Of a stretch of 64,000 nt of DNA, positions 1 to 64,000 are shown piece by piece. The notes beneath the pieces were generated by a model. It ran no database searches. It saw only the letters and a list, made by a program, of their open reading frames with translations, and was not told the origin of the DNA. Position numbers and translations under genes: made by a program. Position 1 is the stretch's first letter; every line of letters starts with the position of its first letter. Source of the DNA: Clostridia bacterium (lineage in GTDB: Bacteria; Bacillota; DSM-521; Neomoorellales; SLTJ01); assembly GCA_024653205.1 (NCBI GenBank), contig JANLFO010000005.1:1-64000 (forward strand), given 5' to 3'.

Positions 1-2
1 TA

Positions 3-404
3 GAAGCCATACCCCAGACCCTGACCACCACGAGGGGACTGGGCCCGGTTTCGGCCGCCGGCATTATTGCCGAAATCGGCGATATCAGCCGTTTCAAAGA
101 TCAGGCTGCCTTGGCTCAGTACGCCGGCCTCACTTGGACCCGCTACCAGTCAGGCGACTTCGACGCCGAGGAACGCCGCTTGACCAAGACCGGCAACCGC
201 TACCTGCGCTACTACCTGGTTCAGGCCGCTAACTCGTTGCGGGTGCACAACGAAGAATACAAGGCCTACTACCAGGCTAAGTACCGCGAGGCTAGCAAGC
301 ACCAGCATAAACGAGCGCTGGTGTTGACCGCCCGCAAACTGGTCAGACTGGTCTTTGCCCTGCTGAGCAAAGGCCAAATCTATAAGGGGACGGTGGTGGA
401 TTAG
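3..404 (+). CDS. IS110-family transposase, C-terminal part (enters from left edge)
   Basis: The reading frame is open from the window edge to a TAG at 402-404, so only the last 133 or so codons are visible. The residues GLGPVSAAGIIAEIGD followed by RFKDQAALAQYAGL are the helix-hairpin-helix-containing C-terminal domain (Transposase_20 type) of IS110/IS116/IS902 transposases, and the KTGNRYLRYYLVQAA stretch is also typical. IS110 enzymes carry an N-terminal DEDD catalytic domain, which would lie left of the window. I cannot tell whether the full element is intact. The following sequence to about 560 probably contains its right end, which lacks terminal inverted repeats in this family. Confidence 0.88.
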   Translation, partial: EAIPQTLTTTRGLGPVSAAGIIAEIGDISRFKDQAALAQYAGLTWTRYQSGDFDAEERRLTKTGNRYLRYYLVQAANSLRVHNEEYKAYYQAKYREASKHQHKRALVLTARKLVRLVFALLSKGQIYKGTVVD

Positions 405-704
405 TTCCGCTCTAAAACCTCCTTCCGCTGCTTTGTTGCCAACTTCTACCATGCAGTTGGGCAAGGTTATTATTGTCTCTTTAAGGTGTGTGCTGCTACA
501 TCAACTGGTTTCTGGGGCTTGACTTTTTACCGTGAGTCTTTCATACCCATAGGCTATTCACCCGGGCCCAAGGGGTGAAAGGAAGGGTGGAAACGGCAGG
601 GGGCAGGTCGAGGCCGCCAGCTCAAGGAGAAGGGATCAGGTATTCCGAAGGAAAAGGGAATCGGTGGCAGTAGAGGACCCGGCCGGCCGGGACGGAGCCG
701 ACGC
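405..704. other. Intergenic stretch after the IS110 gene
   Basis: No credible coding region is seen. The first part is less GC-rich than the surroundings and probably belongs to the non-coding right end of the IS110 element. The rest is purine-rich spacer leading to the stop codon of the toxin gene. No hairpin terminator with a T-run was recognised. Confidence 0.5.
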
Positions 705-1148
705 TCAGCCCCTTTCGGCCTTATCGCGGTTGATCCAGAGGATTCTTACCCGGTCGGCTACGCGCCGGAATTCCCGGTCGCCGGTAACCAAGGCGGCGCC
801 CTTCTCTGCCGCCAGGGCGGCGGCAAAGCAGTCCGCGTAGGAGATACCGCCCGGGGCCTTCAGCTCTGCAGCGGCCCGGGCCCGTTCCCAGGTGACGTCT
901 ACCACGGTGATTGACCCTGCGCGGCGCAATTCATCTACCACCGACTCGGCGGCTTCCTTCCCTCGCTCGCGCAGGAGGATGTAATACACCTCGCCCAGGT
1001 TAACAGCGCTAACGTAAAAGCGGAAGCCCGGGGTCTCAAGCAGTTCCTTAACCTTCTCCCCACCTTCTTCCGCTTCCAGGAAGGCGAGCAAGGAGTAGGC
1101 ATCCAAGACGCAGATCCCTTCAGCCTTCTTTCTTGAGCTCGCGCGCAT
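705..1148 (-). CDS. vapC: PIN-domain ribonuclease toxin (VapC type)
   Basis: A 147-residue PIN-domain protein. The acidic residues expected for the metal-dependent RNase fold are visible: Asp16 in VLDAYSLLAFLE, Glu in NLGEVYY, Asp in SYADCFAAALA and Asp in VTGDREF. VapC toxins cleave RNA (often tRNA or rRNA) and are held inactive by their cognate antitoxin. The ATG at 1148 has a good ribosome site (GGAGGA, 6 bases upstream) lying inside the preceding antitoxin gene, so the two genes overlap by 29 bases and are translationally coupled. It is transcribed toward the IS110 remnant. The family call is firm; the RNA target is unknown. Confidence 0.88.
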   Translation of the reverse strand: MRASSRKKAEGICVLDAYSLLAFLEAEEGGEKVKELLETPGFRFYVSAVNLGEVYYILLRERGKEAAESVVDELRRAGSITVVDVTWERARAAAELKAPGGISYADCFAAALAAEKGAALVTGDREFRRVADRVRILWINRDKAERG

Positions 1149-1356
1149 GCTCTTCCTCCAGCGCCCGGACCAGTCCGGAGTCCCCTTTCAGTGCGCCGTA
1201 GAGACAGACAAAGGGCCTTTCCTGCAGTGGCACGAGCACCAGCCTGCCCTCGGACACCCGGAGCTCAAACTTGTCTCCTCGTTTAATGGCGTGGGCCTTA
1301 CGGATTTCAGCGGGAATGATTATCTGCCCCTTTGAGGACACGGTTACTATGGTCAT
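1120..1356 (-). CDS. vapB: AbrB/SpoVT-type antitoxin of the PIN toxin
   Basis: A 78-residue protein opening with TIVTVSSKGQIIIPAEIRKA, the swapped-hairpin AbrB/MazE/SpoVT DNA-binding domain; the rest is an acidic and basic helical tail of the kind that wraps the toxin. It starts at ATG 1356 behind GGAGGGAAG. Antitoxin-first order, short length and the 29-base overlap with the PIN gene make a type II toxin-antitoxin operon very likely. Antitoxins of this class normally autorepress the operon; I did not find a clear operator palindrome in the short upstream gap. Confidence 0.85.
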   Translation of the reverse strand: MTIVTVSSKGQIIIPAEIRKAHAIKRGDKFELRVSEGRLVLVPLQERPFVCLYGALKGDSGLVRALEEEHARELKKEG

Positions 1357-1404
1357 GCCTTACTTCCCTCCTTGCTTACATTGTAGGCGTAAGGCAAATC
1401 CATG

Positions 1405-1941
1405 TCAACGGACACGCGGATCGTACCCACGGCCTTGACCGCCGGGACCGTATAGGGGAAGCGCATCCAGGCGGTTGCCGCTCAAGAGCCGGGTGAGGCG
1501 CCGCGCCGCCCGCAGCACCGGGCGGGAAAGGCCCGCGCCCGGCTCGAGGTTAAGGGGCTGGACCGCAACCACGGTGAACTCGGAGCAGAGTCGGGCAAGA
1601 TAGCCGGCCAGCAGGGGCCAGGGCAGGCGGTGGCCGGGTACGGCCGCGGCGGCCAGATCTTCCGGACGCAGACGGCGGAGGCTGCCGGGCACCAGGCCCA
1701 TGACCGCGGCGTCCACCACCACCAGCCGCCGGGGCGCCAGGGCGCGTACCCGGCCGGTGAAGTTTTCCGGCGCCGTCCCGCAGTCTATAGCCTGCCAGCC
1801 GGGTAGCCTGAGCCGGCGGGCGAGCCAGGGCCCCACCCCGTCGTCCCCCAGCCAGGGGCTGCCAACGCCCAGCAGCAGGTCGAACCGGGCCGCAGCCCGT
1901 ACCCGGCTCCGGCCGCCGGGATGCGGAGCCGGTCCGCCCAT
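1405..1941 (-). CDS. hycI: Hydrogenase maturation endopeptidase, HycI type
   Basis: The protein contains LLLGVGSPWLGDDGVG near its start, then TAPENFTGRVRAL, VVVDAAVMG and PGHRLPWPL. These are the hallmarks of HycI/HyaD-type proteases that cut the C-terminal tail off the [NiFe] hydrogenase large subunit after nickel insertion; the two Asp and one His that bind nickel are all there. It is the last gene of the hydrogenase operon, whose large subunit has just such a removable tail. The start is uncertain: ATG 1941 (178 residues) fits the family length, but no ribosome site is obvious and the frame stays open upstream to 2199 through low-complexity Arg/Pro/Gly sequence that I do not believe is coding. 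Confidence 0.85.
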   Translation of the reverse strand: MGGPAPHPGGRSRVRAAARFDLLLGVGSPWLGDDGVGPWLARRLRLPGWQAIDCGTAPENFTGRVRALAPRRLVVVDAAVMGLVPGSLRRLRPEDLAAAAVPGHRLPWPLLAGYLARLCSEFTVVAVQPLNLEPGAGLSRPVLRAARRLTRLLSGNRLDALPLYGPGGQGRGYDPRVR

Positions 1942-2173
1942 CGCCAGACGACGGCGGCAGGAAGAACGGCCGGGAGCCGGCCGAACCCGGCCCGGTGCGC
2001 CCGGGTGCGGGCGGGGCGGTGAAAGCCGAAGTGTCAACGCCGAAGAGGTACGGCTCGGGCCGCGCGACGGCCCGGCAGGAGGAGCAAGAGAGGAGGAGCG
2101 GCGGGGAAACGGGCCGTTACGGTGCGGCCGCGACCGGGCCTTCCCAGCCCGCGAGGCGTGCGGGCCCCCGGCG
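1942..2173. other. Very GC-rich spacer between mbhN and hycI
   Basis: This 232-base gap inside an otherwise tightly packed operon has no recognisable coding content. Every open frame gives low-complexity Arg/Pro/Gly/Ala protein. It could hold an RNA structure or simply be degenerate spacer. It resembles the dispersed repeat family only in base composition. Confidence 0.4.
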
Positions 2174-2572
2174 CTAGCCGCGGACCAGGGACGGCGCATA
2201 CTTGTCCTCGCTCGCCAGCAGGAACTCGGGGGTGAGGCTTAAGGCCTGGCGGCTGCAGATCTCCGTGCACTGGCCGCAGGCGATGCAGCGGGAGAGGTAG
2301 ACTCTTATCTTCTTCTCCTCGGGCCGGTGCTCTATGGCCCGGGTGGGGCACACCCGCCGGCACAACCGGCAGCCGGTGCAGCGCTCCGGATCGTAGGCCA
2401 GGGAGCCCCGGAAGTCCGGAGGCACCGGCACCGGCGGGTTGATCCGGGCCCGGCCCTCGGCCACCGCCTCCAGCAGCCGGGTTACCGAGCGCGGGGCGTA
2501 CCGCACCGGGAAAGGATTGGTGAAGGGACGGCGGAAGAGCTGCTTGATCAGCTCGCGGGCCATTACGGTCAT
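2174..2572 (-). CDS. mbhN: Mbh hydrogenase ferredoxin-like subunit (NuoI/MbhN)
   Basis: A 132-residue protein with two 4Fe-4S motifs, CTGCRLCRRVCP and CIACGQCTEIC, matching the NuoI/EchF/MbhN subunit that passes electrons from ferredoxin to the small subunit of the hydrogenase module. The N-terminal amphipathic stretch (LIKQLFRRPFTNPFPVRYAP) is typical of this subunit and docks on the membrane arm. The start is at ATG 2572 after GGGGTGACG; a second ATG lies at 2563. It follows mbhM by 19 bases and is the last structural gene of the operon. Confidence 0.92.
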   Translation of the reverse strand: MTVMARELIKQLFRRPFTNPFPVRYAPRSVTRLLEAVAEGRARINPPVPVPPDFRGSLAYDPERCTGCRLCRRVCPTRAIEHRPEEKKIRVYLSRCIACGQCTEICSRQALSLTPEFLLASEDKYAPSLVRG

Positions 2573-2591
2573 CGGATCGTCACCCCGCTCC

Positions 2592-3605
2592 CTAGATTAG
2601 GAAGTGGTCCAGGGCCACCAGAACGAGCCCTACCACGCTTATGCCCAGCACCGGCATCCAGTAGGCGTAGGCGATCTGGTCGATCTTGAAGCGGGCCAGC
2701 ACCACCCGGAAGTAGGTGACCGCGGCCAGCATCACCGCCAGCACCTTCACCCAGAAGAAGACGAAGTCCACCAGTACTGCCCACCAGCCGCCCAGGGAAA
2801 GGGGGCCGGAAAGGCCGTAGGGGAAGAAGAGGGCCACGATCAGGGCGGCCAGCACCAGGGTCTTGACCGCGTCGGCCAGGTAGAACAGGGCCAGGTTGCG
2901 GCCTGAGTACTCAGCCAAGAGCCCCCCGGCCAGTTCTTCGTGCGCCTCCGGCGCGTCGAAAGGAAGGTTGGAGAGTTCGGCCGGCGTGACCATGACCAGC
3001 GCCGCCAGGGCCAGGACAAGCCCTACCCCGCCCGCCAGCTCTACCGTGCCCCACACCGGGCAGAGGCTGAAGGCGGCCAGGGAAAAAGGAGGCGCGCCGG
3101 CCCAGGCCGCCCCGGCGCCCGCGGTGAGGCTCAGCTTCCAGGCCAGGGTGATCATCACCGCCGCCAGGGGGAACTCGTAGCTCATCATCATTACCATTTC
3201 CCTCTGGGCGCCCACGGCGGCGTAGGGCGAGCCCGAGGCGAAGCCCCCCACCACCATGGCCACCGCCGGCAGGGTGAGGAGGTAGAGGATGAGGATGAGG
3301 TCGCCCTCCTGGCCCAGGAGGGGCCATAGGTTGCCCAGAGGCAGGTAGAAGAGCACGGTCAAGGTGGCGGCCAGGGCCAGCACCGGCGCGAAGTTGAAGA
3401 GCCAGGGGATGCTGTTCTCGGGAACGATGGTTTCCTTGAGCAAAAGCTTGCGCAGGTCCCAGAAGGGCTGCCAGACGGGCGGGCCGATCCGGCCCTGCAG
3501 CCTTGCCGCCAGCTTGCGGTCGATGCCCTTAAAGAGCAAGGCCAGAACCAGTCCCAGGACTATTGCCGCCAAACCGCCGCCGATCAGCCATAAAGCGCCG
3601 AGCAC
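2592..3605 (-). CDS. mbhM: Mbh hydrogenase membrane subunit (NuoH/HycD/MbhM)
   Basis: A 337-residue polytopic membrane protein of the complex I subunit 1 family. KGIDRKLAARLQGRIGPP near the N-terminus and FDAPEAHEELAGGLLAEYSG in the middle are the conserved loops that contact the hydrogenase module. The start is GTG 3605, preceded by GAGGAGG at 8 bases; the frame continues upstream but only through antisense-like sequence of the large-subunit gene. It overlaps the end of mbhL by 22 bases, so translation is coupled. In Mbh and complex I this subunit links the peripheral electron-transfer arm to the ion-pumping arm. Confidence 0.93.
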   Translation of the reverse strand: MLGALWLIGGGLAAIVLGLVLALLFKGIDRKLAARLQGRIGPPVWQPFWDLRKLLLKETIVPENSIPWLFNFAPVLALAATLTVLFYLPLGNLWPLLGQEGDLILILYLLTLPAVAMVVGGFASGSPYAAVGAQREMVMMMSYEFPLAAVMITLAWKLSLTAGAGAAWAGAPPFSLAAFSLCPVWGTVELAGGVGLVLALAALVMVTPAELSNLPFDAPEAHEELAGGLLAEYSGRNLALFYLADAVKTLVLAALIVALFFPYGLSGPLSLGGWWAVLVDFVFFWVKVLAVMLAAVTYFRVVLARFKIDQIAYAYWMPVLGISVVGLVLVALDHFLI

Positions 3606-4837
3606 GGCACCACCCTCCTCGTCTTTTCCGCGCAGAGGCGCAACAGTTCCTCCCCGGTCAGCACCTCGCGGCCGCCGGCCGGGGTGCTTCTCACCGCCAG
3701 CATCCGGTCGGTGCAGGAAAGGCAGGGGTCGATGGAGGCCACGATGATGGGAATGTCCGCTATCTGCGCCCCTTCCATCATGGGCACCAGGGCCGCCAGG
3801 TTGGCGTAGGTGGGAGCCCGGACCTTCCACACCGCCACGTTTTCCTCCCCTTCGGCCAGCCGCACGAAGTGGTAGACCTCCCCCCGCGGCGCCTCCAGGG
3901 CGCTGGTAGCCTCGCCCCCGGCCTGCTTCAGGCTGTTGAGCAGCCTGGTCAGTTTGGGCTCGGCCACCGCCGGCCCGGAAGGCAGGTTATCCAGGCAGGC
4001 CTCCAGGATGTCGAGGGACTGGGCCACCTCCCCCAGCCGCACCAGGACGCGGTCGTAGACGTCGCCGAGGGTCTCGGCGCCGAGCTTCGCCGGGGTTACG
4101 GCCTCCACCGCCAGGTCCGCGTAGGCGCAGTAGGGCAGGTCCTGGCGCAGGTCGGCGGGGATGCCCGAGGCCCGCTTGGTGGGGCCCACGGCGCCGGTCT
4201 CCCAGGCCGCCCGCTCGGGCAGCACCCCCACCCCCCGGGTACGGAGGCGGATGCTGGGGTCGTCCAGGAAGGCCTGCTTCAGCCGGTCAAAGAGTTCCCG
4301 GTAATGCTTCAGATTCTCCCGCACCTTGGCCGCGCCCTCGGGAGTAAGGTCCCGGCGCACGCCGCCGATGGTCATAAACCCGTAGTTCACGCGGTTCCCG
4401 GTGAGGTACTCCAGCACGTCCATGACCTCTTCCCGGACCCGCCAGGTGTAGTAAAAGAGGGAGTCGAAGCCCAGCATGTGCGCGGCCACGCCCGCCCAGA
4501 GGATGTGGGAGTGCAGCCGCTCCAGCTCCGCTACCACGGTGCGCAGATAGTCCGCCCGGGGCGGTACCGTTATGCCCAGGGCGTATTCCACCGCCAGGCA
4601 GAAGTTCAGGGCGTGGGATACGGAGCAGATGCCGCAGATGCGCTCCGCCAGGTAGATTACCTGGATGGGGTTCCTCTGCATGCCCATGTACTCGATGCCC
4701 CGGTGAACCCAGCCGGGTTTGAAGCGCATCGACCTGACCCGCTCGCCCTCGAGCTCGAAGACGAAGCTTACCGGCTCTTTCAGCCCCGGGTGCACCGGCC
4801 CGAAGGGGATGCGGTAGGTGTAGGTATGCTCGGCCAT
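3584..4837 (-). CDS. mbhL: Mbh [NiFe] hydrogenase large subunit (MbhL)
   Basis: A 417-residue group 4 [NiFe] hydrogenase large subunit (NuoD/HycE relative). All four nickel-binding cysteines are present: Cys68 and Cys71 in ERICGICSVSH, Cys372 and Cys375 in DPCLSCTDR. That separates it from Mbx/Mbs sulfur-reducing relatives and complex I, which have lost them. A 39-residue tail follows Arg378, as expected for a precursor cut by a HycI protease, and hycI sits at the operon end. In Mbh the enzyme reduces protons with electrons from ferredoxin. The start is ATG 4837, 9 bases after mbhK. Confidence 0.95.
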   Translation of the reverse strand: MAEHTYTYRIPFGPVHPGLKEPVSFVFELEGERVRSMRFKPGWVHRGIEYMGMQRNPIQVIYLAERICGICSVSHALNFCLAVEYALGITVPPRADYLRTVVAELERLHSHILWAGVAAHMLGFDSLFYYTWRVREEVMDVLEYLTGNRVNYGFMTIGGVRRDLTPEGAAKVRENLKHYRELFDRLKQAFLDDPSIRLRTRGVGVLPERAAWETGAVGPTKRASGIPADLRQDLPYCAYADLAVEAVTPAKLGAETLGDVYDRVLVRLGEVAQSLDILEACLDNLPSGPAVAEPKLTRLLNSLKQAGGEATSALEAPRGEVYHFVRLAEGEENVAVWKVRAPTYANLAALVPMMEGAQIADIPIIVASIDPCLSCTDRMLAVRSTPAGGREVLTGEELLRLCAEKTRRVVPCSALYG

Positions 4838-4846
4838 AATCGGTCC

Positions 4847-5368
4847 TCACTCCAGTTCTCGCAGCAGCGACTGCACGCCGTGCTCGTCCTTGCGCCAGGG
4901 GTAGACCCCGGCGGGGAAATCCTCGGGCAGGAAGAGGTTGCCGGTTTCCGGCAGGCCGTCCACCACCACCCCGATCATCTCCTCTTTTTCCCGCTCGGTG
5001 ATGAAGGCGCCGGGAAGGAGGTCGGATAAGGAGGGCACGCGGGGGTCTTCCTTGGGCACGGTCACGCTCAAATTGAGGGGCACCGCGGCCCGGGGCCGGC
5101 CCCAGCCCAGCTCGAAGTGGTAGACCAGCTCTATGCTCTCCCCCAGGTCGGCGGCGGAGATCACCGCCAGGTGCGGCAGCCGGCCCTCCCGCTCCTCGCA
5201 CTCCTTCAGGGCCGTCACCGCCTCCCGCAGGCTTTCCCGCCCCACCCGGGCCCAGATAACCTCGTAGGTATAGCCCTTGCTGCCCGCGCTCACACTCTGC
5301 ACCCGCGTTACCTCAAAGGCCGGACCCAGCCGCTCCTCCAGCAACCGGATCAATTCCCGGCTTTCCAT
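4847..5368 (-). CDS. mbhK: Mbh hydrogenase NuoC-like subunit (MbhK)
   Basis: A 173-residue protein of the complex I 30-kDa (NuoC) family. The recognisable core is SIELVYHFELG, a proline-rich strand region and SDLLPGAFITEREKEEMIG, followed by the terminal LFLPEDFPAGVYPWRKDE. It is a structural subunit that packs against the large subunit and carries no cofactor. The gene starts 1 base after the stop of mbhJ (5370) and stops 9 bases before mbhL, so it is embedded in the operon. Confidence 0.9.
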   Translation of the reverse strand: MESRELIRLLEERLGPAFEVTRVQSVSAGSKGYTYEVIWARVGRESLREAVTALKECEEREGRLPHLAVISAADLGESIELVYHFELGWGRPRAAVPLNLSVTVPKEDPRVPSLSDLLPGAFITEREKEEMIGVVVDGLPETGNLFLPEDFPAGVYPWRKDEHGVQSLLRELE

Positions 5369-5369
5369 A

Positions 5370-5816
5370 TCAGCCCACCCCTTCTGCCGCCCGGCCCTTG
5401 GCCGCGGCCCGCTCCAGCTTGGCCCAGCACCGGACCACGCCCTGGATTACGGCCTCCGGCCGGGGCGGGCAGCCGGGAACGTACACGTCCACCGGCAGCA
5501 CCTTGTCCACCGGGCCGACCAGGTTGTAGGAATGGTGGAATACCCCGCCGCTGGCGCCGCAGGTGCCCACCACGATCACCGCCTTGGGGCCGGGCATCTG
5601 CTCGTAGATGCGGCGGGCTCGCTCGTCCATGCCCCGCACCACCGGCCCGGTGACTAAAAGCACGTCCGCGTGGCGGGGCGAGGCCACCAGCTTGATGCCG
5701 AAGCGCTCCACGTCGTAGCGGGGAGTAAGGCAGGCCAGGATCTCGATGTCGCAGCCGTTACAGGAACCGGTGTTCAGGTGAAAAACCCACAGCGCCCGGC
5801 GATAGGCAAGGTTCAC
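5370..5816 (-). CDS. mbhJ: Mbh hydrogenase small subunit (NuoB/MbhJ)
   Basis: A 148-residue small subunit with the proximal 4Fe-4S cluster ligands Cys19 and Cys22 (GSCNGCD), Cys86 (GTCGASGG) and Cys116 (PGCPPRP). This is the short, single-cluster form found in group 4 hydrogenases and NuoB. It transfers electrons from the ferredoxin-like subunit to the nickel-iron site. It lies 12 bases after mbhI and 1 base before mbhK. Confidence 0.94.
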   Translation of the reverse strand: MNLAYRRALWVFHLNTGSCNGCDIEILACLTPRYDVERFGIKLVASPRHADVLLVTGPVVRGMDERARRIYEQMPGPKAVIVVGTCGASGGVFHHSYNLVGPVDKVLPVDVYVPGCPPRPEAVIQGVVRCWAKLERAAAKGRAAEGVG

Positions 5817-5828
5817 GGCCTTCCCCCC

Positions 5829-6161
5829 TCAGCTCCAGAGTAAAACTATGCTTATGATCACCAGCCCGGCCACGAACCAGGCCAGGTAGTCGGCGGCTAT
5901 GCCGGTGTGCCCGGCCTGCAGCGGCCGGTAGTAACCCCTGAGGGCTTCGAGAAAGCCCCAGTAGATGTTTCCCGCCCGCAGGTGCTCCTTTTCCCTTTCC
6001 GGCTGCCCGGACAAGAAGGGCTTGGTCTGCTCGGTTCCCTTCTGGTAGCCCGCCCGGCCTAGAGCCCGGATAATGAGGGTAATGGCCAGGGCCAGGGCCA
6101 GGGCCACAAGCCAGAAAATAGGGTGCCAGAAGCCGCTTCCGGTAACCAGGGTCTCCAACAC
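5829..6161 (-). CDS. mbhI: Mbh hydrogenase membrane subunit MbhI
   Basis: A 110-residue protein with two transmembrane helices, one near residues 12-35 and one near 88-109, joined by a cytoplasmic loop with EHLRAGNIYWGFLEALRGYY. The position between the MrpD-like mbhH and the small subunit mbhJ, the length and the topology match MbhI, which in the Pyrococcus complex bridges the Mrp-like pump and the hydrogenase arm. The identity rests mainly on gene order. Its stop is 12 bases from mbhJ, and it starts at the base before mbhH ends. Confidence 0.78.
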   Translation of the reverse strand: MLETLVTGSGFWHPIFWLVALALALAITLIIRALGRAGYQKGTEQTKPFLSGQPEREKEHLRAGNIYWGFLEALRGYYRPLQAGHTGIAADYLAWFVAGLVIISIVLLWS

Positions 6162-7733
6162 TTACCTTCCCCCCATGACCTGGGCAATATAGACCGCCTG
6201 CTGGGCCAGGGCCTGCGCCGCCGGGCTGACCAGGGTGTTGACGATCAGCTGCGGGAACAGGCCGAAGAACACCACCACCGCCGCCAGAACGCCCATGCCG
6301 ACGCGCATGCCGGCCGGCACCTCTTCTACCTTTCGGTAGGCGGGCAGCTCCGGCCCCAGGAAGGCGCTCTGGAACACCTTTACGAAGGAGGCCAGGGTGA
6401 GGATGCTCACCACCATGGCGATCACCGCCAGCACCGGGTTGAAACGGTAGACGGATTCGTAAATCAGGAGTTTGGAGGCAAATCCGTTGAAGGGCGGCAG
6501 GCCGGCGATGGCCGCGGCGCCGATCATGAAGCAGACCGTGGTGAAGCGCATGCGGTGGGCCAGCCCGCCCATGACGTTGAGGTCCTCGGTGCCGGTCCGG
6601 TAGAATAGCGCGCCGGCGGTGAGGAACAGAAGCCCCTTGTACATGGCGTGGTTGATGATGTGGAATATGCCGCCTTCCATGGCCTTGAGGCCGTACTCCC
6701 TGAAGGCCACCGGATCGGCGAGCACCGCCAGGCCCACCCCCACCCCCAGCAGCATGTAGCCGGTCTGGGAGACGGCGTGGTAGGCCATGAGCCGCTTGAC
6801 GTCGTGCTGGGGAATGGCCATGGTCACGCCCACGAACATGGAGAGCAGGCCCAGGACGATTATCACCCAGCCCAGGACGGCGGTGGAGGGCAGGTTAAGC
6901 CCGTAAAGGCTGAAGGCCACCCGGAAGAGGCCGTAGAGGCTCGCCTGGCTCACGCTGACCAGTATGGCCGTGACCACCGCCGGCGCCCGGGAGTAGGCGT
7001 CCGGGGTGACGAAGTGCAGGGGCACGGCTCCGGCCTTCATGGCCAAGGCGGCCACCAACAGGGCCAGCGCCAGCTTTTCCACCGGCCCCACCCGCAACTG
7101 GGCGGCCAGGGAAGCGAAGTTCAGGGCGTCGTAGCGGCCGTAGAGAATGCCTACGGCCACGAGCACCAGCAGCGCTCCGAAGGTGCCCAGGAGCAGGTAC
7201 TTGAAGCCGGCCTCGGCGGGCTCGGGCTCCTGCCTCCAGAAGGCCACCAGGGCGGAGGCGGCGATGGAGCTTACCTCCAGGAAGACGAAGAAGTTAAAGG
7301 CGTCGCCGGTGAGCTCCATGCCCAGCATGCCGGCCAGCAGCAGCAGGAAGAGGCTGGTGAACTTGTCCAGCCCGTCCGAGCCCTCCATGAAGCGCAGGCT
7401 GTACACGGCGGTGGCCAGGGCCACCAGCGAGGCGGAGAGAACCATGAAGGCGCTCATGGCGTCCACTTCGAAGATTATGCGCACCGGGAAGCGCAGGCCC
7501 GAGGGCAGCGCCAGGCCCGGGTGGGTGGCGCCGAACACGTACACCTGCGGGCCCAGGTTCAGGACCCGGTCCAGCAGCACCAGCACCCAGAGGAAGGTGG
7601 CGGCCACGGCCAGGATCAGCCAGGTCTTGCGGGCGGCTTCCCCCAGGCGGCTCACCAGCGGGGTGGCAAAGGCGGCCAGAAGGGGCACGGCTACGACCAG
7701 TATGGGAGCGTGAACGGCCAGGTTCGCTGTCAC
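6162..7733 (-). CDS. mbhH: Mrp/complex I-type antiporter subunit D (MbhH)
   Basis: A 523-residue multi-spanning protein of the NuoL/M/N-MrpD family. The conserved core includes GDAFNFFVFLEVSSIAASAL, MKAGAVPLHFVTPDAYS (lysine helix) and a PAVVTAILVSVSQASLYGLF region. This is the large ion-translocating subunit of Mrp antiporters and of the Mbh pump arm. The gene starts 1 base after mbhG stops and runs directly into mbhI. In Mbh the subunit is thought to move Na+ or H+ when hydrogen is made. Confidence 0.93.
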   Translation of the reverse strand: MTANLAVHAPILVVAVPLLAAFATPLVSRLGEAARKTWLILAVAATFLWVLVLLDRVLNLGPQVYVFGATHPGLALPSGLRFPVRIIFEVDAMSAFMVLSASLVALATAVYSLRFMEGSDGLDKFTSLFLLLLAGMLGMELTGDAFNFFVFLEVSSIAASALVAFWRQEPEPAEAGFKYLLLGTFGALLVLVAVGILYGRYDALNFASLAAQLRVGPVEKLALALLVAALAMKAGAVPLHFVTPDAYSRAPAVVTAILVSVSQASLYGLFRVAFSLYGLNLPSTAVLGWVIIVLGLLSMFVGVTMAIPQHDVKRLMAYHAVSQTGYMLLGVGVGLAVLADPVAFREYGLKAMEGGIFHIINHAMYKGLLFLTAGALFYRTGTEDLNVMGGLAHRMRFTTVCFMIGAAAIAGLPPFNGFASKLLIYESVYRFNPVLAVIAMVVSILTLASFVKVFQSAFLGPELPAYRKVEEVPAGMRVGMGVLAAVVVFFGLFPQLIVNTLVSPAAQALAQQAVYIAQVMGGR

Positions 7734-7734
7734 T

Positions 7735-8085
7735 TTATCCGCGCAGCCTCCTTATCTCCCGCACGTCGAGCGTGCCGTAGTGCCGGTACAGGACCACGAT
7801 CAGGGAAAGCAGAAAGGCGGTCGTGGCCAGGCCGATGACTATGGAGGTCAGGGTCAGGGCCTGAGGCGTGGGGAGCACCATGGGTGTGCCTTCCGGCGCC
7901 ATGGTGTAGATGGGGGCGGTGCCGCCCTGACGGTAGCCCAGGGAAACCAGGAAGAGGTTCACCCCGGATTCCACCACGCTCATGGCCACGGCAATCTTGA
8001 TCAGGTTGCGCTCGAACAGGAGGCCGTAGACGCCGATGGCCAGCATCGCCGCCACCGCCACCAGGGGAAGATCAGCGATTCCCAC
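7735..8085 (-). CDS. mbhG: MrpC/NuoK-like subunit (MbhG)
   Basis: A 116-residue protein with three transmembrane helices. GVYGLLFERNLIKIAVAMSVVESGVNLFLVSLGY is spread over the first half and the ALTLTSIVIGLATTAFLLSLIV helix forms the third span; this is the MrpC/MnhC/NuoK signature including the glutamate in the second helix. It overlaps mbhF by 14 bases and precedes mbhH by 1 base. In the complex it sits next to the MrpD-like pump subunit. Confidence 0.92.
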   Translation of the reverse strand: MGIADLPLVAVAAMLAIGVYGLLFERNLIKIAVAMSVVESGVNLFLVSLGYRQGGTAPIYTMAPEGTPMVLPTPQALTLTSIVIGLATTAFLLSLIVVLYRHYGTLDVREIRRLRG

Positions 8086-8575
8086 CGCCCTGCCCCCCTT
8101 CGCCGGCGCCGAAGTCCTGCTCCAGGCCCCAGAGCATGAAAAGCACCACCAGGGAGAGGCCGCACAGGACCTCCAGCCCCACGGTGAGGTTCATCAGCGG
8201 AAGGACGCCCGCGGTATTGAGGTCCCCGGGGTTGATCCCGGGAGGCACAGGATTGCCGAAGAGTCCTCCCCGCCCGGCCAGGAGGTTGTAGAAGAAGGTC
8301 GCGCCCAGGCCGGCAAAGCCTAGGCCGATGAAGCCCAAAAGGCCCACGCTCTCAAAGAGGGAGAGGCCCTCCTTCTTCTTGAGCAGGAGCTTCTCCGTGA
8401 TCTCCCGGCCGTGGGCCACCAGTATGAGCGCCACCGCCGAGGCCAGCACCGCCCCGCCCTGAAAACCCCCGCCCGGGGTGAGGTGGCCGTGGGCCACCAC
8501 GTAGATGCCGAAAACCACCGCGAACCAGACCAGGGCCCCGGCCACGGTGGTGACGATGCGGGACATGGGCTTCAC
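8072..8575 (-). CDS. mbhF: MrpB-like subunit (MbhF)
   Basis: A 167-residue MnhB/MrpB-family protein: HGHLTPGGGFQGGAVLASAV is the family hallmark, followed by a hydrophobic core and a last helix MNLTVGLEVLCGLSLVVL. Mrp antiporters use this subunit in the proton path together with the MrpA C-terminal domain. The start ATG (8575) overlaps the mbhE stop in an ATGA arrangement; the end overlaps mbhG by 14 bases. Confidence 0.92.
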   Translation of the reverse strand: MKPMSRIVTTVAGALVWFAVVFGIYVVAHGHLTPGGGFQGGAVLASAVALILVAHGREITEKLLLKKKEGLSLFESVGLLGFIGLGFAGLGATFFYNLLAGRGGLFGNPVPPGINPGDLNTAGVLPLMNLTVGLEVLCGLSLVVLFMLWGLEQDFGAGEGGQGGGNR

Positions 8576-8841
8576 CCGGCCTTCACCCCCCGGAACAGGG
8601 CCAGCACCGCGCTGACCGCGGTGAATAATACGGTAGCCTCACCCAGGGTGTCAAAGCCCCGGTAGTCGAAGACGATGGCCGTTACCACGTTGTTGGCCCC
8701 GGTTTCCGGCTGGCTGTTCTGGATGAAGTAGTCGTCCATTCCGGTAGCCACCGGCTGGCCCAGGGGGTGCACTCCCAGCACGCCGGCAAAAATCAGGGCC
8801 ACGAAAATCAGGAAGAACGGGAACACCCACTTGGCGGACAC
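8572..8841 (-). CDS. mbhE: Mbh pump subunit E (MrpA C-terminal-like)
   Basis: An 89-residue protein with two predicted membrane helices. The segment NNVVTAIVFDYRGFDTLGEA is the conserved part shared by MbhE and the C-terminal domain of MrpA, which in most Mrp antiporters is fused to other parts and here is a stand-alone small subunit, as in archaeal Mbh. It starts directly at the mbhD stop and overlaps mbhF by 4 bases. Confidence 0.9.
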   Translation of the reverse strand: MSAKWVFPFFLIFVALIFAGVLGVHPLGQPVATGMDDYFIQNSQPETGANNVVTAIVFDYRGFDTLGEATVLFTAVSAVLALFRGVKAG

Positions 8842-9087
8842 TCAGCCTTCCTCCCTCACGCCCTTTAGGGCGAAGACGAATATGGCGGTAGTCAATCCCG
8901 CCCCGATGGCCGCCTCGGCGATGGCCACGTCCGGCGCCTTGAGGAGGTAGAACTCCAGGGAGAGCACCAGGCTCAACACCGCCAGCATGATCACCGACGC
9001 CAGGAGCCTTTTCAGCCGGATCGCCAGCCAGGCGCTTACTATCAGCACTACCGACAGCACCGCGTGGGCCAGGGTCTCCACGCTCAC
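8842..9087 (-). CDS. mbhD: Mbh pump subunit D (MrpB-N/NuoJ-like)
   Basis: An 81-residue protein with two to three helices. LAVLSLVLSLEFYLLKAPDVA and AIAEAAIGAGLTTAIFVFAL are the conserved parts of MbhD and of the MrpA NuoJ-like domain. The start is GTG 9087, overlapping the mbhC stop as GTGA with GGAGG just upstream; a second GTG at 9081 has a more usual ribosome-site spacing and could be the real start. Longer upstream frames are shadows of mbhC. The stop is adjacent to mbhE. Confidence 0.88.
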   Translation of the reverse strand: MSVETLAHAVLSVVLIVSAWLAIRLKRLLASVIMLAVLSLVLSLEFYLLKAPDVAIAEAAIGAGLTTAIFVFALKGVREEG

Positions 9088-9446
9088 CCCTCCTCTTTCT
9101 GCGCCAGCCGGTCCACCACTGCCTGCTGCGGCAGCACTCCGCTGCGGTGGGCGGCCCGGGCCAGGGCGTGGGCGCCGTTGGGGTTGGTTACCAGGAGCGC
9201 CACCACGGCCAGCAGGGCGTGCAGGGCCAGGGTGGCGAATTTGGCCTCCCCGGTCCCCGCCCAGAGAACCACCCCGTAAGCCACCACCGCCAGCCCGGTG
9301 AATATGGAGCCGAAGGTGGTGCACTTGGTAGCCCCGTGGAGCCGGGTGTACACGTCCGGAAACCGGAACAGGGCCACGGCGCCCAGGGTGTTGAAGACCG
9401 TGCCGATGACCAGCATGACCAGGATGACCTCTTCCCAGGGACTCAA
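9084..9446 (-). CDS. mbhC: MrpG-like subunit (MbhC)
   Basis: A 120-residue MnhG/MrpG-family membrane protein: VILVMLVIGTVFNTLGAVALFRFPDVYTRLHGATK is present over the first 40 residues and is diagnostic, in particular RFPDVYTRLHGATK. Two further helices follow. Its gene begins 19 bases after mbhB and overlaps mbhD by 4 bases. It is part of the small-subunit bundle at the distal end of the Mrp-like arm. Confidence 0.92.
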   Translation of the reverse strand: MSPWEEVILVMLVIGTVFNTLGAVALFRFPDVYTRLHGATKCTTFGSIFTGLAVVAYGVVLWAGTGEAKFATLALHALLAVVALLVTNPNGAHALARAAHRSGVLPQQAVVDRLAQKEEG

Positions 9447-9465
9447 TAACCTTCCCCCCTCCGGC

Positions 9466-9723
9466 CTAAAGCCCTTTCCCCAGGTACTTGGCTATAAAGA
9501 GCGTGCCCACGAAGGAGAGCAGGGCGTAGACCACGGCCACGTCGATGAACACCACTTCGTTTCGCGCAGCGCCGAAGACCAGCATGGCCGCCACCACCAG
9601 GGTGTTCACCGTGTCCAGCCCCACCACCCGGTCCGGGACCGTGGGCCCCAGAAAGCAGCGCACCGCCACCACGCCGATCAGCACCGCCAGCAGCGCGCCG
9701 ACGGCCAGAAACATCGAGCTCAT
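9466..9723 (-). CDS. mbhB: MrpF-like subunit (MbhB)
   Basis: An 85-residue MrpF/MnhF-family protein with three helices; RCFLGPTVPDRVVGLDTVNT is the family signature. The start is ATG 9723, which overlaps the mbhA stop (ATGA) and has AGGAGGA 7 bases upstream; the longer open frame back to 9762 is inside mbhA and unlikely to be used. In Mrp antiporters MrpF is a small integral subunit needed for assembly. Confidence 0.91.
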   Translation of the reverse strand: MSSMFLAVGALLAVLIGVVAVRCFLGPTVPDRVVGLDTVNTLVVAAMLVFGAARNEVVFIDVAVVYALLSFVGTLFIAKYLGKGL

Positions 9724-10250
9724 TCCGCGATCCTCCTCGCCCAGGAGGCGAAAGACCCGCACACCTGCTCGACGGACGGGGTTTCGTCCTGCACGTAGAT
9801 CCAGTGAATGTACAGCGCGCCCTTATCGTCGGCTTCGACGGTAAGCGTGCCCGGGGTAAGGGTGATGGAGTTGGCCAGGAGGGTCACGGCCAGATCGCTC
9901 TTAAGCCCGGGCTCGATCCTGACTATGCCCGGCCGGATGCGGCCGGTGATCACCCGCCAGGCCACGTCCAGGTTGGCCCTGGCCATGCCCAAGAAGAAAG
10001 GACCGAACAGGTAGAGCAGGAAGAGGATCCACCGCCGGGGGTTGAGCATACGGAAGTTCCCGGCGGGGAAGAGCAGCTTTCCCCCCGCGATACCGGCCGC
10101 CACCCCGGTGATCGCCCCGGCAACCAGCTCGGCGCCGCTCCAGGCGCCCAGCAGGGTGCCGCTGCCGGCGGCCAGGTACAGATAGGCCAGAAAGGCCAAG
10201 ATCCCGGTCACGACGTACGTCAAGCCAACACCCCCTCCGGCTTCGGTCAT
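9720..10250 (-). CDS. mbhA: MrpE-like subunit, first gene of the hydrogenase operon (MbhA)
   Basis: A 176-residue MnhE/MrpE-family protein. Two hydrophobic N-terminal segments are followed by FGPFFLGMARANLDVAWRVITG and LANSITLTPGTLTVEAD, both conserved in MrpE, and a soluble C-terminal domain. It is the promoter-proximal gene of a 14-gene run (mbhA to mbhN) with mostly overlapping genes, followed by hycI. The 258 bases upstream, shared with a divergent MBL-fold gene, must hold the promoter, but I did not find a convincing -35/-10 pair. Confidence 0.9.
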   Translation of the reverse strand: MTEAGGGVGLTYVVTGILAFLAYLYLAAGSGTLLGAWSGAELVAGAITGVAAGIAGGKLLFPAGNFRMLNPRRWILFLLYLFGPFFLGMARANLDVAWRVITGRIRPGIVRIEPGLKSDLAVTLLANSITLTPGTLTVEADDKGALYIHWIYVQDETPSVEQVCGSFASWARRIAE

Positions 10251-10508
10251 CGCCGAGAACGCGCAACATCGTTCTAACTAATACGCCGGCGCCGCCCCGG
10301 TTCCTGCAGTGAATTTTGCCATTTCCCGACTCGGACCCCCAAAGGTGGCCGTTCCCAAAACCGAAATTGAAATCAAATGCAAAGAAGGATTCTTAATCTC
10401 TCCGGTGAATCCAGTTTGATCGTAGGTGGCAAGCCGGATGGCCACCCTCTTTGCAAGGAGAACAGAGGCTGGTTGGCGGCCTAAAAAGCGGTTGAGGTGA
10501 GGAAACAA

Positions 10509-11195
10509 GTGGCTGCAAACATGATCTGCCCCGGGGTGTGGCGGGTAGCCGGCCCGGAGGTTACCGACGAGCAGGACTGCTGCGTGTACCTGGTAGACGG
10601 CGGGGGGGAGCTGGTGCTGATCGATGCCGGCCTGGGGCCGAGCGTCCCGCAAATCCTGGACAACATCGCCGCCCTGGGGTTTGACCCCGGCCAGGTGCGC
10701 TACCTTGTGGCTACCCACGGACACATCGACCACATCGGCGGCCTGGCCGGCCTGAAGGCCGCCACCGGCGGCACGGTGTGCGCCCACCAGGGGGACCTGC
10801 GCTCCATACAGGAGGGGCTGCCGGAGCTTACCGCCGCTTCTTATTACGGCGTGTCCTACCAACCCGTCGGCGTGGACCTGGTTTTCTCCCAGGCCCACGA
10901 AACCCTGACCGCGGGGCTGCGCACCCTGACCGTGCTGCACGCTCCCGGGCATACCCCGGGGAGTATCGTGCTCTACGGCGACTTCGACGGCACCCGGGTG
11001 CTGTTCGCCCAGGATCTCCACGGGCCCTTCGACCCCGCCTGGGGCTCGAACCTTTCCCAGTGGCGGCACACGGCGCGGATGCTCCTGGAGCTGGAGGCGG
11101 ACATCCTCTGCGAGGGGCACTTCGGCGTATTCCGCCCCCGGGAAAAGGCGCAGGCCTACATTGAGAGGTGGCTGGAGGCCTACCGGGATTTGTAG
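10509..11195 (+). CDS. MBL-fold metallo-hydrolase
   Basis: A 228-residue metallo-beta-lactamase-fold enzyme. The metal site is visible: THGHIDHIGG, later HAPGHTPGS, an Asp in LFAQDLHG and a late CEGHFGVF histidine. The start is GTG 10509 because GAGGTGAGGA lies 6 bases upstream; GTG 10497 and ATG 10521 are alternatives. Substrates in this broad family are thioesters, lactones, glyoxalase-type adducts and others, and nothing here decides between them. It is divergent from the hydrogenase operon and precedes a DUF1287 gene by about 107 bases. Confidence 0.85.
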   Translation: MAANMICPGVWRVAGPEVTDEQDCCVYLVDGGGELVLIDAGLGPSVPQILDNIAALGFDPGQVRYLVATHGHIDHIGGLAGLKAATGGTVCAHQGDLRSIQEGLPELTAASYYGVSYQPVGVDLVFSQAHETLTAGLRTLTVLHAPGHTPGSIVLYGDFDGTRVLFAQDLHGPFDPAWGSNLSQWRHTARMLLELEADILCEGHFGVFRPREKAQAYIERWLEAYRDL

Positions 11196-11302
11196 GGCCG
11201 GGAGGTCAGTCTCTCGGCCGATAACGCGCCACAAAGCCGGCGCCGGACCGCTCGGGGACGCGGCCCAGGCCCGGTGCCGGCCTGCACGCCGGGGACGAGA
11301 TC

Positions 11303-12049
11303 ATGTGCAAACCGAACCGACATCTCGGCGCAGTTCTGTTAGTCTTAGCCCTGCTCGGCCTGGTGGCCGGGTTTCGTTTCTATTTGGGAGCGCGCCTTCC
11401 GGCCGACTGGGCGGCGGAACTGCAGAGGGCTGCGCCCTGGGTGCCGGAAGTGCAGGTGGAAAAGGTGGTCCTCGACCACGACCAGGACGGCGACGGCATC
11501 CCGGACCTGGACGACACGGTGCAAGGCGCCAGGGAGTACGTCCGCACCCGTCCGCGGTACCGCGACGGCTACTACGCCGGCGGCTACCCGCCTCCCGGCG
11601 AAGGCGTGTGCACGGACGTTATCTGGCAGTCCCTCCGGGCTGCCGGCTACGACCTCAAGGCCATGGTGGACGCCGACATCCGCGCCCACCCCGATTTGTA
11701 CCCCCGGGTGGGGGGCAAGCCCGACCCCAACATCGATTTTCGGCGGGTGGCCAACCTGGTGGTCTTCTTTGAACGCCACGCCGCCTCCCTGACCACCGAG
11801 GTTCGACCGGGTGACCCCGAAAACCTGAAGCAGTGGCAGGCCGGGGACATCGTAGTCTTCGGCCCGCCGCTGGCGCACATCGCCGTGGTGTCCGACCGCC
11901 GCCGTCCGGACGGCGTACCTTACCTCCTCCACAACGCCGGTCCCTGCGCCGCCGAAACCGACGCGCTGCTCTCCTGGCCCACCCCCATTACCCACCACTT
12001 CCGCTTTCCCGACCCCAAGAAACTCCCCGCGCAGCAGGACCACCCGTAG
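11303..12049 (+). CDS. DUF1287-family exported protein
   Basis: A 248-residue protein with an N-terminal membrane anchor or signal (about residues 8-26) and a DUF1287 domain, recognised by CTDVIWQSLRAAGYDLKAMV, the DPNIDFRRVANLVVFF block and GDIVVFGPPLAHIAVVSDRR. DUF1287 proteins belong to the NlpC/P60-like papain fold (Cys in the CTDV motif, His in AHIAVVS), so a cell-wall peptidase or amidase role is likely but unproven. Start ATG 11303. A Ca-binding-like DHDQDGDGIPDLDD run at about residues 58-71 resembles a dockerin or thrombospondin-3 loop, which is an unusual addition. Confidence 0.85.
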   Translation: MCKPNRHLGAVLLVLALLGLVAGFRFYLGARLPADWAAELQRAAPWVPEVQVEKVVLDHDQDGDGIPDLDDTVQGAREYVRTRPRYRDGYYAGGYPPPGEGVCTDVIWQSLRAAGYDLKAMVDADIRAHPDLYPRVGGKPDPNIDFRRVANLVVFFERHAASLTTEVRPGDPENLKQWQAGDIVVFGPPLAHIAVVSDRRRPDGVPYLLHNAGPCAAETDALLSWPTPITHHFRFPDPKKLPAQQDHP

Positions 12050-12097
12050 CCGGCTCCTTCGGGCCGAGGGGCCGACGTATCCGCAGTGTACCTTGGG

Positions 12098-12234
12098 CGG
12101 CACCGGGTGCTCCTGGCTGATCCAAAGGCGGGGTCGTCCCCGGTTTGTCCGGGGGCAGTGCCGGTTCTGTTCCTCGTACCCAGGACTTACCGGCAACCGA
12201 ACCGGGTGAGAACAAGCGCGGAAGCCAAAGCTGA
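12098..12234 (-). repeat. Partial copy of the dispersed MITE-like family (copy 1)
   Basis: Sequence with GGCAGTGCCGG, a diverged CTCGTACCC stretch, and ACCGAACCGGGTGAGAAC resembles one arm and the start of the core of the 250-base family. It lies directly against the next copy (12235-12446), suggesting nested or tandem insertion with loss of the other half. Confidence 0.5.
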
Positions 12235-12446
12235 GGCGGTAGCGGGTGCTCACCTGAGTACATTGGCACCTCGCCGGGGACCGAACTCGGTGAGGGCAAG
12301 TCCGGAGGCGGGCCGTAGGCCACGGACGGCCGAAGCGGCGGGGCGCCACGGACGGCGCCTCCGCCGGGAGCCCGCCGGAGGGCGAGGCCCGAACCCTAGT
12401 TCGGTCGGCGAGGTGACAGTACGAACGGGGAGCACCCGCTACCGCC
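12235..12446 (-). repeat. MITE-like element, near-complete copy (copy 2)
   Basis: A perfect 16-base inverted repeat, GGCGGTAGCGGGTGCT at 12235-12250 and its complement at 12431-12446, brackets a core with ACCGAACT boundaries on both sides. The same arms and core recur at 21741-22003 in the opposite orientation. Spurious open frames run through it on both strands, but their protein is Arg/Pro/Gly low complexity and not conserved between copies. With copy 1 and flanking sequence it accounts for the 615-base gap between the DUF1287 gene and the flavoprotein gene. Confidence 0.8.
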
Positions 12447-12665
12447 CGAGGTGCTCCGGGAAGAGGTCCGGATCTCGGGCTAATCGGGGTCCGGGCATAC
12501 CGGTACGAGGGCAGGGCCGGCACCGGCCTCGAAACAGCAGCGTCCGTCAGGTCCAAAGGGTATTGACAGGCGCCGTGCCCGGGCTTGTACGGCAGGCCCT
12601 GGCCCTCGGCAGGCGGGACATAGGGTAGCGCGGGGGCGCCGGGGCCGGTACCCGAACGGCAGCAG

Positions 12666-13835
12666 TCAGGCTCCCGGCTTCAGCCGCGAGGCCAGGTCGG
12701 GAACCCGCCGGGCCACGCGGCGCAGGAGCTCCCGGTAGGTGATCTCTCCGGATACCACCCCCATGAGTACGGAAGCCACCTCCGGGTGCCTTTTCAGCCA
12801 GGCGTGGGCCCAGCCCGGCGACAGGTATACCAGCAGGGCCAGGCGCCGGGCGGCGGCAAAGTCCGGCCACATCCGGGCGCGCAGGCGCCGGCTGTATCCC
12901 TCCAGGGCTCCGGCCCGGCCCTTTAGGTGCTCGATGACCGCTTCCGCCGCCCACAGCCCGCTCTGCAGGGCGTAGTAGATGCCCTCCCCGGTAAGGGGAT
13001 TCACCAGGCCGGCGGCGTCCCCGGCGGCGAGACCCCAGGTGCCGTGCCAGGCCTGCGGCGCCCGCAGCAGTATCGGCAGGGGGTGCGCCCGCGCCGGGGC
13101 GCGCGGCACCCGCTCCATCTTCCGGGAGCGCAGGAAGGCATCGAGCGCGGCCGGCAGCCGCCCGCCCCGAACCCCGAACGACCCCACTCCCACAGAGAGA
13201 TGCCGCGCCTTGGGGAAGATCCAGGCGTAGCCTTGCTCCACGGCTCCGTAGTCTATGTATACTCGGCCGCGATAGGCGGAGATTTCTTTTTCCTCTAGCG
13301 GCAGCTCGGCCTCCAGCGCCACCCCCCGGTGCAGGGGCAGGTGGATGCCCAGCGCCCGCGCGGTCCGGCTGAAAGCGCCGTCGGCGGCCACGACCACCCG
13401 GGCCGACAGCTGCCGGCCGCCGCCGCCCAGGAGGGTGACTCCCGCCGCGCCCGGGATCAGCCTCTCGACCCGAAAGCGGGAAATTATACGGGCTCCTGCC
13501 GCCTGCGCCTGCTGCAGCAGCCACTGGTCGAACCGGTCGCGCATGACCAGGCGGGCCACCGGCCTTCCCGCACGCACCTCCACCGGCTCGGCCCGGCCGA
13601 AGCAGAAGACTATTTTCAGCATCTCGTCCTCCACCACCTCGGTCGGCTCGCCGGGCAGGAGGGACCAGGCCTTGCGCGTCACCCCGCCCCCGCAGGCCTT
13701 GTAGCGCGGCAGGGCGGCCTTCTCCAGCACCACCACCTCCCTGCCTTCCCGGGCCAGGTACCAGGCGGCCGCCGCCCCCGCCGGCCCGCCTCCCACCACC
13801 GCTGCGTCCCACATTTCCGGATCGTCCAAGCCCAA
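12666..13835 (-). CDS. Geranylgeranyl-reductase-family FAD oxidoreductase
   Basis: A 389-residue FAD-dependent oxidoreductase. AAVVGGGPAGAAAAWYLA is the Rossmann dinucleotide-binding motif, YKACGGGVTRKA is the geranylgeranyl reductase family signature, and GLAAGDAAGLVNPLTGEGI is the second FAD motif. Relatives reduce isoprenoid chains of lipids or quinones; others are of unknown role. It is transcribed on its own, toward repeat copies 1 and 2. The start is ATG 13835. Which isoprenoid, if any, it reduces cannot be said from sequence. Confidence 0.87.
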   Translation of the reverse strand: MGLDDPEMWDAAVVGGGPAGAAAAWYLAREGREVVVLEKAALPRYKACGGGVTRKAWSLLPGEPTEVVEDEMLKIVFCFGRAEPVEVRAGRPVARLVMRDRFDQWLLQQAQAAGARIISRFRVERLIPGAAGVTLLGGGGRQLSARVVVAADGAFSRTARALGIHLPLHRGVALEAELPLEEKEISAYRGRVYIDYGAVEQGYAWIFPKARHLSVGVGSFGVRGGRLPAALDAFLRSRKMERVPRAPARAHPLPILLRAPQAWHGTWGLAAGDAAGLVNPLTGEGIYYALQSGLWAAEAVIEHLKGRAGALEGYSRRLRARMWPDFAAARRLALLVYLSPGWAHAWLKRHPEVASVLMGVVSGEITYRELLRRVARRVPDLASRLKPGA

Positions 13836-13867
13836 ACCCCCTCCCAGTCTTCGAGCCGGTGAACCCC

Positions 13868-13925
13868 GGTCGGCCCTGCCGGCAGTCCTGGTTCCCTCTC
13901 CTACCGGCCGGCTACCAGAATTATC
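13868..13925 (+). repeat. Short remnant of the MITE-like family (copy 3)
   Basis: CTGCCGGCAGTCCTGGTTCC followed by a CCTACCGGCCGG stretch matches one arm of the dispersed element (compare 45197-45240 and 49625-49670). The other arm is missing. The rest of the gap to 14084 has no gene that I can recognise. Confidence 0.6.
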
Positions 13926-14084
13926 TGCGGCGAGGTGCGGATTCTACGGTGCCTGATCGGAATCCTGCCGCCGGAAAGCCCGGCTACCGGAAGCGTCACC
14001 TTGGTGAGAGCTGGTCCCGGACGCAATACAAAAGAGGGTGCCGTGACCTCGTCTTGGCACCCTCCCAATCCCCGATGAAATACC

Positions 14085-14330
14085 TCATGGCGCCGCCGCG
14101 TTTTTGCGCCCCGCCCGCCGGGCTTTCCAGCCCTTCCACAAGAATTTGGGCAGGAAGCCGATCACTCCCTTCCCCAGGACCTTCTTGATTTCCCAGGCCT
14201 CTTCCGGGCGCACATACACGACCATACTCATCGCGCCCACCACCTTTACCCGGCAGACCAGATTTTCCCCCTCCCGCTCTATGGAGGTGATATCTAACAG
14301 CGGCCGCCCGTCCTTGCTGTAAAGTTTCAT
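14085..14330 (-). CDS. Small conserved-looking protein of unknown function
   Basis: An 81-residue protein beginning MKLYSKDGRPLLDITSIERE, with a beta-rich first 60 residues (GENLVCRVKVVGAMSMVVYVRPEEAWEI spread over two strands) and a basic C-terminal tail KGWKARRAGRKNAA. No family is recognised. It follows the FixX-like ferredoxin gene by 40 bases on the same strand, so it is probably the last gene of the fixC-fixX transcript. Start ATG 14330. Confidence 0.6.
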   Translation of the reverse strand: MKLYSKDGRPLLDITSIEREGENLVCRVKVVGAMSMVVYVRPEEAWEIKKVLGKGVIGFLPKFLWKGWKARRAGRKNAAAP

Positions 14331-14370
14331 TTCGTCCTGCCACCCATAGATTCGAGGGCCCCGGCCGCCC

Positions 14371-14706
14371 TTAGGAGTACTTCAGCACTATGCCGGTTCC
14401 CGCCTCCGGGTAAGACCAGTCGATGGCGTCCACGGGACATACATAACGGCAGGCACCGCACTCCCCACAGAGCGCCATACCGTGCTTCCATACCGCCTTG
14501 CCCTCTTCCATCTCGTAAGAGCCCGTGGGACAGATGATGTAGCAGATCTGGCAGCCGATACCGATGCACTTGTTCCGGTCGACCTTGATATGCTCTTTGG
14601 TCTTGGGAATGACCTCGTACTTGCCTTGGAGAAGCTCGCGCACCTTCGCCCCCACGATCTGCGGCCCGCAAAGGATACCGGCATCGTTCTGCTTGTAGTC
14701 TGCCAT
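14371..14706 (-). CDS. fixX: FixX-like ferredoxin
   Basis: A 111-residue ferredoxin-like protein with two cysteine clusters: CIGIGCQICYIICP (C-x4-C-x2-C-x3-CP) and CGECGACRYVCP (C-x2-C-x2-C-x3-CP). It directly follows the FixC homologue (32-base gap), and the pair is the usual fixC-fixX arrangement in electron-bifurcating Fix systems, where the ferredoxin-like subunit shuttles electrons with FixC. The full second motif suggests two 4Fe-4S clusters. No fixA or fixB is present in the window. Confidence 0.82.
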   Translation of the reverse strand: MADYKQNDAGILCGPQIVGAKVRELLQGKYEVIPKTKEHIKVDRNKCIGIGCQICYIICPTGSYEMEEGKAVWKHGMALCGECGACRYVCPVDAIDWSYPEAGTGIVLKYS

Positions 14707-14738
14707 CTTGGCTCCCCCTCTCTTTTGTGACTACCCCA

Positions 14739-16121
14739 TCATTCAGCTTTCAAGGCGCTGAGCAGGCCCATCAGGCCACCGGCCTTCTTCACGGCCCCTT
14801 CGCTGATCTTCTTGATGGTCATGGGCATCTCCAGGAAGGCCGGAAGGGCCGGGAGCAACTTGGGCAGGCCGCCGATGAAGAGGGAAACGTAGGACATATT
14901 CTCGAACTTCCCGGCAATGGCAAACGAGCTGAATTCATCCAAGGCCTTCCAGATCTTATCGAAGCTGCCGTCCCTGAAGAACCGGCTTATCTCGTGGACC
15001 TCGTCCTCGCCCACCCAGGACTCGCGCCAGGTCTTTTCGTACCTGGCGAACATGGCCTCGGAGTAATCGTTCTTGGCCTTCATCTCCGCGGCCAGCTCGG
15101 CGGCCATCCTTCCCTGCCACTGGGCCACGTTGGCCCCCCAGCTGTCGCACGGGTTGGCAAACCCGCCCGCATCGCCCACCAAAATCAAACCCGGCAGGTA
15201 CGACTTCGCCACGTAGCCCACAGTGTCAAACGAGGTTAGACAGTGGAAGTTGCACTGGATGAACTCCCCACCCTCAATCAGCCTCTTGACCTTGGTCTGG
15301 TTCAAGTACCATTGCGCCCGCTGGTGGATGTTGACCCGGGCCCTCACCATTTCTTTTAGGGTCTGGTAGGTAGTGATATCGACAATGCCCCGGCCCGGAT
15401 AGGCCACGGCGTGGGCGGCGAAAAACTCCGGGGTAGAGCCGAACTGAACCGGCGTGTCGCCCCAGTCGTAAACCTCCACTCCGTCCGTATCCCAGTAGAG
15501 GTCTACCCTCTGCCGAAGTACCTCTGGATCCAACCGGTAGACGTACTTTACCGCCAGCATGACCTTATCCATGCCGAACCTGGCCAGACCCGCCCTGCGG
15601 GCCAGAATGGAATGCAGCCCGGAGGCGTCGATGGTCACCGGGGCCTCGAAATTGCCGACGTCGGTAACCACCCCCCTCACCCGGGCGTGTTCAGTCCCTT
15701 TGTTCTCCCAGATCAGGTCTTGGGCCAAAGCCGTTTTAAGCTCAGCACCAGCCTTCACCGCCTGGTCGGCAAACCACTTATCGGTCTCGTTGCGGAACAC
15801 GTTCAGCATATTCCGGAAGACGTCCGCTCCAGGGGCCAGCCCCAGAGTATACATCTTTTCGTCGTTGTCCAGCACGTACTGCATGGCGATTCCCTTGAAG
15901 CGGGGCATGTCCTTATTGCATGCAGCTTCGGAGAACCCGGGGAATATCTCTTCGGAGATGCCCCGCCACAAAGAGCTTCCCGACATGTTCTTGTCGCCCG
16001 GGTTTCTCCCGCGCTCCAAAAGCAAGACCTTAAGACCCTTGTCGGCGGCGGTCTTGGCGGCGGCAGTACCGCCCGGCCCGGCGCCTACTACGATTAAGTC
16101 ATAGCCCTTACTCACAGCCAC
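14739..16121 (-). CDS. fixC: FixC-like electron-transfer flavoprotein:quinone oxidoreductase
   Basis: A 460-residue FAD protein of the FixC/ETF-QO family: LIVVGAGPGGTAAAKTAAD (Rossmann), LLERGRNPGDKNMSGSS, and GLILVGDAGGFANP (second FAD motif). FixC accepts electrons from the FixAB flavoprotein and works with FixX; in anaerobes it may feed menaquinone or act in bifurcation. A good sigma-54 promoter lies about 100 bases upstream (16232-16247), and a sigma-54 activator is divergently encoded. The absence of fixAB nearby is odd, since they are normally the first genes of the operon. Start ATG 16121 after GGAGGAGG. Confidence 0.88.
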   Translation of the reverse strand: MAVSKGYDLIVVGAGPGGTAAAKTAADKGLKVLLLERGRNPGDKNMSGSSLWRGISEEIFPGFSEAACNKDMPRFKGIAMQYVLDNDEKMYTLGLAPGADVFRNMLNVFRNETDKWFADQAVKAGAELKTALAQDLIWENKGTEHARVRGVVTDVGNFEAPVTIDASGLHSILARRAGLARFGMDKVMLAVKYVYRLDPEVLRQRVDLYWDTDGVEVYDWGDTPVQFGSTPEFFAAHAVAYPGRGIVDITTYQTLKEMVRARVNIHQRAQWYLNQTKVKRLIEGGEFIQCNFHCLTSFDTVGYVAKSYLPGLILVGDAGGFANPCDSWGANVAQWQGRMAAELAAEMKAKNDYSEAMFARYEKTWRESWVGEDEVHEISRFFRDGSFDKIWKALDEFSSFAIAGKFENMSYVSLFIGGLPKLLPALPAFLEMPMTIKKISEGAVKKAGGLMGLLSALKAE

Positions 16122-16231
16122 GCCTCCTCCTTTCCCGAATTCGGTTTGAGAGAGGTTTCGGGAACGAACAAGTTACGCCCTGCGCGGAGTCACTGATCCC
16201 CCGCGGGAACTCACGGCCCGGCTGTGGGCAA

Positions 16232-16247
16232 AGCAACAACTATGCCA
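16232..16247 (-). promoter_or_regulatory. Sigma-54 (-24/-12) promoter for fixC-fixX
   Basis: Read on the minus strand, TGGCAT (16247-16242), 5 bases, TTGCT (16236-16232) matches the RpoN consensus TGGCAC-N5-TTGCW with one change; the essential GG and GC are 10 bases apart. Transcription would begin near 16220, about 100 bases before the fixC ATG. The neighbouring divergent activator gene has the matching domain set. Confidence 0.75.
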
Positions 16248-16321
16248 GGCATGGGCAGCGAATTCTTCTTGGAATATCCGGGCCCGGACGGAAACACCGC
16301 CGAAGGGAAAGGCAGGAGATT

Positions 16322-16352
16322 GACAGCTGGCTATACATATGGCTAGACATGG
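16322..16352. promoter_or_regulatory. Possible activator binding repeats (UAS)
   Basis: Two near-identical direct repeats, TGGCTATACATA and TGGCTAGACATG, follow each other at a 12-base period about 90 bases upstream of the sigma-54 promoter. That is where bacterial enhancer-binding proteins usually bind. The assignment is inference only. Confidence 0.35.
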
Positions 16353-16537
16353 CGCTGCAAGCGGCCCCAAGTCTCGGCAGGAGGAGGGATGAAGGCCTTG
16401 GGAGCGAAATGAAGGATGGTGCCGGGAAATTTCGGGCCGAGCGGAGGCGCCCCCGAAACAACGGCAGAGGGCGCGAGGGAGTGCTGCCAACCTGGTCCCG
16501 AGAACGCACCAGCCGGGATAACGGGGAGTGATCGAGG

Positions 16538-17980
16538 ATGCGCCTAGAGTTATCCATGGAGGAGCTGACCAACCGGGGCGGCGTGCTGGACAAACTCATG
16601 GATGCGGTGTTCGATGCCGCCGTTCTGGTTGACCGCCAGGGGCGCATAATTCACGCCAGCAAGGGCACGGCCGAGCTGGCCGGCCAAACGCAGGAAGCCC
16701 TCCGGAGCCAGCCGATTAGCGTTCTGCACCCCGACACCAAGTACGAGCACATCATTCGCAACGGCAAGGCCGAGATAGAATTGGTAAAGTCGGTGACGGG
16801 GAGAAAATGCATAGTCAACGTGGTTCCCATCACCTGGAAAGGCGAAGTAATCGCCGTGCTGGGGATAGTGGTCTTTCGCGGCCTGGGTCAGCTGAAGGCG
16901 GTTCTGGCCAGTCTGGTCGAACAATCTAAGAAAGAATACGACCCCGACCAGACCTACGACGCTCTGGCCCGTCTGGACTCCAGCTATACCTTCGACGACT
17001 TTATTGGGGAAACCCCGGTGGTCAAGAAGTTATTGGCCCAGTGCAGGAGAGCGGCTTTAAGCCCCTACCCGGTTCTCATTACCGGGGAGACGGGCACGGG
17101 CAAGGAGATACTGGCCAGCGCCATTCATTCCGAGTATCGCCGGAACTCCTTTGCGCCTTTCATCAAAATCAACTGCACCGCCATCCCCCACGACCTGTTA
17201 GAATCTGAACTTTTCGGGCACGAGAAGGGCGCCTTTACCGGAGCGGTAGCGGCCAAGAAGGGAAAATTCGAGCTGGCCTCCGGTGGATCTATCCTTCTAG
17301 ACGAGATCGGCGACATGGATCTGGGGCTACAGGGCAAACTGCTGCGCGCCATCGAAGAAAAGGAGTTTGAAAGGGTCGGCGGCACCAAGTTATTGCCGCT
17401 TAATGCCCGCATCCTGGCCTCCACCAACCGCAGCCTGAAGGAACTGTGCCGGCAGGGCAGGTTCCGGTGGGATCTGTACTACCGGCTGAGTATCATCGAA
17501 ATCAAGGTCCCGCCCTTGCGGGCCCGCAAGGAGGACATCCCCCTTCTCACCAGGCATTTGGCCGAAAAGCACGGGGCAGAAATCTCCTTCTCCCCGGGAG
17601 CGCTCCGGGCCCTAATGGAGTACGACTGGCCGGGCAACGTGCGGGAACTCCGCAATGTGGTGCTCCGGCTCAGTCTGGTGGGGGAGCGAAAAGTGGTTAC
17701 CGCCGAGGAGGTTAAGGCGGTACTCGGCGAAGACCAGGGTCCTACCGGCCCAGGAATTATTGGCCAAGACCCCGTCCGCGGCGAGAAAGAGGCGCCCCCC
17801 GGAACGGACTCGGTGGCGGCAGAGGAAAAGGAGGCCATCCTGCGCGCCCTGGAGCTCTGCCACTTCAACGTAGCCGCCGCGGCCAGGCGACTGGGAGTGT
17901 GCCGGGCCACGCTGTACAGCCGGATAAGGAAGTATAACATCGTCTTACAAAGAACCTACCTTCCCAGGATGTACACGTAG
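16538..17980 (+). CDS. PAS-domain sigma-54-dependent transcriptional activator
   Basis: A 480-residue enhancer-binding protein. A PAS sensor occupies about residues 20-110, the AAA+ domain about 150-390 with Walker A GETGTGKE (183-190), the sigma-54 contact loop GAFTGA (231-236) and Walker B SILLDEIGD, and a Fis-type helix-turn-helix lies at the C-terminus (about 425-465). It is divergent from fixC, whose upstream region holds a sigma-54 promoter, so it most likely activates the fixC-fixX operon in response to a signal sensed by the PAS domain (redox, ligand or metabolite; unknown). Start ATG 16538. Confidence 0.92.
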   Translation: MRLELSMEELTNRGGVLDKLMDAVFDAAVLVDRQGRIIHASKGTAELAGQTQEALRSQPISVLHPDTKYEHIIRNGKAEIELVKSVTGRKCIVNVVPITWKGEVIAVLGIVVFRGLGQLKAVLASLVEQSKKEYDPDQTYDALARLDSSYTFDDFIGETPVVKKLLAQCRRAALSPYPVLITGETGTGKEILASAIHSEYRRNSFAPFIKINCTAIPHDLLESELFGHEKGAFTGAVAAKKGKFELASGGSILLDEIGDMDLGLQGKLLRAIEEKEFERVGGTKLLPLNARILASTNRSLKELCRQGRFRWDLYYRLSIIEIKVPPLRARKEDIPLLTRHLAEKHGAEISFSPGALRALMEYDWPGNVRELRNVVLRLSLVGERKVVTAEEVKAVLGEDQGPTGPGIIGQDPVRGEKEAPPGTDSVAAEEKEAILRALELCHFNVAAAARRLGVCRATLYSRIRKYNIVLQRTYLPRMYT

Positions 17981-17994
17981 GTGGGCAATAATTT

Positions 17995-18804
17995 TTACTT
18001 GCCCAGGCGATACACCAAGGTGGCCGGGCCGAGCGGGCTAAAGCCCAGCTTTTCCCACATGGGAACCAATTCCGGGGTAGAGGTGAGAACTACCTGCTGG
18101 AACCCCTGTCCCTCCGCCCATTCCAGCAGGGCCTCCACCGTACGGCGGGCGTAACCCCGGCCGCGCAGGGGTTCGGGGACAAACAGGAGGGTGAGGTTAA
18201 CGGTGTGGCGCTTGACGGAGAAGGTAAGGGCGAAGCGATCGGAGGGTGACTGGCCGAAGCCGAAGGAAATCATGTAGGGATCGCCGGCATTGAACCCGGA
18301 AAGCTTGACCGGCCGGCTGAAGAGGCGCTCCAGCTCGGTCCTAAGGGGGCTCAGATCCAAGGCCTCCAGGGCCCGTTCCTCGCCGCCACTCAGCAGCCGC
18401 CGCAGGCTGGGGAACTCCAGCCCCAGGTAGGCCAGCCCCAGAGTGACGAAGGCGGGCAGGTAGAGCCCGGTGCCGATGGCCAGTCCCAGGGCGCTGGCCA
18501 CCCACAGCGTGGAGGCGGTGGTAATGCCCCGCACCCAGGACCCCTCCCGCCAGATTACGCCGGCGCCAATGAAGCCCATGCCGGTAACCACCTGGGCCGC
18601 CACCCGGGCAGGGTCGCGGGTAATGCCCGGTCCCCCGCCAAAGCCATAGAGGGAAATTATCATGTACAGGGCCGAAGCCAAGCATACCAGGGCGTGGGTG
18701 CGCGAGCCGGCGGGCTTGTGCTGGTGAGCCCGCTCATAACCCAGCAGCGCCCCGGCGGCAAAAGCCAAAACCAGGCGCAAGACCATTTCGGGCTGTAGCC
18801 CCAC
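17995..18804 (-). CDS. MgtC/SapB membrane domain fused to a GNAT acetyltransferase domain
   Basis: A 269-residue protein. The N-terminal 120 or so residues carry the MgtC/SapB core: LLGYERAHQHKPAGSRTHAL, VVTGMGFIGAGVIWREG and RGITTASTLWVASALGLAIG, with four to five helices. The C-terminal part has a GNAT fold signature, LRGRGYARRTVEALLEWAE (acetyl-CoA loop) and MWEKLGFSPLG. MgtC proteins usually end in an ACT-like domain instead, so this is an unusual fusion. The start is GTG 18804 with GGGAGG 6 bases upstream; the frame is open to 18939. It is convergent with the activator gene, 14 bases apart. The substrate of the acetyltransferase part is unknown. Confidence 0.82.
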   Translation of the reverse strand: MGLQPEMVLRLVLAFAAGALLGYERAHQHKPAGSRTHALVCLASALYMIISLYGFGGGPGITRDPARVAAQVVTGMGFIGAGVIWREGSWVRGITTASTLWVASALGLAIGTGLYLPAFVTLGLAYLGLEFPSLRRLLSGGEERALEALDLSPLRTELERLFSRPVKLSGFNAGDPYMISFGFGQSPSDRFALTFSVKRHTVNLTLLFVPEPLRGRGYARRTVEALLEWAEGQGFQQVVLTSTPELVPMWEKLGFSPLGPATLVYRLGK

Positions 18805-18884
18805 CGCCACCCTCCCACCCCCAAAGTTGCGTGATGGCCTTAAGAATACTCCGGCGACCCTGCGCTTACCTGCTTGTCGGCCTC

Positions 18885-19150
18885 TACAGTCGCTTGCCCC
18901 GGGTTCGGTGCCCGGCGAGGCCTTAGGTGCTCGGATCAACCGGAGATTCCCTAACCCTGCCGCTGCCGGATTCTACGGCCTGAGGCCGGACTCCTGCCCG
19001 CCCGCCGCCGCCCCGGGGCAAGAACCCATGGCGCAGGCGCGGCTTCGCGTCCGTGGCTCGTGCGCCCGCCTCCGCCCTCGCTCTCGCCGAGTTCGCTTTA
19101 GGCACGCGGTGAAACCGGAACTACCAGCGGAAAACGGGCATAACTTGGGG
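18885..19150 (+). repeat. MITE-like element, diverged copy (copy 4)
   Basis: Core-like sequence (CAAGAACCCATGGCGC, CGCCTCCGCCCTCGCTCTCG) and a right arm (GAGTTCGCTTTAGGCAC, then GTGAAACCGGAACTACC) match the family; the left half is rearranged, with a second CGGGTTCGGTGCCCGGCGAG near 18899. It fills most of the 427-base gap between the MgtC-GNAT gene and the peptidase gene. The open frame through it that joins the peptidase frame is not part of that gene. Confidence 0.65.
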
Positions 19151-19231
19151 GAAGGGAAAACTCGCGGTAGAGAAGAAATACTGCTAGGGTGGGGCGCAAG
19201 CCGCACACCGGAACGCGAAGGGGGATCGGCG

Positions 19232-20512
19232 GTGGAACGAGTGGAAAGCATTTTGGCGGACCTGATCCGGATCGATACCAGTAACCCACCGGGGAACGAA
19301 AAGGCCGCGGCCGATTACCTGGCGAACCTGTTCGGGCGCTACGGCATTCCCCACCGGGTGGTGGAGTCCGCGCCGGGCCGGGCCAGTTTCGTTGCCCGTC
19401 TGGGCCGCGGGACCCGGCGCCTGCTCTTCCTTTCGCACACCGACGTGGTTCCGGCCGGCTCGGGCTGGGACTTCCCGCCCTTCGGCGGCGAGATCCGCGA
19501 CGGCTACGTACTGGGCCGGGGGGCGCTGGACGATAAGTCTCTGGTGGCGGCCGAGGCTTACGTGTTCCTGCGCCTGGCCGAGGAGGGCCGGCCGCTTAAC
19601 GGCACCCTCATCTTCGTGGCCGCCGCAGACGAGGAGGCAGGAGGGCGCTACGGTCTGCAGTACCTGGCCGAAAACCTGCCCGAGGTACTGGAGGCCGATT
19701 TCGCCGTAAACGAGGGGGCGCCGGAACCGGTTATGGTGAACGGCCGGCCGATTTACTTCCTCCAGGTGGGGGAAAAAGGCATAGCCCAGAGCCGCCTCCG
19801 CACCGGGGGCAAGGCGGCGCACGGCTCCACCCCCACCCTGGGCGAGAACGCGGTGGCGAAGATGGCGGAGATCATCGGCCGTCTGGCCGGATCGGCCCCG
19901 CCGGTGGAGCTGCTGCCCGAGGTGCGGGTGCTCTTCGAGGAACTGGCCCGCCACCTGGGGGTGCCCGCCCCCACCGAGAGGGATCCGGACCCGTTCCTGG
20001 AGCGGTTTGAGGACCGGGGATTTCGCGAATACCTACGCGCCCTCACCCGAATGACGGTGTCGCCCAACGTGGTCCACGGCGGCACCCGGGTCAATGTGGT
20101 CCCCGACGCCTGCGAGCTGCTGGTGGACGTGCGGCTGCTGCCGGGGCAGACCCGGGCGGATGCGGAGGCCCTGCTCCGCCGCCTGGCCGGGCCGGAAGCG
20201 GAAATAGAGGTCTTCTCCTACCACCCGCCCACCCGTTCCCCGGCGCAGGTGCCGGCCTGCGAGCTGATCCAGCAGGTGCTGCTGGAGACCACCGGGGCCG
20301 CCGCCTGCCTGCCCTGCCTTTCCACCGGGGCCACCGACTCCCGCTTCCTGCGCGAAATGGGGATACCCGCCTACGGCATATGTCCCTGGCGGCCCGACTT
20401 CGAGCCGGCCCTGAAGGAAACCGTTCACGGGCCCAACGAGCGCATTGACCTCGCGAGCCTCAACCTTGCCGCCGAGTTCCTGTACCGGCTGGCCGTGACC
20501 TACCTGGGTTAG
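19232..20512 (+). CDS. M20-family metallopeptidase (ArgE/DapE/peptidase-like)
   Basis: A 426-residue M20 zinc peptidase. The expected metal and catalytic residues are visible: FLSHTDVVPAG, GRGALDDKS, AADEEAGG (general base and metal Glu), STGATDSRF and KETVHGPNE. The dimerisation domain with GKAAHGSTP lies between. The family includes acetylornithine deacetylase, succinyl-diaminopimelate desuccinylase and carboxypeptidases, and the sequence does not decide which. The start is GTG 19232, 6 bases behind AAGGGGGA; the frame extends upstream into repeat copy 4 but that is not coding. Confidence 0.88.
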   Translation: MERVESILADLIRIDTSNPPGNEKAAADYLANLFGRYGIPHRVVESAPGRASFVARLGRGTRRLLFLSHTDVVPAGSGWDFPPFGGEIRDGYVLGRGALDDKSLVAAEAYVFLRLAEEGRPLNGTLIFVAAADEEAGGRYGLQYLAENLPEVLEADFAVNEGAPEPVMVNGRPIYFLQVGEKGIAQSRLRTGGKAAHGSTPTLGENAVAKMAEIIGRLAGSAPPVELLPEVRVLFEELARHLGVPAPTERDPDPFLERFEDRGFREYLRALTRMTVSPNVVHGGTRVNVVPDACELLVDVRLLPGQTRADAEALLRRLAGPEAEIEVFSYHPPTRSPAQVPACELIQQVLLETTGAAACLPCLSTGATDSRFLREMGIPAYGICPWRPDFEPALKETVHGPNERIDLASLNLAAEFLYRLAVTYLG

Positions 20513-20617
20513 AGCGATCCTGGTGTATAACAATCTTGCCATGCGCATTCTCTCGGTCGTCGATGGAAATGAACACGGCTCCGTTGACCTGGCACCGCGG
20601 CCGGTCTGGCTGGACCA

Positions 20618-20977
20618 CTATTTAGCGCCTACCTTCCTGATTCGGACGTGGTTGCGGGTGACCACGGTAAAGGCGCCAGCGAGTTCCGCGAGGTGCCTAT
20701 CGATAGCCGAGGCAACCAACCTGGCCTTAGCTTCCTGCGGCAGACCCGAAAGCCTTATCAGGATGGCGCCGGCAATTGCGCGGCGTTGCCGAAACACGAT
20801 TTCCCCGAAGTCTTTGTCCGCCGTGATCAGTACAGCCTGTTTTCTGTTAGCCTGGCTCAAGAGCTCCTCGTCAGAAATACCCGGTTCCGTCTCCGCCACG
20901 TATGCGACCTCGTGGCTGCGACTTCGGAGTTCAACGACGATCTCGCGATCTACGTTCTCGTCGGCCAGGAATCTCAT
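20618..20977 (-). CDS. DUF5615 PIN-like toxin
   Basis: A 119-residue DUF5615 (PIN-like) protein: MRFLADENVDREIVVELR with the first acidic residues, the central SDEELLSQANRKQAVLIT and TADKDFGEIV with the distal Asp. DUF5615 proteins pair with DUF433 antitoxins. The gene starts at ATG 20977 in a 4-base overlap with the DUF433 gene. It is transcribed away from the tRNA-Arg locus. The toxin role is inferred from the pairing. Confidence 0.83.
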   Translation of the reverse strand: MRFLADENVDREIVVELRSRSHEVAYVAETEPGISDEELLSQANRKQAVLITADKDFGEIVFRQRRAIAGAILIRLSGLPQEAKARLVASAIDRHLAELAGAFTVVTRNHVRIRKVGAK

Positions 20978-21213
20978 TCTGCCGCCTCTTGTACCGGATA
21001 GATCACGTCAGCCCGTATGGCTTCCGCGGCAAACGCAAGGGCCGCCCGAATTCCTTCCTCAGTGAGGCGCGGGTGAGCCTTTAGGATTTGCTCCACCGTT
21101 TCCCCTGCGGCAAGCTTCTCCAGGATGAGTTCCACCGGTATCCTGGTTCCGGCAATTACGGGCTTCCCCATAAGGACTCTGGGGTTAGACGTGATCAGAT
21201 TCGCCATCGCCAT
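20974..21213 (-). CDS. DUF433 antitoxin
   Basis: A 79-residue DUF433 protein with the typical LITSNPRVLMGKPVIAGTRIPVE start (GKPVIAGTRIPV is the signature) and a helix-turn-helix-like second half. It forms a classical DUF433/DUF5615 module with the overlapping downstream gene. It lies next to an integrase remnant and tRNA-Arg, so it may have arrived with a mobile element. Confidence 0.85.
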   Translation of the reverse strand: MAMANLITSNPRVLMGKPVIAGTRIPVELILEKLAAGETVEQILKAHPRLTEEGIRAALAFAAEAIRADVIYPVQEAAE

Positions 21214-21248
21214 GCTGCACGCCCCTCTCTGCGATTGTCGCTGTTCCC

Positions 21249-21474
21249 CTACGGAGAATCCAGAACCTCAACCGCAAGTTCTACCATCTGTGCAAGCGAG
21301 CCGGGATCAGCGCGAACCTGCACGCGCTTCGGCACACCTTCGCGACGAGGCTCCTCGAGCAGAGCGTGGACTCAAGGTCGTGCAGGAGATTCTCGGCCAC
21401 TCGCAGATAGCTATCACCGCCGACACGTACGCCCACGTCACGCCCAGACTGCAGCGAGAGGCTGCCGAAAAGAT
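21249..21474 (+). pseudogene. Tyrosine recombinase/integrase, C-terminal remnant with frameshift
   Basis: One frame gives NRKFYHLCKRAGIS and LHALRHTFATRLLEQ (the HxxR active-site box); after about position 21366 the protein continues one frame over as LKVVQEILGHSQIAITADT and TYAHVTPRLQ (the His/Tyr region with the nucleophilic tyrosine). The catalytic N-terminal parts are absent. The remnant points at the 3' end of tRNA-Arg and stops against its CCA, the classic position of an integrase at attL. A dead integrated element is the simplest reading; the DUF433/DUF5615 pair next to it may be cargo. Confidence 0.82.
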
Positions 21475-21552
21475 TGGCGCGCCCGGCAGGATTCGAACCT
21501 GCGGCCCACGGATTAGAAGTCCGTTGCTCTGTCCTAACTGAGCTACGGGCGC
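21475..21552 (-). tRNA. tRNA-Arg (UCU), CCA encoded
   Basis: Read on the minus strand, the acceptor GCGCCCG pairs with CGGGCGC, the D-arm TAGCTCAGTTAGG and the T-arm GTTCGAATCC are present, and the anticodon loop CTTCTAA gives anticodon TCT. The 3' CCA is encoded (TGG at 21475-21477 on the plus strand). An integrase remnant abuts the 3' end. Confidence 0.95.
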
Positions 21553-21613
21553 GCGGCTGTGGGACTCAGATAGGGCCGGAAACGCAGGGTTTCCGGCCCG
21601 GCTCGTTCTATTC

Positions 21614-21687
21614 TGGAGCGGGTGATGGGAATCGAACCCACCCGACTGGCTTGGAAGGCCAGGGCTCTACCACTGAGCTACACCCGC
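21614..21687 (-). tRNA. tRNA-Gly (UCC), CCA encoded
   Basis: Minus strand: acceptor GCGGGTG/CACCCGC, D-arm TAGCTCAGTGGTAGA, anticodon loop CTTCCAA with anticodon TCC, and T-arm GGTTCGATTCC. CCA is encoded at 21616-21614. It lies 61 bases upstream of tRNA-Arg on the same strand, so the two are probably cotranscribed. Confidence 0.95.
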
Positions 21688-21740
21688 CCGCAGTGGATAT
21701 GATATCGCAAAAGCGCACGACGGTCAACGCCCTTTGGACC

Positions 21741-22003
21741 CGAGTTATCCCCAGTTTTGAGTTGGCTGGCGGTACCGGGTGCTCCCCGTTCGTACTGTCA
21801 CCTCGCCGACCAAACTAGGGCTTGGGCTTCGCGCTACGGCGGGCTTCCCTCGGAGGCGCCGTCCATGGCGCCCCTCGGCTTCGGCCATCCATAGCCTCCG
21901 GCCCGCCTCCGCCCTCGCCCTCGCCAAGTTCGGTGCCCGGCGAGTTGCCAATGTACCCAGGCGAGCACCCGGTACCGCCTGAGGGAAACTGGGGATACGT
22001 CAG
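21741..22003 (+). repeat. MITE-like element, complete copy with target-site duplication (copy 5)
   Basis: The best-preserved copy. Outer inverted repeats TATCCCCAGTTT (21746-21757) and AAACTGGGGATA (21986-21997) are perfect over 12 bases, and an inner pair GGCGGTACCGGGTGCT (21768-21783) and its complement (21964-21979) is perfect over 16. A direct 10-base duplication, CCTTTGGACC, flanks it at 21731-21740 and 22004-22013. The core holds CCGTCCATGGCGCC and CGCCTCCGCCCTCGC as in other copies. No real gene lies inside, although several low-complexity frames are open. Confidence 0.9.
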
Positions 22004-22133
22004 CCTTTGGACCTCAGTTGTCACCGCCTGCCCCGGCGTGTGCCGGTCTCTCCACGGTACCGTCTCAACCTAGGCCTGACAGGCTTCCCCGGACCGGCCG
22101 CTGCGTCCGGGCCAGCTGGGGGGCTCTGGCCGG

Positions 22134-22700
22134 TTACGGCCATAAGTTCTTCAGAAGGATTTCCAGCCCTGGAAGCAGCGGTGAGGTCAGAACCGCGTCG
22201 TCCTCCAGCTCCGCCACCTTCACCAGGCGGCCTTCGGCGTCGCGCCGATACACTTCCAGAATGCGCAGCTCCGGGTCGGCCATCCAGTACTCCAGCACGT
22301 CGTGCTGGCCGTAGAGTGCGCGCTTGAGCTTTCTATCGATCTGCCGGGAAGCCTCCGAGACGACCTCAACCACCAGGTCGGGCGCGCCCTGGATGTTCTG
22401 CTTGGTGACTCGATCCAGGTGAGCGTTACTCAGGAATATCAGGTCAGGCTGGACCACGTCGCGCGGTGACAGCACCACATCTACGGGAGCAAAGAAAACC
22501 TGACCCAGCTGGTGCTTCAACACAAATCCGCCGAGCACCATGTACAGGTTCCCGAGAAACAGCTGGTGCACGGTAGTCGGTGCCGGGGTCACGAAGTGCT
22601 CCCCCCCGATGAGCTGGTGGCGGCGCCCGTCGTCGGGCAGGAGGAGATATTCCTCGTAAGTTAGGCCCCCGGCCGCCGCTTCTTTTCTCGCCAGGCTCAT
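22134..22700 (-). CDS. Uma2-family (DUF820) PD-(D/E)XK protein
   Basis: A 188-residue Uma2/DUF820 protein: LTYEEYLLLPDDGRRHQLIGG at the N-terminus, VVQPDLIFLSN, then GAPDLVVEVVSEASRQIDR, whose D-x(n)-ExV pattern is the nuclease core, and a final AVLTSPLLPGLEI. The start is ATG 22700 with GGGGG at 5 bases, rather than the longer frame to 22745. Members are abundant in cyanobacteria and some thermophiles, and are suspected nucleases often linked to mobile DNA; none has a settled function. Confidence 0.85.
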   Translation of the reverse strand: MSLARKEAAAGGLTYEEYLLLPDDGRRHQLIGGEHFVTPAPTTVHQLFLGNLYMVLGGFVLKHQLGQVFFAPVDVVLSPRDVVQPDLIFLSNAHLDRVTKQNIQGAPDLVVEVVSEASRQIDRKLKRALYGQHDVLEYWMADPELRILEVYRRDAEGRLVKVAELEDDAVLTSPLLPGLEILLKNLWP

Positions 22701-22743
22701 AGGCACCCCCCTGCACATTTTACCCCGGCTCAAGCATGGGCGC

Positions 22744-22855
22744 AAGCGCCAAGCCTCCCGGCCATCGGCAGCCTCCGGCCCGCCTGCGGACTTGCCCTCG
22801 CCAAGCTCGGTACCCGGCGAGGTGCCAATGCACTCAGAGGGGACCCGGAGATGCA
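22744..22855 (+). repeat. MITE-like element, right half (copy 6)
   Basis: CGGCCCGCCTGCGGACTTGC, then CCCTCGCCAAGCTCGGTACC and CGAGGTGCCAATGCACTCAG correspond to the core end and right arm of copy 5. The left arm is absent; the sequence stops against the rdgB gene end and the Uma2 gene start. Confidence 0.65.
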
Positions 22856-22860
22856 GAAAG

Positions 22861-23505
22861 TCACGGCCGGGGGTTCGTGAGCGCCTGCAGGATGGGGAGG
22901 GCCTTGGCCACCGCCCGTCCCCGGTGGCTCACCCGGTTCTTAACTTCCTCCGGCAGCTCCGCCAGGGTGCAGCCGTACTCGGGCAGGTAGAACAGAGGAT
23001 CGTAGCCGAAGCCGTTTCCTCCCCGGGGCGCAAGAGCGATAAAACCCTCGCAGGTGCCCTCCACCAGGACTTCTTCAAATGCCGGTTCCTTGGCTTCGGC
23101 AGAACCGGTTCTCACCGGGCTGAGAACGGCCAACACGCAGCGAAAGCGCGCCCGCCTTGCCTCTAAGGGAAGGCCGTCGAGCAGCCCCAGGAGCTTGCGG
23201 TTGTTCTCGTCGTCGGCGGCCTTATCGCCGGCGAAGCGCGCCGAGTGTATTCCCGGCCGCCCGTCCAGCGCGTCTACTTCCAGGCCGGAGTCGTCCGCCA
23301 GGGTGAGCCGTCCGGTGGCCCGGGCGACCGCCCGCGCCTTGGCCAGGGCATTCTCCGCGTAGGTTCTCCCTTCCTCCGGCGGCAACGTCAGCCCGGGAAA
23401 GTCGCACACCGACAGGAGCCGCACCGGCAGCCCGGCCAGCAGGAAGGCAAACTCCCGCAGCTTGCCGCTATTGCCCGTGGCCACTACCAGATCCGTCTGC
23501 TCCAT
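22861..23505 (-). CDS. rdgB: XTP/dITP pyrophosphatase (RdgB/HAM1)
   Basis: A 214-residue HAM1-family enzyme that hydrolyses XTP, dITP and ITP to monophosphates, keeping deaminated purines out of nucleic acids. Motifs: [13 protein letters not shown] (substrate loop), [25 protein letters not shown] (catalytic Asp), GFGYDPLFY and VSHRGRA. It overlaps the end of rph by 38 bases; rph-rdgB is a common pair in Firmicutes. A slight insertion (RTGSAEAKE, about residues 132-140) is seen in the middle. Confidence 0.95.
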
Positions 23506-24253
23506 GGCCTGCTTCCCTCTCCCCGATTCTTCCGGCCAGCGGGCCCAGCACCCGTTTCTGCACCTCGATCAATTCCCCGATGCCCCGGCGGGTCAGGTCG
23601 AGCATGGTGGAGAGTTCTCCTTGGGAGAAGGGCGTTCCCTCGGCGGTGCCCTGCACCTCCACGAACAGCCCCCTCCCGGTCATTACCACGTTGAAATCCA
23701 CTTCTGCCCGGGAATCCTCTTCAAAGGTCAGGTCCAGCAAGATCTGCCCGTCTACCTTGCCCACGCTGATTGCCGCCAGGAAATCCTTGAGGGGCAAACG
23801 CTCGAGCTGGCCGCGCACCACCAGGGTCTCCAGGGCCAGGGCCAGGGCTACGAAACTGCCGGTTATGGCCGCGGTGCGGGTGCCGCCGTCCGCCTGAAGC
23901 ACGTCGCAGTCCAGCCACACGGTGCGCTCGCCCAGGGCCGCCAGGTCCACTACCGCCCGCAGGGAACGGCCGATGAGACGCTGGATCTCCTGGGTGCGGC
24001 CGGAAAGGAAAGCCCGGCCCGCCTCCCTGACGTTGCGGGTCTGGGTGGCCCGGGGGAGCATGCCGTATTCCGCCGTCACCCAGCCCTTGCCCTCGCCCTT
24101 GAGGAAAGGCGGCACCTTCTCCTCGATGGTGGCCGTGCACACCACCCGGGTATCGCCGGCCGAGATGAGCACCGACCCCTCCGGGTACTTGAGATAGTTG
24201 GGTATGATCTGTACCGGCCGCAAGTACGCGGCCTGGCGACCGTCCTTTCGCAC
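23468..24253 (-). CDS. rph: Ribonuclease PH
   Basis: A 261-residue phosphorolytic 3'-5' exoribonuclease that trims tRNA 3' ends. Motifs: [76 protein letters not shown] and [21 protein letters not shown]. The C-terminal tail after residue 245 is short, polar and not conserved. It is followed by rdgB in a translationally coupled arrangement. The stretch upstream (24254-24572) carries a repeat copy and presumably its promoter. Confidence 0.96.
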
Positions 24254-24339
24254 TCGTCTGCCCGCCCCGGCATCCCCCGCCGGGGCAGTCTGGCTCCTTT
24301 CTGCCTAGGATGTCCCGCCTAAGTTTAGCACACCTGCCG

Positions 24340-24570
24340 GAGTCTGCCAAGGCCGCAATCCGCCCGTCGCGGTCCCGGTTTCCGGGGTGGTACCGGTTCC
24401 CCCGTACCGGTACTCGGCCGACGGAACCGGGGTTCGAGGCCGCGGGCTCCGGCATGCTCCCCGCGCAAGAACCCGTCCGTGGCGCCGCCCCGGCTTCGGC
24501 CATCCGTGACCTTCCGCCCGCGTTCGCCCTTGCCCGCGCGAAGCAGGGCGGGGACAATCCGGCGCTTTCC
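24340..24570 (+). repeat. MITE-like element, diverged copy (copy 7)
   Basis: GGTTTCCGGGGTGGTACCGG opens an arm, and the core CCCGCGCAAGAACCCGTCCG plus TGGCGCCGCCCCGGCTTCGG resembles the cores of copies 4 and 8. The right arm is lost; the copy runs into the end of the MBL gene. It fills the gap between rph and the MBL-fold gene. Confidence 0.65.
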
Positions 24571-24572
24571 CC

Positions 24573-25385
24573 TCAGAACCCGTACACCCGGCCTTCTTCG
24601 GCCAGAAGCACCTGCCCGGAGAAGCGGCATTCGGCCTCGGCGCGCAGGCTTTCCGGGTCGTAGTCGGGCCAGAAGTGGGTGAGGATCAGGGTCCGCGCCC
24701 CGGCCCGGCCGGCCAGTTCCGCCGCCTGGGCGGCGGTGAGGTGATCGTCCGGCAGAAGCGGGCGGTCGGCGGTCAGAAGGCTGGCTTCCGCCAGAACTAC
24801 GTCCGCTCCGCGGGCCATTTCGGCCAGACCTTCCCACCAGGCGGTATCCCCGGTGTAGAAGAGCCTGCGGCCGGCGCACACGAGATCCAGGCAGCAGGCG
24901 GGGACGGCGTGGCGGGCGGCAAAGAAGCGCGCCCTTACCGGACCGACCTCGACCTCCACGAGGGGCGCGGGCGGGCCGGGTTCCGGCCCCCCGGGCGGAG
25001 CCAGCTCCGGAACGGCCCGGGCGATGAAAGCCTCGCGGTAAGAGGCAATCAGGGCAAAGAAGTCTGCCGGCTGGGCGGGCGCGTAGAGGGGCAGGGGCGG
25101 GGCCGGCAGGGCCTGTCCGTGGCCCCGGCCCGCCCGCGCCCGGAGGGCGTGCCGCAGGGCGGGGAGGTCGAACCAGTGGTCCGGGTGCAGGTGGGACAGC
25201 AGCACCGCCCGCAGCCGGTCGAGCCCTACGCTGCCCAGCAGCCGGGAGATCACCCCGTGGCCGCAGTCGACCAGCACGAACTCGGAGCCGTCGCCGATCA
25301 GGTACCCCGGGCAGGCCCCCCCGGGGGGCGCGAACGGCGCCCAGCGGCCCAGGACCCTCAGCTCCATCCGCCCCGGCGGTCTCAA
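24573..25385 (-). CDS. MBL-fold (RNase Z-like) hydrolase
   Basis: A 270-residue metallo-beta-lactamase-fold protein with LLSHLHPDHWFDLPAL (HxHxDH), a HAVPACCLDL histidine, YTGDTAWWEGL and LILTHFWPDYDPE. The layout (long insert after the first motif, GDT, late His) resembles RNase Z and related phosphodiesterases, but the exosite arm of true tRNase Z is not seen. It starts in a 4-base overlap with murI (ATG 25385). Substrate unknown. Confidence 0.82.
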   Translation of the reverse strand: MRPPGRMELRVLGRWAPFAPPGGACPGYLIGDGSEFVLVDCGHGVISRLLGSVGLDRLRAVLLSHLHPDHWFDLPALRHALRARAGRGHGQALPAPPLPLYAPAQPADFFALIASYREAFIARAVPELAPPGGPEPGPPAPLVEVEVGPVRARFFAARHAVPACCLDLVCAGRRLFYTGDTAWWEGLAEMARGADVVLAEASLLTADRPLLPDDHLTAAQAAELAGRAGARTLILTHFWPDYDPESLRAEAECRFSGQVLLAEEGRVYGF

Positions 25386-26233
25386 GGCGCCACCCCTCGC
25401 CCGCGCGCACGGCGCTGAGGTATGCCCGGCTCGGCCGCCTCCACCGCCGGAAACGGGCGACCGGTGAGCTTTTCGGCGGTGCGACGGAAGGCCTCCGGAT
25501 CGCCGCTCACGAAATAGCGGTGCCTGGGCCGGTGCCCCGGAGGCGCGGCCAGGCCCCGCTGCCGCAGGGTGCGCGCCGCCTCGCGCACGGTCTCCCGCGC
25601 CGGGTCTATCAAGGCCGTCTCCGGCCCCAGGATACTCCGGATCAGCGGGGCAAAGAAGGGGTAGTGGGTGCAGCCCAGGATCAGCACGTCGATTCCCTCG
25701 GCCTTTAACGGCGCCAGGTATTCCACCAGGGCGGCCCGGGCCTCGGGGGTATCCACCGCCCCGGCTTCGGCCAACGGCACCAGGAGCGGGCAGGCCTGGG
25801 GAATGACCCGGACTTCCGGCCGCAGCTCGGCCGCCACCCGGCGGTGGGCCTCGCTGCGCACCGTGGCCTCGGTGGCGATCAGCCCTACCCGGCCGTTCCT
25901 GGTCCGGGCCAGGGCGGCCCGCACGCCGGGCTCCACCACCCCCACGAAGGGGACGGGGTAGCGGGCCTGCAGGTAATCCAGCGCTACGGAGGACGTGGAG
26001 TTGCAGGCGTCGATGATCAGTTTGGCTCCCCGGCGGACCAGAAAGGCGCTGATGGCGTCGGCCAGCCGTATCAGCTCCTCGGCCGGCCGCCCCCCGTATG
26101 GCACGTGGGCAGTATCGCCGAAGTAGAGGATGCTTTCCCGAGGAAGCTGGGCGAACACCTCAGAGGCCACCGTGAGCCCGCCGACGCCGGAATCGAAAAG
26201 CCCGAGCGGACGCCTGGAGGGCAATGCTATCAA
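25382..26233 (-). CDS. murI: Glutamate racemase
   Basis: A 283-residue cofactor-independent racemase that makes D-glutamate for peptidoglycan. FDSGVGGLTVA, IIDACNSTSS (first catalytic Cys) and ILGCTHYPFF (second catalytic Cys) are all intact. In Clostridia murI often sits near rph-rdgB and gerMN genes, consistent with this neighbourhood. It is translationally coupled to the downstream MBL gene. Start ATG 26233. Confidence 0.95.
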   Translation of the reverse strand: MIALPSRRPLGLFDSGVGGLTVASEVFAQLPRESILYFGDTAHVPYGGRPAEELIRLADAISAFLVRRGAKLIIDACNSTSSVALDYLQARYPVPFVGVVEPGVRAALARTRNGRVGLIATEATVRSEAHRRVAAELRPEVRVIPQACPLLVPLAEAGAVDTPEARAALVEYLAPLKAEGIDVLILGCTHYPFFAPLIRSILGPETALIDPARETVREAARTLRQRGLAAPPGHRPRHRYFVSGDPEAFRRTAEKLTGRPFPAVEAAEPGIPQRRARGRGVAP

Positions 26234-26379
26234 CCCCCGGTAAGAGTATACGCCGGCAGGCCGGCGGCCAGACCGCCCGGCCGCTTTAGTTTGCGCGCTT
26301 ACGATTCTAGCCTCCGCCGGCGAGTCCTGTCAACGACGCCAGCGGCAACGGTCTCTGAACGCGGTTGTGGGGCGGGCAA

Positions 26380-27273
26380 CTAGTAACCTCTAATCTCCCG
26401 ACTGGCAGAGAGGGTAATGGAAACGTACCGTCGAATATCGCCGCCGATCTCCTGGAATGCCGTTTGCCGGCCCATCACCAGGTTCGCGGGATCTGCTCTT
26501 CTTAGAGCAGCAAGCTCCTCAGGCGTGGGCAAAGGAACCGTCTTGACCTCCGGGGCGAGCTTGAGGTCCCACTCCACGCCCTCCTTTATTTCCTCCGGCG
26601 TTACACCGGGGTAAAGGGCGTCCAAATACATTTCGTGAGTTACAGGGTCAAAACGGAAAACGGCCTTATCCGTAACTACCGTCGTAGGACCGCCTCCCAC
26701 CAGGCCCGCTCTTTCCCGGGCGCCGGGGCTGCCATCGAGGTAGCCGGGGGTGGTCATATAGTCCACCCGGCGGACGAACCTGCGCGCCTGGAACTTCATC
26801 ATAACAATCGTCCGGCCCACCGAGGAACCTATATCGTTGCCGCCACCGCTGCCCGGAAACCGAACCTCCGGCGAATAGTAATCGCCGGTGCCGAAGATTG
26901 CCGTGCTGTTGATGTTGCCGTACTTGTCTATTTGTGCGGCGCCAAGCACGCCCACGTCGTAGAAGCAAGCCTGGAGGTCGCCAAAAACGCGCCACATGCT
27001 GGTGAGCGCTACGGCACCGTCAGCCGCGCTCGAGTCTCCCACGTTGAAGTCTACCCGCCATTTCTTTGGCCCAATGCAGCCGGATTCGTACACGATGGTC
27101 AGGTTCGGAGCGTGCAGCAGCTGAGCGACAATGCCCGCCAAGAGAGTCAGTCCAATGCCGACGAACGCAATCTCGCCATCCTTGAGCTCCTTGGCCGCCA
27201 TCAGAGCCATTAACTTCCCGGAAATACCGGCCGGCAGATCGTGGCTCATTTCTACCCCTCCCACCAGAGGCAT
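26380..27273 (-). CDS. CoA-transferase subunit B (glutaconate CoA-transferase type)
   Basis: A 297-residue beta subunit of the glutaconate/3-oxoacid CoA-transferase class. Glu63 in VYESGCIG occupies the position of the catalytic glutamate that carries CoA, and GTGDYYSPEVRFPGSGGGND plus VVTDKAVFRFD are conserved family features. With the A subunit it would move CoA between a carboxylate and an acyl-CoA. The start ATG at 27273 shares one base with the A-subunit stop (TAATG). Being downstream of a TAXI-TRAP importer suggests the substrate is the acid that the importer brings in. Confidence 0.88.
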   Translation of the reverse strand: MPLVGGVEMSHDLPAGISGKLMALMAAKELKDGEIAFVGIGLTLLAGIVAQLLHAPNLTIVYESGCIGPKKWRVDFNVGDSSAADGAVALTSMWRVFGDLQACFYDVGVLGAAQIDKYGNINSTAIFGTGDYYSPEVRFPGSGGGNDIGSSVGRTIVMMKFQARRFVRRVDYMTTPGYLDGSPGARERAGLVGGGPTTVVTDKAVFRFDPVTHEMYLDALYPGVTPEEIKEGVEWDLKLAPEVKTVPLPTPEELAALRRADPANLVMGRQTAFQEIGGDIRRYVSITLSASREIRGY

Positions 27274-28211
27274 TACGCCCGAACTCGGTTAAACTGACGC
27301 TCCAGGTACTGAAGGCGGTAAAGCCTATCCCAGCCTACCTTGGAACAGTACTCGAAGTGGTCGCGGCAGCCGTAAACATAAGTGTCGAGCCAGCGCAAGA
27401 AGCCATCCCTGGTTCCAGCTTGCTCGTGATAGTCGGCGCAGAATAGGACGTCGTAGGCATAGTAACCGTAGCAGGACTGGGGGTGGCATCCGAAAGGCAG
27501 GTGCACGACGGCATCCACGCAGTAGAAGGGTATGAGCGTGGCGTTGGGCTGCTGCCTTATTTCTTCATTCGTGACGATCTCCTCGCAGGTGAGGATCACC
27601 GCCCGTGCCGCCCGCACCTTGTTTTCGTCATTGCCGACAAACCCCCAAATCTGGCCGTTGCCGGCCGGATCCGCACGGTGAACGTGGATTACGGCCACAT
27701 CGGGCCGAGCCGCCGGCACCAACGCTACCGGTCGGCCTTCGAAAGGATCTTCTATTACCTTCACCTTTTGGTTGTACTTGAGTATGTCCGAACCCAGCAG
27801 AGATCTGGTAGCCATAAACGGCACGTTGAGTGCCGCCGCCAAATAGCGCATGCTGATGGCGGCGTTGGACCAGTCCTCCACCTCCACGCGGTGGGGAACA
27901 CCGGCCTCTACACTCCGGCGGAAGTTGCGCGCCAGGCCAACGGCCCCGTAACCGAGGTAGGCCCCTTCCCACCTGGTAACGCATCCCGCGCCAATGAGCA
28001 TATCCCCCGTATCCGTCCGGCTATCGTCCAGGAAGGTTAGATTCTTCCTGCCCTGCCGGATTATTTCGTGGGCTACGGCTACGGAATCGCGCCCGATGAA
28101 TCCGCCGAAACAAATGGTCGCTCCATCGTGGATATAGTCGCGTACCGCCTGTTGTAACGTCGTAACCTTGTCGGTCCTCCGCCGGCTCTGCTCCTTGCTC
28201 GCTTCCATCAA
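27273..28211 (-). CDS. CoA-transferase subunit A (glutaconate CoA-transferase type)
   Basis: A 312-residue alpha subunit: VTTLQQAVRDYIHDGATICFGGFIGRD is spread over the N-terminal 50 residues, DVAVIHVHRADPAGNGQIWG and RAVILTCEEIV are the other family landmarks, and YGYYAYDVLFCADYHEQA is near the C-terminus, as in glutaconate CoA-transferases. It is the first gene of an AB pair; the 235 bases upstream contain a 14-base-stem hairpin and a motif shared with the promoter region of the IclR regulator. Start ATG 28211. Confidence 0.87.
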   Translation of the reverse strand: MMEASKEQSRRRTDKVTTLQQAVRDYIHDGATICFGGFIGRDSVAVAHEIIRQGRKNLTFLDDSRTDTGDMLIGAGCVTRWEGAYLGYGAVGLARNFRRSVEAGVPHRVEVEDWSNAAISMRYLAAALNVPFMATRSLLGSDILKYNQKVKVIEDPFEGRPVALVPAARPDVAVIHVHRADPAGNGQIWGFVGNDENKVRAARAVILTCEEIVTNEEIRQQPNATLIPFYCVDAVVHLPFGCHPQSCYGYYAYDVLFCADYHEQAGTRDGFLRWLDTYVYGCRDHFEYCSKVGWDRLYRLQYLERQFNRVRA

Positions 28212-28322
28212 ATACCATCCCCTTCCGGCATAATCCTGCTTTACGATGCTTTATCTGTTCCCAGCCTTGCTCATGTCCGGGATCTTGCTGCCGGTCTTAA
28301 TCAAGCTTCTGCCCTCGGGAAG

Positions 28323-28369
28323 GCCCGGCTGGTCCGCAGGAACAATGTTGATCGCCGGACCAGCCGGGC
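28323..28369. terminator. Strong hairpin between TAXI-TRAP and CoA-transferase genes
   Basis: GCCCGGCTGGTCCG at 28323-28336 is perfectly complementary to CGGACCAGCCGGGC at 28356-28369, giving a 14-base stem with a 19-base loop. No T-run follows on the minus strand, so it may attenuate, stabilise or process the message rather than end it. Confidence 0.5.
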
Positions 28370-28370
28370 T

Positions 28371-28400
28371 GTTTCATGTAGTGAACCGGCGTTTCATTTT
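28371..28400. promoter_or_regulatory. Putative IclR operator, CoA-transferase side
   Basis: A 30-base segment beginning GTTTCATGTAGTGAAC and ending GTTTCATTTT matches the segment at 32528-32557 in about 23 of 30 positions. The other copy lies just upstream of the IclR gene, so both are good candidates for binding by that regulator. Confidence 0.65.
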
Positions 28401-28446
28401 TGCTGGTTAATAACGTTCCTTGTGTGGCCTCCCTATTGAGGCTAGG

Positions 28447-29490
28447 CTACTTCACTTCCTCTGGCAGAAGCCGTTCCGGCACCTCTATGCCAATTTCCCG
28501 GAAGTACTTGACCACACCGGGGTGCAGGGGGGCGGTAGCATACTTAACGGTGCTTTCGGGCGTCGTCCACTTTGCACCGGGGTAGACTTCAATGAGCTCG
28601 TTGACGTGCTCAAAGAGCGCCTTAACGATGCTGTACACCATGTCTTCGGAAAGTTCCGGGCTGACTACACAGGTATTCCATACGGAGAGCCCAGGAACTG
28701 CCGAATCCACGCCTCGGTAAGTCCCGGCCGGCAACTCCATTGCGTGGTAGTAGGGGTGCTGTGAAGTCACCTTTTGTATCTCCTCCTGGCTAAGTCCGAT
28801 CATCTTTATCTTGTGAGTGGTAGCCAGATCCATGATCGAGGAGGTGGGCGGGCCTACCGACCAAATGCCCACGTCTATGACGTTGTCCCGCAAGGCTTCT
28901 GTGTTTTCGGAGAAAGATAGTCGGTGTACGGTGAAGTCGTTATAAGTAATACCCAGAGACTCCAGGACCTGCCTGCTCATTACCTCCGTGCCGCTACCTG
29001 GTGCGCCCACCGAAACCTTCTTACCTCTTAAATCGTTTACCTTATCAACAGGAGTATCGTGTAACGCCACCATGTGTAAGAAGTGGGGGTACATTTCAAA
29101 CAGAGTGTACACCTTTACCGGCGCGTTGAATTCCACGATGCCTTTCAGGGCATGATATACTGCGTCGTCCATGGCTAAGCCCATCTGGATTTCACCACTT
29201 CCAACCAGCCGCAAGTTCTCGACCGAAGCGCCCGTGACTTCCGCAGTCGCCTCTACCCCCGGCACGTAGTTATTGATTATCTTAGCTACTGCCGCGCCAT
29301 AAGGATAGTACGTTCCCCCGGTACCGCCCGTGCCGAGCGACAGACGCACAACCGCCCCGCCCGCTTGACCACCTCCGGCACCACTCTCCCCGCTCTTGCC
29401 GCAGCCTCCCGAGACTAGCATGGCCAGCAACAGCGCGCTGAGCAATGCCCCCAATAACCTCTTGTTCCCGCGCCTCATAGCAAAACGCAC
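28447..29490 (-). CDS. TAXI-family TRAP transporter solute-binding lipoprotein
   Basis: A 347-residue TAXI-type periplasmic-binding protein. The N-terminus has a lipoprotein signal ending VSGGC (Cys30). LGTGGTGGTYYPYGAAVAKIIN is the TAXI hallmark, and GKKVSVGAPGSGTEVMSRQVLES and TYRGVDSAVPGLSVWNTCVV are conserved. It captures a carboxylate (glutamate or another dicarboxylate in known cases) and delivers it to the fused permease encoded 33 bases upstream. Start ATG 29490. Confidence 0.92.
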   Translation of the reverse strand: MRFAMRRGNKRLLGALLSALLLAMLVSGGCGKSGESGAGGGQAGGAVVRLSLGTGGTGGTYYPYGAAVAKIINNYVPGVEATAEVTGASVENLRLVGSGEIQMGLAMDDAVYHALKGIVEFNAPVKVYTLFEMYPHFLHMVALHDTPVDKVNDLRGKKVSVGAPGSGTEVMSRQVLESLGITYNDFTVHRLSFSENTEALRDNVIDVGIWSVGPPTSSIMDLATTHKIKMIGLSQEEIQKVTSQHPYYHAMELPAGTYRGVDSAVPGLSVWNTCVVSPELSEDMVYSIVKALFEHVNELIEVYPGAKWTTPESTVKYATAPLHPGVVKYFREIGIEVPERLLPEEVK

Positions 29491-29523
29491 CTCCAGAAGT
29501 TTTCTGGTATCGGCAACCCCCGA

Positions 29524-31422
29524 CTAGGAGGCTTGCACCGAACTCACCTGAATCTCCTTCCTGCCGGGTGTTCCCCGCAGGTTCAGTGCAATTGCACCGG
29601 CCAACAAGGCCACGCCCAAGATATCGGTTAAGATCGTCGGGAAGATCAGGAGAATCGCCGAGGCACCGAACATCAGCCTTTCAACCCGGTTACAGCTCCT
29701 GGCAAAAAATCCCTCCATACAAGCCGCCAAGGCAGTTACCGCCACAACTGACATAAAGGCGCGCCACAGAATTTCCAGGATCCCTGCCTGAGCGATTATC
29801 GCCGGGTTATAGCAGAACAGGAAGGGTACGATAAACGCCGGAATGGCAATGCGACAGGCCGTCCAGCCGATGCGCATTGGATTCTCCTGGGCAATCCCTC
29901 CGGCCGCGTAGGCGGCCAGCGCTACCGGAGGGGTAATGGCGGAAATAATCGCAAAGTAGAATACGAAGAGGTGGGCGGCTATGGGCAACAGCCCCATTTT
30001 CACCAGCGCAGGCGCCACCATGGTTCCCACAATAATGTACGCAGCCGTAGTGGGTACACCCATGCCCATGATAAGGCATATCACCATGGTCAACAGCAGG
30101 GCTATCAGGAGATTCTCTCCGGACACGTCAACGATAGCCGAGGAAAGTCGCAATCCCAGTCCCGTCAGGTTGAACACCCCTATAACGATCCCGGCCATGG
30201 CACAGGCTACCGCTACACTTATAGTGTTCTTTGCTGCCTCCACTACGGCGTTCACCAGCCGGGGCAAGGTAAGGTAAGTACTCTGCCGGAAGAATGCCAC
30301 CAAGAAGATACTGAGCACGGCGTAGAACCCCGCCCGTATAGGGGTGACACGAGCAATTGCCAGGAAGTAAATCAGAATGGCCAGGGGGATCAACAGGTGG
30401 CCGCCTTCTTTGAGCACGGCCTTGAGCTGCGGCAACCGCTCCTTCGGCATTCCCACCAGCCCGCTCTTGGCCGAATGGAAATGCACTGCCATAATGCCGC
30501 CGAAGTAATACAACAAGGCGGGAATGCAAGCGCAAATGCATACCTCGATGTACGGGATCTGCAGGAATTCCGCAATGATGAAGGCCGCCGCGCCCATCAC
30601 CGGGGGCATGATCTGACCGCCGCTGGAGCCGACCGCGGCAATTGCTCCCGCGTACACTCTGCTGTACCCCGTCTGGATCATCATGGGAATGGTGATACTC
30701 CCGGTACCGGCAATATCAGCTACGGCGCTGCCGGTAATGGTGCCCATCAGTCCGCCGGCAAAAATCGCCGTCTTGCCCGTGCCGCCGGTGTACCGCCCCA
30801 TTATTGCCATGGCCAGGTCCAGCAGGAACCTGCCCATGCCGGTAGACGAGAGCAACGCCGCCAGGAAGATAAAGAGAAAGATGTAGTTGGCCGAAACTCC
30901 CAGGGGCAGACCGAAGATCCCTTCCGTGGTGAGGTAGAGCTGCGAGATTAACCGGGAAATGGAATAACCACGGTGCCCGAGCAGGCCGGGGATCCAAGGG
31001 CCTGCGAAGACGTAGAGTATGAATGCCCAGGCTATGACAACTATGACCCATCCCATGGACCGGCGGCATACCTCGGTCAGCATCAGTACCATGATTATTC
31101 CGAAGACTATGTCCCAGATGGTAGGGCTTCCCAGCCGGAGGACGATTTGCTGATAGTTGAGCAGAATGTACCAGGTACACGATAGGGTAAGGACTATGAA
31201 TACCAGATCGAGGAGAGTAATCCTTTCTTTTTCCCCTCGTTTGGTGAAGGGAAAGATCATGAGCGTAAGCAGCATTATGAACATGATGTGCACGTCTCGT
31301 TGCACCCAGCTGGTCAACATGGACACGCCGGCGGTATAAAGCTGGAATGCCGCCAGGGCAAAGGAGACAACCATCACGGCATGCCTTGTGGGTATACTAA
31401 CGCCTCTCCCGCTGCCAGACAT
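29524..31422 (-). CDS. TRAP transporter fused permease (4TM + 12TM)
   Basis: A 632-residue TRAP permease in which the small (DctQ-like) and large (DctM-like) subunits are fused, as usual for TAXI systems. Many hydrophobic helices; GGLMGTITGSAVADIAGTGS, GGQIMPPVMGAAAFIIAEF and GVPTTAAYIIVGTMVAPALV are the DctM signatures. It uses an ion gradient to import the solute bound by the TAXI protein. The start is ATG 31422 with GGAGG 9 bases upstream; the frame extends to 31530 but lacks support. Confidence 0.92.
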   Translation of the reverse strand: MSGSGRGVSIPTRHAVMVVSFALAAFQLYTAGVSMLTSWVQRDVHIMFIMLLTLMIFPFTKRGEKERITLLDLVFIVLTLSCTWYILLNYQQIVLRLGSPTIWDIVFGIIMVLMLTEVCRRSMGWVIVVIAWAFILYVFAGPWIPGLLGHRGYSISRLISQLYLTTEGIFGLPLGVSANYIFLFIFLAALLSSTGMGRFLLDLAMAIMGRYTGGTGKTAIFAGGLMGTITGSAVADIAGTGSITIPMMIQTGYSRVYAGAIAAVGSSGGQIMPPVMGAAAFIIAEFLQIPYIEVCICACIPALLYYFGGIMAVHFHSAKSGLVGMPKERLPQLKAVLKEGGHLLIPLAILIYFLAIARVTPIRAGFYAVLSIFLVAFFRQSTYLTLPRLVNAVVEAAKNTISVAVACAMAGIVIGVFNLTGLGLRLSSAIVDVSGENLLIALLLTMVICLIMGMGVPTTAAYIIVGTMVAPALVKMGLLPIAAHLFVFYFAIISAITPPVALAAYAAGGIAQENPMRIGWTACRIAIPAFIVPFLFCYNPAIIAQAGILEILWRAFMSVVAVTALAACMEGFFARSCNRVERLMFGASAILLIFPTILTDILGVALLAGAIALNLRGTPGRKEIQVSSVQAS

Positions 31423-31634
31423 TTGTCCCGCGCCTCCTTCCTTAACTTGCTGCCAGAGGGTTACCCAGCGCGTCTTACCGAGGGCCCTATCACCTCCCGG
31501 GACCAGCAGGCGAACCCTCCTGCCGGCCAACGTCTGCCACCTTTATCCTTCGGCACCCATAGAGAACGCCAGCCATTGATAGCCTCGAATTCTTTTCACA
31601 GGCTGGTCATGATCTTCTGAACTCGCCAAGAATC

Positions 31635-32492
31635 TTAACCCTCCCCTAGTGTTCTCCCGCCCCGTTCTTCTCCGGTCAGGTAAGAAGGTGAAAGCACGCC
31701 GAGATGCGCGTGGATACCCTCCGCCTCTTGCTGCAAGGCCGCCAAATAGCTTAGGAGCTTATCACGTCCTAGCCGGGTGTAGGGGCCCAGGATACTGAGA
31801 GCCGCTACTACCCGCCCCCCCAGGTCGCGTACCGGAACCGAAAGGCTGGACACCCCCTCGATGCGTTCGCCGAAGCTGACTGCCCAACCACGAGACCGAA
31901 TCGTGTCCAGTTCCTGTTCCAGAGCAGCGCGGTTGGTAATAGTACGGTTGGTCAGCGGCGCCAGACCCAGGCTGTCCAAGATTCGGCGGCGTTCGTCTGA
32001 GGGCAAGTAGGCCAGCAGGAGCTTGCCCGGAGAACCGGCATGCAACGGAACACTGACCCCGACGCCTACCGAATAGCGCAACGGCTCAGGGCTTACCAGT
32101 TCCGCAATGCAGGTCCGGCTCGTTCCCTGGCGAACGTAAAGAGTAATGGTTTCGCCGGTCAATTCCCCCAGCCTGCGCATTGCCGGCGCCGCTGCCTGGG
32201 CGAGACTCTGCCCCTGCCCCAAGGCGCCGGAAACCAGAGCTCTCAGGGCCGGTCCCAGTCCATAGCGGCCGGCTTCTCCGAACCGCTCCACGAAGCCCTT
32301 CCTTTCCAGGGAGAGCAGCAACCGAAACAAGGTAGCCTTGCTAAGGCCGGTCTGTCGGCTCAGCTCACTCAAAGTACTCTCTTGCTGACCGAGACAAAGA
32401 AGCACTTCGGCAGCGCGCTCCACAGCTCGTACGCCGGGTTCTTTGCCCCGACCTGACCCGGTGACGACTCTACGGCCAACACCCGCTCTCAA
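31635..32492 (-). CDS. IclR-family regulator of the TRAP/CoA-transferase cluster
   Basis: A 285-residue IclR-type protein: winged helix at about residues 20-80 (LSELSRQTGLSKATLFRLLLSLE) and an effector-binding GAF-like domain with LHAGSPGKLLLAYL and SLSVPVRDLGGRVVAALSI. The start is TTG 32492, with GGATGG 8 to 9 bases upstream. It lies between the DUF1850 gene and the permease. A 30-base motif just upstream (32528-32557) recurs ahead of the CoA-transferase genes, so this regulator probably controls itself and that operon, with the imported acid or its CoA ester as likely effector. Confidence 0.9.
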   Translation of the reverse strand: MRAGVGRRVVTGSGRGKEPGVRAVERAAEVLLCLGQQESTLSELSRQTGLSKATLFRLLLSLERKGFVERFGEAGRYGLGPALRALVSGALGQGQSLAQAAAPAMRRLGELTGETITLYVRQGTSRTCIAELVSPEPLRYSVGVGVSVPLHAGSPGKLLLAYLPSDERRRILDSLGLAPLTNRTITNRAALEQELDTIRSRGWAVSFGERIEGVSSLSVPVRDLGGRVVAALSILGPYTRLGRDKLLSYLAALQQEAEGIHAHLGVLSPSYLTGEERGGRTLGEG

Positions 32493-32527
32493 GGCCTTCC
32501 ATCCTTTCCGCTGCTCCTACTCCATTT

Positions 32528-32557
32528 GTTTCATTAGTTGAAACAGTGTTTCATTTT
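32528..32557. promoter_or_regulatory. Putative IclR operator, regulator side
   Basis: Contains two overlapping palindromes, TTTCATTAGTTGAAA and TGAAACAGTGTTTCA, within 30 bases lying 36 bases upstream of the IclR start codon. About 23 of 30 bases match the segment at 28371-28400. Palindromic, AT-rich sites of this size suit IclR dimers. Confidence 0.68.
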
Positions 32558-33119
32558 ACCGCAATAAAAAACCACTTGCCTGCGCCCCGCCATATCCCCC
32601 GGGTTGACCACGCCAACTGATCACCCAACAGTGGAGTCGATCAAGCGGGCGCACTCTGATCGCCACCAGGCTAAACGGTGGCACGCGGTCCCAAAGATGG
32701 AACTCGGTGTCTCGAATGACGAGGCAATGATCGGCTATCGAACCCACTCGCAAATACAGCACCGGCAGCCTCCGATGCAACCCGCTGATGATCGTCCAAC
32801 CGTTCCTTGCACTCTCCACGCCCTCGCCCATGTACCCCAGGCCGGCCCCCTGGGCTTCAAAGCGCGTTTCCGTAAGAACGATTTCTCCTCCCAATACCCT
32901 ATAGGTATCCTCCACCCGGCGCCGGTTTACCGAATGGATGTAGCGAAGATAGAACGTCTCTCCCTCTCGCGCGGGCACGGCCCAGACCGTACGGGCGCCG
33001 CGTGTCTCTTCCACCACGAGTGCCGGTCGGGGCTGAAGCAACCACATGCCTGCCGGGAAGGCCACCGCCAGGACAAGACCGGCCAAAGTCAGTTTCTTCG
33101 GCAGGAAACTGCATCCCAT
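32556..33119 (-). CDS. DUF1850 protein, TAXI-TRAP-associated
   Basis: A DUF1850 protein of 187 residues from ATG 33119 (193 from ATG 33137). It has an N-terminal hydrophobic segment (about residues 10-28 of the longer form), then ETFYLRYIHSVNRRRVEDTYRV, which is diagnostic, and ETRFEAQGAGLGYMGEG. DUF1850 genes are regular neighbours of TAXI-TRAP transporters; the role is unknown. A strong promoter overlaps ATG 33137, so that codon cannot be in the message; ATG 33119 would be almost leaderless, with no ribosome site. Confidence 0.82.
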   Translation of the reverse strand: MGCSFLPKKLTLAGLVLAVAFPAGMWLLQPRPALVVEETRGARTVWAVPAREGETFYLRYIHSVNRRRVEDTYRVLGGEIVLTETRFEAQGAGLGYMGEGVESARNGWTIISGLHRRLPVLYLRVGSIADHCLVIRDTEFHLWDRVPPFSLVAIRVRPLDRLHCWVISWRGQPGGYGGAQASGFLLR

Positions 33120-33127
33120 CTTACAAT

Positions 33128-33157
33128 ATATTACCATGGAACAGTTCTCAATGTCAA
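33128..33157 (-). promoter_or_regulatory. Sigma-A promoter of the DUF1850-IclR-TRAP operon
   Basis: Minus strand: TTGACA (33157-33152), 18 bases, TAATAT (33133-33128). The predicted start of transcription, near 33121, is two bases before ATG 33119. It lies against the end of repeat copy 8, whose target duplication begins at 33161. Confidence 0.75.
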
Positions 33158-33168
33158 CTCCCAGAGTC

Positions 33169-33426
33169 CCTGACGGATCCCCACTTCTTTGAGGGCAGTG
33201 CTGGTTTTGCCCGAGTACCTAAAGCGTGCCGGGTACCGAACTGGGTGAGAGCGAGCGCGGAGGCCGGTCGGAGGCCAAGGATGGCCGGAGCCGCGCCGGC
33301 GCCATGGACGGGTTCTTGCGCGGGAAGCCGGCCGAAGCGCGAAGGTCGAACCCTAGTTCGGTCGGCGAAGCGACCGGTACGAGGGGGAAACCAGCACTGC
33401 CCCGGGACGAACTGGGGATAACTCAG
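33169..33426 (-). repeat. MITE-like element, complete copy with target-site duplication (copy 8)
   Basis: Inverted ends CCTGACGGATCCCCACTT and (complement of the right end) CTGAGTTATCCCCAGTT; inner arms GGGCAGTGCTGGTTTT and its near-complement at 33386-33401. The core has CGCGCCGGCGCCATGGACGG and TTCTTGCGCGGGAAGCCGGC. A perfect direct 8-base duplication, CCAGAGTC, abuts both ends (33161-33168 and 33427-33434). It lies between the DUF1850 promoter and the amidase gene and accounts for this 404-base gap. Confidence 0.9.
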
Positions 33427-33541
33427 CCAGAGTCTCGGTCCGGGCAGTTCGGGTTTCACGGACTAACTAAAGCGTGCGGGCTTTGAACTCGACGAAAGCC
33501 AAGCTGGACGGCCGGAAACGCCGCTCCCTTCGTGCCGGCGG

Positions 33542-35431
33542 TCAGTGCCAGGCCAGGAAGTCCACGATGCCCTCTACCAGGGCCCGCGCGGCCAGACTCC
33601 GGAAGGCGGGGTCAGCCAGGAGCTGCTCTTCATAGGGGTTGGAAATAAAGGCGAGTTCCACCAGCGCCGAGGGCATCTCCGTAGCGCGCAGGACGGCGAA
33701 GTTGGCCTGGCGCACCCCCTTATCGGGCAGGCCGAGCCGGGCCACCAGTGCCTGCTGCAGGGCAAAGGCCAAGGAGCGCCGCGCCTCGCGCTGGTACTCC
33801 AGGTAGGTGGGCACGTAATAGTAGGTTGAGGTACCGGCCAGCGAACTAGAGGTAGAAGAGTTGGCGTGAATGCTGACGTAAACCTGGGCCCCTTCCTGGT
33901 TGGCCCGGCTGGCCCGGTCGTAGAGGCTTAAGGCGGTGGTTTCGCCGCTGCGGGTGAGCACCACCCGGGCCCCCTTCTCCTCCAGCAGGGCCTTGGCCTC
34001 CAGGGCCACGGCCAGCACCACGTCCCGCTCTTTGAGGCCGCTGGGGCCCACCGCTCCCGGATCCGAGCCCCAGGTCTGCACGCTGCCGTGGCCGGGGTCC
34101 AGGGCCACCACCCGGCCGGCCAGGTTTACCGGCCCCACGGCCAGCACCAGTTCGCCGGCGTCGGGGTCGAAGCTGACCACCCGCCAGGTGACGCCCTTTT
34201 CGCGCAGCTCGAATACCAGCCGTGCGGTAGTCTCCGTGAACTGGCCGGTGCGGAGCCTCGCCACCGGCCCCTCGGGCAGGTCTTCCTGACGGTCCGCCCA
34301 TTCGGAGGCCAGCACCGCCGGCGCCAGGTCAAGATAGAGCCGGTCGGGGCTGGTGAGCCGGCCCGGGTACCATACCGGCCGGCCGACAAGCGTAAGCCGC
34401 ACCACCAGCTGCCCTTCCTCCAGGGACCAGGAAAGGTCCCGAATGGTGGTCGGCTCTCCCTGCCCTTCCGGGAGGGGGGTTTCCGGTTCGCCCTCCGCCG
34501 GCGGCTCTTCTCCGGGTTCCTCACTGCGGGAGCCGCCGTCGGCAACCCGAACCGCTACCAGCCATCCGGCGATCCAGGCCTTCTGGTCGCCGTAGGCTAC
34601 CTGGTACCAGGAACCGTACTGCCCCAAAACTTCAAACCGCGCGCCCCGGTTGACCCGGCCCAGGATGGGATAGTCCGTACCGGGACCGGCCCGGAGTCTC
34701 ACCCCGTCGGCGGTAACCACTGCCACCCGCTGGAGGGCCTCCTCCTGCGCCGGGGCCTGGGTTGCGGCCACCAGCCAGCCGGCCACCCAGCCCGTGCTTC
34801 CGGAGGGCAGTACCACCAGGTACCAGTCTCCGCGCCGCTCCAGGGTGGGGAGTTTGGTGCCCAGAGTCACCTGGGCCACCCGGGCGTAGTTGGTGCCCGG
34901 GCCCGAGCGCACGTTTACCACGCGCTCCTTGACTTCCACCCAGCCGGGGAGGCCTTGCCCGCTCCCGCCACGGGAAAGGTAGACGGTGCGGCCGGCCGCG
35001 TCCCACCCGACCGTCAGGCCCAGGTTCTCGGCCACGAAACGCAGGGGCACCAGGGTGCGGCCGCTCCAGATCGCCGGGGCCGTATCCAGGCTCACTTCTC
35101 GTCCGGCCACCACCGCCCGGCGCTGGCCGATCCATAGCCGGATTTCGGTGCCGCCGTTCCTTACCGTGACCTGCCGGGCCGAGGCCTGCCACTCAACCGT
35201 GTAGCCCAGCTCTTCGGCCACCACCCGCACCGGAACCAGGGTGCGGCCGTTCTGGTCTATGTAGCCCTTGGAGCTCAGGAGCCGGCCCTCCAGCCGCAGG
35301 CTCACCTCCGGCGCGGAGGAAGAACTCTGAGCCCACGCGGTGCCGGCTGCCAGACAGAAAATCCAGGTTACGACCAAAACCGTCCAAAACCGGCTTTTCA
35401 GAAGCCGGCCGATCGAGCGCCGGAAAGGCAC
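33542..35431 (-). CDS. N-acetylmuramoyl-L-alanine amidase with stalk, SH3 and AMIN domains
   Basis: A 629-residue exported cell-wall amidase. Order: signal peptide (1-34), two copper-amine-oxidase-N stalk repeats (about 44-155, NGRTLVPVRVVAEELGY and SGRTLVPLRFVAENLGL), two bacterial SH3 domains (about 165-228 and 238-295), an acidic linker, an AMIN domain (about 330-430) and Amidase_3 (about 440-628). The zinc and catalytic residues are seen in VALDPGHGS, LKERDVVLAV, YVSIHANSS and ALVELAFISN. It cleaves peptide stems from glycan, likely in daughter-cell or spore-cortex processing. Downstream of gerMN, 206 bases apart. Confidence 0.94.
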   Translation of the reverse strand: MPFRRSIGRLLKSRFWTVLVVTWIFCLAAGTAWAQSSSSAPEVSLRLEGRLLSSKGYIDQNGRTLVPVRVVAEELGYTVEWQASARQVTVRNGGTEIRLWIGQRRAVVAGREVSLDTAPAIWSGRTLVPLRFVAENLGLTVGWDAAGRTVYLSRGGSGQGLPGWVEVKERVVNVRSGPGTNYARVAQVTLGTKLPTLERRGDWYLVVLPSGSTGWVAGWLVAATQAPAQEEALQRVAVVTADGVRLRAGPGTDYPILGRVNRGARFEVLGQYGSWYQVAYGDQKAWIAGWLVAVRVADGGSRSEEPGEEPPAEGEPETPLPEGQGEPTTIRDLSWSLEEGQLVVRLTLVGRPVWYPGRLTSPDRLYLDLAPAVLASEWADRQEDLPEGPVARLRTGQFTETTARLVFELREKGVTWRVVSFDPDAGELVLAVGPVNLAGRVVALDPGHGSVQTWGSDPGAVGPSGLKERDVVLAVALEAKALLEEKGARVVLTRSGETTALSLYDRASRANQEGAQVYVSIHANSSTSSSLAGTSTYYYVPTYLEYQREARRSLAFALQQALVARLGLPDKGVRQANFAVLRATEMPSALVELAFISNPYEEQLLADPAFRSLAARALVEGIVDFLAWH

Positions 35432-35464
35432 GAACCCACCCCCGCCCCCGGATTACCTGCGGGT

Positions 35465-35535
35465 CCCAGGGTTATCTACCGGCAGATCCGGTTCCTCCAC
35501 CGCCGGTGAAACCAGGCTGCCGGCAGAACTTCTAA
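35465..35535. repeat. Possible internally deleted MITE-like remnant
   Basis: CCGGCAGATCCGGTTCC and, 12 bases on, GTGAAACCAGGCTGCCGG form an inverted repeat resembling the inner arms of the dispersed element with no core. The assignment is tentative because the match is short. Confidence 0.35.
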
Positions 35536-35637
35536 CCCGGGTCGACAACAGCTTGTCTGCTGCTGTCTCGGCAAGAAGATAGTTCTCGAAACTTGTCCGA
35601 TATCCTCTTGCCAAATAGTGGCAGGGGTGGGCCGACT

Positions 35638-36258
35638 TTATTTGGGCAGGATAAGGCCCTCGTTCCGGGCCAGCGCCTCACGGATGTCCAGGTGGCCGGC
35701 GAGGGTCTGCTGGTACTGGCCGTCCACCAGGATCTGCACCTTCTTCACGGTGGGAAACTGGGTCAGGGTATTGACTATGGAGTAGACGGTCAGCATCTCT
35801 CCCATGGTGCCCCCCTGGTGGTTGGCCACCAGTTCCTTGCTGAAGTCCACGATGGCCAGGCCGTCCGGCTTGATGTTGATGTCCCGCAGCACCGTACCCA
35901 CCGGCACCGTAGGCAGGAGGTCGCTCTGGGCGTCGGGGCCCAGGATCAGTTCCTGCAGGGTGGCCCGGGCTATGCCCTGGACCTTGGGGATCTGCCGGGT
36001 CACGGGCACCAGGTACTGACCCGTGGGGTCGGCGAAGTACAGGGTGACGGTGGTGGTCTCGCCGGGGCCGGGCGGCACCTGTTCTGCGGTCTCCGGAGTC
36101 TCCTCGGGAAGGGTGCCTTCCTGCCCTGCCTCGGCGCCCGTACTTTCGCCAGGGGTTTCCTCCGAACCCGATTTCAGCAGTCCGCAACCCCCGGCCCAGA
36201 CCAGGCTGAGTCCCAGGGCCAACACCAGAAGGGTTACCAGCAACCGTTTGCCGCGCAT
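35638..36258 (-). CDS. GerMN-domain lipoprotein
   Basis: A 206-residue lipoprotein: signal ending WAGGC (Cys), an acidic Thr/Glu/Pro linker, then a GerMN domain (about residues 70-200) with TVTLYFADPTGQYLVPVTR and LDIREALARNEGL. GerM-type proteins function in sporulation and germination, probably at the forespore membrane or cortex. The start is ATG 36258, 6 bases after GGAGGT; a TTG directly upstream is less likely. The ribosome site lies in one arm of a 12-base perfect hairpin (36265-36310), so translation may be controlled. Confidence 0.9.
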   Translation of the reverse strand: MRGKRLLVTLLVLALGLSLVWAGGCGLLKSGSEETPGESTGAEAGQEGTLPEETPETAEQVPPGPGETTTVTLYFADPTGQYLVPVTRQIPKVQGIARATLQELILGPDAQSDLLPTVPVGTVLRDINIKPDGLAIVDFSKELVANHQGGTMGEMLTVYSIVNTLTQFPTVKKVQILVDGQYQQTLAGHLDIREALARNEGLILPK

Positions 36259-36264
36259 CAAGAA

Positions 36265-36310
36265 ACCTCCTTCCGGATAGTCTTACCCATAGTTATGGCC
36301 GGAAGGAGGT
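36265..36310 (-). promoter_or_regulatory. Leader hairpin hiding the gerMN ribosome site
   Basis: ACCTCCTTCCGG (36265-36276) and CCGGAAGGAGGT (36299-36310) are perfectly complementary. On the message the second arm contains the GGAGGT used for gerMN. The loop of 22 bases itself includes CCATAACTATGG, another small inverted repeat. There is no T-run, so it is not a simple terminator for hisC. Confidence 0.6.
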
Positions 36311-36395
36311 AAATATTACTAATAGCCGGTGCCGGCGCTCCGGATACCCGGGAAAGCCAGCGGCATTGCCCTTCGAAAGGCGAGGATGCCTCCGG

Positions 36396-37493
36396 CTAGA
36401 CCCGGTCCAGGACCCGCCCCAGCGCCTCGATAAAGCGGCGGTTCTGCTCCGCGGTGCCGACGGTGACCCGCACGCAGGTGGGCAGGTCGAAGATGTCCGC
36501 CGGCCTGACTATGACCCCTTCTTTCAGCAGTTCGTGGAAGACCCGGCGGCAGTCCCTGCCCACGTCCACCAGAATGAAGTTGGCCTGGGTGGGCTCGTAC
36601 CTGAGACCCATGGCCTCCAGGGCCCGGTAAAGGTACTCCCTTCCCTCCCACACGATTTTTTGGGTCTTTTCCACGTGCTCTTGATCGTCCAGGGCGGCCA
36701 GGGCCGCCACCTGGGCCAGGGAGTTTACGTTAAAGGGGTCGCGCACCCGGTTGAGCCAGCCGATCAGCTCCGGGTGGGCGATGCCGTAGCCCACCCGCAG
36801 GCCGGCCAGGCCGTAGGCCTTGGAGAAGGTGCGCAGCACGATCAGGTTCCTGCGGCCCGAGCGGATGTGGGGCAGCAAGTCGGGGAAGTCCGGTGCCGAG
36901 GCGAACTCCCGGTAGGCCTCGTCGAACACCACCAGCACCCTTTCCGGCACCCGGGCCAGGAGGGCCTCGGCTTCCGCCTGGCCGACCATGGTTCCGGTGG
37001 GGTTGCAGGGGTTAGAGACGAAGATCAGCTTGGTGCGCCCGCTTATCGCTTCTGCCATGCGCTCCAGGTCGTAGCGCAGCCCCCGGCGGGGGACGTATAC
37101 CGGACGCCCGCCCAGGAGGCGGGTTACCAGGGTGTATTCGGTGAAGCTGTGCTCGGCGATGATGACCTCCTCCCCCTCGCGCAGGAAGGCCAGGGGGATC
37201 ACCTTGAGCAGCTCGTCCGCGCCGTTACCCAGGATAAGGTTCTCCGGGGCGAGCTCCAGCCGTTCGGCCAGGGCGTGCCGCAGCCGGCGGCCGGACCCTT
37301 CGGGATAGTAGAAGATGTCCGGGAGGGCTTCTGCCACGGCCCGGAGTGCCCGGGGCGAAGGTCCCAGGGGATTCTCGTTGGAGGCCATCTTGACCACGTC
37401 GGTAAGCCCCAGCTCCCGCTGCACTTCCTCTATCGGTTTGCCGGGCTCGTAGGGCTTAATGGCGGCTACGCAGGATCGAACCAGGTCTTGCAT
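36396..37493 (-). CDS. hisC: Histidinol-phosphate aminotransferase
   Basis: A 365-residue class I/II PLP aminotransferase. Features: MASNENPLGPSPRAL, YYPEGSGRRLRHALAE, FVSNPCNPTGTMV, VVFDEAYREFA, and the PLP lysine in LRTFSKAYGLAGLRVGYG. HisC converts imidazole-acetol phosphate to histidinol phosphate; such stand-alone enzymes can also handle aromatic amino acids. No other his gene is nearby; it lies 28 bases after spoVR, which is an unusual partner. The start is ATG 37493; GTG 37505 is an alternative. Confidence 0.9.
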   Translation of the reverse strand: MQDLVRSCVAAIKPYEPGKPIEEVQRELGLTDVVKMASNENPLGPSPRALRAVAEALPDIFYYPEGSGRRLRHALAERLELAPENLILGNGADELLKVIPLAFLREGEEVIIAEHSFTEYTLVTRLLGGRPVYVPRRGLRYDLERMAEAISGRTKLIFVSNPCNPTGTMVGQAEAEALLARVPERVLVVFDEAYREFASAPDFPDLLPHIRSGRRNLIVLRTFSKAYGLAGLRVGYGIAHPELIGWLNRVRDPFNVNSLAQVAALAALDDQEHVEKTQKIVWEGREYLYRALEAMGLRYEPTQANFILVDVGRDCRRVFHELLKEGVIVRPADIFDLPTCVRVTVGTAEQNRRFIEALGRVLDRV

Positions 37494-37521
37494 CGTCTCC
37501 GTCACTCCCGCCGCGCGCAGA

Positions 37522-38787
37522 TTATATGGGGTGGTAGTTCCACGCTTCTCCGCCTTTTCCTGCCGGCCGCTCCCCGCGGACGAGGGCGACCTCAAGTTTA
37601 TCCCCGTCGTACGTGTATACCACCCTCCCCTCCGGGGCCACGGTCTCCAGGTGCACCGGCCGGCCCCACAGGAGGCGGAGGTGCCGGAGCGCGCGCTCCA
37701 CGCTGCCCGCGGCCAGTACCCGGCCGTCGTAAAGGTGGCGCAGGTACAGCTCTTGCCGGCCCCGGTAGTCCGCGTCCGCCACGCTCAGGCGGGGAATCCC
37801 ACCGCCGGCCAGTTCCCGCACCAGCACCCGGCGAACCTCTTCCCACTCCCCGGCCGCAGCGCTTACCACCCAGCGCCCGCCCTCCGCGCGGTAGACGAAG
37901 AGGTCGAGCTCGGCCACCAGTTCCGGAGTGAGGTAGCGCTCTGCCAGCGAGGCGTCGTCCGCCGCTTCCCGCACCCGGAACAGCCCCTCGCGGTCCTCCC
38001 TTTCGGCCACGGTCTCGAAGAGCCTCAGGCCGACCAGGTAGGGGTTGAGCCCCGGCGGCCGGGGGCAGAGCAGCCGGGCCTGGAGGCGGGCCCACTCTAC
38101 AGCTTCTTCCCCGGACAGGGTGAGCCGGCGCATTATCCGGGTGTGCCAGTAGGTGGCCCAGCCTTCGTTGGCCAGGCGGGTCAGGATAAGCGGGCGCAGG
38201 TGAAGACCCTGCCGGCGGGCAAGCTCCACCACCTCCCGCTGCCAGTCGGCCAGGCCCGGCCCGCACCGGGCCACCAGGGCGAGAAGGTCGTCCCGGCCGG
38301 AGGGGTGGACGTGAGGGAGGAGGGCCAGGGCGGCGTCCAGCAGCCTCTCTACCGTACCGGCGCCGTAACGCCGCTCGCAGCGCCGCAGCCAGGCCGCCTG
38401 GGCGGCCAGCACCTCCGGTTTGGGCGCCGGCGGGAAGCGGAAGTGGCGGTTGTGGCGGAAAAAGTCGGCGTGGGCCACGGCGTGGGCCACGGCCGCCAGG
38501 GCCTGAACCCGGGCGGACTCGATGATGTAGGCGGTGGCCGGCCGGGTGGGCAGGATCAGCTCGTAGGTCCGCTCGAAGCGGTAACGGTGGCGCGCCCGCA
38601 GGAGGTAGTACGCCTGGCCGAAACTCCAGTGGGGAAAGGGGAAAAAGAAGCCGCCGGCGGCCGGGGCGGGAAAGGCCTTGGGGGAGACCAGCTCGAACTG
38701 CATCTCCCCGCAGTCCAGTCCCAGTTCGTGCGCCGCCGCCCCCACTTCCTCTACCGCCCGGCGCAGGTGCTCCAGCCCTAGGTCCAT
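37522..38787 (-). CDS. spoVR: SpoVR-family protein
   Basis: A 421-residue SpoVR/YcgB-family protein, recognised by YEVV-like blocks replaced here with FPHWSFGQAYYLLRARHRY, AHADFFRHNRHF (as in family: HVLGHSDFFKNN) and ANEGWATYWHTRIMRRL. The last is the family hallmark. SpoVR takes part in spore cortex formation in Bacillus, and YcgB works with the PrkA kinase system in stress response. The gene overlaps DUF444 by 10 bases, giving the conserved prkA-DUF444-spoVR trio. Start ATG 38787. Confidence 0.92.
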   Translation of the reverse strand: MDLGLEHLRRAVEEVGAAAHELGLDCGEMQFELVSPKAFPAPAAGGFFFPFPHWSFGQAYYLLRARHRYRFERTYELILPTRPATAYIIESARVQALAAVAHAVAHADFFRHNRHFRFPPAPKPEVLAAQAAWLRRCERRYGAGTVERLLDAALALLPHVHPSGRDDLLALVARCGPGLADWQREVVELARRQGLHLRPLILTRLANEGWATYWHTRIMRRLTLSGEEAVEWARLQARLLCPRPPGLNPYLVGLRLFETVAEREDREGLFRVREAADDASLAERYLTPELVAELDLFVYRAEGGRWVVSAAAGEWEEVRRVLVRELAGGGIPRLSVADADYRGRQELYLRHLYDGRVLAAGSVERALRHLRLLWGRPVHLETVAPEGRVVYTYDGDKLEVALVRGERPAGKGGEAWNYHPI

Positions 38788-39893
38788 GCCCTATCCCCGC
38801 CCTCGGGAGCGGACGCCACCCGGGCGAACAGGAACTGCAGGGCCGGGTAGAGGTCGGCCGGCCGGACCAGCCGGAAGGTCACCGGGCCGGGTTCGCCGGT
38901 CACTTTTTGGAGGAGTTGGCCGAGGGTGGGCCGGCCGAACCGGGTTTCCCCCACTTCGCCGTAGGCCACCAGGGCCCCCCGCGCCAGCAGGGCCCGCGCC
39001 AGGGCCAGGCATTCCCGGTTGTCCGAAGGCAGGTTATCGCCGTCGCTCAGGTGCACCACGTACCGGTCCCACTCCCCTCGCGAGTAGCGCCGGTCCAGAA
39101 GCTCCAGGGCCAGGCGGTAGGCCGAGGAACACCGGGTGCCGCCCGAGCCCGCCCGGGCGAAGAATTCCTCCTCCGCCGCCTCCCGGGCCTCGGTATGGTG
39201 GACGATGAACACCGTCTCCAGGCGCGCATAGGCCGAACGCAGAAGGCGCAGGGTCCAGAAGAAGAAGGAGCGGGCCAGGTGTCTCGCCGGCCACCCCATG
39301 GAGCCCGAGCAGTCCAGGAGGGCCAGCACCACCCCCGCCCGGTCCGGATCCGGCCCCTCCCCGGGCCGGCGAAAGCGCAGGTCTGGCCTTTCCAGCGGCC
39401 CCGGGAAGACGAGTCCCAGCCGGGCCCGCCGCCGGCAGTGGGCCGCCAGCGTGCGCCGCCGGTCCAGCCCCCCCTTGGTGCCGGTGAGGGCCAACTCCCA
39501 GGTCCACCCGGCGGCGGTTTCCGGACCCTTCGGGAGCGGGGGCGGAAGGAGGAGTTCTTCCCGCAAGAGGTTCGAGATGTCCTCTACCCCAACCACCTCC
39601 TCGTAGACCTCCTCCCCGGGAAGGGTGCCGGGGCGATCCTCCATCCCCGCCGCTACCGCCCCCAACACCCGGCCCCGGACCGTACCCCCTTCTCCCTGGC
39701 CCACCCGGGGACTACGGTAGGGGTCGTGGACCAGACCCGGGCAGGCGAGCACCGGCAGGGCCACTCCCGCCCCGCTCCCGGGCCTTCCCGCCACCAGGCG
39801 TTCCTCGGCCAGCAGCTCCGGCAGCCTTTCCCGGAGGCTATTCCGCAGGCGCTTCCGAAAGAGACGGCGGGCGGCCTCCGCCGCCGGGCCCAT
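38778..39893 (-). CDS. yhbH: DUF444 (YeaH/YhbH) von Willebrand A-domain protein
   Basis: A protein of about 371 residues. The C-terminal two-thirds is a von Willebrand A-like domain with the MIDAS motif LLDCSGSMG, VHHTEAREAAEEEFFARAGSGGT and VHLSDGDNLPSDNR, typical of DUF444/YeaH/YhbH. Members pair with the PrkA kinase in sporulation and stationary-phase stress. The start is uncertain: ATG 39893 lies within the last 56 bases of prkA, and the frame is open to 39992. No ribosome site clearly decides it. It overlaps spoVR by 10 bases. Confidence 0.88.
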   Translation of the reverse strand: MGPAAEAARRLFRKRLRNSLRERLPELLAEERLVAGRPGSGAGVALPVLACPGLVHDPYRSPRVGQGEGGTVRGRVLGAVAAGMEDRPGTLPGEEVYEEVVGVEDISNLLREELLLPPPLPKGPETAAGWTWELALTGTKGGLDRRRTLAAHCRRRARLGLVFPGPLERPDLRFRRPGEGPDPDRAGVVLALLDCSGSMGWPARHLARSFFFWTLRLLRSAYARLETVFIVHHTEAREAAEEEFFARAGSGGTRCSSAYRLALELLDRRYSRGEWDRYVVHLSDGDNLPSDNRECLALARALLARGALVAYGEVGETRFGRPTLGQLLQKVTGEPGPVTFRLVRPADLYPALQFLFARVASAPEGGDRAWT

Positions 39894-41832
39894 GCCCGGG
39901 GGGGAGCGGCGCACGGTGGGCACCTGCGGGTTCACCCCCCTCCACCTCGCCGGCCGGGGCGGACGCCGCGCAGTGCAGGAGTTCGGCGGCACACACCGGG
40001 CAGTATCCCCGCTCCTCCACCAGCCGCCTTATCACTGCCCGCCCCCCGGCCGCCTCGGCCGGTTCCTCCTGCGCCTGCAGCCGGCCTCCGAGCTCGAACA
40101 GCAGGATTTCCTCTACCGCCTGGCGCATTTCCGGATGCTGCCGGTAGTCGAAGCCCTGCCCCTGACCAAAACTGTCCCACCAGCGCAGGAACTCTTCCCG
40201 GAAGGCGCGACGGCCGGCCGGTTCTATTCCCAGGTATGCCTCCAGGCGGCGCAGGAACTCCTCGTCCGCCTCCTGCCCGCCGGCCCGATGGTCCAGGTAG
40301 GCGCGAACCTCATTCACGTACCGTTGAAAGAGGCCGCGGGCTTCGGCCGCAAACTCCTCGGCCAGCACCCGCCCCACCTCCCGGCATGCCTCGCGGTGGT
40401 AGTCCTCCCGGGCCAGGCCTAGGAGGTCCAGGAGGCGCTCCCTTTCCGGTCCCGAAGGCCCCGGGTACGACCTCAGCCCCTTCTCCAGGGAATCCAGCAC
40501 CGCCCCGGGCGTGAGGCAGCCCCCCTCCTCCGCCGCCACCACGGCGCTGCCCAGCCGCTCGAAGACCAGGCGCGGGTCCACTCCGCTCATGCCCTCGCGG
40601 GTCGTCTCGACCGCGAGATCTTCCGCCGTCAGAGAACCGGGCTCCGCCGCTCCCTCCTCCCGGTTGTAAAGGCGGAGCTTCTTAAGCAGGTCCGCGTCCG
40701 GCAAGCGGGGGGCCTCCAGCCGCGAGAGCACCGAGAACACTGCCGCCGCCCGCAGGGCCCGGGGGGCAAGGTGCGCCCGGAGATCACCCTGGGAGAGCAG
40801 CCGGTGATAGATCCGCACCTCGGCATCCACGCGCAGGGTATAGGGAAAGGGGAGGACGAACAGCCGCGAGCAGAGGGCCTGATTCCTGGGATCGGCGCGA
40901 AAGCGCCGGTAGTCGGCCTCGTTGGTGTGGCCCACCACCACGGTATCGCAGGAGATGAGGGCGAAGCGGCCGGCCTTGAAGTTGCCTTCCTGGGCCAGGG
41001 AGAGCAGCAGGTAAAGAAAGCGTTCGTCCACCTTCAGCAGTTCCTGGAACTCCATCAGGCCGCGGTTGGCCCTGTTGAGCTCGCCGTCGAAGCAGTAGGC
41101 CCGGGGATCGGATTCCGACCCGTACCGGGTGATGCGGGCGAAGTCCAGGCTTCCGGTAAGTTCGGCCAGGTCCTGGGATTTGGGATCGGAGGGCACGAAG
41201 GTGCCTATGCCGATCCGGTCCGGTTCGGAAATGAAGATGCGCCGCACCGGCATGTCTTCTATCCGGCCGCCGTAGACCTCGCGCAGCATAAGCCGGCAAT
41301 AAGGGCACAGCTCCCCCTCGATCCGGATGCCGCAGCGCCGGAAGAACTCCGGCCGCAGGGAGGCGGGAATGAGGTGAAGCGGCTCCTCGTGCATGGGGCA
41401 GTCCTTCAGGGCATACAGCGCGCCCTCGTCCGTGCGGGAGTATTCCTCCAGGCCCCGCTTGAGCAGGGCCACCAGGGTGGACTTGCCCGAGGCCACCGGC
41501 CCCACCAGCAGGAGGATGCGCCGCCGCGCGTCTAGCCCCCGGGCGGCGGGCCGGAGGTACTCCTCCACCAGCCGCTCCAGCGCGGCCTCTACCCCGAAGA
41601 GGCTGTCGGCGAAAAAGGCGTAGCGCTTCCCCTGGGGAGTGCTCTCCACCCCCGCCCGCACGATCATGTCGTACATACGGGTGTGGGCGCTGCGGGCCAG
41701 CCGCGGATCGGCCTTTACCAGGGAGAGATAGTCGGCAAAGGTCCCTTCCCAGACGTTTTGCCCCTCCTCTTCTCTCCACCCGACCGGAAATTCCCTCCAG
41801 CTCACCCGGCTCACCTGCCTCACCTGGACCAC
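39838..41832 (-). CDS. prkA: PrkA serine protein kinase / AAA protein
   Basis: A 664-residue PrkA: N-terminal AAA core with Walker A GPVASGKS (111-118), the CPMHEEPLHLIP loop, GELCPYCRLML, GNFKAGRFALISCDTVVVGHTNE, and a C-terminal kinase-like and zinc-ribbon region ending with RGYCPVCAAELL. Its usual length is about 630; the extra 30 residues (Gly/Pro-rich) come from reading into the DUF444 gene start. PrkA supports sporulation in Bacillus and YeaG the nitrogen-starvation response in enterics. It is the first gene of the prkA-DUF444-spoVR run. Start GTG/ATG at 41832. Confidence 0.94.
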   Translation of the reverse strand: MVQVRQVSRVSWREFPVGWREEEGQNVWEGTFADYLSLVKADPRLARSAHTRMYDMIVRAGVESTPQGKRYAFFADSLFGVEAALERLVEEYLRPAARGLDARRRILLLVGPVASGKSTLVALLKRGLEEYSRTDEGALYALKDCPMHEEPLHLIPASLRPEFFRRCGIRIEGELCPYCRLMLREVYGGRIEDMPVRRIFISEPDRIGIGTFVPSDPKSQDLAELTGSLDFARITRYGSESDPRAYCFDGELNRANRGLMEFQELLKVDERFLYLLLSLAQEGNFKAGRFALISCDTVVVGHTNEADYRRFRADPRNQALCSRLFVLPFPYTLRVDAEVRIYHRLLSQGDLRAHLAPRALRAAAVFSVLSRLEAPRLPDADLLKKLRLYNREEGAAEPGSLTAEDLAVETTREGMSGVDPRLVFERLGSAVVAAEEGGCLTPGAVLDSLEKGLRSYPGPSGPERERLLDLLGLAREDYHREACREVGRVLAEEFAAEARGLFQRYVNEVRAYLDHRAGGQEADEEFLRRLEAYLGIEPAGRRAFREEFLRWWDSFGQGQGFDYRQHPEMRQAVEEILLFELGGRLQAQEEPAEAAGGRAVIRRLVEERGYCPVCAAELLHCAASAPAGEVEGGEPAGAHRAPLPPGHGPGGGGRPPSLSEAPAE

Positions 41833-41953
41833 CTCCCCTGCTCTCGTTGTGGCGGCCCGGGCCCGCTCCGTCTAAGGTGTATGAAGGTGGAAGGAGAAAC
41901 ATAAATACCAATGCTTTACAGCCACAGCCCCCAAAACCAAAGCTTTACAGGCT

Positions 41954-41982
41954 TTGTTTTTGCGCTATTCTGGTGTTATAAT
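41954..41982 (+). promoter_or_regulatory. Promoter of the cupin PGI gene
   Basis: TTGTTT (41954-41959), 17 bases, TATAAT (41977-41982). The start of transcription would fall near 41990, leaving a leader of about 45 bases that ends in GGGAGGAGG before ATG 42034. Two GCTTTACAG direct repeats lie just upstream (near 41909 and 41942), one inside the palindrome CAAAGCTTTACAGGCTTTG; they could bind a regulator. Confidence 0.72.
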
Positions 41983-42033
41983 GGTGGTGCGCGCCGGCTC
42001 CGCGGCGCCAAACCTTTGGGAGGAGGTTAACTC

Positions 42034-42771
42034 ATGCTGCTGGGGGTGGATTTTCACCTTCAGGCTAACGGGTTGTTGGCTTTTGCCGAAGGCATTCTGG
42101 CCCCCGAGCCTGAAGTACGCCGCCTGGCCGACGCGGTGGATGTCTTCCTGGACAACGTCGAACCCACCGGCCAGCCCCTCTACTACATGTACCGGGGGGT
42201 TGCCCACGCCGATAAGATAGAGATCTTTCACCTCTACGGCCTGCGCTACGACATAACCGTGCTGGTTCCGGTGAAAATAGGCCGGGAATTCGTGAAGACC
42301 GTGGGGCACTTTCACTCCCCCAAGCCGGCCAACCAGGAGGAAACCTTTTCCGAGTACTACGAGGTCCTGGCCGGCGAAGCCCTTTACCTGCTCCAGAAGA
42401 ACAAACGGGACGGCGACGTAGAGGAGATCATGGCCGTGGAGGCCAAGAAGGGCGACAAGGTTTACGTCCCTCCCAACTACGGCCACGTCACCGTGAATCC
42501 CACCGAGGATTTCCTGGTTATGGCCAACCTGGTGGCCGCCGATTTTCCCTCCCTTTACGAGCCCTTCCAGATAAAGAAGGGCGCGGCCTACTACTGCATC
42601 GAGGGTGAAACCGGACGGACCGAATTCGTGCGCAACCCCAATTACCGGAACTCGGTGGGACTGAAGCTGGTACCCGCGCCCAACCTGAGTCAACCCACGG
42701 ATCTGGTGAAGCACAAGGGCCTCTACCAGGCCTTCCTGGAGGCCCCGGAGGCCTTCCGGTTCCTGACCTAG
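42034..42771 (+). CDS. pgiA: Cupin-type (archaeal) glucose-6-phosphate isomerase
   Basis: A 245-residue cupin-fold phosphoglucose isomerase, the metal-dependent type first described in Pyrococcus and Thermococcus. TVGHFHSPKP gives the two histidine ligands (His92, His94), FSEYYEVLAGEALYLLQ the glutamate (probably Glu107) and NYGHVTVNP the last histidine (His151). It interconverts glucose 6-phosphate and fructose 6-phosphate. Compared with archaeal enzymes it has a longer loop between His94 and the Glu. The ribosome site GGGAGGAGG is 8 bases from ATG 42034. The gene is a single transcription unit, convergent with queG. Confidence 0.9.
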   Translation: MLLGVDFHLQANGLLAFAEGILAPEPEVRRLADAVDVFLDNVEPTGQPLYYMYRGVAHADKIEIFHLYGLRYDITVLVPVKIGREFVKTVGHFHSPKPANQEETFSEYYEVLAGEALYLLQKNKRDGDVEEIMAVEAKKGDKVYVPPNYGHVTVNPTEDFLVMANLVAADFPSLYEPFQIKKGAAYYCIEGETGRTEFVRNPNYRNSVGLKLVPAPNLSQPTDLVKHKGLYQAFLEAPEAFRFLT

Positions 42772-42817
42772 ATCCCCGGATCGCTCCCTCCGGTATCCGT
42801 AAGCCGCTGGCCTCCGC

Positions 42818-43903
42818 CTAGGTTCCCGGTTCGAGGGCCAGGCGGATTTCTCCCCGCACCCGGTCGTCCCGCTCGCGGCGCCAGGCCGTCCTCAGGGCTT
42901 CGGCCGCGGCTCGGGTGCCGACCCGCCCCAGGGCCCAGGCCGCATGCGCCCGGACCACCGGGCTGGGGTGACGCTCGAGCGCGGCCGCCAGCGCCCCAAC
43001 CGCTTCCGGCCGGCCGCCGTTGCCCAGCACCACGGCGGCATTGCGGGCCAGCACCCCCCTCCCCCGCCAGGCCAGGGCGGTACCTGCCGCCGGTTCGGCC
43101 GACCCCGGGTCCAGCAGGCTTTCCAGGGGCCACCACCGGAGAGAAGAGGGCCTCTCCTTTCGCCGCGGCCGGTTGTACGGGCATACCTCCTGGCAGGTGT
43201 CGCATCCCATGAGACGTTCGCCGATGAGCGGCCGGTACTCGCGGGGGATCACCCCCCGCGCCTGCGTCCGGTAGGACAGGCAGCGGTAGGGGTCGAGCTC
43301 GTAAGGAGCGACCAGGGCGCCGGTGGGGCAGGCCTCAAGGCAGCGGCGGCAGGAGCCGCAGGGATCGGAGGGGAAAACCTGCGCCGGGGGGACGAGCGAG
43401 GACGGCAACTCGGCATCCAGCGCCAGTTCCCCCAGCCAGAACCAGGAGCCCAGTTCGGGGTGGACCAGGCAGGAGTTGCGGCCGAAAAAGCCCAGCCCGG
43501 CCCTGGCGGCCAGGGCCCTCTCCACCGGCGGGACGGCGTCCACCCAGGCCCGGTACGAGAACCGCACTCCGGCATCCAGCAACAGGTTTGCCACCGTTCG
43601 GATTTTTGCCTCTACCACCCGGTGATAGTCCGGGCCGGCCAGGCTCCGGGCCACCAGTCCCCGGAGGCCGTCGGGAGGCCGGTCTCCGTCGCTGGCCGGG
43701 TAGGGAAGGGCCAGACAAACCAGGGTGCGGGCGGGGGGCCAGTAGCGGCGGGGATCGGCCCGCAGCTGCGGGTCTGCCGGCACAAACGGAGGGTACCGTC
43801 CCTGCTCCCGGCGCGTCTCAAGCAGGCGGGCCAGAGCCGGGTCGTATTCCGCCCGGGTGACGCCCACCAGGATACCCATATCTTTTGCCTGCTCCCACCA
43901 CAT
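42818..43903 (-). CDS. queG: Epoxyqueuosine reductase
   Basis: A 361-residue QueG: an N-terminal DUF1730 cobalamin-binding part (FGRNSCLVHPELGSWFWLGE), two 4Fe-4S motifs (CGSCRRCLEACPTGAL and CDTCQEVCPYNRP, with the extra RCLSY cysteine) and a C-terminal HEAT-like repeat region (about residues 290-355). It performs the last step of queuosine biosynthesis, reducing epoxyqueuosine in tRNA with cobalamin. The start is ATG 43903; the frame extends to 44107 through repeat copy 9. Cobalamin dependence fits the corrinoid genes elsewhere in the window. Confidence 0.93.
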   Translation of the reverse strand: MWWEQAKDMGILVGVTRAEYDPALARLLETRREQGRYPPFVPADPQLRADPRRYWPPARTLVCLALPYPASDGDRPPDGLRGLVARSLAGPDYHRVVEAKIRTVANLLLDAGVRFSYRAWVDAVPPVERALAARAGLGFFGRNSCLVHPELGSWFWLGELALDAELPSSLVPPAQVFPSDPCGSCRRCLEACPTGALVAPYELDPYRCLSYRTQARGVIPREYRPLIGERLMGCDTCQEVCPYNRPRRKERPSSLRWWPLESLLDPGSAEPAAGTALAWRGRGVLARNAAVVLGNGGRPEAVGALAAALERHPSPVVRAHAAWALGRVGTRAAAEALRTAWRRERDDRVRGEIRLALEPGT

Positions 43904-44021
43904 GCCCCTTACCCCCGCCGCTCCATGGTAGCAGAGGCCCGAGCCAAGAGTCAAACCGCCGGCCCGCCGGCACCCGGCGCATCCGCCCTCAGTCTGCCCG
44001 ATAGGGCACTCTGCCGACTTT

Positions 44022-44165
44022 GCCTTGCCGGCAGTCCTGGTTTCCCCTGGTACCGGTCGCTTAGCCGACCGAACTAGGGTTCGAGCTTCGCGCTCCGGCG
44101 GGCACACCGCTTAGGCGCCATCCGTGGCGCCGGCGGCGGAGGAAGCGCAGCCCCCCGGCTAGAAC
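44022..44165 (+). repeat. MITE-like element, left half (copy 9)
   Basis: TTGCCGGCAGTCCTGGTTTC, the TACCGGTCGCTTAGCCGACC stretch, ACCGAACTAGGGTTCGAGC and GCGCCATCCGTGGCGCCGGC match the left arm and half the core of copy 10. The right arm is absent. The rest of the 382-base gap up to the next gene holds nothing that I recognise. Confidence 0.75.
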
Positions 44166-44285
44166 TTTAGTGCGTTCAGAAAGATAGAGGAAGGGGGAAG
44201 GGCCCGGCAGGTCTCCGGTGGGCCTTACCGGCAAGGAACCGGGGACGACGCGGCAAAAGGGCGGTTCAGGCGGGCCCCGCGAAGC

Positions 44286-44915
44286 ATGTCAGGGCGATGC
44301 CAAATCCAGGAGTTGGCCGAGGTTCCGGACCGGGAAACCTACCTCGAGGTGTACCGGCTGCTGGAAGAGGCCACCCCCCTGCGGGAAGACTGCGGACTGC
44401 TCTGCGGCAGGCTCTGCTGCCGGCCCGACCGGCCGGACACCGGGATCTACCTGCTGCCGGGAGAGGAAGCCCTTTTCCGGGGCGACGAGGAATGGCTGGA
44501 GTGGACGGAGCAGCGGGCCGAGGAATACGACTTCCCGCCGGGGTGGGAGGGTACGGTCTACTTCGTGCGCTGCCGGGGCACCTGTCCCCGCTCTTCCCGT
44601 CCCCTGCAGTGCCGCTTCTTCCCCTTGACCGCCCACTGCCTTCCCGACGGCCACCTGGTGATCATCTGGGAAACCCTGGCCCTGCCCTACCGCTGCCCTT
44701 TACTCACCGGAGCTTACCCGCTGGAGCACGGCTTCGTTCGGGCCGTGGCCGAGGCCTGGCGGCTGCTGATGCGCTTCCGCCGGGTGCGGGAGCTCGTGTG
44801 CTGGGACTCCCGGCAGCGGGATAAAGCGGCAAAGAAACTGCTGCCCTGGAAGGATCCTGCTACCGGACGCCCCTCCCCGGCGGGCCGGATCGTGAAGGTG
44901 GCCGGCCGGCTCTAG
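44286..44915 (+). CDS. Cysteine-rich protein of unknown function
   Basis: A 209-residue soluble protein with DCGLLCGRLCCRPD and CRGTCPRSSRPLQCRFFPL; the cysteine pattern and CRFFPL resemble YkgJ-type zinc/iron-binding cluster proteins, but the order differs and no family is firm. LPGEEALFRGDEEWLEWTE is also notable. The C-terminal is basic. It may bind iron-sulfur or zinc. The gene converges with a rubredoxin-like small gene and overlaps its end by 4 bases. Start ATG 44286, without a strong ribosome site. Confidence 0.6.
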   Translation: MSGRCQIQELAEVPDRETYLEVYRLLEEATPLREDCGLLCGRLCCRPDRPDTGIYLLPGEEALFRGDEEWLEWTEQRAEEYDFPPGWEGTVYFVRCRGTCPRSSRPLQCRFFPLTAHCLPDGHLVIIWETLALPYRCPLLTGAYPLEHGFVRAVAEAWRLLMRFRRVRELVCWDSRQRDKAAKKLLPWKDPATGRPSPAGRIVKVAGRL

Positions 44916-45067
44916 TAATCCTCGTCCGAGGCCTCCAGAACCTCGCACTCTCCCGGACGGCAGAGGTGATGGCATATGGGGCAGGCGGATTCTGCTCCCC
45001 GGGCGGTGAAGATCGTGCCGCAACGGCTGCACTTGAAGCTGCGGGGAGCGTTCTCGGCCGCGTGCAA
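44912..45067 (-). CDS. Rubredoxin-like/zinc-ribbon small protein
   Basis: A 51-residue protein with FKCSRCGTIFTA and ACPICHHLCRPGEC, two CxxC knuckles of the rubredoxin or zinc-ribbon type, plus three more cysteines near the end. The start is TTG 45067, chosen because GGAGGG lies 6 bases before it; the frame extends to 45103 through the ribosome site. It may be an electron carrier or a simple metal-binding protein. Not long enough for a full rubredoxin fold match. Confidence 0.62.
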   Translation of the reverse strand: MHAAENAPRSFKCSRCGTIFTARGAESACPICHHLCRPGECEVLEASDEDY

Positions 45068-45180
45068 GGCGGTCCCTCCTTTGCTTCGTATGCCGTAATA
45101 CACCAGGCTTAGTCTGCCCTGCCGGACGAGGGGCTACACCTCCGGGCTCCGGCGTCCGCTTTTCGGGCAGAAGACGTGGC

Positions 45181-45425
45181 CGATCCACAGCTCTCCCTGC
45201 CGGCAGTCCTGGTTCCCCCTCGTACCGGTCGCTTCGCCGACCGAACTACGGCTTGAGCTGCGGGCTCCGGCGGGCACGCCGCTTAGGCGCCGTCCGTGGC
45301 GCCGGCGCGGCTTCGGCCGTCCGTGGCCTTCGGCCCGCCTCCACCCTGGCTCTCGCCTAGTTCGGTGCCCGGCGCGCTTTAGGTACTCGGTAAAACCAGG
45401 ACTGTCGGCGGATGCCGCGAGCAAC
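45181..45425 (+). repeat. MITE-like element, near-complete copy (copy 10)
   Basis: Left arm CCGGCAGTCCTGGTTCCCCC and right arm ending AAAACCAGGACTGTCGGCGG (complementary), inner CCGACCGAACTACGGC and CGCCTAGTTCGGTGCCCGG, and the core with GCGCCGTCCGTGGCGCCGG. No clean target duplication is seen. It lies just upstream of the promoter of the next MBL gene. Confidence 0.85.
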
Positions 45426-45442
45426 TCGGCCCGCGGGGCTCC

Positions 45443-45471
45443 TTGTCCGGGCCTGCGGCATATGATATGAT
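45443..45471 (+). promoter_or_regulatory. Promoter of the MBL hydrolase gene
   Basis: TTGTCC (45443-45448), 17 bases, TATGAT (45466-45471); start of transcription near 45479, 36 bases before ATG 45515. It begins 18 bases after the right end of repeat copy 10. Confidence 0.6.
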
Positions 45472-45514
45472 GGCAGCGAAAACCGCCAGCTTTTCGCGGA
45501 AAGGAGCCTTAGGC

Positions 45515-46204
45515 ATGCGGCTGAGCTCTCGCCTTTACGTGTATCCCTGGCAGGGGGCGGGCAACAACTGCAACAGCTACTGCCTGAAGGGAGAGCAACT
45601 GATCCTGATCGACCCCGGGCACGTTCGCAACGAATTCGGCGAGCCCTGCCTCGACTACCTGGCGCGCAGCATGGCCGGGGACGGCCTGCGCCTGGAAGAC
45701 GTGAACCTGATCCTGCTCACCCACTCCCATCCCGACCATTCGGAAGCGGCCGGCGCGATAAAAGAAAGAAGCGGCGCCCGGGTGGCCATGCACGCGGCGG
45801 AGGAGGAGCACTGGCTGGCCATGTTCCGCCTGCTGCATCCCGGACGGGAGCCCTTCGGCCAGCCGGAGGCCGACTTTTACCTGCAGGAAGGGGAGCTGGT
45901 GATCGGCGAATCCGACCCCATCCGCCTGCAGGTGCTGCATACCCCCGGGCACTCGCCCGGATCGCTCACCTTCTACTGGGCCGAGGCCAAGGCTCTCTTC
46001 ACCGGCGACGTGATCTTCGCCGCCAGCCTGGGGCGCACGGACTTTCCCCAGGGCGACGGCGAGCAGCTCAAGGCCAGCATCCGGCGCCTGGCCGATCTGG
46101 ACGCGGAGTACCTGTTTCCCGGGCACATGCAGATGATCCGGGGCCGGCAGGCGATAAAGAATAACTTCAGGGTGGTCATGGACACGTACTTCATGTACAT
46201 CTGA
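45515..46204 (+). CDS. MBL-fold hydrolase
   Basis: A 229-residue metallo-beta-lactamase-fold enzyme: NSYCLKGEQLILIDPGH, LTHSHPDHSEAAG (HxHxDH), HTPGHSPGSL, FTGDVIFAASLGRTDFP and LFPGHMQMI. This is the glyoxalase II-like subclass. The start is ATG 45515, 9 bases after AAAGGAG; the frame is open to 45443. Substrate not known. It is followed, 40 bases on, by the YbjQ-family gene. Confidence 0.85.
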   Translation: MRLSSRLYVYPWQGAGNNCNSYCLKGEQLILIDPGHVRNEFGEPCLDYLARSMAGDGLRLEDVNLILLTHSHPDHSEAAGAIKERSGARVAMHAAEEEHWLAMFRLLHPGREPFGQPEADFYLQEGELVIGESDPIRLQVLHTPGHSPGSLTFYWAEAKALFTGDVIFAASLGRTDFPQGDGEQLKASIRRLADLDAEYLFPGHMQMIRGRQAIKNNFRVVMDTYFMYI

Positions 46205-46244
46205 AAGGGTCGTACGCCACGAAACGGGGAAAGGGGACTGGAGC

Positions 46245-46604
46245 GTGCTGCTGTCCACCACGGAAGAGGTCCCGGGATACGAGGTGGTCGAAGTACTGGG
46301 CTTGGTCCGGGGTAACACGGTACGGGCCCGGAACATAGGTCGGGATTTCACCGCCTTTGCCCGCAATCTGGTAGGTGGAGAAGTCAAAGCCTATACCCAA
46401 CTCCTCAACGAGGCCCGCGAGGAAGCTATGCAGCGTCTGGCTCAAGAGGCCCGTTCCCTGGGCGCGGACGCGGTCATCGGCCTGCGCTTCGGCACTTCTT
46501 CCGTAATGCAGGGAGCGGCAGAAATTCTGGTCTACGGCACGGCGGTAAAGTTGGCACCCCGATCCGCCGCGGTTTCCCGGCAGGCCGAGGTCCGGGCGCC
46601 GTAG
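46245..46604 (+). CDS. YbjQ/UPF0145 family protein
   Basis: A 119-residue protein of the YbjQ (UPF0145) family: TTEEVPGYEVVEVLGLVRGNTVRA split over the first 28 residues, ARNIGRDFTAFARNLVGGEV, and ARSLGADAVIGLRFGTS. These form pentamers and are annotated as possible heavy-metal-binding proteins without firm proof. The start is GTG 46245, 3 bases after GGGGACTGGA. Its partners in other genomes vary. Confidence 0.88.
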   Translation: MLLSTTEEVPGYEVVEVLGLVRGNTVRARNIGRDFTAFARNLVGGEVKAYTQLLNEAREEAMQRLAQEARSLGADAVIGLRFGTSSVMQGAAEILVYGTAVKLAPRSAAVSRQAEVRAP

Positions 46605-46649
46605 GCGCGGCTTGACCGCCCCGGAGGGAGAGGTTATATTTAGAGTGCC

Positions 46650-47423
46650 ATGACCCACGCTAATGAAACCGCATATCGAGCACCGGCAGTGGTCAAGGCC
46701 TTTGCCTTGATGGAAGAGGTGGCCAAGGAACCCGGCCGATTGGGCATCAGCGAACTGGCCCGCCGCCTGGGGCTGCCCAAAAGCACCGTACACGGTCTGG
46801 TGAGGGTACTGCTGGAGCAAGAGGCCCTGGTCCGCGGCCCGGATCACAGGGGTTTTCGGCTGGGGCCGCGGCTTTACCGCCTGGGCCGGGTGGCGGCGGT
46901 GAACCTGAGCCTTGAGGCTCTGGTACAGCCCTATCTGGAGGCTTTGAGCCGCGAACTGGAGGAGACGGTTTTCCTCGGCACCTGCAACGGCCAGGGTATC
47001 ACCATCACTGCCAAGGCCGACAGCCCGAAAGAATTCAAACTCACCGCTCCGGTGGGCACCAAGCTCCCGCTCCTGGCCGGAGCCACGGCCAAGGTGTTTC
47101 TGAGCACCAGGGACGAAAAAGAGGTGGCCGCCCTCCTCACCGAAAAACCCCTACCCCGCTTTACCGAGCATAGCATCACCGATCCCCAGGAATTCGTCCG
47201 CCAGGTAAGAGAGGCCAGGGAGAAGGGATACGCCCTGGACTGCGAAGAGTACCTGCGCGGCGTCAACGCCGTGTGCGTTCTGCTGCCCCTTGCCGGGCGC
47301 ACGCAGCCGTCGGCGCTGTGGGTGGTGGGCTTCAGCCGTTCCCTGACCCCCGAAAAGATGCAGCAGGCGGTGGCCGCGGGCAAGCGGGTGGCCGACGAAT
47401 TGAGACAGCTTACCTTCGTCTGA
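46650..47423 (+). CDS. IclR-family regulator
   Basis: A 257-residue IclR protein. Winged helix: LGISELARRLGLPKSTVHGLV (about residues 32-52). Effector domain: LTAPVGTKLPLLAGATAKVFLS and YALDCEEYLRGVNAVCVLLPL. The target is not obvious; the following gene is a PHP phosphoesterase and no transporter is adjacent. Start ATG 46650 after GGAGGGAGAGG. It is one of three IclR genes in the window. Confidence 0.9.
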   Translation: MTHANETAYRAPAVVKAFALMEEVAKEPGRLGISELARRLGLPKSTVHGLVRVLLEQEALVRGPDHRGFRLGPRLYRLGRVAAVNLSLEALVQPYLEALSRELEETVFLGTCNGQGITITAKADSPKEFKLTAPVGTKLPLLAGATAKVFLSTRDEKEVAALLTEKPLPRFTEHSITDPQEFVRQVREAREKGYALDCEEYLRGVNAVCVLLPLAGRTQPSALWVVGFSRSLTPEKMQQAVAAGKRVADELRQLTFV

Positions 47424-47477
47424 TCGGGCCTCGGTCGGACCGGGCCAACGAAAGCAGGGGTTAAGAATCGCCGCAAC

Positions 47478-48458
47478 GTGGGGGAGGAAAACATGAGCCG
47501 CATAAAGGTGAGGTGGCGGCCCGAAGGACTGGCCCGCCGGCCGGTACGCGTCCTGGATCTGCACGTTCACCTCAAGCTCAGCAAAGGGGATATCTTCCGG
47601 GGAGAAGGACTGGCCGGTCTGATCAACCGGGCCCGAAGCCTGGGTCTGCAAGGGTTTGCCGTGGCCGAGCATTTCCACGCCCGCGATTTCTGGGCCATGT
47701 ACGACGCCCTCTTCCGCCTCTTCCCCTGCCGCGACGGAGTGTTTCGGGTGGAGGAAGGCTTTTTCCTCCTGAGCGGAGGCGAGGTTTCCCTCCAGGAGGG
47801 CCAGCACCTGGTAATCCTGGCTCCCCCGGAGCGACTGTACGATCTGGACCATTCCTTTCCCCGGCCGCTCTCCGCCGGTCATCACCCCGCCCTGCCCGAA
47901 CTTCTGGAACATACCGAGGGCACGGAAGCCCTGTTGATCGCCGCCCACCCCTTCCGCAGCTCGGGTCTCCCCCCACAGGTACTCCCCATGTTGGCCCGGC
48001 TGGACGCGGTGGAGGCCAACGGCCGCGACCTGGATCCCCCGGACCGCATCCTCCGCCTGGCGCAGCGCCTGGGGCTGCCGGTAGTGGGCGGGAGCGACGC
48101 CCACCACGTCCTCCAGCTGGGCACCCGGGCCACGGTGCTGCCCGCGGGGCCGGCCGGTTTTACCGCCGTAGCCTCGGCGATCAGGCAGGGCCGGGCAGGT
48201 CTGGCCGAATTGTCCGGCGCCAGGTGGATGGTGGGCCTGGCGGTAAACTATAAGCGGATGGTGAAGGCCGGCCGGCGCTTCGCCGCCCTCCTGCGTGGCG
48301 GCGGGGGCGGTAACGTCCCCTCGGGGCGTCCCACCCGGCCTTCGGCCGCCTATTCCATCCAGAATCTCCCGGAGGCGCTGCCAGGCGAGTATGGTAACCG
48401 TACGACTGAGCCCCCGGCGGCAGAAGAGAGTGGAGGCCGGGCACCCGTGGGTATATGA
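47478..48458 (+). CDS. PHP-domain phosphoesterase
   Basis: A 326-residue PHP-fold protein: VLDLHVHLKLSKG (first metal motif), VAEHFHARDFW, IAAHPFRSSG and VGGSDAHHVLQLG. These metal-binding motifs mark the PHP family, which includes histidinol phosphatase and DNA polymerase III exonucleases; the substrate here is unknown. The C-terminal 80 residues are Gly/Pro-rich and unconserved, and the frame overlaps the rlmI start by 68 bases, so part of the tail may be non-functional. Start ATG 47478; a second ATG lies at 47493. Confidence 0.83.
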   Translation: MGEENMSRIKVRWRPEGLARRPVRVLDLHVHLKLSKGDIFRGEGLAGLINRARSLGLQGFAVAEHFHARDFWAMYDALFRLFPCRDGVFRVEEGFFLLSGGEVSLQEGQHLVILAPPERLYDLDHSFPRPLSAGHHPALPELLEHTEGTEALLIAAHPFRSSGLPPQVLPMLARLDAVEANGRDLDPPDRILRLAQRLGLPVVGGSDAHHVLQLGTRATVLPAGPAGFTAVASAIRQGRAGLAELSGARWMVGLAVNYKRMVKAGRRFAALLRGGGGGNVPSGRPTRPSAAYSIQNLPEALPGEYGNRTTEPPAAEESGGRAPVGI

Positions 48459-49569
48459 CACGGAAATCGAGAGCGTGGACGGCGCCTGCCGGCCGGGCGA
48501 CCTGGCAGAGGTGGTGGACGAGCGGGGCCGCTTCCTGGGGCGGGGCTACATCAACCCCCGCTCCACCATTGCCGTGCGCCTGCTTACCCGCCGCCGGGAG
48601 ACGATCGACCGCGGTTTTTTCGCCCGCCGCCTTTTGCGGGCCTGGGAATACCGGCGGCGGCTGCTGCCCGCCCTGGACACCGACGCCGTACGGGTGGTCT
48701 TTGCCGAGGCGGACTTTCTGCCCGGGCTGGTGGTGGATAAGTTCGGCGACTACCTGGCGGTTCAGACCCTGACCGCCGGAATGGACCGGTGGCAGTCCAC
48801 GCTGGTGGAGCTGCTGGAAGAGGCCCTCAGACCCAAGGGTATCTGCGAGCGCAACGACGCCGGGGTGCGCGCCCGTGAGGGCCTGGAACTGCGCCGAGGA
48901 TGGATCAGGGGCGAGCCGGAAGCCCCGGTGGTCGTGCGCGAACACGGTCTTTCCTTCTACATAGACGTGGCCCACGGGCAGAAGACCGGCTTCTTCCTGG
49001 ATCAGCGGGAAAACCGCGCCGCCCTGCGCGGTCTGGTAGAGGGCGGCCGGGTGCTGGATGCCTTCTGTTACACCGGCGCCTTCAGCCTGCATGCCGCCGC
49101 CTACGGTGCGCGGGAAGTGCTGGGCATAGACTTCTCCGCCGAGGCCGTCGCCCTGGCCGAAGCCAACGCCCGGCTGAACGGCCTGGCCGGGCGCTGCTCC
49201 TTCCGCACCGCCAACGCCTTTGACGAACTCAGGAACCTGGAGCGGGCGGGCGAGAAATTCGACCTGGCAATCCTGGATCCTCCCGCCTTCACCAGGAGCA
49301 AGGAAAACCTGGAGGGGGCCCTGCGTGGTTATAAGGAAATCAACCTGCGGGCCATGCGGCTGCTTCCGCCGGGGGGATTCCTGGTAACCTGCTCCTGCTC
49401 CTACCACCTTTCCGAAGAGCAATTCCTGGAGGTGGTGCTGGCGGCCGCCCGGGATGCCCGCCGCACCCTGCGCCTGGTGGAACTGCGGCGCCAGGCCCGG
49501 GACCACCCCATCCTGCCCACCCACCCGGAGTCCTACTATCTCAAATGCCTGATCCTGCAGGTATTCTAA
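48391..49569 (+). CDS. rlmI: Class I SAM-dependent rRNA methyltransferase, RlmI type
   Basis: A 392-residue protein of the RlmI/YccW family: an N-terminal PUA-like domain (SPRRQKRVEAGHPWVY and GRFLGRGYINPRS), then a Rossmann methyltransferase domain with VLDAFCYTGAFSLHAAAYGA (SAM loop), AILDPPAFTRSKE and VTCSCSYHL. RlmI methylates a 23S rRNA cytosine. Start ATG 48391; the upstream frame to 48295 belongs to the PHP gene region. Coupled to the PHP gene by a 68-base overlap. Confidence 0.9.
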   Translation: MVTVRLSPRRQKRVEAGHPWVYDTEIESVDGACRPGDLAEVVDERGRFLGRGYINPRSTIAVRLLTRRRETIDRGFFARRLLRAWEYRRRLLPALDTDAVRVVFAEADFLPGLVVDKFGDYLAVQTLTAGMDRWQSTLVELLEEALRPKGICERNDAGVRAREGLELRRGWIRGEPEAPVVVREHGLSFYIDVAHGQKTGFFLDQRENRAALRGLVEGGRVLDAFCYTGAFSLHAAAYGAREVLGIDFSAEAVALAEANARLNGLAGRCSFRTANAFDELRNLERAGEKFDLAILDPPAFTRSKENLEGALRGYKEINLRAMRLLPPGGFLVTCSCSYHLSEEQFLEVVLAAARDARRTLRLVELRRQARDHPILPTHPESYYLKCLILQVF

Positions 49570-49601
49570 GGAAAGGCCGCCGGCAACTCCGGGCTGCCCA
49601 A

Positions 49602-49753
49602 CTGATGTGTTCCCAGTTTGCCCCCCGGCAGTCCTGGTTCCCCTCGTACCGGCCGCTTCGCCGACCGAACTACCACAGCAGGAGTTCGGTACCCGGCACG
49701 CTTTAGGTACTCGGAAAAACCAGGACTGCCGCCCGAAAGTGGGAATAAACCAG
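49602..49753 (+). repeat. MITE-like element, internally deleted short copy (copy 11)
   Basis: Left arm CGGCAGTCCTGGTTCCCC and right arm GGAAAAACCAGGACTGCC with outer CTGATGTGTTCCCAGTTT and its diverged partner; only a few bases of core (CACAGCAGG) remain between the two ACCGAACT/AGTTCGGT boundaries. A 9-base direct repeat with two mismatches (GCTGCCCAA left, GCTGCCTAC right) abuts the ends. The right end stops just before the stop codon of the next gene. It is a deletion derivative, as expected for a MITE. Confidence 0.82.
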
Positions 49754-49758
49754 GCTGC

Positions 49759-50379
49759 CTACTGCTCGGCCTGGGGCCTGCCCTTCGGTACGGGGGGCGG
49801 GCACTTGGTGAGATCCATATTTTCCAGCCTGGACAGTATCTCGTCTGCCTTTTCCCGGGTCAACTTGCCTTCCTCTACCAGCTTCTGCAGCTCTGCCTTC
49901 CTGGCCTCCAGGACCTTTTCCTTGAGCTGCTCCAGGGTCAGGCCCTTGTCCGCCGCCATCTGCTCCAGGGTCTTGCCGCTCTGCAACGCCTCGTGCAGCT
50001 CTTGCGGCGTCATGTCCAGGATCTCCGCCACCTCCGGCCCGAAGCCGCCGCGTCTACCACCGAAGCCCCGCTGTCCGCCGAAGAACGGACCGGGCCAGAC
50101 GCCTTGCTCCAGGCCCTCACGCAGCCGCTGCGCCTTCTCCTCGGGCAGGATCCCCTGCCTCACGCCCTCGTCGATGGTCTGGTCGGCGGCGGACCTGACC
50201 GCCTCCTGAAGCCTGGCCTCGTCCACACCCAGGGCCGCGGCCAGCTTGGACCAGAAGATCTCGGGCAGGTCCGCGGGCGAGCCCGTGCCCTGTTCCTGGG
50301 CTAGGGCCACACCCCCGGCTGCCAAGGCCAGGGCCAGGGTAAGGGCCAGGATCGTCCACCGCAGCTTCTTGCTGCCCAC
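49759..50379 (-). CDS. Exported helical protein (DUF2680-like)
   Basis: A 206-residue protein with a signal peptide (about residues 1-28), then DLPEIFWSKLAAALGVDEARLQ and two similar helical segments, ending with GKTLEQMAADKGLTLEQLKE and LVEEGKLTREKADEILSRLE. A Gly/Phe/Arg-rich hinge (GGQRGFGGRRGGFGPE) sits in the middle. The layout resembles DUF2680 proteins, which are small secreted Firmicute proteins of unknown role. The start is GTG 50379, 5 bases behind GGAGGTGA; GTG 50388 would have no room for a ribosome site. Confidence 0.75.
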   Translation of the reverse strand: MGSKKLRWTILALTLALALAAGGVALAQEQGTGSPADLPEIFWSKLAAALGVDEARLQEAVRSAADQTIDEGVRQGILPEEKAQRLREGLEQGVWPGPFFGGQRGFGGRRGGFGPEVAEILDMTPQELHEALQSGKTLEQMAADKGLTLEQLKEKVLEARKAELQKLVEEGKLTREKADEILSRLENMDLTKCPPPVPKGRPQAEQ

Positions 50380-50480
50380 TCTTCTCACCTCCCGGCTACC
50401 CGTTGTTGTGTCTCCCGGAGTCTAGAGTAGGCCGGGGAGCTTAAGAAAAGCTTAAAGGAAGCTAAAGACTCACTAAGAAA

Positions 50481-50894
50481 TCAGGAAGGCCTCCGGGTAT
50501 CGGTTACCACGGTGCCCGCCCAGCGGTCGCCCAGCCGCCGGCCCTGCGGATCGGTAAGAACCAGATAAATCTCCAACGCCCACACCAGAACCATGACCAC
50601 CACGTACATTATGCGACCCAAGACCGGGATCAGCAGCAGCAGCATAGGGGCGGCAAAAACCAGGTTCCTGCGGGCCGAATCCCCGTAGGAAATCCCCTGG
50701 CCGCCGGGATACTCCAATACCCGCAAGCCCAGCAGCCGCTTTCCTACCCCCTGGCCCTCGCCGATGCCGTCCCGAAGAAGAAAGTAGAAGAAGCCTATAA
50801 TACTGCCGATAAACGGGATCAGCGACAGCACGCCTCCCACCACGGCATCGACCAAGTAGGCCAGTATCCGATGAACGATCCACGCCTTGGTCAC
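50481..50894 (-). CDS. RDD-family membrane protein
   Basis: A 137-residue membrane protein with RDD-family features: AYLVDAVVGGVLSLIPF (Arg/Asp near the first helix), GQGVGKRLLGLRVLE, and a third helix, PMLLLLIPVLGRIMYVVVMV. RDD proteins are of unknown or ion-related function. The start is GTG 50894, with GGGGGTGAGG 4 bases upstream. Single gene. Confidence 0.85.
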   Translation of the reverse strand: MTKAWIVHRILAYLVDAVVGGVLSLIPFIGSIIGFFYFLLRDGIGEGQGVGKRLLGLRVLEYPGGQGISYGDSARRNLVFAAPMLLLLIPVLGRIMYVVVMVLVWALEIYLVLTDPQGRRLGDRWAGTVVTDTRRPS

Positions 50895-50955
50895 TCTGCC
50901 TCACCCCCGTCCTGCCTCCACTATACCAGTTACCCCCGCCGCAGGCAAGAAAATC

Positions 50956-51171
50956 CTAGCCTCCGACCCGGTACCGGCCCCGGGGCGCCGGGTAGTCTCC
51001 AGAAGCGGGTCCCGGCGGCATGAACGGCACCACACCCAGGAGGAAGGGAATGAGGGCGGTGATAAAATAGAAGGTTGAGCCAATGAGACGGAAAACATCC
51101 ATCAGCGCCGCCGCCTCGCGGACCAGTTGTTCCCGGCGGGCCCGGTCGAGGTCGTCATCCCTGGGTGACAT
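50956..51171 (-). CDS. Small membrane protein of unknown function
   Basis: A 71-residue protein with a charged N-terminus (SPRDDDLDRARREQLVREA) and one or two hydrophobic segments (STFYFITALIPFLLGVVPFM). No family is recognised. ATG 51171 has GGGAGGG 8 bases upstream, which supports it as a real gene. It precedes the RDD gene by 61 bases on the same strand. Confidence 0.55.
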   Translation of the reverse strand: MSPRDDDLDRARREQLVREAAALMDVFRLIGSTFYFITALIPFLLGVVPFMPPGPASGDYPAPRGRYRVGG

Positions 51172-51466
51172 CGGTTGCGCCCTCCCGTTCCAAGGTTTAC
51201 CATTCTAGTCTATGTCTTCCGAGCAACCGCCGTTCGCGCCGGTCGCCGAAGCAGCAGGGAGCGCAGCCGCCGGCCTTGGACCGGAGTATCGGTCTAACCT
51301 CATTCGGTTGGTGCTTGAAAAGAGAGCGGTCCGAAGGGACTCTCCGCGAAATGGTTCATGCCGGGAGTAACCGGCACCCGGCCGGAATGCGGGGCAACGG
51401 CTGCCTGTCCGGCGCCCCCGGGTGCGGGCGGAGAAACCGGCCCCGCCGTTGCCTCCCGACCTCTGG
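51172..51466. other. Intergenic stretch after the corrinoid operon
   Basis: No convincing gene: open frames on both strands are low-complexity. No copy of the dispersed repeat is seen here. I found no clear terminator and no RNA family that I could name. Confidence 0.4.
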
Positions 51467-52882
51467 CTACACCCTCTTCCGACCGGGCGCCGCGAACGCC
51501 TCCCGCGGCCCGGCGACCGGGCCACCAACCTTCCCACCCATGATTTGGCGGCACAAGTCTACCGCCGCCTGGGCCGTGGGGCAGTAAAAATCCGCGCCCA
51601 CGTACCGGCACACCTCGGCGTCAATCGGTCCGCCGCCCACCAGCACCTTCACCGCGCGGCGCAGGCCCGCCCGCTCGATGTGCAGCACCGTCTCCCTGAG
51701 GTTTTCTATGGCGCTGGTCAGAGAGCAGGATATGCCCACGAAATCCGGGCGATGCTCCTTTGCGGCCTCGACAAACCGCTCGGGCGCCACGTTCACCCCC
51801 AGGTCGTAGACCTTGAAGCCGTGGCAGGACATGATGGTGACCACCAGGTTCTTCCCCAGATCGTGGATATCCTCGCGTACCGTACCGATGACCAGCCTGC
51901 CCGCCTCCGGGAGCCGTTCCCGGGTCAGTGAGGGGGCCAGGAGGTCTACGGCCCGGGTGAACAGGTCGGCGGCCCGCACCAATTCGGAAAGGAAGTATTC
52001 CTTTTCCTGGAAGCGCCGCCCCACCAGGTTCATCCCCTCCTGCAGCTCCGCGAGGATCTCCAACACCCCTTCCCCTTCCTGTTTCTTTCGGCGCACACCC
52101 TCCAGCACCGCCTCTTCGTTCAGCTCGCCCAGTTCCTGCGCCAGGTCAATCCTAACCGGTAACCCGGCGAGGCCGGTCGCCAGGGAAGCCGGGCCGTGAC
52201 CCAGAGCCAGCTGCACCCCTGCCCCGTCACCCATCAGGTGGGCCAGGCCGACGGCCTCCCCCGGTTCCACCAGGACGAACTCCTCGTCCCAGGGACCCAG
52301 CAGGAGCTTTTCAAACAAGCGGGAAGAACCCGGGACCACCCGGTGCTCCAGACCGAGCGCCGCTGCCAGCTCCTCTGTCTGGCCGCGGTACTTTGCCAGG
52401 TCGTAGGTGCCGGTGTCGATCAGCACCAGGCGGCGATAATGCTTCAGCATGAGGCGCATGATACGGGCCGTCTTCTCCGGCCCGTACTTGCGCAGACAGT
52501 GGTGATACTCGCTCCAGAGGCTGGTCTCGTAATCCATCCAGCCCTTGGTCAGGTAATAGGTCCCCACCTCCCGGGAAAGCTTCCGGCGGACGTCCTCAGA
52601 GCCGAGAAGCAGGGAGATGCAGTCTTCCACCCGCGGGAACACCAGCCGGGCGGTCGGCGAACTGACCCCCAGGAGCGCGTTGCCGCAGGAACCGAAGGCC
52701 AGCAGGACCGTATCCACGTTGGCCAGCCGGTTGAGCTCTTCCTGGATGCGGCGCCGAAGCCGGTCGGGATAGTTGTGCAGCCCGGACTCCACCCAGAATA
52801 TCGGGTAGTCCACGCCGGTGGAGGCCACGGCGGCGCTGAGCTCCTCGGCTATGGTCCGGCAGGCCAGGACCACCGCCTTCAC
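51467..52882 (-). CDS. DUF1638 - corrinoid-binding fusion protein
   Basis: A 471-residue protein. N-terminal about 210 residues: DUF1638, with VLACRTIAEELSAAV, LAFGSCGNALLGV, WMDYETSLWSEYHH and LLGPWDEEFVLVEPG. C-terminal about 230: a MtaC/MetH-type module with a helical cap and a B12-binding fold with EDIHDLGKNLVVTIM (base-off histidine), SCSLTSAIENL and VLVGGGP. The start is GTG 52882, overlapping the upstream corrinoid gene as GTGA. DUF1638 is usually a separate protein near corrinoid methyltransferases, so a single chain ties the two together. No methyltransferase gene is present in the operon. Confidence 0.88.
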   Translation of the reverse strand: MKAVVLACRTIAEELSAAVASTGVDYPIFWVESGLHNYPDRLRRRIQEELNRLANVDTVLLAFGSCGNALLGVSSPTARLVFPRVEDCISLLLGSEDVRRKLSREVGTYYLTKGWMDYETSLWSEYHHCLRKYGPEKTARIMRLMLKHYRRLVLIDTGTYDLAKYRGQTEELAAALGLEHRVVPGSSRLFEKLLLGPWDEEFVLVEPGEAVGLAHLMGDGAGVQLALGHGPASLATGLAGLPVRIDLAQELGELNEEAVLEGVRRKKQEGEGVLEILAELQEGMNLVGRRFQEKEYFLSELVRAADLFTRAVDLLAPSLTRERLPEAGRLVIGTVREDIHDLGKNLVVTIMSCHGFKVYDLGVNVAPERFVEAAKEHRPDFVGISCSLTSAIENLRETVLHIERAGLRRAVKVLVGGGPIDAEVCRYVGADFYCPTAQAAVDLCRQIMGGKVGGPVAGPREAFAAPGRKRV

Positions 52883-53550
52883 CGGCCGCCCTCCTCCGTG
52901 CGGGTGCCGGGCTGGGGGTACAGCCGCCGCAGGGTTTCCAGGCAGAGCTCCACGCCGCTGAAGGCGTCGGTGGTGGCGTGGTCTGCTCCCACGTATTCGG
53001 CAATGGTGGGGTTGACCAGGCCGCCGATGATGACCACCGTGCTCTCGCGCAGGCCCTCCGCCTCCAGGACGGCTACGGTATGGCGCATGGAGTCGTAGGC
53101 GGAGGCTACCAGGCCGGAAAGGCACAACACCCGCGAGCCCGTATCCTTGAGCGCCTGGATGAACTTCGCCGCCGGCACGTCCACGCCCAAATCCAGCACC
53201 CGCAGCCCCCGGCAGCGCATCAGGCCGATGACGATGTTCTTGCCGATATCGTGGATATCTTGCTCCACGGTGCCGAACACTATGGGCGGGGCGTCCACCA
53301 GGAGAGGCGGATCGTAATCGTTAACTATCTCCACGACCGTCTTGAAGATCTCCGCCGACATGATCAGGTCGGCCAGGAAATACTCGCCCCGGTGGTACTT
53401 CTCGCTTACCCGTTCGATCCCCTCGCGCACCGCGTCCACCAGCATGAGGCGGTCGGCTCCCATGTCCAGACCCCTGCGGATCAGCCGCAGCGCCCGGACC
53501 TCGTCTATCTGGGCTACGGCCTTGGTTATAAGGTATCTGGTTCGCAGCAC
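52879..53550 (-). CDS. Corrinoid protein (MtaC/MttC-like)
   Basis: A 223-residue corrinoid protein: helical cap (about residues 10-85, MGADRLMLVDAVREGIERVSE) and a B12-binding domain with EQDIHDIGKNIVIGLM, SGLVASAYDSM and VVIIGGLVNPT. Such proteins carry a methyl group on cobalt between two methyltransferases. The start is GTG 53550, with GGGAGGG 7 bases upstream; the frame continues to 53634 inside the GntR gene. It is 25 bases after gntR and overlaps the DUF1638 fusion gene by 4 bases. Confidence 0.9.
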   Translation of the reverse strand: MLRTRYLITKAVAQIDEVRALRLIRRGLDMGADRLMLVDAVREGIERVSEKYHRGEYFLADLIMSAEIFKTVVEIVNDYDPPLLVDAPPIVFGTVEQDIHDIGKNIVIGLMRCRGLRVLDLGVDVPAAKFIQALKDTGSRVLCLSGLVASAYDSMRHTVAVLEAEGLRESTVVIIGGLVNPTIAEYVGADHATTDAFSGVELCLETLRRLYPQPGTRTEEGGR

Positions 53551-53575
53551 CGCTTGCCCTCCCAGTCCTGCGCTC

Positions 53576-54283
53576 TTAGTAAGGCCGGGAAACGGCCTTA
53601 AGGCGAAGAATTCCTCCCCGACACACCAGCACACCGGAACCGATGGGCCTGCCGCCTTGGGCGTAAACCGTTTGCTCGATTACCAGCGCGGGCGCGCCCG
53701 GTTCCTCCCGCAGGACCTCGGCCTCGCCCGGTCCCAGTGCCCGGGCGGAGATAACCAGTTCGCTTCTCACCGGCAGCACGTCGGTATGTATCTGGGCCAT
53801 CTCCGGCAACTCCGCATAGGCCATGTCCGCCTCCAGAACCGGCTTCCCCTTGGTATAGGGCAGGCACTTCCGGTCCAGGGCCACCGGGCCTTCCTCGCCA
53901 GAGTAAAGCCGCCGGACGCAGATCACCCTGCCTCCGGGTTCCAGCCCCAGCCGGCTCGCCACCTCTTCTGCCGCCGGGACCACCTCGGCGGCGAGAAGCC
54001 TGACCCGGTAGCGCTGCAGCATGGCCAAATCTACGGTCAGGTTCTCCAGCCTGGGCCGGGCCACGAAGGTTCCCTTGCCCCGGGCGGTCTCCAGATACCC
54101 GGCCTCGGTCAGAAGCTCCAGGCCCCTGCGCACGGTCATGCGGCTCACCCGGTACTCCCGGCAGAGCTGGGCCTCGGAGGGAATCATGTCGCCCGGCCGG
54201 AGCTCCCCGCTCTTGATGCGGTCGCCTATGGCCTGGGCGATCTGATGGTAGATCGGCACGGCTGATTGCTTGGATATTCTCAT
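53576..54283 (-). CDS. GntR/HutC-family repressor of the corrinoid operon
   Basis: A 235-residue HutC-type regulator: winged helix (about residues 8-70, AIGDRIKSGELRPGDMIPSE and VSRMTVRRGLELLTEAG) and a UTRA effector domain (about 90-225). The start is ATG 54283. Just upstream is a strong promoter whose -10 box is followed immediately by a perfect 18-base palindrome, the expected place for a self-repressing operator. It heads the operon gntR - corrinoid protein - DUF1638 fusion. The ligand is unknown; UTRA domains bind small sugars, amino acids or acids. Confidence 0.92.
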   Translation of the reverse strand: MRISKQSAVPIYHQIAQAIGDRIKSGELRPGDMIPSEAQLCREYRVSRMTVRRGLELLTEAGYLETARGKGTFVARPRLENLTVDLAMLQRYRVRLLAAEVVPAAEEVASRLGLEPGGRVICVRRLYSGEEGPVALDRKCLPYTKGKPVLEADMAYAELPEMAQIHTDVLPVRSELVISARALGPGEAEVLREEPGAPALVIEQTVYAQGGRPIGSGVLVCRGGILRLKAVSRPY

Positions 54284-54317
54284 GATTTCTGCTAATGCCC
54301 CCAAACCCGCCTGGACG

Positions 54318-54335
54318 GTCTATACTTGTATAGAC
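54318..54335. promoter_or_regulatory. GntR/HutC operator palindrome
   Basis: GTCTATACTTGTATAGAC is a perfect palindrome apart from its central TT. Its GT...TA...AC form fits HutC-subfamily operators. It starts directly after the -10 box of the gntR promoter, covering the start of transcription. Confidence 0.8.
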
Positions 54336-54364
54336 ATCTTAACTCTGGATTTGGCGGTTGTCAA
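54336..54364 (-). promoter_or_regulatory. Promoter of the gntR-corrinoid operon
   Basis: Minus strand: TTGACA (54364-54359), 17 bases, TAAGAT (54341-54336). Transcription would begin within the operator palindrome at 54318-54335. It interleaves with the divergent truD promoter. Confidence 0.8.
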
Positions 54365-54380
54365 TAGACCGTACTATAAT
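54351..54380 (+). promoter_or_regulatory. Promoter of truD
   Basis: TTGGCG (54351-54356), 18 bases, TATAAT (54375-54380), with the start of transcription near 54388 and a leader of about 50 bases. It overlaps the divergent gntR promoter, so a bound GntR protein could affect both. Confidence 0.6.
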
Positions 54381-54436
54381 TATTTCGGCCTTTTGCCCGC
54401 GCTCTCGGCAAAAATGTTCTCGCATGGAGGCCGGCC

Positions 54437-55654
54437 GTGAAAATCAAGGTGAAACCCGAGGACTTCGTGGTGGAAGAGGTAGCCCGACTGCCCCTAAAGA
54501 GCAAAGGTCCCTACCGGGTATACCTGCTGGAAAAGAAGAATTGGAATACGGTGGACCTCCTGCTGCGGCTGGCCCGGGAGCACGGCCTGCCCTTCCGGCT
54601 CTTCGCCTACGGCGGTCTGAAGGACCGGCACGCCCACACCTTCCAGTACGTCACCGTGCGCCATCAGGCCGACCTCAGCACCGAGGGGAAGGGCTTTTCC
54701 TTTCGCTGCCTCGGCCGCCTGGAACGGCCCATGGGGCCGGACCTCCTGGAAGGCAACCGCTTTCGCGTGATTCTGCGGCATCTGGAGGCGAGGGATATCT
54801 CGACCCTGAGCTCGGCTGCGGCCGAGGCAGGCCAATTCGGCTTTCCCAACTACTTTGACGATCAGCGCTTCGGCAGCCTGGACCGGGAACTGGGCTTCAT
54901 GGCGGAGAGACTGCTGAAAGGCCACTACAACGGGAGCCTTCAGGCCTACCTGACCGGCATCTATCCCGAGGAGAAGAAGGCGGCCAAGGAGCGCAAGCGC
55001 TTCTTCCGGGAGCACTGGGGGGATTGGCCGGTCTGCCTCTCCCGGGCCAAAACTGCCATGGAGCAGAGGGTATTCTCCCTGCTGGTCGGCCGGCCCAAAG
55101 CCTTCGTGGAGGCCCTGCAGATGATCCCGGCCGAGGAACTGTCCCTGCTCTTCTCCGCCTACCAGAGCTTCCTCTTCAACGAGCTGCTGCGGCGCCTCCT
55201 GGCCGACCTGGGTGTGGAACTGCTTTCCGTCCCCGGAGTGGCGGGACCGTACCACTTCTACCGCCGTCTCGATGCCGACCGGCTCTCCTACCTCCGAGGC
55301 CTGCGCCTGCCCCTGGCGGCCAGCCGCATGGCCTTTCCCGACCGCCGGACCGCCGCCCTTTTCGACCAGATTCTGGAGGAAAGGGGGATCCGCAGGCCGA
55401 ACTTCAACCTGCGCAAGGTGCGCCAGGCCTTCTTCAAGTCTTCCCCCCGCGAGGCGGTGGTGTTTCCCGAGGGTCTCCATATCGGTTCGCCGCAGCCGGA
55501 CGAGCTCTATCCGGGCCGGATGAAGCTCGAGCTCGCCTTTCGCCTCCCGCGCGGAAGCTATGCCACCATTCTGATCAAGCGGCTCACCCTCCGCTCGGCC
55601 GGGCGCCGGGCCCGCAGCCGGGGCGGCTGCCTCCCGAACGCTCAAAACGAGTAA
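54437..55654 (+). CDS. truD: tRNA pseudouridine(13) synthase
   Basis: A 405-residue TruD-family pseudouridine synthase acting on U13 of tRNA. Motifs: KPEDFVVEEVARLPL, FAYGGLKDRHAHTFQ (catalytic Asp in the LKDR motif) and NYFDDQRFGSLD. The typical insertion domain lies between, residues about 160-320. The start is GTG 54437, 7 bases after GGAGG. It stops just before a small GCGCCG/CGGCGC hairpin without a T-run. TruD homologues are patchy in Firmicutes. Confidence 0.93.
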   Translation: MKIKVKPEDFVVEEVARLPLKSKGPYRVYLLEKKNWNTVDLLLRLAREHGLPFRLFAYGGLKDRHAHTFQYVTVRHQADLSTEGKGFSFRCLGRLERPMGPDLLEGNRFRVILRHLEARDISTLSSAAAEAGQFGFPNYFDDQRFGSLDRELGFMAERLLKGHYNGSLQAYLTGIYPEEKKAAKERKRFFREHWGDWPVCLSRAKTAMEQRVFSLLVGRPKAFVEALQMIPAEELSLLFSAYQSFLFNELLRRLLADLGVELLSVPGVAGPYHFYRRLDADRLSYLRGLRLPLAASRMAFPDRRTAALFDQILEERGIRRPNFNLRKVRQAFFKSSPREAVVFPEGLHIGSPQPDELYPGRMKLELAFRLPRGSYATILIKRLTLRSAGRRARSRGGCLPNAQNE

Positions 55655-55810
55655 GCGCCGTTATCGGCGCGCAGAAGGAGCAGCCCCCGATTCCTGCTGG
55701 TGCTGGCCACCTACCCCGCCGTAGCCGGAATCCATCACAGCGACTGCTTCTTCAACACGGTCTTCTATGCGCACTCGTACGGCCGCCGAGTGCACGAAGC
55801 AGTAGGCGAA
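55655..55810 (+). other. Possible gene fragment next to the dctM remnant
   Basis: One plus-strand frame reads LLVLATYPAVAGIHHSDCFF and FNTVFYAHSYGRRVHEAVGE without a stop until past 55860. It looks like real protein rather than a shadow, but I recognise no family and it has no credible start. It may be the end of a gene cut by the same deletions that broke the TRAP genes. Confidence 0.3.
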
Positions 55811-56760
55811 TCACCGGGCCAATCCGGGCAACCAGGTGGCCAAAGGCGGGTGGAAGAGTATTAGGGCTACGACGGCAAACCCCAATACAATATAAGGTAT
55901 CACGCTCCTCCAGATGTCGATCATAGAGATGCTCTCCGGAACCATCCCTTTCATCACGTACAGCACCATGCCTACCGGCGGGGTAAGCAAGGAGTTCTCC
56001 AGCATCAACAGCATGAGAGTACCGAACCAGATGGGATCCACCTGGAGGGCCTCGATCAAGGGCATGAAGATGGGCGTGGTGATCATGATGATGGCCATTT
56101 CCTCCAGGAACAAACCCAAGACGAATACTACTATCAGCATCCAGAGTACCAAGACCGTGGGCGAAAAAGGCAACCCCAGCGCCGCCTCCAGGAGCTTACG
56201 GCTGGCTCCCGAGTAGGCCAGGACCTGGCTGAAGGCCGTAGAACCGGCCACAATCAGCAGAACCATGGAGGTGATGCTGGCCGCGCTGAGAAGCGACTTG
56301 GTTACGATGGACACGGTCAGCTTGCGGTAAGCTGCGGCCAGGACTACCGCCCCCACCGCGCCAAAGGCTGCCGCCTCGGTAGGCGTAGCCACGCCCAGAA
56401 AAATGGTGCCCACCACTACCCCGGCCACCAGCAGGAGGGGCAGGAGATCCCTGGCCAGCACCACTAACCGGGTTCGCATCGGCACACCGCTTTCTTCCCG
56501 GGGCGGGGCCAGCCCCGGCCGCAGGACGCAGGCCGCACATATGAAAGCGATAAAGAGGCCGGCCAGCAACAGGCCGGGCAATATGCCGGCTATGAGCATC
56601 TTCCCCACGGAGATACCGGCGATGCTGGCAAAGACCACGGTAATGGTGCTGGGCGGGATGAGCATGCCCAGAGTGCCGGAGGCGGTGATGGGACCGGTAA
56701 TCAGCGACTTGTGATATCCCCGCCGGAGCATTTCCGGCACCAGAACCGCCCGCCTCCGGT
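55811..56760 (-). pseudogene. dctM: TRAP large permease (DctM), N-terminally truncated
   Basis: The recognisable part begins AVLVPEMLRRGYHKSLITG and runs through ASGTLGMLIPPSTITVVF, LGVATPTEAAAFGAVGAVVL and LTPPVGMVLYVMKGM to a normal C-terminus (about 310 residues). A complete DctM is about 425; the first 120 or so residues, with the first four helices, are missing. The left junction is near 56750, inside the dctQ tail. A translation start at 56773 gives unrelated MTPFHRRR residues. Almost certainly inactive as a transporter. Confidence 0.82.
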
Positions 56761-57257
56761 GAAACGGGGTCACCCGGCGGGGGTGCGGCGGCCTTCTTGA
56801 GATAGACGAACATCCGGTGAATGAAGCCCACCGTAAGCAAGGCCATGCCCACCGGGATTACCCAGGTAAGGTAGTAGATGGGCGTCTGGAGAATGTTGGC
56901 CACCACCTCGTGGGCGAGGTAGCTCTGGTACACGGCGCGAATCCCCATCCAGGTCAGGAAGGCCGAGAGGGCGGCACTCAGCACCGAGGCCACCACCTCC
57001 AGCCGGGCCTGAGTTCGCGGACCCACAAAGTAATTGAGGAAGTCAACCTTGACGTGGCCGTCCTGATGCAGCACCCAGGGAGCGGCCAGAAAAGCAATGT
57101 AGAGAAGGGCATAGGTACTCAGCTCTATGACCCAGGCAAGGGAACGGCTGAAGGCGTAACGCGAAACCGCTCCTGCGGTAATGGATAAGGCCAGAAAGAG
57201 AACGATGATAAGGGCTGCGGTTGCCAAAGCCCGTATCAGGCCCAGGTAAGCTTTCAC
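56196..57257 (-). pseudogene. dctQ: TRAP small permease (DctQ), running out of frame into dctM
   Basis: The first 160 or so residues are a complete-looking DctQ: four helices, with VIELSTYALLYIAFLAAPWVL, HVKVDFLNYFVGPRTQARLE and ILQTPIYYLTWVIPVGMALL. After FVYLKKAAAPPPG (about 56770) the frame reads the dctM region out of frame to a stop at 56196, because the original stop and the start of dctM were lost in a deletion. GTG 57257 lies 3 bases after a 16-base G run (on this strand), which could act as a ribosome site. Confidence 0.75.
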
Positions 57258-57260
57258 CGG

Positions 57261-57276
57261 CCCCCCCCCCCCCCCC
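57261..57276. repeat. C16/G16 homopolymer tract ahead of dctQ
   Basis: Sixteen C in a row on the plus strand, so sixteen G on the coding strand, ending 3 bases before the GTG start of dctQ. It occupies the place of the ribosome site. It could be a phase-variable tract or an assembly or sequencing artefact. Confidence 0.85.
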
Positions 57277-57358
57277 GTTCAGGAATAGTTGCGGGTAGCC
57301 CTTAAGTCGGTGCAGGCCACCGGACCGGAACACGGGTCCGGTGGCCTATCGGGGTCGG

Positions 57359-57995
57359 CTACTTCCTGGTCAACAGCTTCTGCATTTCGGGCCCGTTTTC
57401 CGGACAGGCCTTGAGAACTTGTTGCCATACCGCGTCGTAGGCGGTCTTCAGGTACACCTCGGCTTCGTCGGGCGGCAATTGCACGATCTTGATGCCCTTC
57501 TCGGCCAGCTTCTGGGCGTCGGCGGCGATCAGGTCCTTGAAATACTTCTGCATCTCCTGTTCCATGGCGATCGCCGTATCGGTTAGGAGTTTCTTGACCT
57601 CGTTGGAAAGAGAGTTCCACTTGTCGCGGTTGATCAGACCGATGGTGTCAACCTGGTAGAAACCGGGATCGATGGCATACTTGGTGACCCCGTCCCAGCC
57701 CCAGTCCGAAATCCCGAAGACCGGCCAGCCGTATCCAACTACCACTCCGCGCTCCATGGCCGAATAGACCTCACCCGGATCGGTGGTCACGGGTGAGGCT
57801 CCCAAGGCCTGTACGAAGTCACGATAGTTGGGGGTCACCCGGATGGGCTTGCCCTTGAAGTCGCTCATATGTGCGATGGGCACGGAGGTGTAAAGACGTA
57901 AAGCCACCCCCGGCATGCCCCGACCCAGATAGACGGCGTTGGCCTTTTCCTGGAATATGCGGTTGAAGAAGTCGTACACCCCGTTGGTCGGCCGT
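57359..57995 (-). pseudogene. dctP: TRAP solute-binding protein (DctP), C-terminal part only
   Basis: About 210 residues of a DctP-type protein remain: YDFFNRIFQEKANAVYLG, the FKGKPIRVTPNYRDFVQALGA strand, GEVYSAMERGVVVGYGWPV and a long helical C-terminus. A full DctP has about 340 residues with a signal peptide; here the first part is missing and the frame is joined to a 2-oxoacid oxidoreductase gene. A GTG at 57979 could start a short protein without a signal peptide, which would not be exported. Confidence 0.8.
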
Positions 57996-58412
57996 ACCCA
58001 TTATCGCGCCCACCATGACGGAGTTAATCAGTCGACCCAGTCCGAAACGGCCGGCAACCTCCAGGGCGTCTACCGCGACCAGCCGGTGCCCTTCAAGACC
58101 GAGCTCGTCCGACCCGCCGCCGGTATTGACCACGATAACGCCCGCTTCGCGCAGCCGGTACTGGGCCAAGACCTCACCGGCCAGGCTGGGATCGAAGATG
58201 CCGAGAAGGTCGGGGGTTCTCACGTCGGACCGGAGGCGGATGGGCTTCCGGTCGACCCGTACCTGGGAAACCACCGGGGCTCCCCGCTTTTCCGCGCCGA
58301 AGGAGGCGAAGGATTGTACCCAGTAACCCGCCTTGAATAACGCGGTGGCGATTATCCGGCCGCCGAGCTGCACCCCCTGACCGCCGCGACCGTAGAGGAC
58401 CATCTCCAGCAA
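57996..58412 (-). pseudogene. 2-oxoacid:ferredoxin oxidoreductase gamma subunit, C-terminally truncated
   Basis: MLEMVLYGRGGQGVQLGGRI, FGAEKRGAPVVSQVRV, DLLGIFDPSLAGEVLAQYRL and ALEVAGRFGLGRLINSVMVG form the first 137 residues of a PorC/VorC-type gamma subunit, normally about 185. After GAIMGT the frame enters the dctP remnant and ends at 57819. The other oxidoreductase subunits are absent from the window. The junction near 57990 is the trace of a deletion. Confidence 0.82.
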
Positions 58413-58490
58413 TTGCCTTCCCCCTCTCTCACGGCTTCCCCGCTACAGTGGACCACCGGGTCACCTCAACCCCTCAAGTCGGGGCCCGGT

Positions 58491-59284
58491 TTAGGCCGGC
58501 CTGAACCGCTCGTGTCCCATGGCCCGGGATATCGCCGCCCCCGCCTCGCGCACCAGGGCGAGGAGTTCCTCCCGGCGCGCTTCAAGCCTGCCTATCGGTC
58601 CGGAGACGCTGACGGCGGCCAATACCCGTTTGGCAGACGGCCCCCACACCGGAGCCGCGATGCACATCAGGCCTTCCTCGGACTCCTCCATGTCTACCGC
58701 GTACCCGTTTATGCGGACCGCCTCCAGGTGCCCCGCCAGTTCGCGGGAATCGGTAATGGTCCGGGCGGTATACCGCCGCAACTCGGCGGTGCGAAGGTAG
58801 TGCATCAGTTCGTCCTCGGGGAGGTAGGCCAGCAGAAGCTTGCCGGTGGCCGTGCAGTAGGCGGGCATGCGCGCTCCCACGTACGATCCCATGCGGAAGG
58901 GGCGGGGCTTTCGATTTTCTCGATAAAGACCAGTTCGCCCGTGTCCAGAACCCCCAGGTGAACCGTTTCCCCGGATCGGGCCGCCAACTCCCGCAGCACG
59001 GGCCGTGCTTCCTCGTTGAGCCTCAGACTCTTCAGGACCGCCCCGCCCAGGTGCAGCAGCTTAAGGCCCAGGCGATACCGGCCGGTAGCCGGATTCTGGC
59101 GTACAAAGCCGCGCAGCTCCAGGGTGGCCAAAAGGCGGAAAGCGCTGCTGCGGCTGATGCCCAGTAGGGCCCCCAACTCGCCCGCGTTCAGCTCTGCTTC
59201 CGGCCGGGCCAGGGCTTCTAGTATTTGTAAGGCATTATCTACGGAGTTAAGCCGGTACCTGGCCCGCGGCAGGTGGGTAACCAT
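58491..59284 (-). pseudogene. IclR-family regulator, frameshifted
   Basis: One frame (58805-59284) gives the winged helix LNAGELGALLGISRSSAFRLL and the start of the effector domain to VFIEKIESPAP; the next frame carries on as FRMGSYVGARMPAYCTATGK to 58491 with LMCIAAPVWGPS and a normal end. The shift is near 58895-58905 in a CCCCGCCCC-type run. The gene lies upstream of the broken oxidoreductase and TRAP genes, which it probably once regulated. A sequencing error is possible. Confidence 0.82.
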
Positions 59285-59379
59285 AAGTCACCTTGTCTAT
59301 TCGGGCAAGAGCAGGGCCTCAACTTTCCTACCCGCGCGTTCCGCTTCCTTGCGGCCCGTTCCTCGCCTTTTCTCCTTAC

Positions 59380-59511
59380 CTATACCCTCTCCCGCCCGCC
59401 AAAGTCGAAGACGGGCACCGTTACCTTCCGTACCGGGTACTTCCCTTCTTGTTCGTGGGTAAAGGTCACCTGCCGGATTTCAAGCTCGCCTCCACAAAGC
59501 ACGCACGGCAC
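59380..59511 (-). pseudogene. YgiT/MqsA-type zinc-finger antitoxin fragment
   Basis: A short frame reads VPCVLCGGELEIRQVTF, then GKYPVRKVTVPVFDF, then stops. The CxxCGGxL knuckle and the GKY...VPV strand are the start of YgiT-type antitoxins; the second CxxC is missing. It follows the PIN toxin gene in the same direction. No partner MqsR or BrnT-like toxin remains. Confidence 0.42.
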
Positions 59512-59554
59512 CAATGGTCACCTCTCAGACCCGGCACCTCGCGGCCGGCCAAAG

Positions 59555-59995
59555 TCACCTGGCACCGCCCGGCCATAGATTTTTCTTGACCAGATAAAAG
59601 TGGTGGTCAAAGCCGAAGACATCACCGATACTTCTGGCCTTCAAGACGGCGAAACTGACGGCATCACTATAGGACAGGTCCTGGTCGCGGAAGCGGTGCA
59701 GAAGGGTTTCTGCGCTCTTGCAAATCGCCTCATCCGGATATACGAGGGAGAGCCATTCGCCAAGAACAGCGTCCTTGATCACCTCTAGAAAAAGGCTGGC
59801 GGCGGAATAGCCCACCCGGTAGCGAAGCCAGGTGTACGTTTCCGAGACCACTAGCAGGGTGGTGAAAAGCCTGGTTTCCTTCGTAAGTGAGGTGTAGAAA
59901 GCGACGGCTTCCCGGTGGTAGACATCGTTCCGGTCACACAAGGCAATAAAGGCTCCGGTATCGACAAATAGCCTAGCGGGTAGCTTTCCCGCCAT
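59555..59995 (-). CDS. PIN-domain toxin (VapC type)
   Basis: A 146-residue PIN protein: RLFVDTGAFIALCDRNDVYH (Asp and more), LLVVSETYTWLRYR (Glu), LSYSDAVSFAVLKA (Asp) and DVFGFDHHFYLVK (last Asp). The first helix with DTGAFIAL is typical of VapC. It overlaps the small upstream antitoxin-like gene by 23 bases. Start GTG/ATG at 59995. It is the third PIN-type toxin of the window. Confidence 0.87.
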   Translation of the reverse strand: MAGKLPARLFVDTGAFIALCDRNDVYHREAVAFYTSLTKETRLFTTLLVVSETYTWLRYRVGYSAASLFLEVIKDAVLGEWLSLVYPDEAICKSAETLLHRFRDQDLSYSDAVSFAVLKARSIGDVFGFDHHFYLVKKNLWPGGAR

Positions 59996-60188
59996 AGAGC
60001 TCCTCCTCGTAATGGCGCGACCCGGTACCCGGCCCGTCTACCTTGCCAATGAGCCGGATGAAGGGGTCACCCGGGCCTCCCCTCTGCCGGGCAGCCTGCG
60101 CCGGAACTAAGCCTAGCTTCCGGAAAAGCTCCTTTTGTTCCTTAGGGCTAAGTTTCCTTATCTCCTGGAGCAGCCGGTTAACGGCCAC
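59973..60188 (-). CDS. Putative antitoxin of the PIN toxin
   Basis: A 71-residue protein: helical, charged N-terminus (NRLLQEIRKLSPKEQKELFRK) and a C-terminal SRHYEEELYG tail similar to the toxin-wrapping end of VapB-like antitoxins. The overlap with the PIN gene and the order support an antitoxin role; no DNA-binding family is firm. Confidence 0.72.
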   Translation of the reverse strand: MAVNRLLQEIRKLSPKEQKELFRKLGLVPAQAARQRGGPGDPFIRLIGKVDGPGTGSRHYEEELYGGKATR

Positions 60189-60280
60189 GTGCGTTTCCCC
60201 CTTTGGTAAGGTTCCGGATTAGGACGCACCCGTACTCCTACCCCTATTATAAGCCCCACGAACCGGCCGGAGCCAGAACC

Positions 60281-60627
60281 TCATTCCGCCTGCCGGAGGC
60301 CCGGCCAATCGGCGGCCATAACCAGGTTTTCCAGCACCCGGGGTATTTCCTCCGGCCGCTTCACCACGGCGTAGTGCCACCGGCCGAAGGAGCCCTCGGC
60401 GTTCACCGCCACCACCCAGCGTCTGGCGGCCTGCGCCTTGACCTCGGCCAGCTCGTCGTACCCCCTTGGTTTCTAAGATGAGGTGGCCGGCCTTCCCTTT
60501 GAGACGCACGATGAAGTCCGGCAGGTAATCGTGAACCTGGCCGTGCGGGAGACAAAAGTAAACCCCGAGGCGGTCCAGCTCGTGCTCAAGATGGAACTGC
60601 CTCAGGGCCTCCGCATTTCTGATAAGC
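60281..60627 (-). pseudogene. Restriction enzyme (type III Res-like) C-terminal remnant
   Basis: Translation on the minus strand gives HLEHELDRLGVYFCLPHGQV, then DYLPDFIVRLKGKAGHLILE and ETKG; after a one-base shift near 60470 it continues YDELAEVKAQAARRWVVAVN, then EGSFGRWHYAVVKRPEEIP. PDF(I/V)VRL...LI(L)E(T/I)KG...WV.AVN..G.FGRW is the C-terminal nuclease region of type III restriction-like enzymes. The remnant begins at the 3' CCA of tRNA-Ala. The rest of the gene is absent. Confidence 0.78.
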
Positions 60628-60703
<76 letters not shown>

Positions 60704-60747
60704 ACGTCGGATTGTATTATGCCATAATCGCGGCCCGAATGCAAGCC

Positions 60748-61191
60748 TTATTTGCGGTTTCGGGCCAGGCATTCCTCGCAGTAGCCGTAGACTTCAAAGG
60801 CGTGGCCGGTGCTCACAAACCCCTCCACCCCGGGCCACTGCTCGAACGGGCAGAAGTCTATGCGCCGCGTACGGCCGCAGGCCCGGCAGATGATGTGGTG
60901 ATGGTGCCGCCCGGTGAGGTTGAGCTCGAAGGCGCCCGCCTGCTGGCCGCTCTTTACCAGGCAGATTACCCCCAGGCCGTTCAGAGCCTCCAGGTTCCGG
61001 TAAACCGTAGAAAAATTGGTGCCCGGTCGGGTCCGGCTCACCCGCCGGAACAGCTCCTCGGCGGTAAGGCCGCAGTCCGCCTCCCACAGTACTCTGAGAA
61101 GCGCCCGGCGCGGCCCGGTAAGCTTGAAGCCCTTGTCCGCCAGGTATTGCTCCAGCTCCGGCAGGCTGGCCACATTAGTCGGAGCAGACAC
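60748..61191 (-). CDS. zur: Fur-family zinc regulator (Zur)
   Basis: A 147-residue Fur-family protein: GFKLTGPRRALLRVLWEADC, TNFSTVYRNLEALNGLG (recognition helix region), HHHHIICRACGRTRRIDFCP (structural CxxC and metal site), and YCEECLARN (second CxxC). In a znuACB operon it is most likely Zur. The gene overlaps znuB by 17 bases. It would repress the operon when zinc is sufficient; a candidate operator lies upstream of znuA. Confidence 0.9.
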   Translation of the reverse strand: MSAPTNVASLPELEQYLADKGFKLTGPRRALLRVLWEADCGLTAEELFRRVSRTRPGTNFSTVYRNLEALNGLGVICLVKSGQQAGAFELNLTGRHHHHIICRACGRTRRIDFCPFEQWPGVEGFVSTGHAFEVYGYCEECLARNRK

Positions 61192-62038
61192 GATCCGATC
61201 CCTCCCCTGCCTGCGGCCACTGCCTTATCAGCGCCCTGGCCGCCAGGGCCAGCAGCAGAATTGCCAGTGACGTCAGCACCACGGTGCCCCCCGGCGCGGT
61301 GTTGAAGTAATAGGCCAGGACCAGGCCGCCCAAGGTGGCAACTTCACCCAGAAGCACGCTTCCCAGCAGGGCCTGCCGAAAACTGCGCGCCCAGGAGAGC
61401 GCAGCGGCCACCGGAAGGATCATCAATGAGGCCAGCAGCAAGGCCCCCACCAGACGCATGGCCAGGCTCGCCGTCAGCCCGGCCGATACCAGAAAGCCCA
61501 GGCTCAGTGCTTCCACCGGGACCCCCGCCGCCTTGGCCCCTTCTTCGTCCAGAGCGAGGAAAAACAGGGGGCGGTAGGCAAGCGATAGGCCCACCAGCAG
61601 TCCCATCCCCACGGCGGCTATCAGACCCAACTCCGCGGGCGTGATGGCTACCAGGCTGCCGAACAGATAACCCGACACCACGCTCAGATTCAGGCGCCCC
61701 AGACCCACCACCAGTGCCGTTACCCCCAGGCCGGCGGCGGTGGCCACGGCAATGGCCAGGTCGGTGTGGCGGGCATAGGCGCGCCGCATGTACTCCAGGG
61801 CCCCGGCGGCGGCTCCGGCGGCGGCCATGGTGCTGAGATTGGCGTTGGCCCCAACTAGGGCGCCCAGGGCCGCACCCGCCAGGGATACGTGCGCCAGGCA
61901 CTCGCCCAGCATGGAAAGCCGCCGCACGGCCAGGAACAGGCCCACGGCCGGGCAAACGGCGGAGATCACCGCCCCGGCGAGAAAGGCCCGCTGCAGGAAA
62001 CCCAGTTCGGCAAGATCTAGCCAAAGGCGCGCCAGCAC
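61175..62038 (-). CDS. znuB: Zinc ABC transporter permease
   Basis: A 287-residue ABC-3 family permease with about eight helices: AVISAVCPAVGLFLAVRRLS, GECLAHVSLAGAALGALVG, VSGYLFGSLVAITPAELGLI and ASLMILPVAAALSWA. It is partnered with znuC and znuA. The start is GTG 62038, 8 bases after AAAGGAG, overlapping the end of znuC by 22 bases; the longer frame to 62122 is not supported. Confidence 0.92.
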   Translation of the reverse strand: MLARLWLDLAELGFLQRAFLAGAVISAVCPAVGLFLAVRRLSMLGECLAHVSLAGAALGALVGANANLSTMAAAGAAAGALEYMRRAYARHTDLAIAVATAAGLGVTALVVGLGRLNLSVVSGYLFGSLVAITPAELGLIAAVGMGLLVGLSLAYRPLFFLALDEEGAKAAGVPVEALSLGFLVSAGLTASLAMRLVGALLLASLMILPVAAALSWARSFRQALLGSVLLGEVATLGGLVLAYYFNTAPGGTVVLTSLAILLLALAARALIRQWPQAGEGSDRVCSD

Positions 62039-62730
62039 TGCTCCTGCTCCTTTTCTGCAAAGTTCTTCCTCTCCCTGACAAACTCCTCCAGGTTCAAGAC
62101 CCGCGTGGCCTCCTTTTCCCAAATGGTCTCGCCGTGGCCGCTCACCACCACCGCCAGCCCTTCGCTCCGCCGGCTCCGGATCAGTCCTGCCACCAGCGAG
62201 GCCCCCTCCGGGTCCAGGCCGGCCAGCGGCTCATCCAAAAGCAGCAGGCGGGGATCACCCACCAGGGCCCGGGCCAGGAGCACCCGCCGCTGCTGTCCGC
62301 CGGAGAGAAAGCCCACCGGCTCCTCGGCCAGCCCCTCTAACCCTACCGCTGCCAGGCTACGGGCAACCCGGTGCCGCAAGGCCGGCGACGGCCACAGGCC
62401 CTGCCAGGGAGGCAGGCGCAGACCGGTAGACACCACCTCGGCCACGGTGGCGGGAAAAGAACGGTGAAGCGTCCCTTCGGTGCCCTGCGGCACGAATCCC
62501 AGCCATTCCCGCCTCCGCAGGCGGAAGCCCTCCCCGCCGAAGAGCCGGATCTGCCCCCGCCACGGCTGCAGCAAGCCCAGGATCAGCTTGAACAGCGTGC
62601 TCTTACCCACCCCGTTCGGACCGGTCACCAGTACCAGTTGGCCCGGACCGAGGGCGAATTCCACCCCCTGCCATAGGGGCCGGCCGTTGTACCCGAATTC
62701 CAGGTTTTTGACCTCCAGTACGCTTTCCAT
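62017..62730 (-). CDS. znuC: Zinc ABC transporter ATP-binding protein
   Basis: A 237-residue ATPase: Walker A GPNGVGKST, Q-loop GFVPQGTEGT, signature LSGGQQRRVLLARAL, Walker B LLLLDEPLAGLDP and VVVSGHGE (H-loop). The start is ATG 62730, 8 bases after GGAG; GTG 62739 overlaps the znuA stop. The C-terminal 25 residues are charged and poorly conserved. Manganese or zinc import is the family role; with ZnuA and Zur, zinc. Confidence 0.93.
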   Translation of the reverse strand: MESVLEVKNLEFGYNGRPLWQGVEFALGPGQLVLVTGPNGVGKSTLFKLILGLLQPWRGQIRLFGGEGFRLRRREWLGFVPQGTEGTLHRSFPATVAEVVSTGLRLPPWQGLWPSPALRHRVARSLAAVGLEGLAEEPVGFLSGGQQRRVLLARALVGDPRLLLLDEPLAGLDPEGASLVAGLIRSRRSEGLAVVVSGHGETIWEKEATRVLNLEEFVRERKNFAEKEQEQCWRAFG

Positions 62731-62735
62731 GCCTC

Positions 62736-63704
62736 TCACTCCAAACCCCGGTAGAGCTGCACCAGGTTTTCCTCCATGAGGGAAAAGTAATCTTCCCCTG
62801 CGGCCAGCTCCTCGGCGGTGAGACTGGCCAAGGGGTGTAGGCTCAGCACTTCGGCCCCCAATTCCCGGGCCAGGGCCTGGGCCACCCGCCGGCCGTGCAG
62901 TTCGTCCACGAACACGTACCTCAGATCCAGCCTGCGCGCCAGGTCCACCACCTGCACCAGCTCTCTGGGCCCCGGCTCTGCCTCGGCGTGAGCCCCGGTG
63001 AGCGCGATCTGCTCCAGACCGTAGCGGGAAGCGAGATAGCCAAAGGCGGCATGCGAAACCACGAAGGTATGCCGGTTCCGCCCTTCAAGCAGCGTGCGAT
63101 AGAGGAAGTCAAGCTGCTCCAGCCGCCGGGCAAGCACCCGGTAACGGGCGGTGTAGTAGTCCCTCCCCGCCGAGTCGGCCGCCACCAGGCCCTCCAGGAT
63201 GTTGGCCGCCTGCTGCCGCGCCCGCCGAGGGTCAAGCCAGAGGTGGGGATCGTAGCGCCCGAGCGGAGCCCCGGCCTCCCGGACGGAAGAATCTGCCTCT
63301 TGGGCACCGGCCTCCTCTTGCGACAGGGGTAGAAGTTCTATGCCCTTTGAGGCCTCTACCGTTCTGAGCCTGGGGCTGTCGGCCGAGGCCACCACCCGCT
63401 CCACCCAGGGTTCCAGGCCGGCGCCGTTGTACACCAAAAGGTCCGCCTGCTGCAAAGCCCGAAGCACCTCCACCCCCGGCTCCCACTCGTGCACGTCCGC
63501 CCCGGGCGGAAGGAGCAACCTGACCGTTGCCCGATCGCCCGCCAGCTTGGCGGCAAAATCGTAGAGCGGATAGATGGTAGCGCAGACCAGAGGCTTCTCG
63601 GCGAACCCGGTTGAGGCCGTCCTGGAGCCGCAGCCGGAAACCGCCAGGAAGACCGCAAGGAGCAGCACCAGAACGAGGTGCGGCCGGCCAGGGACCCGAT
63701 ACAT
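62736..63704 (-). CDS. znuA: Zinc-binding lipoprotein (ZnuA)
   Basis: A 322-residue metal-binding solute-binding protein: lipoprotein signal ending AVSGC, CATIYPLYDFAAKLAGD, LLPPGADVHEWEPGVEVL (first His), DPHLWLDPRRARQQAANIL (second His), VVSHAAFGYLASRYGLEQI (third His), and VFVDELHGRRVAQALA. A short acidic/Glu-rich segment (EEAGAQEADSS) replaces the usual His-rich loop. Start ATG 63704 with GGGGAGG 9 bases upstream. It is the first gene of the znuACB-zur operon. Confidence 0.93.
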   Translation of the reverse strand: MYRVPGRPHLVLVLLLAVFLAVSGCGSRTASTGFAEKPLVCATIYPLYDFAAKLAGDRATVRLLLPPGADVHEWEPGVEVLRALQQADLLVYNGAGLEPWVERVVASADSPRLRTVEASKGIELLPLSQEEAGAQEADSSVREAGAPLGRYDPHLWLDPRRARQQAANILEGLVAADSAGRDYYTARYRVLARRLEQLDFLYRTLLEGRNRHTFVVSHAAFGYLASRYGLEQIALTGAHAEAEPGPRELVQVVDLARRLDLRYVFVDELHGRRVAQALARELGAEVLSLHPLASLTAEELAAGEDYFSLMEENLVQLYRGLE

Positions 63705-63733
63705 TTAGGGGTGCCTCCCCACCTGATAGGAAT

Positions 63734-63748
63734 TGCAAATGCTTTGCA
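63734..63748. promoter_or_regulatory. Candidate Zur box
   Basis: TGCAAATGCTTTGCA has perfect 6-base arms (TGCAAA/TTTGCA) around a 3-base centre. It lies between the znuA promoter and its ribosome site. Form and place fit a Fur-family operator, though it is not the Bacillus Zur consensus. Confidence 0.6.
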
Positions 63749-63760
63749 TCTGCATCTATG

Positions 63761-63789
63761 ATTATAGTTTCCGGTCTTGAGCCTTGCAA
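63761..63789 (-). promoter_or_regulatory. Promoter of znuACB-zur
   Basis: Minus strand: TTGCAA (63789-63784), 17 bases, TATAAT (63766-63761). The start of transcription near 63754 is 6 bases ahead of the candidate Zur box. Confidence 0.7.
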
Positions 63790-63827
63790 CCCCCTATTTG
63801 TCCTATTTGTCGGGCGGGCGCCGAAGC

Positions 63828-63925
63828 CACTACGCCGGAAGGTCGAGCCCGGTTCGGTCGGCGAGGTGACGGTACTGAGGGGGCACCCGGCACCGGAGGC
63901 AAACCGGGGACGAGGCCGGAAGCCC
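63828..63925 (-). repeat. MITE-like element, one arm (copy 12)
   Basis: GCCCGGTTCGGTCGGCGAGG, then TGACGGTACTGAGGGGGCAC and CCGGCACCGGAGGCAAACCG match the reverse-oriented left arm of the family (compare 12395-12450). The sequence to its left ends against the znu promoter. Nothing else recognised to the window end. Confidence 0.65.
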
Positions 63926-64000
63926 CTCCCGCCAACTTCCTTTCTTGCGGTCGAGTGGCAATCTTTTCTTCTGGCGGGCGATTTTGGGCCCTGTAGGCCG

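Follow-up and report, generated by a model that had tools for sequence, protein, structure and literature searches.

Introduction

MgtC of pathogenic bacteria carries a divergent ACT-like C-terminal domain (PMC4469704), and the Escherichia coli protein was placed in the membrane, by fusion experiments, with its N-terminus outside and its C-terminus inside (PMC4604451). With regard to GNAT-like tails, it was reported that binding of acetyl-CoA to that of isocitrate lyase 2 (ICL2) from Mycobacterium tuberculosis rearranges and activates the enzyme (PMC6788997). PanZ, another GNAT-fold protein, activates PanD, and its function, in the words of its authors, appears not to be catalytic (PMC3496974). 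Since neither CoA nor acetyl-CoA showed an effect in the in vitro work of the same authors (PMC3496974), PanZ serves as a precedent for regulation and not for CoA sensing.

Here, we describe a gene in which an MgtC membrane domain is joined to a GNAT-fold tail. It lies in a 64,000-nucleotide stretch of DNA from a Clostridia bacterium (assembly GCA_024653205.1, contig JANLFO010000005.1, positions 1 to 64,000), hereafter called the window. In a search of titles and abstract beginnings of the open-licence literature, no description of an MgtC-GNAT fusion was found, and none of membrane-anchored GNAT proteins. The membrane family is a known one, and its pairing with this C-terminal domain was not found described there, although domain databases may already list the combination.

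The fusion gene and its domains

The gene is a single continuous frame of 269 amino acids on the minus strand, with no internal stop (Table 1). An alternative upstream start (TTG at 18939) would give a frame of 314 amino acids; the shorter frame is the better gene model because homology with relatives starts at about residue 3 and a GGGAGG stretch is located 5′ of the GTG start. The N-terminal part matches the Pfam MgtC family (PF02308) over residues 11-130 (E 2.2e-35; 122.1 bits against a cut-off of 31.4; profile positions 1-113 of 121), so the MgtC membrane domain proposed in a sequence-only reading of this DNA is borne out by domain search. In the tail, Acetyltransf_10 (residues 196-261, E 3.6e-7) and Acetyltransf_1 (residues 198-255, E 5.2e-7) both score above their curated cut-offs, and the two motifs quoted in the same reading are borne out: residues 214-222 read RGRGYARRT, and residues 249-257 read MWEKLGFSP. 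NCBIfam gave only below-cut-off matches to the protein, and its closest PDB sequence match is an acetyltransferase (E 0.0027). Within the window's genome, the fusion gene is the sole MgtC match, and the Acetyltransf_1 family has five matches, the fusion among them.

Table 1. Features of the fusion gene and of a partial tail copy; positions refer to the window except in the last line.
Feature	Position	Strand	Basis or remark
Complete fusion gene, 269 codons + stop	17995..18804	-	GTG start at 18804; last sense codon ends at 17998; stop 17997-17995
MgtC membrane domain, residues 1-132	18409..18804	-	Pfam PF02308; model; 63/132 positions invariant, n=9
GNAT-fold domain, residues 150-267	18004..18357	-	Pfam, models, fold searches
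Acetyl-CoA loop (motif A) RGRGYA, residues 214-219	18148..18165	-	Intact in window protein; broken in 5/9 members
Motif B end WEKLGF, residues 250-255	18040..18057	-	Trp250, Lys252, Gly254, Phe255 invariant 9/9
Partial tail copy in G003	L068 ~6014-6346 = contig C13 ~38067-38345	-	

Distribution and selection

The fusion is real and is passed on within a small set of anaerobic Clostridia. Eight other genomes carry a full-length homologue with 51-68% identity over the whole protein, in answer to the proposal that relatives be surveyed for the same architecture. Seven of these (L002-L008) came from a non-exhaustive scan, seeded with patterns and run on a single genome for each species, in which 46 of 92 candidate stretches were confirmed as relatives; at 51-67% identity, their alignments to the query start at residue 3-4 and end at 259-267. 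A further one, the ninth when the window protein is included, was found in G002, a genome of the window's family. Three other genomes with the fusion (G001, G094, and G129) are apparently the same as those of L002, L003, and L004, as judged by identical contig numbers and coordinates, and were counted once.

The architecture is unusual, as had been supposed. Of 398 genomes sampled from the phylum, 37 gave a match at E 0.001 to a profile of the tail, in a search that scored at most 10 candidates per genome; only five genomes, the window's included, have a strong match (E 6.5e-46 or better), all five matches are fusions, and the next match is at E 2.6e-8. Among the 22 genomes of the window's order, the fusion is present in the three of the window's family, a partial tail copy in one (G003), and no match in the remaining 18. 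The order of G094 (three genomes, one family) has the fusion in two of three. MgtC itself is present in 291 of 396 sampled genomes. Among the matches listed, G001, G002, and the genomes of L005-L008 have no MgtC other than the fusion, and G094 and G129 have a second, short MgtC besides it.

That two genes might have been joined by a frameshift was also raised in the sequence-only reading, and none is seen: the junction is free of stops in all nine frames. Frameshift, assembly chimera, and chance are ruled out by nine distinct fusions with open frames in separate genomes.

Selection was measured as dN/dS with a Nei-Gojobori script. In the six pairs among L005-L008, whose acetyl-CoA loop is broken, dN/dS is 0.13-0.28 for the tail and 0.03-0.07 for the membrane domain. 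The corresponding values are 0.23 and 0.11 for the window protein versus L002 (dS near 1.4, at or near saturation) and 0.40 and 0.29 for the window protein versus L072, a pair likewise at or near saturation. Where measurable, the tail is under purifying selection that is weaker than that on the membrane part, and its low dN/dS in L005-L008 despite the broken motif A indicates that it is retained for some function.

Predicted fold of the tail

The model of the full-length protein (mean pLDDT 82.8, pTM 0.59) has five long helices in the membrane part (residues 3-27, 34-53, 65-83, 94-111, and 115-139), then a helix at 141-147. The tail is modelled as a helix (152-162), four strands (167-172, 175-182, 192-198, and 201-208), a helix (218-232), a strand (237-241), a helix (244-252), and a last strand (262-266); modelled alone, it reaches pLDDT 77.8 and pTM 0.74. 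Foldseek aligned the tail of the full-length model with GNAT structures, giving seven matches at E 0.001 (best E 1.8e-4), and the tail-only model does better, with 102 matches at E 0.001, the best being 5jph (E 9.7e-6, TM-score 0.58), with GNAT entries throughout the matches listed. VIA-align superposes the tail on NatD (Z 10.3, 129 aligned residues, rmsd 3.5), the acetyl-CoA-bound tail of ICL2 (Z 9.5, 127 aligned, rmsd 3.5), and PanZ/YhhK (Z 9.3, 102 aligned, rmsd 3.0), where rows less than one Z unit apart are taken as tied and it is common in itself for the best Z to reach 7 to 8. Taken together, the succession of GNAT entries and the Pfam matches place the modelled tail in the GNAT fold, in agreement with the C-terminal domain first proposed.

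In GNAT enzymes, two acceptor-binding helices between the first two strands form the acceptor site. In the model, strand 167-172 is followed by strand 175-182 without an intervening helix, and pLDDT is about 60 at residues 171-190. A complex with antizyme (4zgy chain B, E 4.7e-3) occurs among the lower Foldseek matches; antizyme is a GNAT-fold binder with no known enzyme activity.

Conserved residues and the acetyl-CoA loop

Across the nine fusions, 63 of 132 positions are invariant in the membrane domain and 24 of 118 in the tail (residues 150-267), the latter including P210, E211, R214, T241, S242, W250, K252, G254, and F255. The strict motif A, Q/R-x-x-G-x-G/A, is found in three of the nine members (the window protein, L002, and L003), or in four when the last position may also be Ser (L072). 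It is broken in the other five: the Gly is lost in L004 and in L005-L008, and the final small residue is also lost in L005-L008. Pfam Acetyltransf_1 at E 0.01 matches only four of the eight members scanned. Strand 201-208 has no acidic residue in any of the nine fusions.

For control, 26 GNAT proteins (25 from the phylum sample and one from the window's genome) were used, a set found with the tail profile and hence biased towards it; of 29 loci in total, three that belong to the window's genome gave no match and lie outside the 26. A motif-A string is present in 24 of the 26 by a loose pattern search, and the motif B position is Trp in 11 and Tyr in 15 (script counts, with L080, L102, and L104 corrected by eye). 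Loss of motif A is therefore unusual among such proteins and Trp is not. Several ordinary GNAT matches, by eye, likewise have no acidic residue in the strand corresponding to 201-208. Both Trp250 and the absent strand-4 acid are thus seen in control GNAT proteins, which rules them out as proof of inactivity.

Membrane topology and gene neighbourhood

In all nine fusions, the loops carry 3-4 Lys/Arg (TM1-2), 1 (TM2-3), 2 (TM3-4), and 0 (TM4-5), and the stretch after TM5 has 3-7 Lys/Arg with 4-6 acids alongside. From these loop charges and the N-out/C-in arrangement of E. coli MgtC, we infer that the tail should face the cytosol, where CoA is found.

The fusion gene converges with a sigma-54 activator gene (16538-17980, plus strand) and diverges from an M20 peptidase gene (listed as 18827-20512, plus strand, with a true start likely further in). 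Neighbourhoods were compared for window positions 12001-25000 and L002-L008, which represent four contexts (the window, L002, L003/L004, and L005-L008); two weak matches between overlapping wrong-frame reading frames were disregarded. No neighbour or partner gene other than the fusion itself is common to the four contexts, as expected for a self-contained device. Neighbours in L003 are succinate dehydrogenase/fumarate reductase genes and cinA (Pfam), as they are in L004 by similarity. Purine-synthesis genes lie in L005 (Pfam) and, by similarity, L006-L008, and uvrB in L006 and, by similarity, L007 and L008. A neighbour in L002 is presumably groEL. With regard to an upstream RNA switch, a search of the window at gathering level returned three tRNAs only, and a search of L002-L007 at E 0.1 returned one miRNA match, which scored far under its cut-off and lies well away from the gene.

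Some other genes of the window were also noted. On the minus strand at 20618-21213, a DUF433 gene is followed by an overlapping DUF5615 (PIN-like) gene (Pfam), a pair that we take to be a likely toxin-antitoxin system, and 22134-22745 (minus) encodes a Uma2-type putative restriction endonuclease (Pfam E 6e-32). At 14371-16121 (minus), a ferredoxin-like gene adjoins an FAD-dependent oxidoreductase gene, and the two resemble the FixX/FixC pair of electron-transfer flavoprotein systems.

Origin of the fusion

A tree of 91 MgtC membrane domains, whose root is not known, was used to place the fusions. Twelve loci were left out of it (nine being the same genes as other loci, L139 and L144 near-copies of L140, and L126 omitted needlessly), as were identical sequences and matches spanning about 90 residues or fewer. 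The nine fusions make up a single group (99/99). It clusters with 23 proteins of Bacillota in which only 13-42 residues remain past the last helix (88/96, on a branch that is not starred), and the fork joining them to the nearest short-ended set is weak (89/0). The 41 long-tailed MgtC proteins, whose tails of 80-117 amino acids look ACT-like by eye, constitute a separate group (94/91). Because the fusions group with tail-less MgtC proteins, the GNAT-fold domain was probably added to a short-ended MgtC and not swapped for an ACT domain, a view with moderate support: in an AU test, a tree in which the fusions are made to join the long-tailed group is worse by 17.8 log units but is not rejected (p-AU 0.177). 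The earlier statement that the tail stands in place of the ACT-like domain is accordingly not upheld as worded, and replacement is judged, from the tree grouping, less likely than addition. No other MgtC fusion with a similar tail was seen by eye among the matches listed, at 39 loci (38 genes; the 30 best MgtC matches plus nine with long frames) with tails of 80-117 amino acids, ACT-like again being called by eye.

G003, which belongs to another family of the window's order, has a stretch that corresponds to about residues 150-245 of the window protein. This partial copy of the tail lacks its 3′ end, has no MgtC part with it, and looks like a relic. A separate short-ended MgtC is also present in that genome, and the gene just before the partial copy is, we assume, MaoC-like.

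Eleven Trp-type GNAT proteins of Bacillota (L078-L083, L085, L091, L095, L096, and L101) represent a possible parent family of the tail; ten of them can be aligned with its N-terminal stretch, and in L091 the domain lies inside a 359-amino-acid open frame, counted stop to stop. As for a mobile origin, 15 of 72,556 plasmid records matched the tail, the matches being partial, of GNAT type, and in no case reaching 80% of the query. A scan of viral contigs with MgtC-part patterns turned up no relative, and the stand-alone GNAT of L079 matched nothing in phages or plasmids at E 0.001.

Possible functions of the fusion protein

The tail had been called an acetyltransferase, which the data do not support as stated: motif A is strict in three of nine members (four with Ser), Acetyltransf_1 matches four of eight, and the model has no inter-strand helix, with low confidence there. 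Since motif A is broken in five of nine members and the acceptor helices are missing from the model in that low-confidence stretch, enzyme activity of the tail is doubtful. We infer, with about even confidence, that the protein is an MgtC-family membrane protein with a reduced cytosolic GNAT-fold domain of regulatory or anchoring function, probably non-catalytic and perhaps CoA-sensing in some members. The reduced tail would regulate or anchor the MgtC part and would not acetylate a substrate. In members with an intact loop, the window protein included, it would most likely bind acetyl-CoA or CoA and report acyl-CoA status to the membrane domain, by analogy with the acetyl-CoA-sensing tail of ICL2; in members with a broken loop, it may have been kept as a protein-binding or structural domain. 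Non-catalytic regulatory use is favoured over a tethered enzyme because the fold is kept, the loop is lost in some lineages with the tail still constrained, the acceptor helices are apparently absent, and no partner gene is shared. A more specific form, which we put forward only tentatively, is an acetyl-CoA-responsive MgtC whose tail reads the acyl-CoA level and switches the membrane domain, some lineages having lost CoA binding and kept a fixed regulator. The loss of motif A in five of nine members speaks against a CoA-sensing role shared by the whole set, and an effect of the MgtC part on ATP synthase or ion handling would follow from the parallel with Salmonella MgtC only.

The intact motif A of the window protein, which could still be an enzyme, counts against a non-catalytic reading, as do its closest PDB sequence matches, which are acetyltransferases. 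A working acetyltransferase tethered by the MgtC domain, acting on a membrane-proximal protein or small molecule and secondarily inactivated in the broken-loop lineages, would fit motif A in the window protein, L002, L003, and nearly L072, the two Pfam GNAT models above cut-off, the predominance of enzymes among the fold matches, and the frequency of Trp in motif B of GNAT matches. We consider it rather unlikely, given the low-confidence absence of helices between the first two strands, the lack of a partner gene common to the compared contexts, and the constraint on the tail of L005-L008 even though motif A is lost in five of nine; the missing acidic residue in strand 201-208 (9/9) is a weak point against it. 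The same constraint, with 24 of 118 tail positions invariant despite the broken loops, and the antizyme complex among the lower fold matches would suit a pure protein-binding or oligomerisation module with no CoA role in any member. This is less likely still, as the window lineage keeps motif A together with P210, E211, and R214 (9/9), which would be surprising if CoA had never mattered. Decay does occur, as in the partial copy of G003, but that the tail as a whole is an artefact of assembly or frameshift, or a functionless decaying domain, is very improbable in view of nine distinct fusions with open frames in separate genomes, their single group in the tree (99/99), and the tail dN/dS in L005-L008.

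An MgtC protein with a tail of a fold whose ligand (acyl-CoA) is known would give a direct handle on what the C-terminal domains sense, and natural members with intact and broken loops offer built-in comparisons. In anaerobic Clostridia, the acetyl-CoA-responsive form of the regulatory reading, if true, would link carbon supply with membrane energetics or with ion balance; if the tail is inert to CoA, it would be one more GNAT fold reused without chemistry.

Comparison with known systems

Compared with MgtC/SapB proteins (PF02308) of the E. coli/Salmonella MgtC type, the window protein has the full membrane domain, five long helices in the model, and a C-terminus expected to be cytosolic. The tail of the virulence-type MgtC is ACT-like, whereas that of the window protein is GNAT by Pfam and predicted fold. 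Its membrane domain groups (88/96) with the short-ended MgtC/SapB proteins of Bacillota (Brevibacillus and the copies in G003, G025, G043, G048, G053, G094, and G129), which differ in ending 13-42 amino acids past the last helix where the fusion has its GNAT-fold tail.

On the side of the tail, the closest relatives outside the fusions and the G003 copy are short Trp-type GNAT proteins of Bacillota such as L079, L082, and L083 (E 1e-9 to 6e-6 within a small search set). They share the alignable N-terminal stretch and an end of the FW-x-x-x-GF type, but are not fused to MgtC in the frames seen and have the motif A pattern in ten of eleven. ICL2 resembles the fusion in having a GNAT fold as the C-terminal domain of an unrelated protein; its partner is a soluble enzyme and its acetyl-CoA binding has been demonstrated, whereas the fusion tail, at 16% identity, is known from sequence and model. 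PanZ/YhhK of E. coli is likewise a GNAT-fold protein acting on another protein, although it is a separate protein and has no membrane domain.
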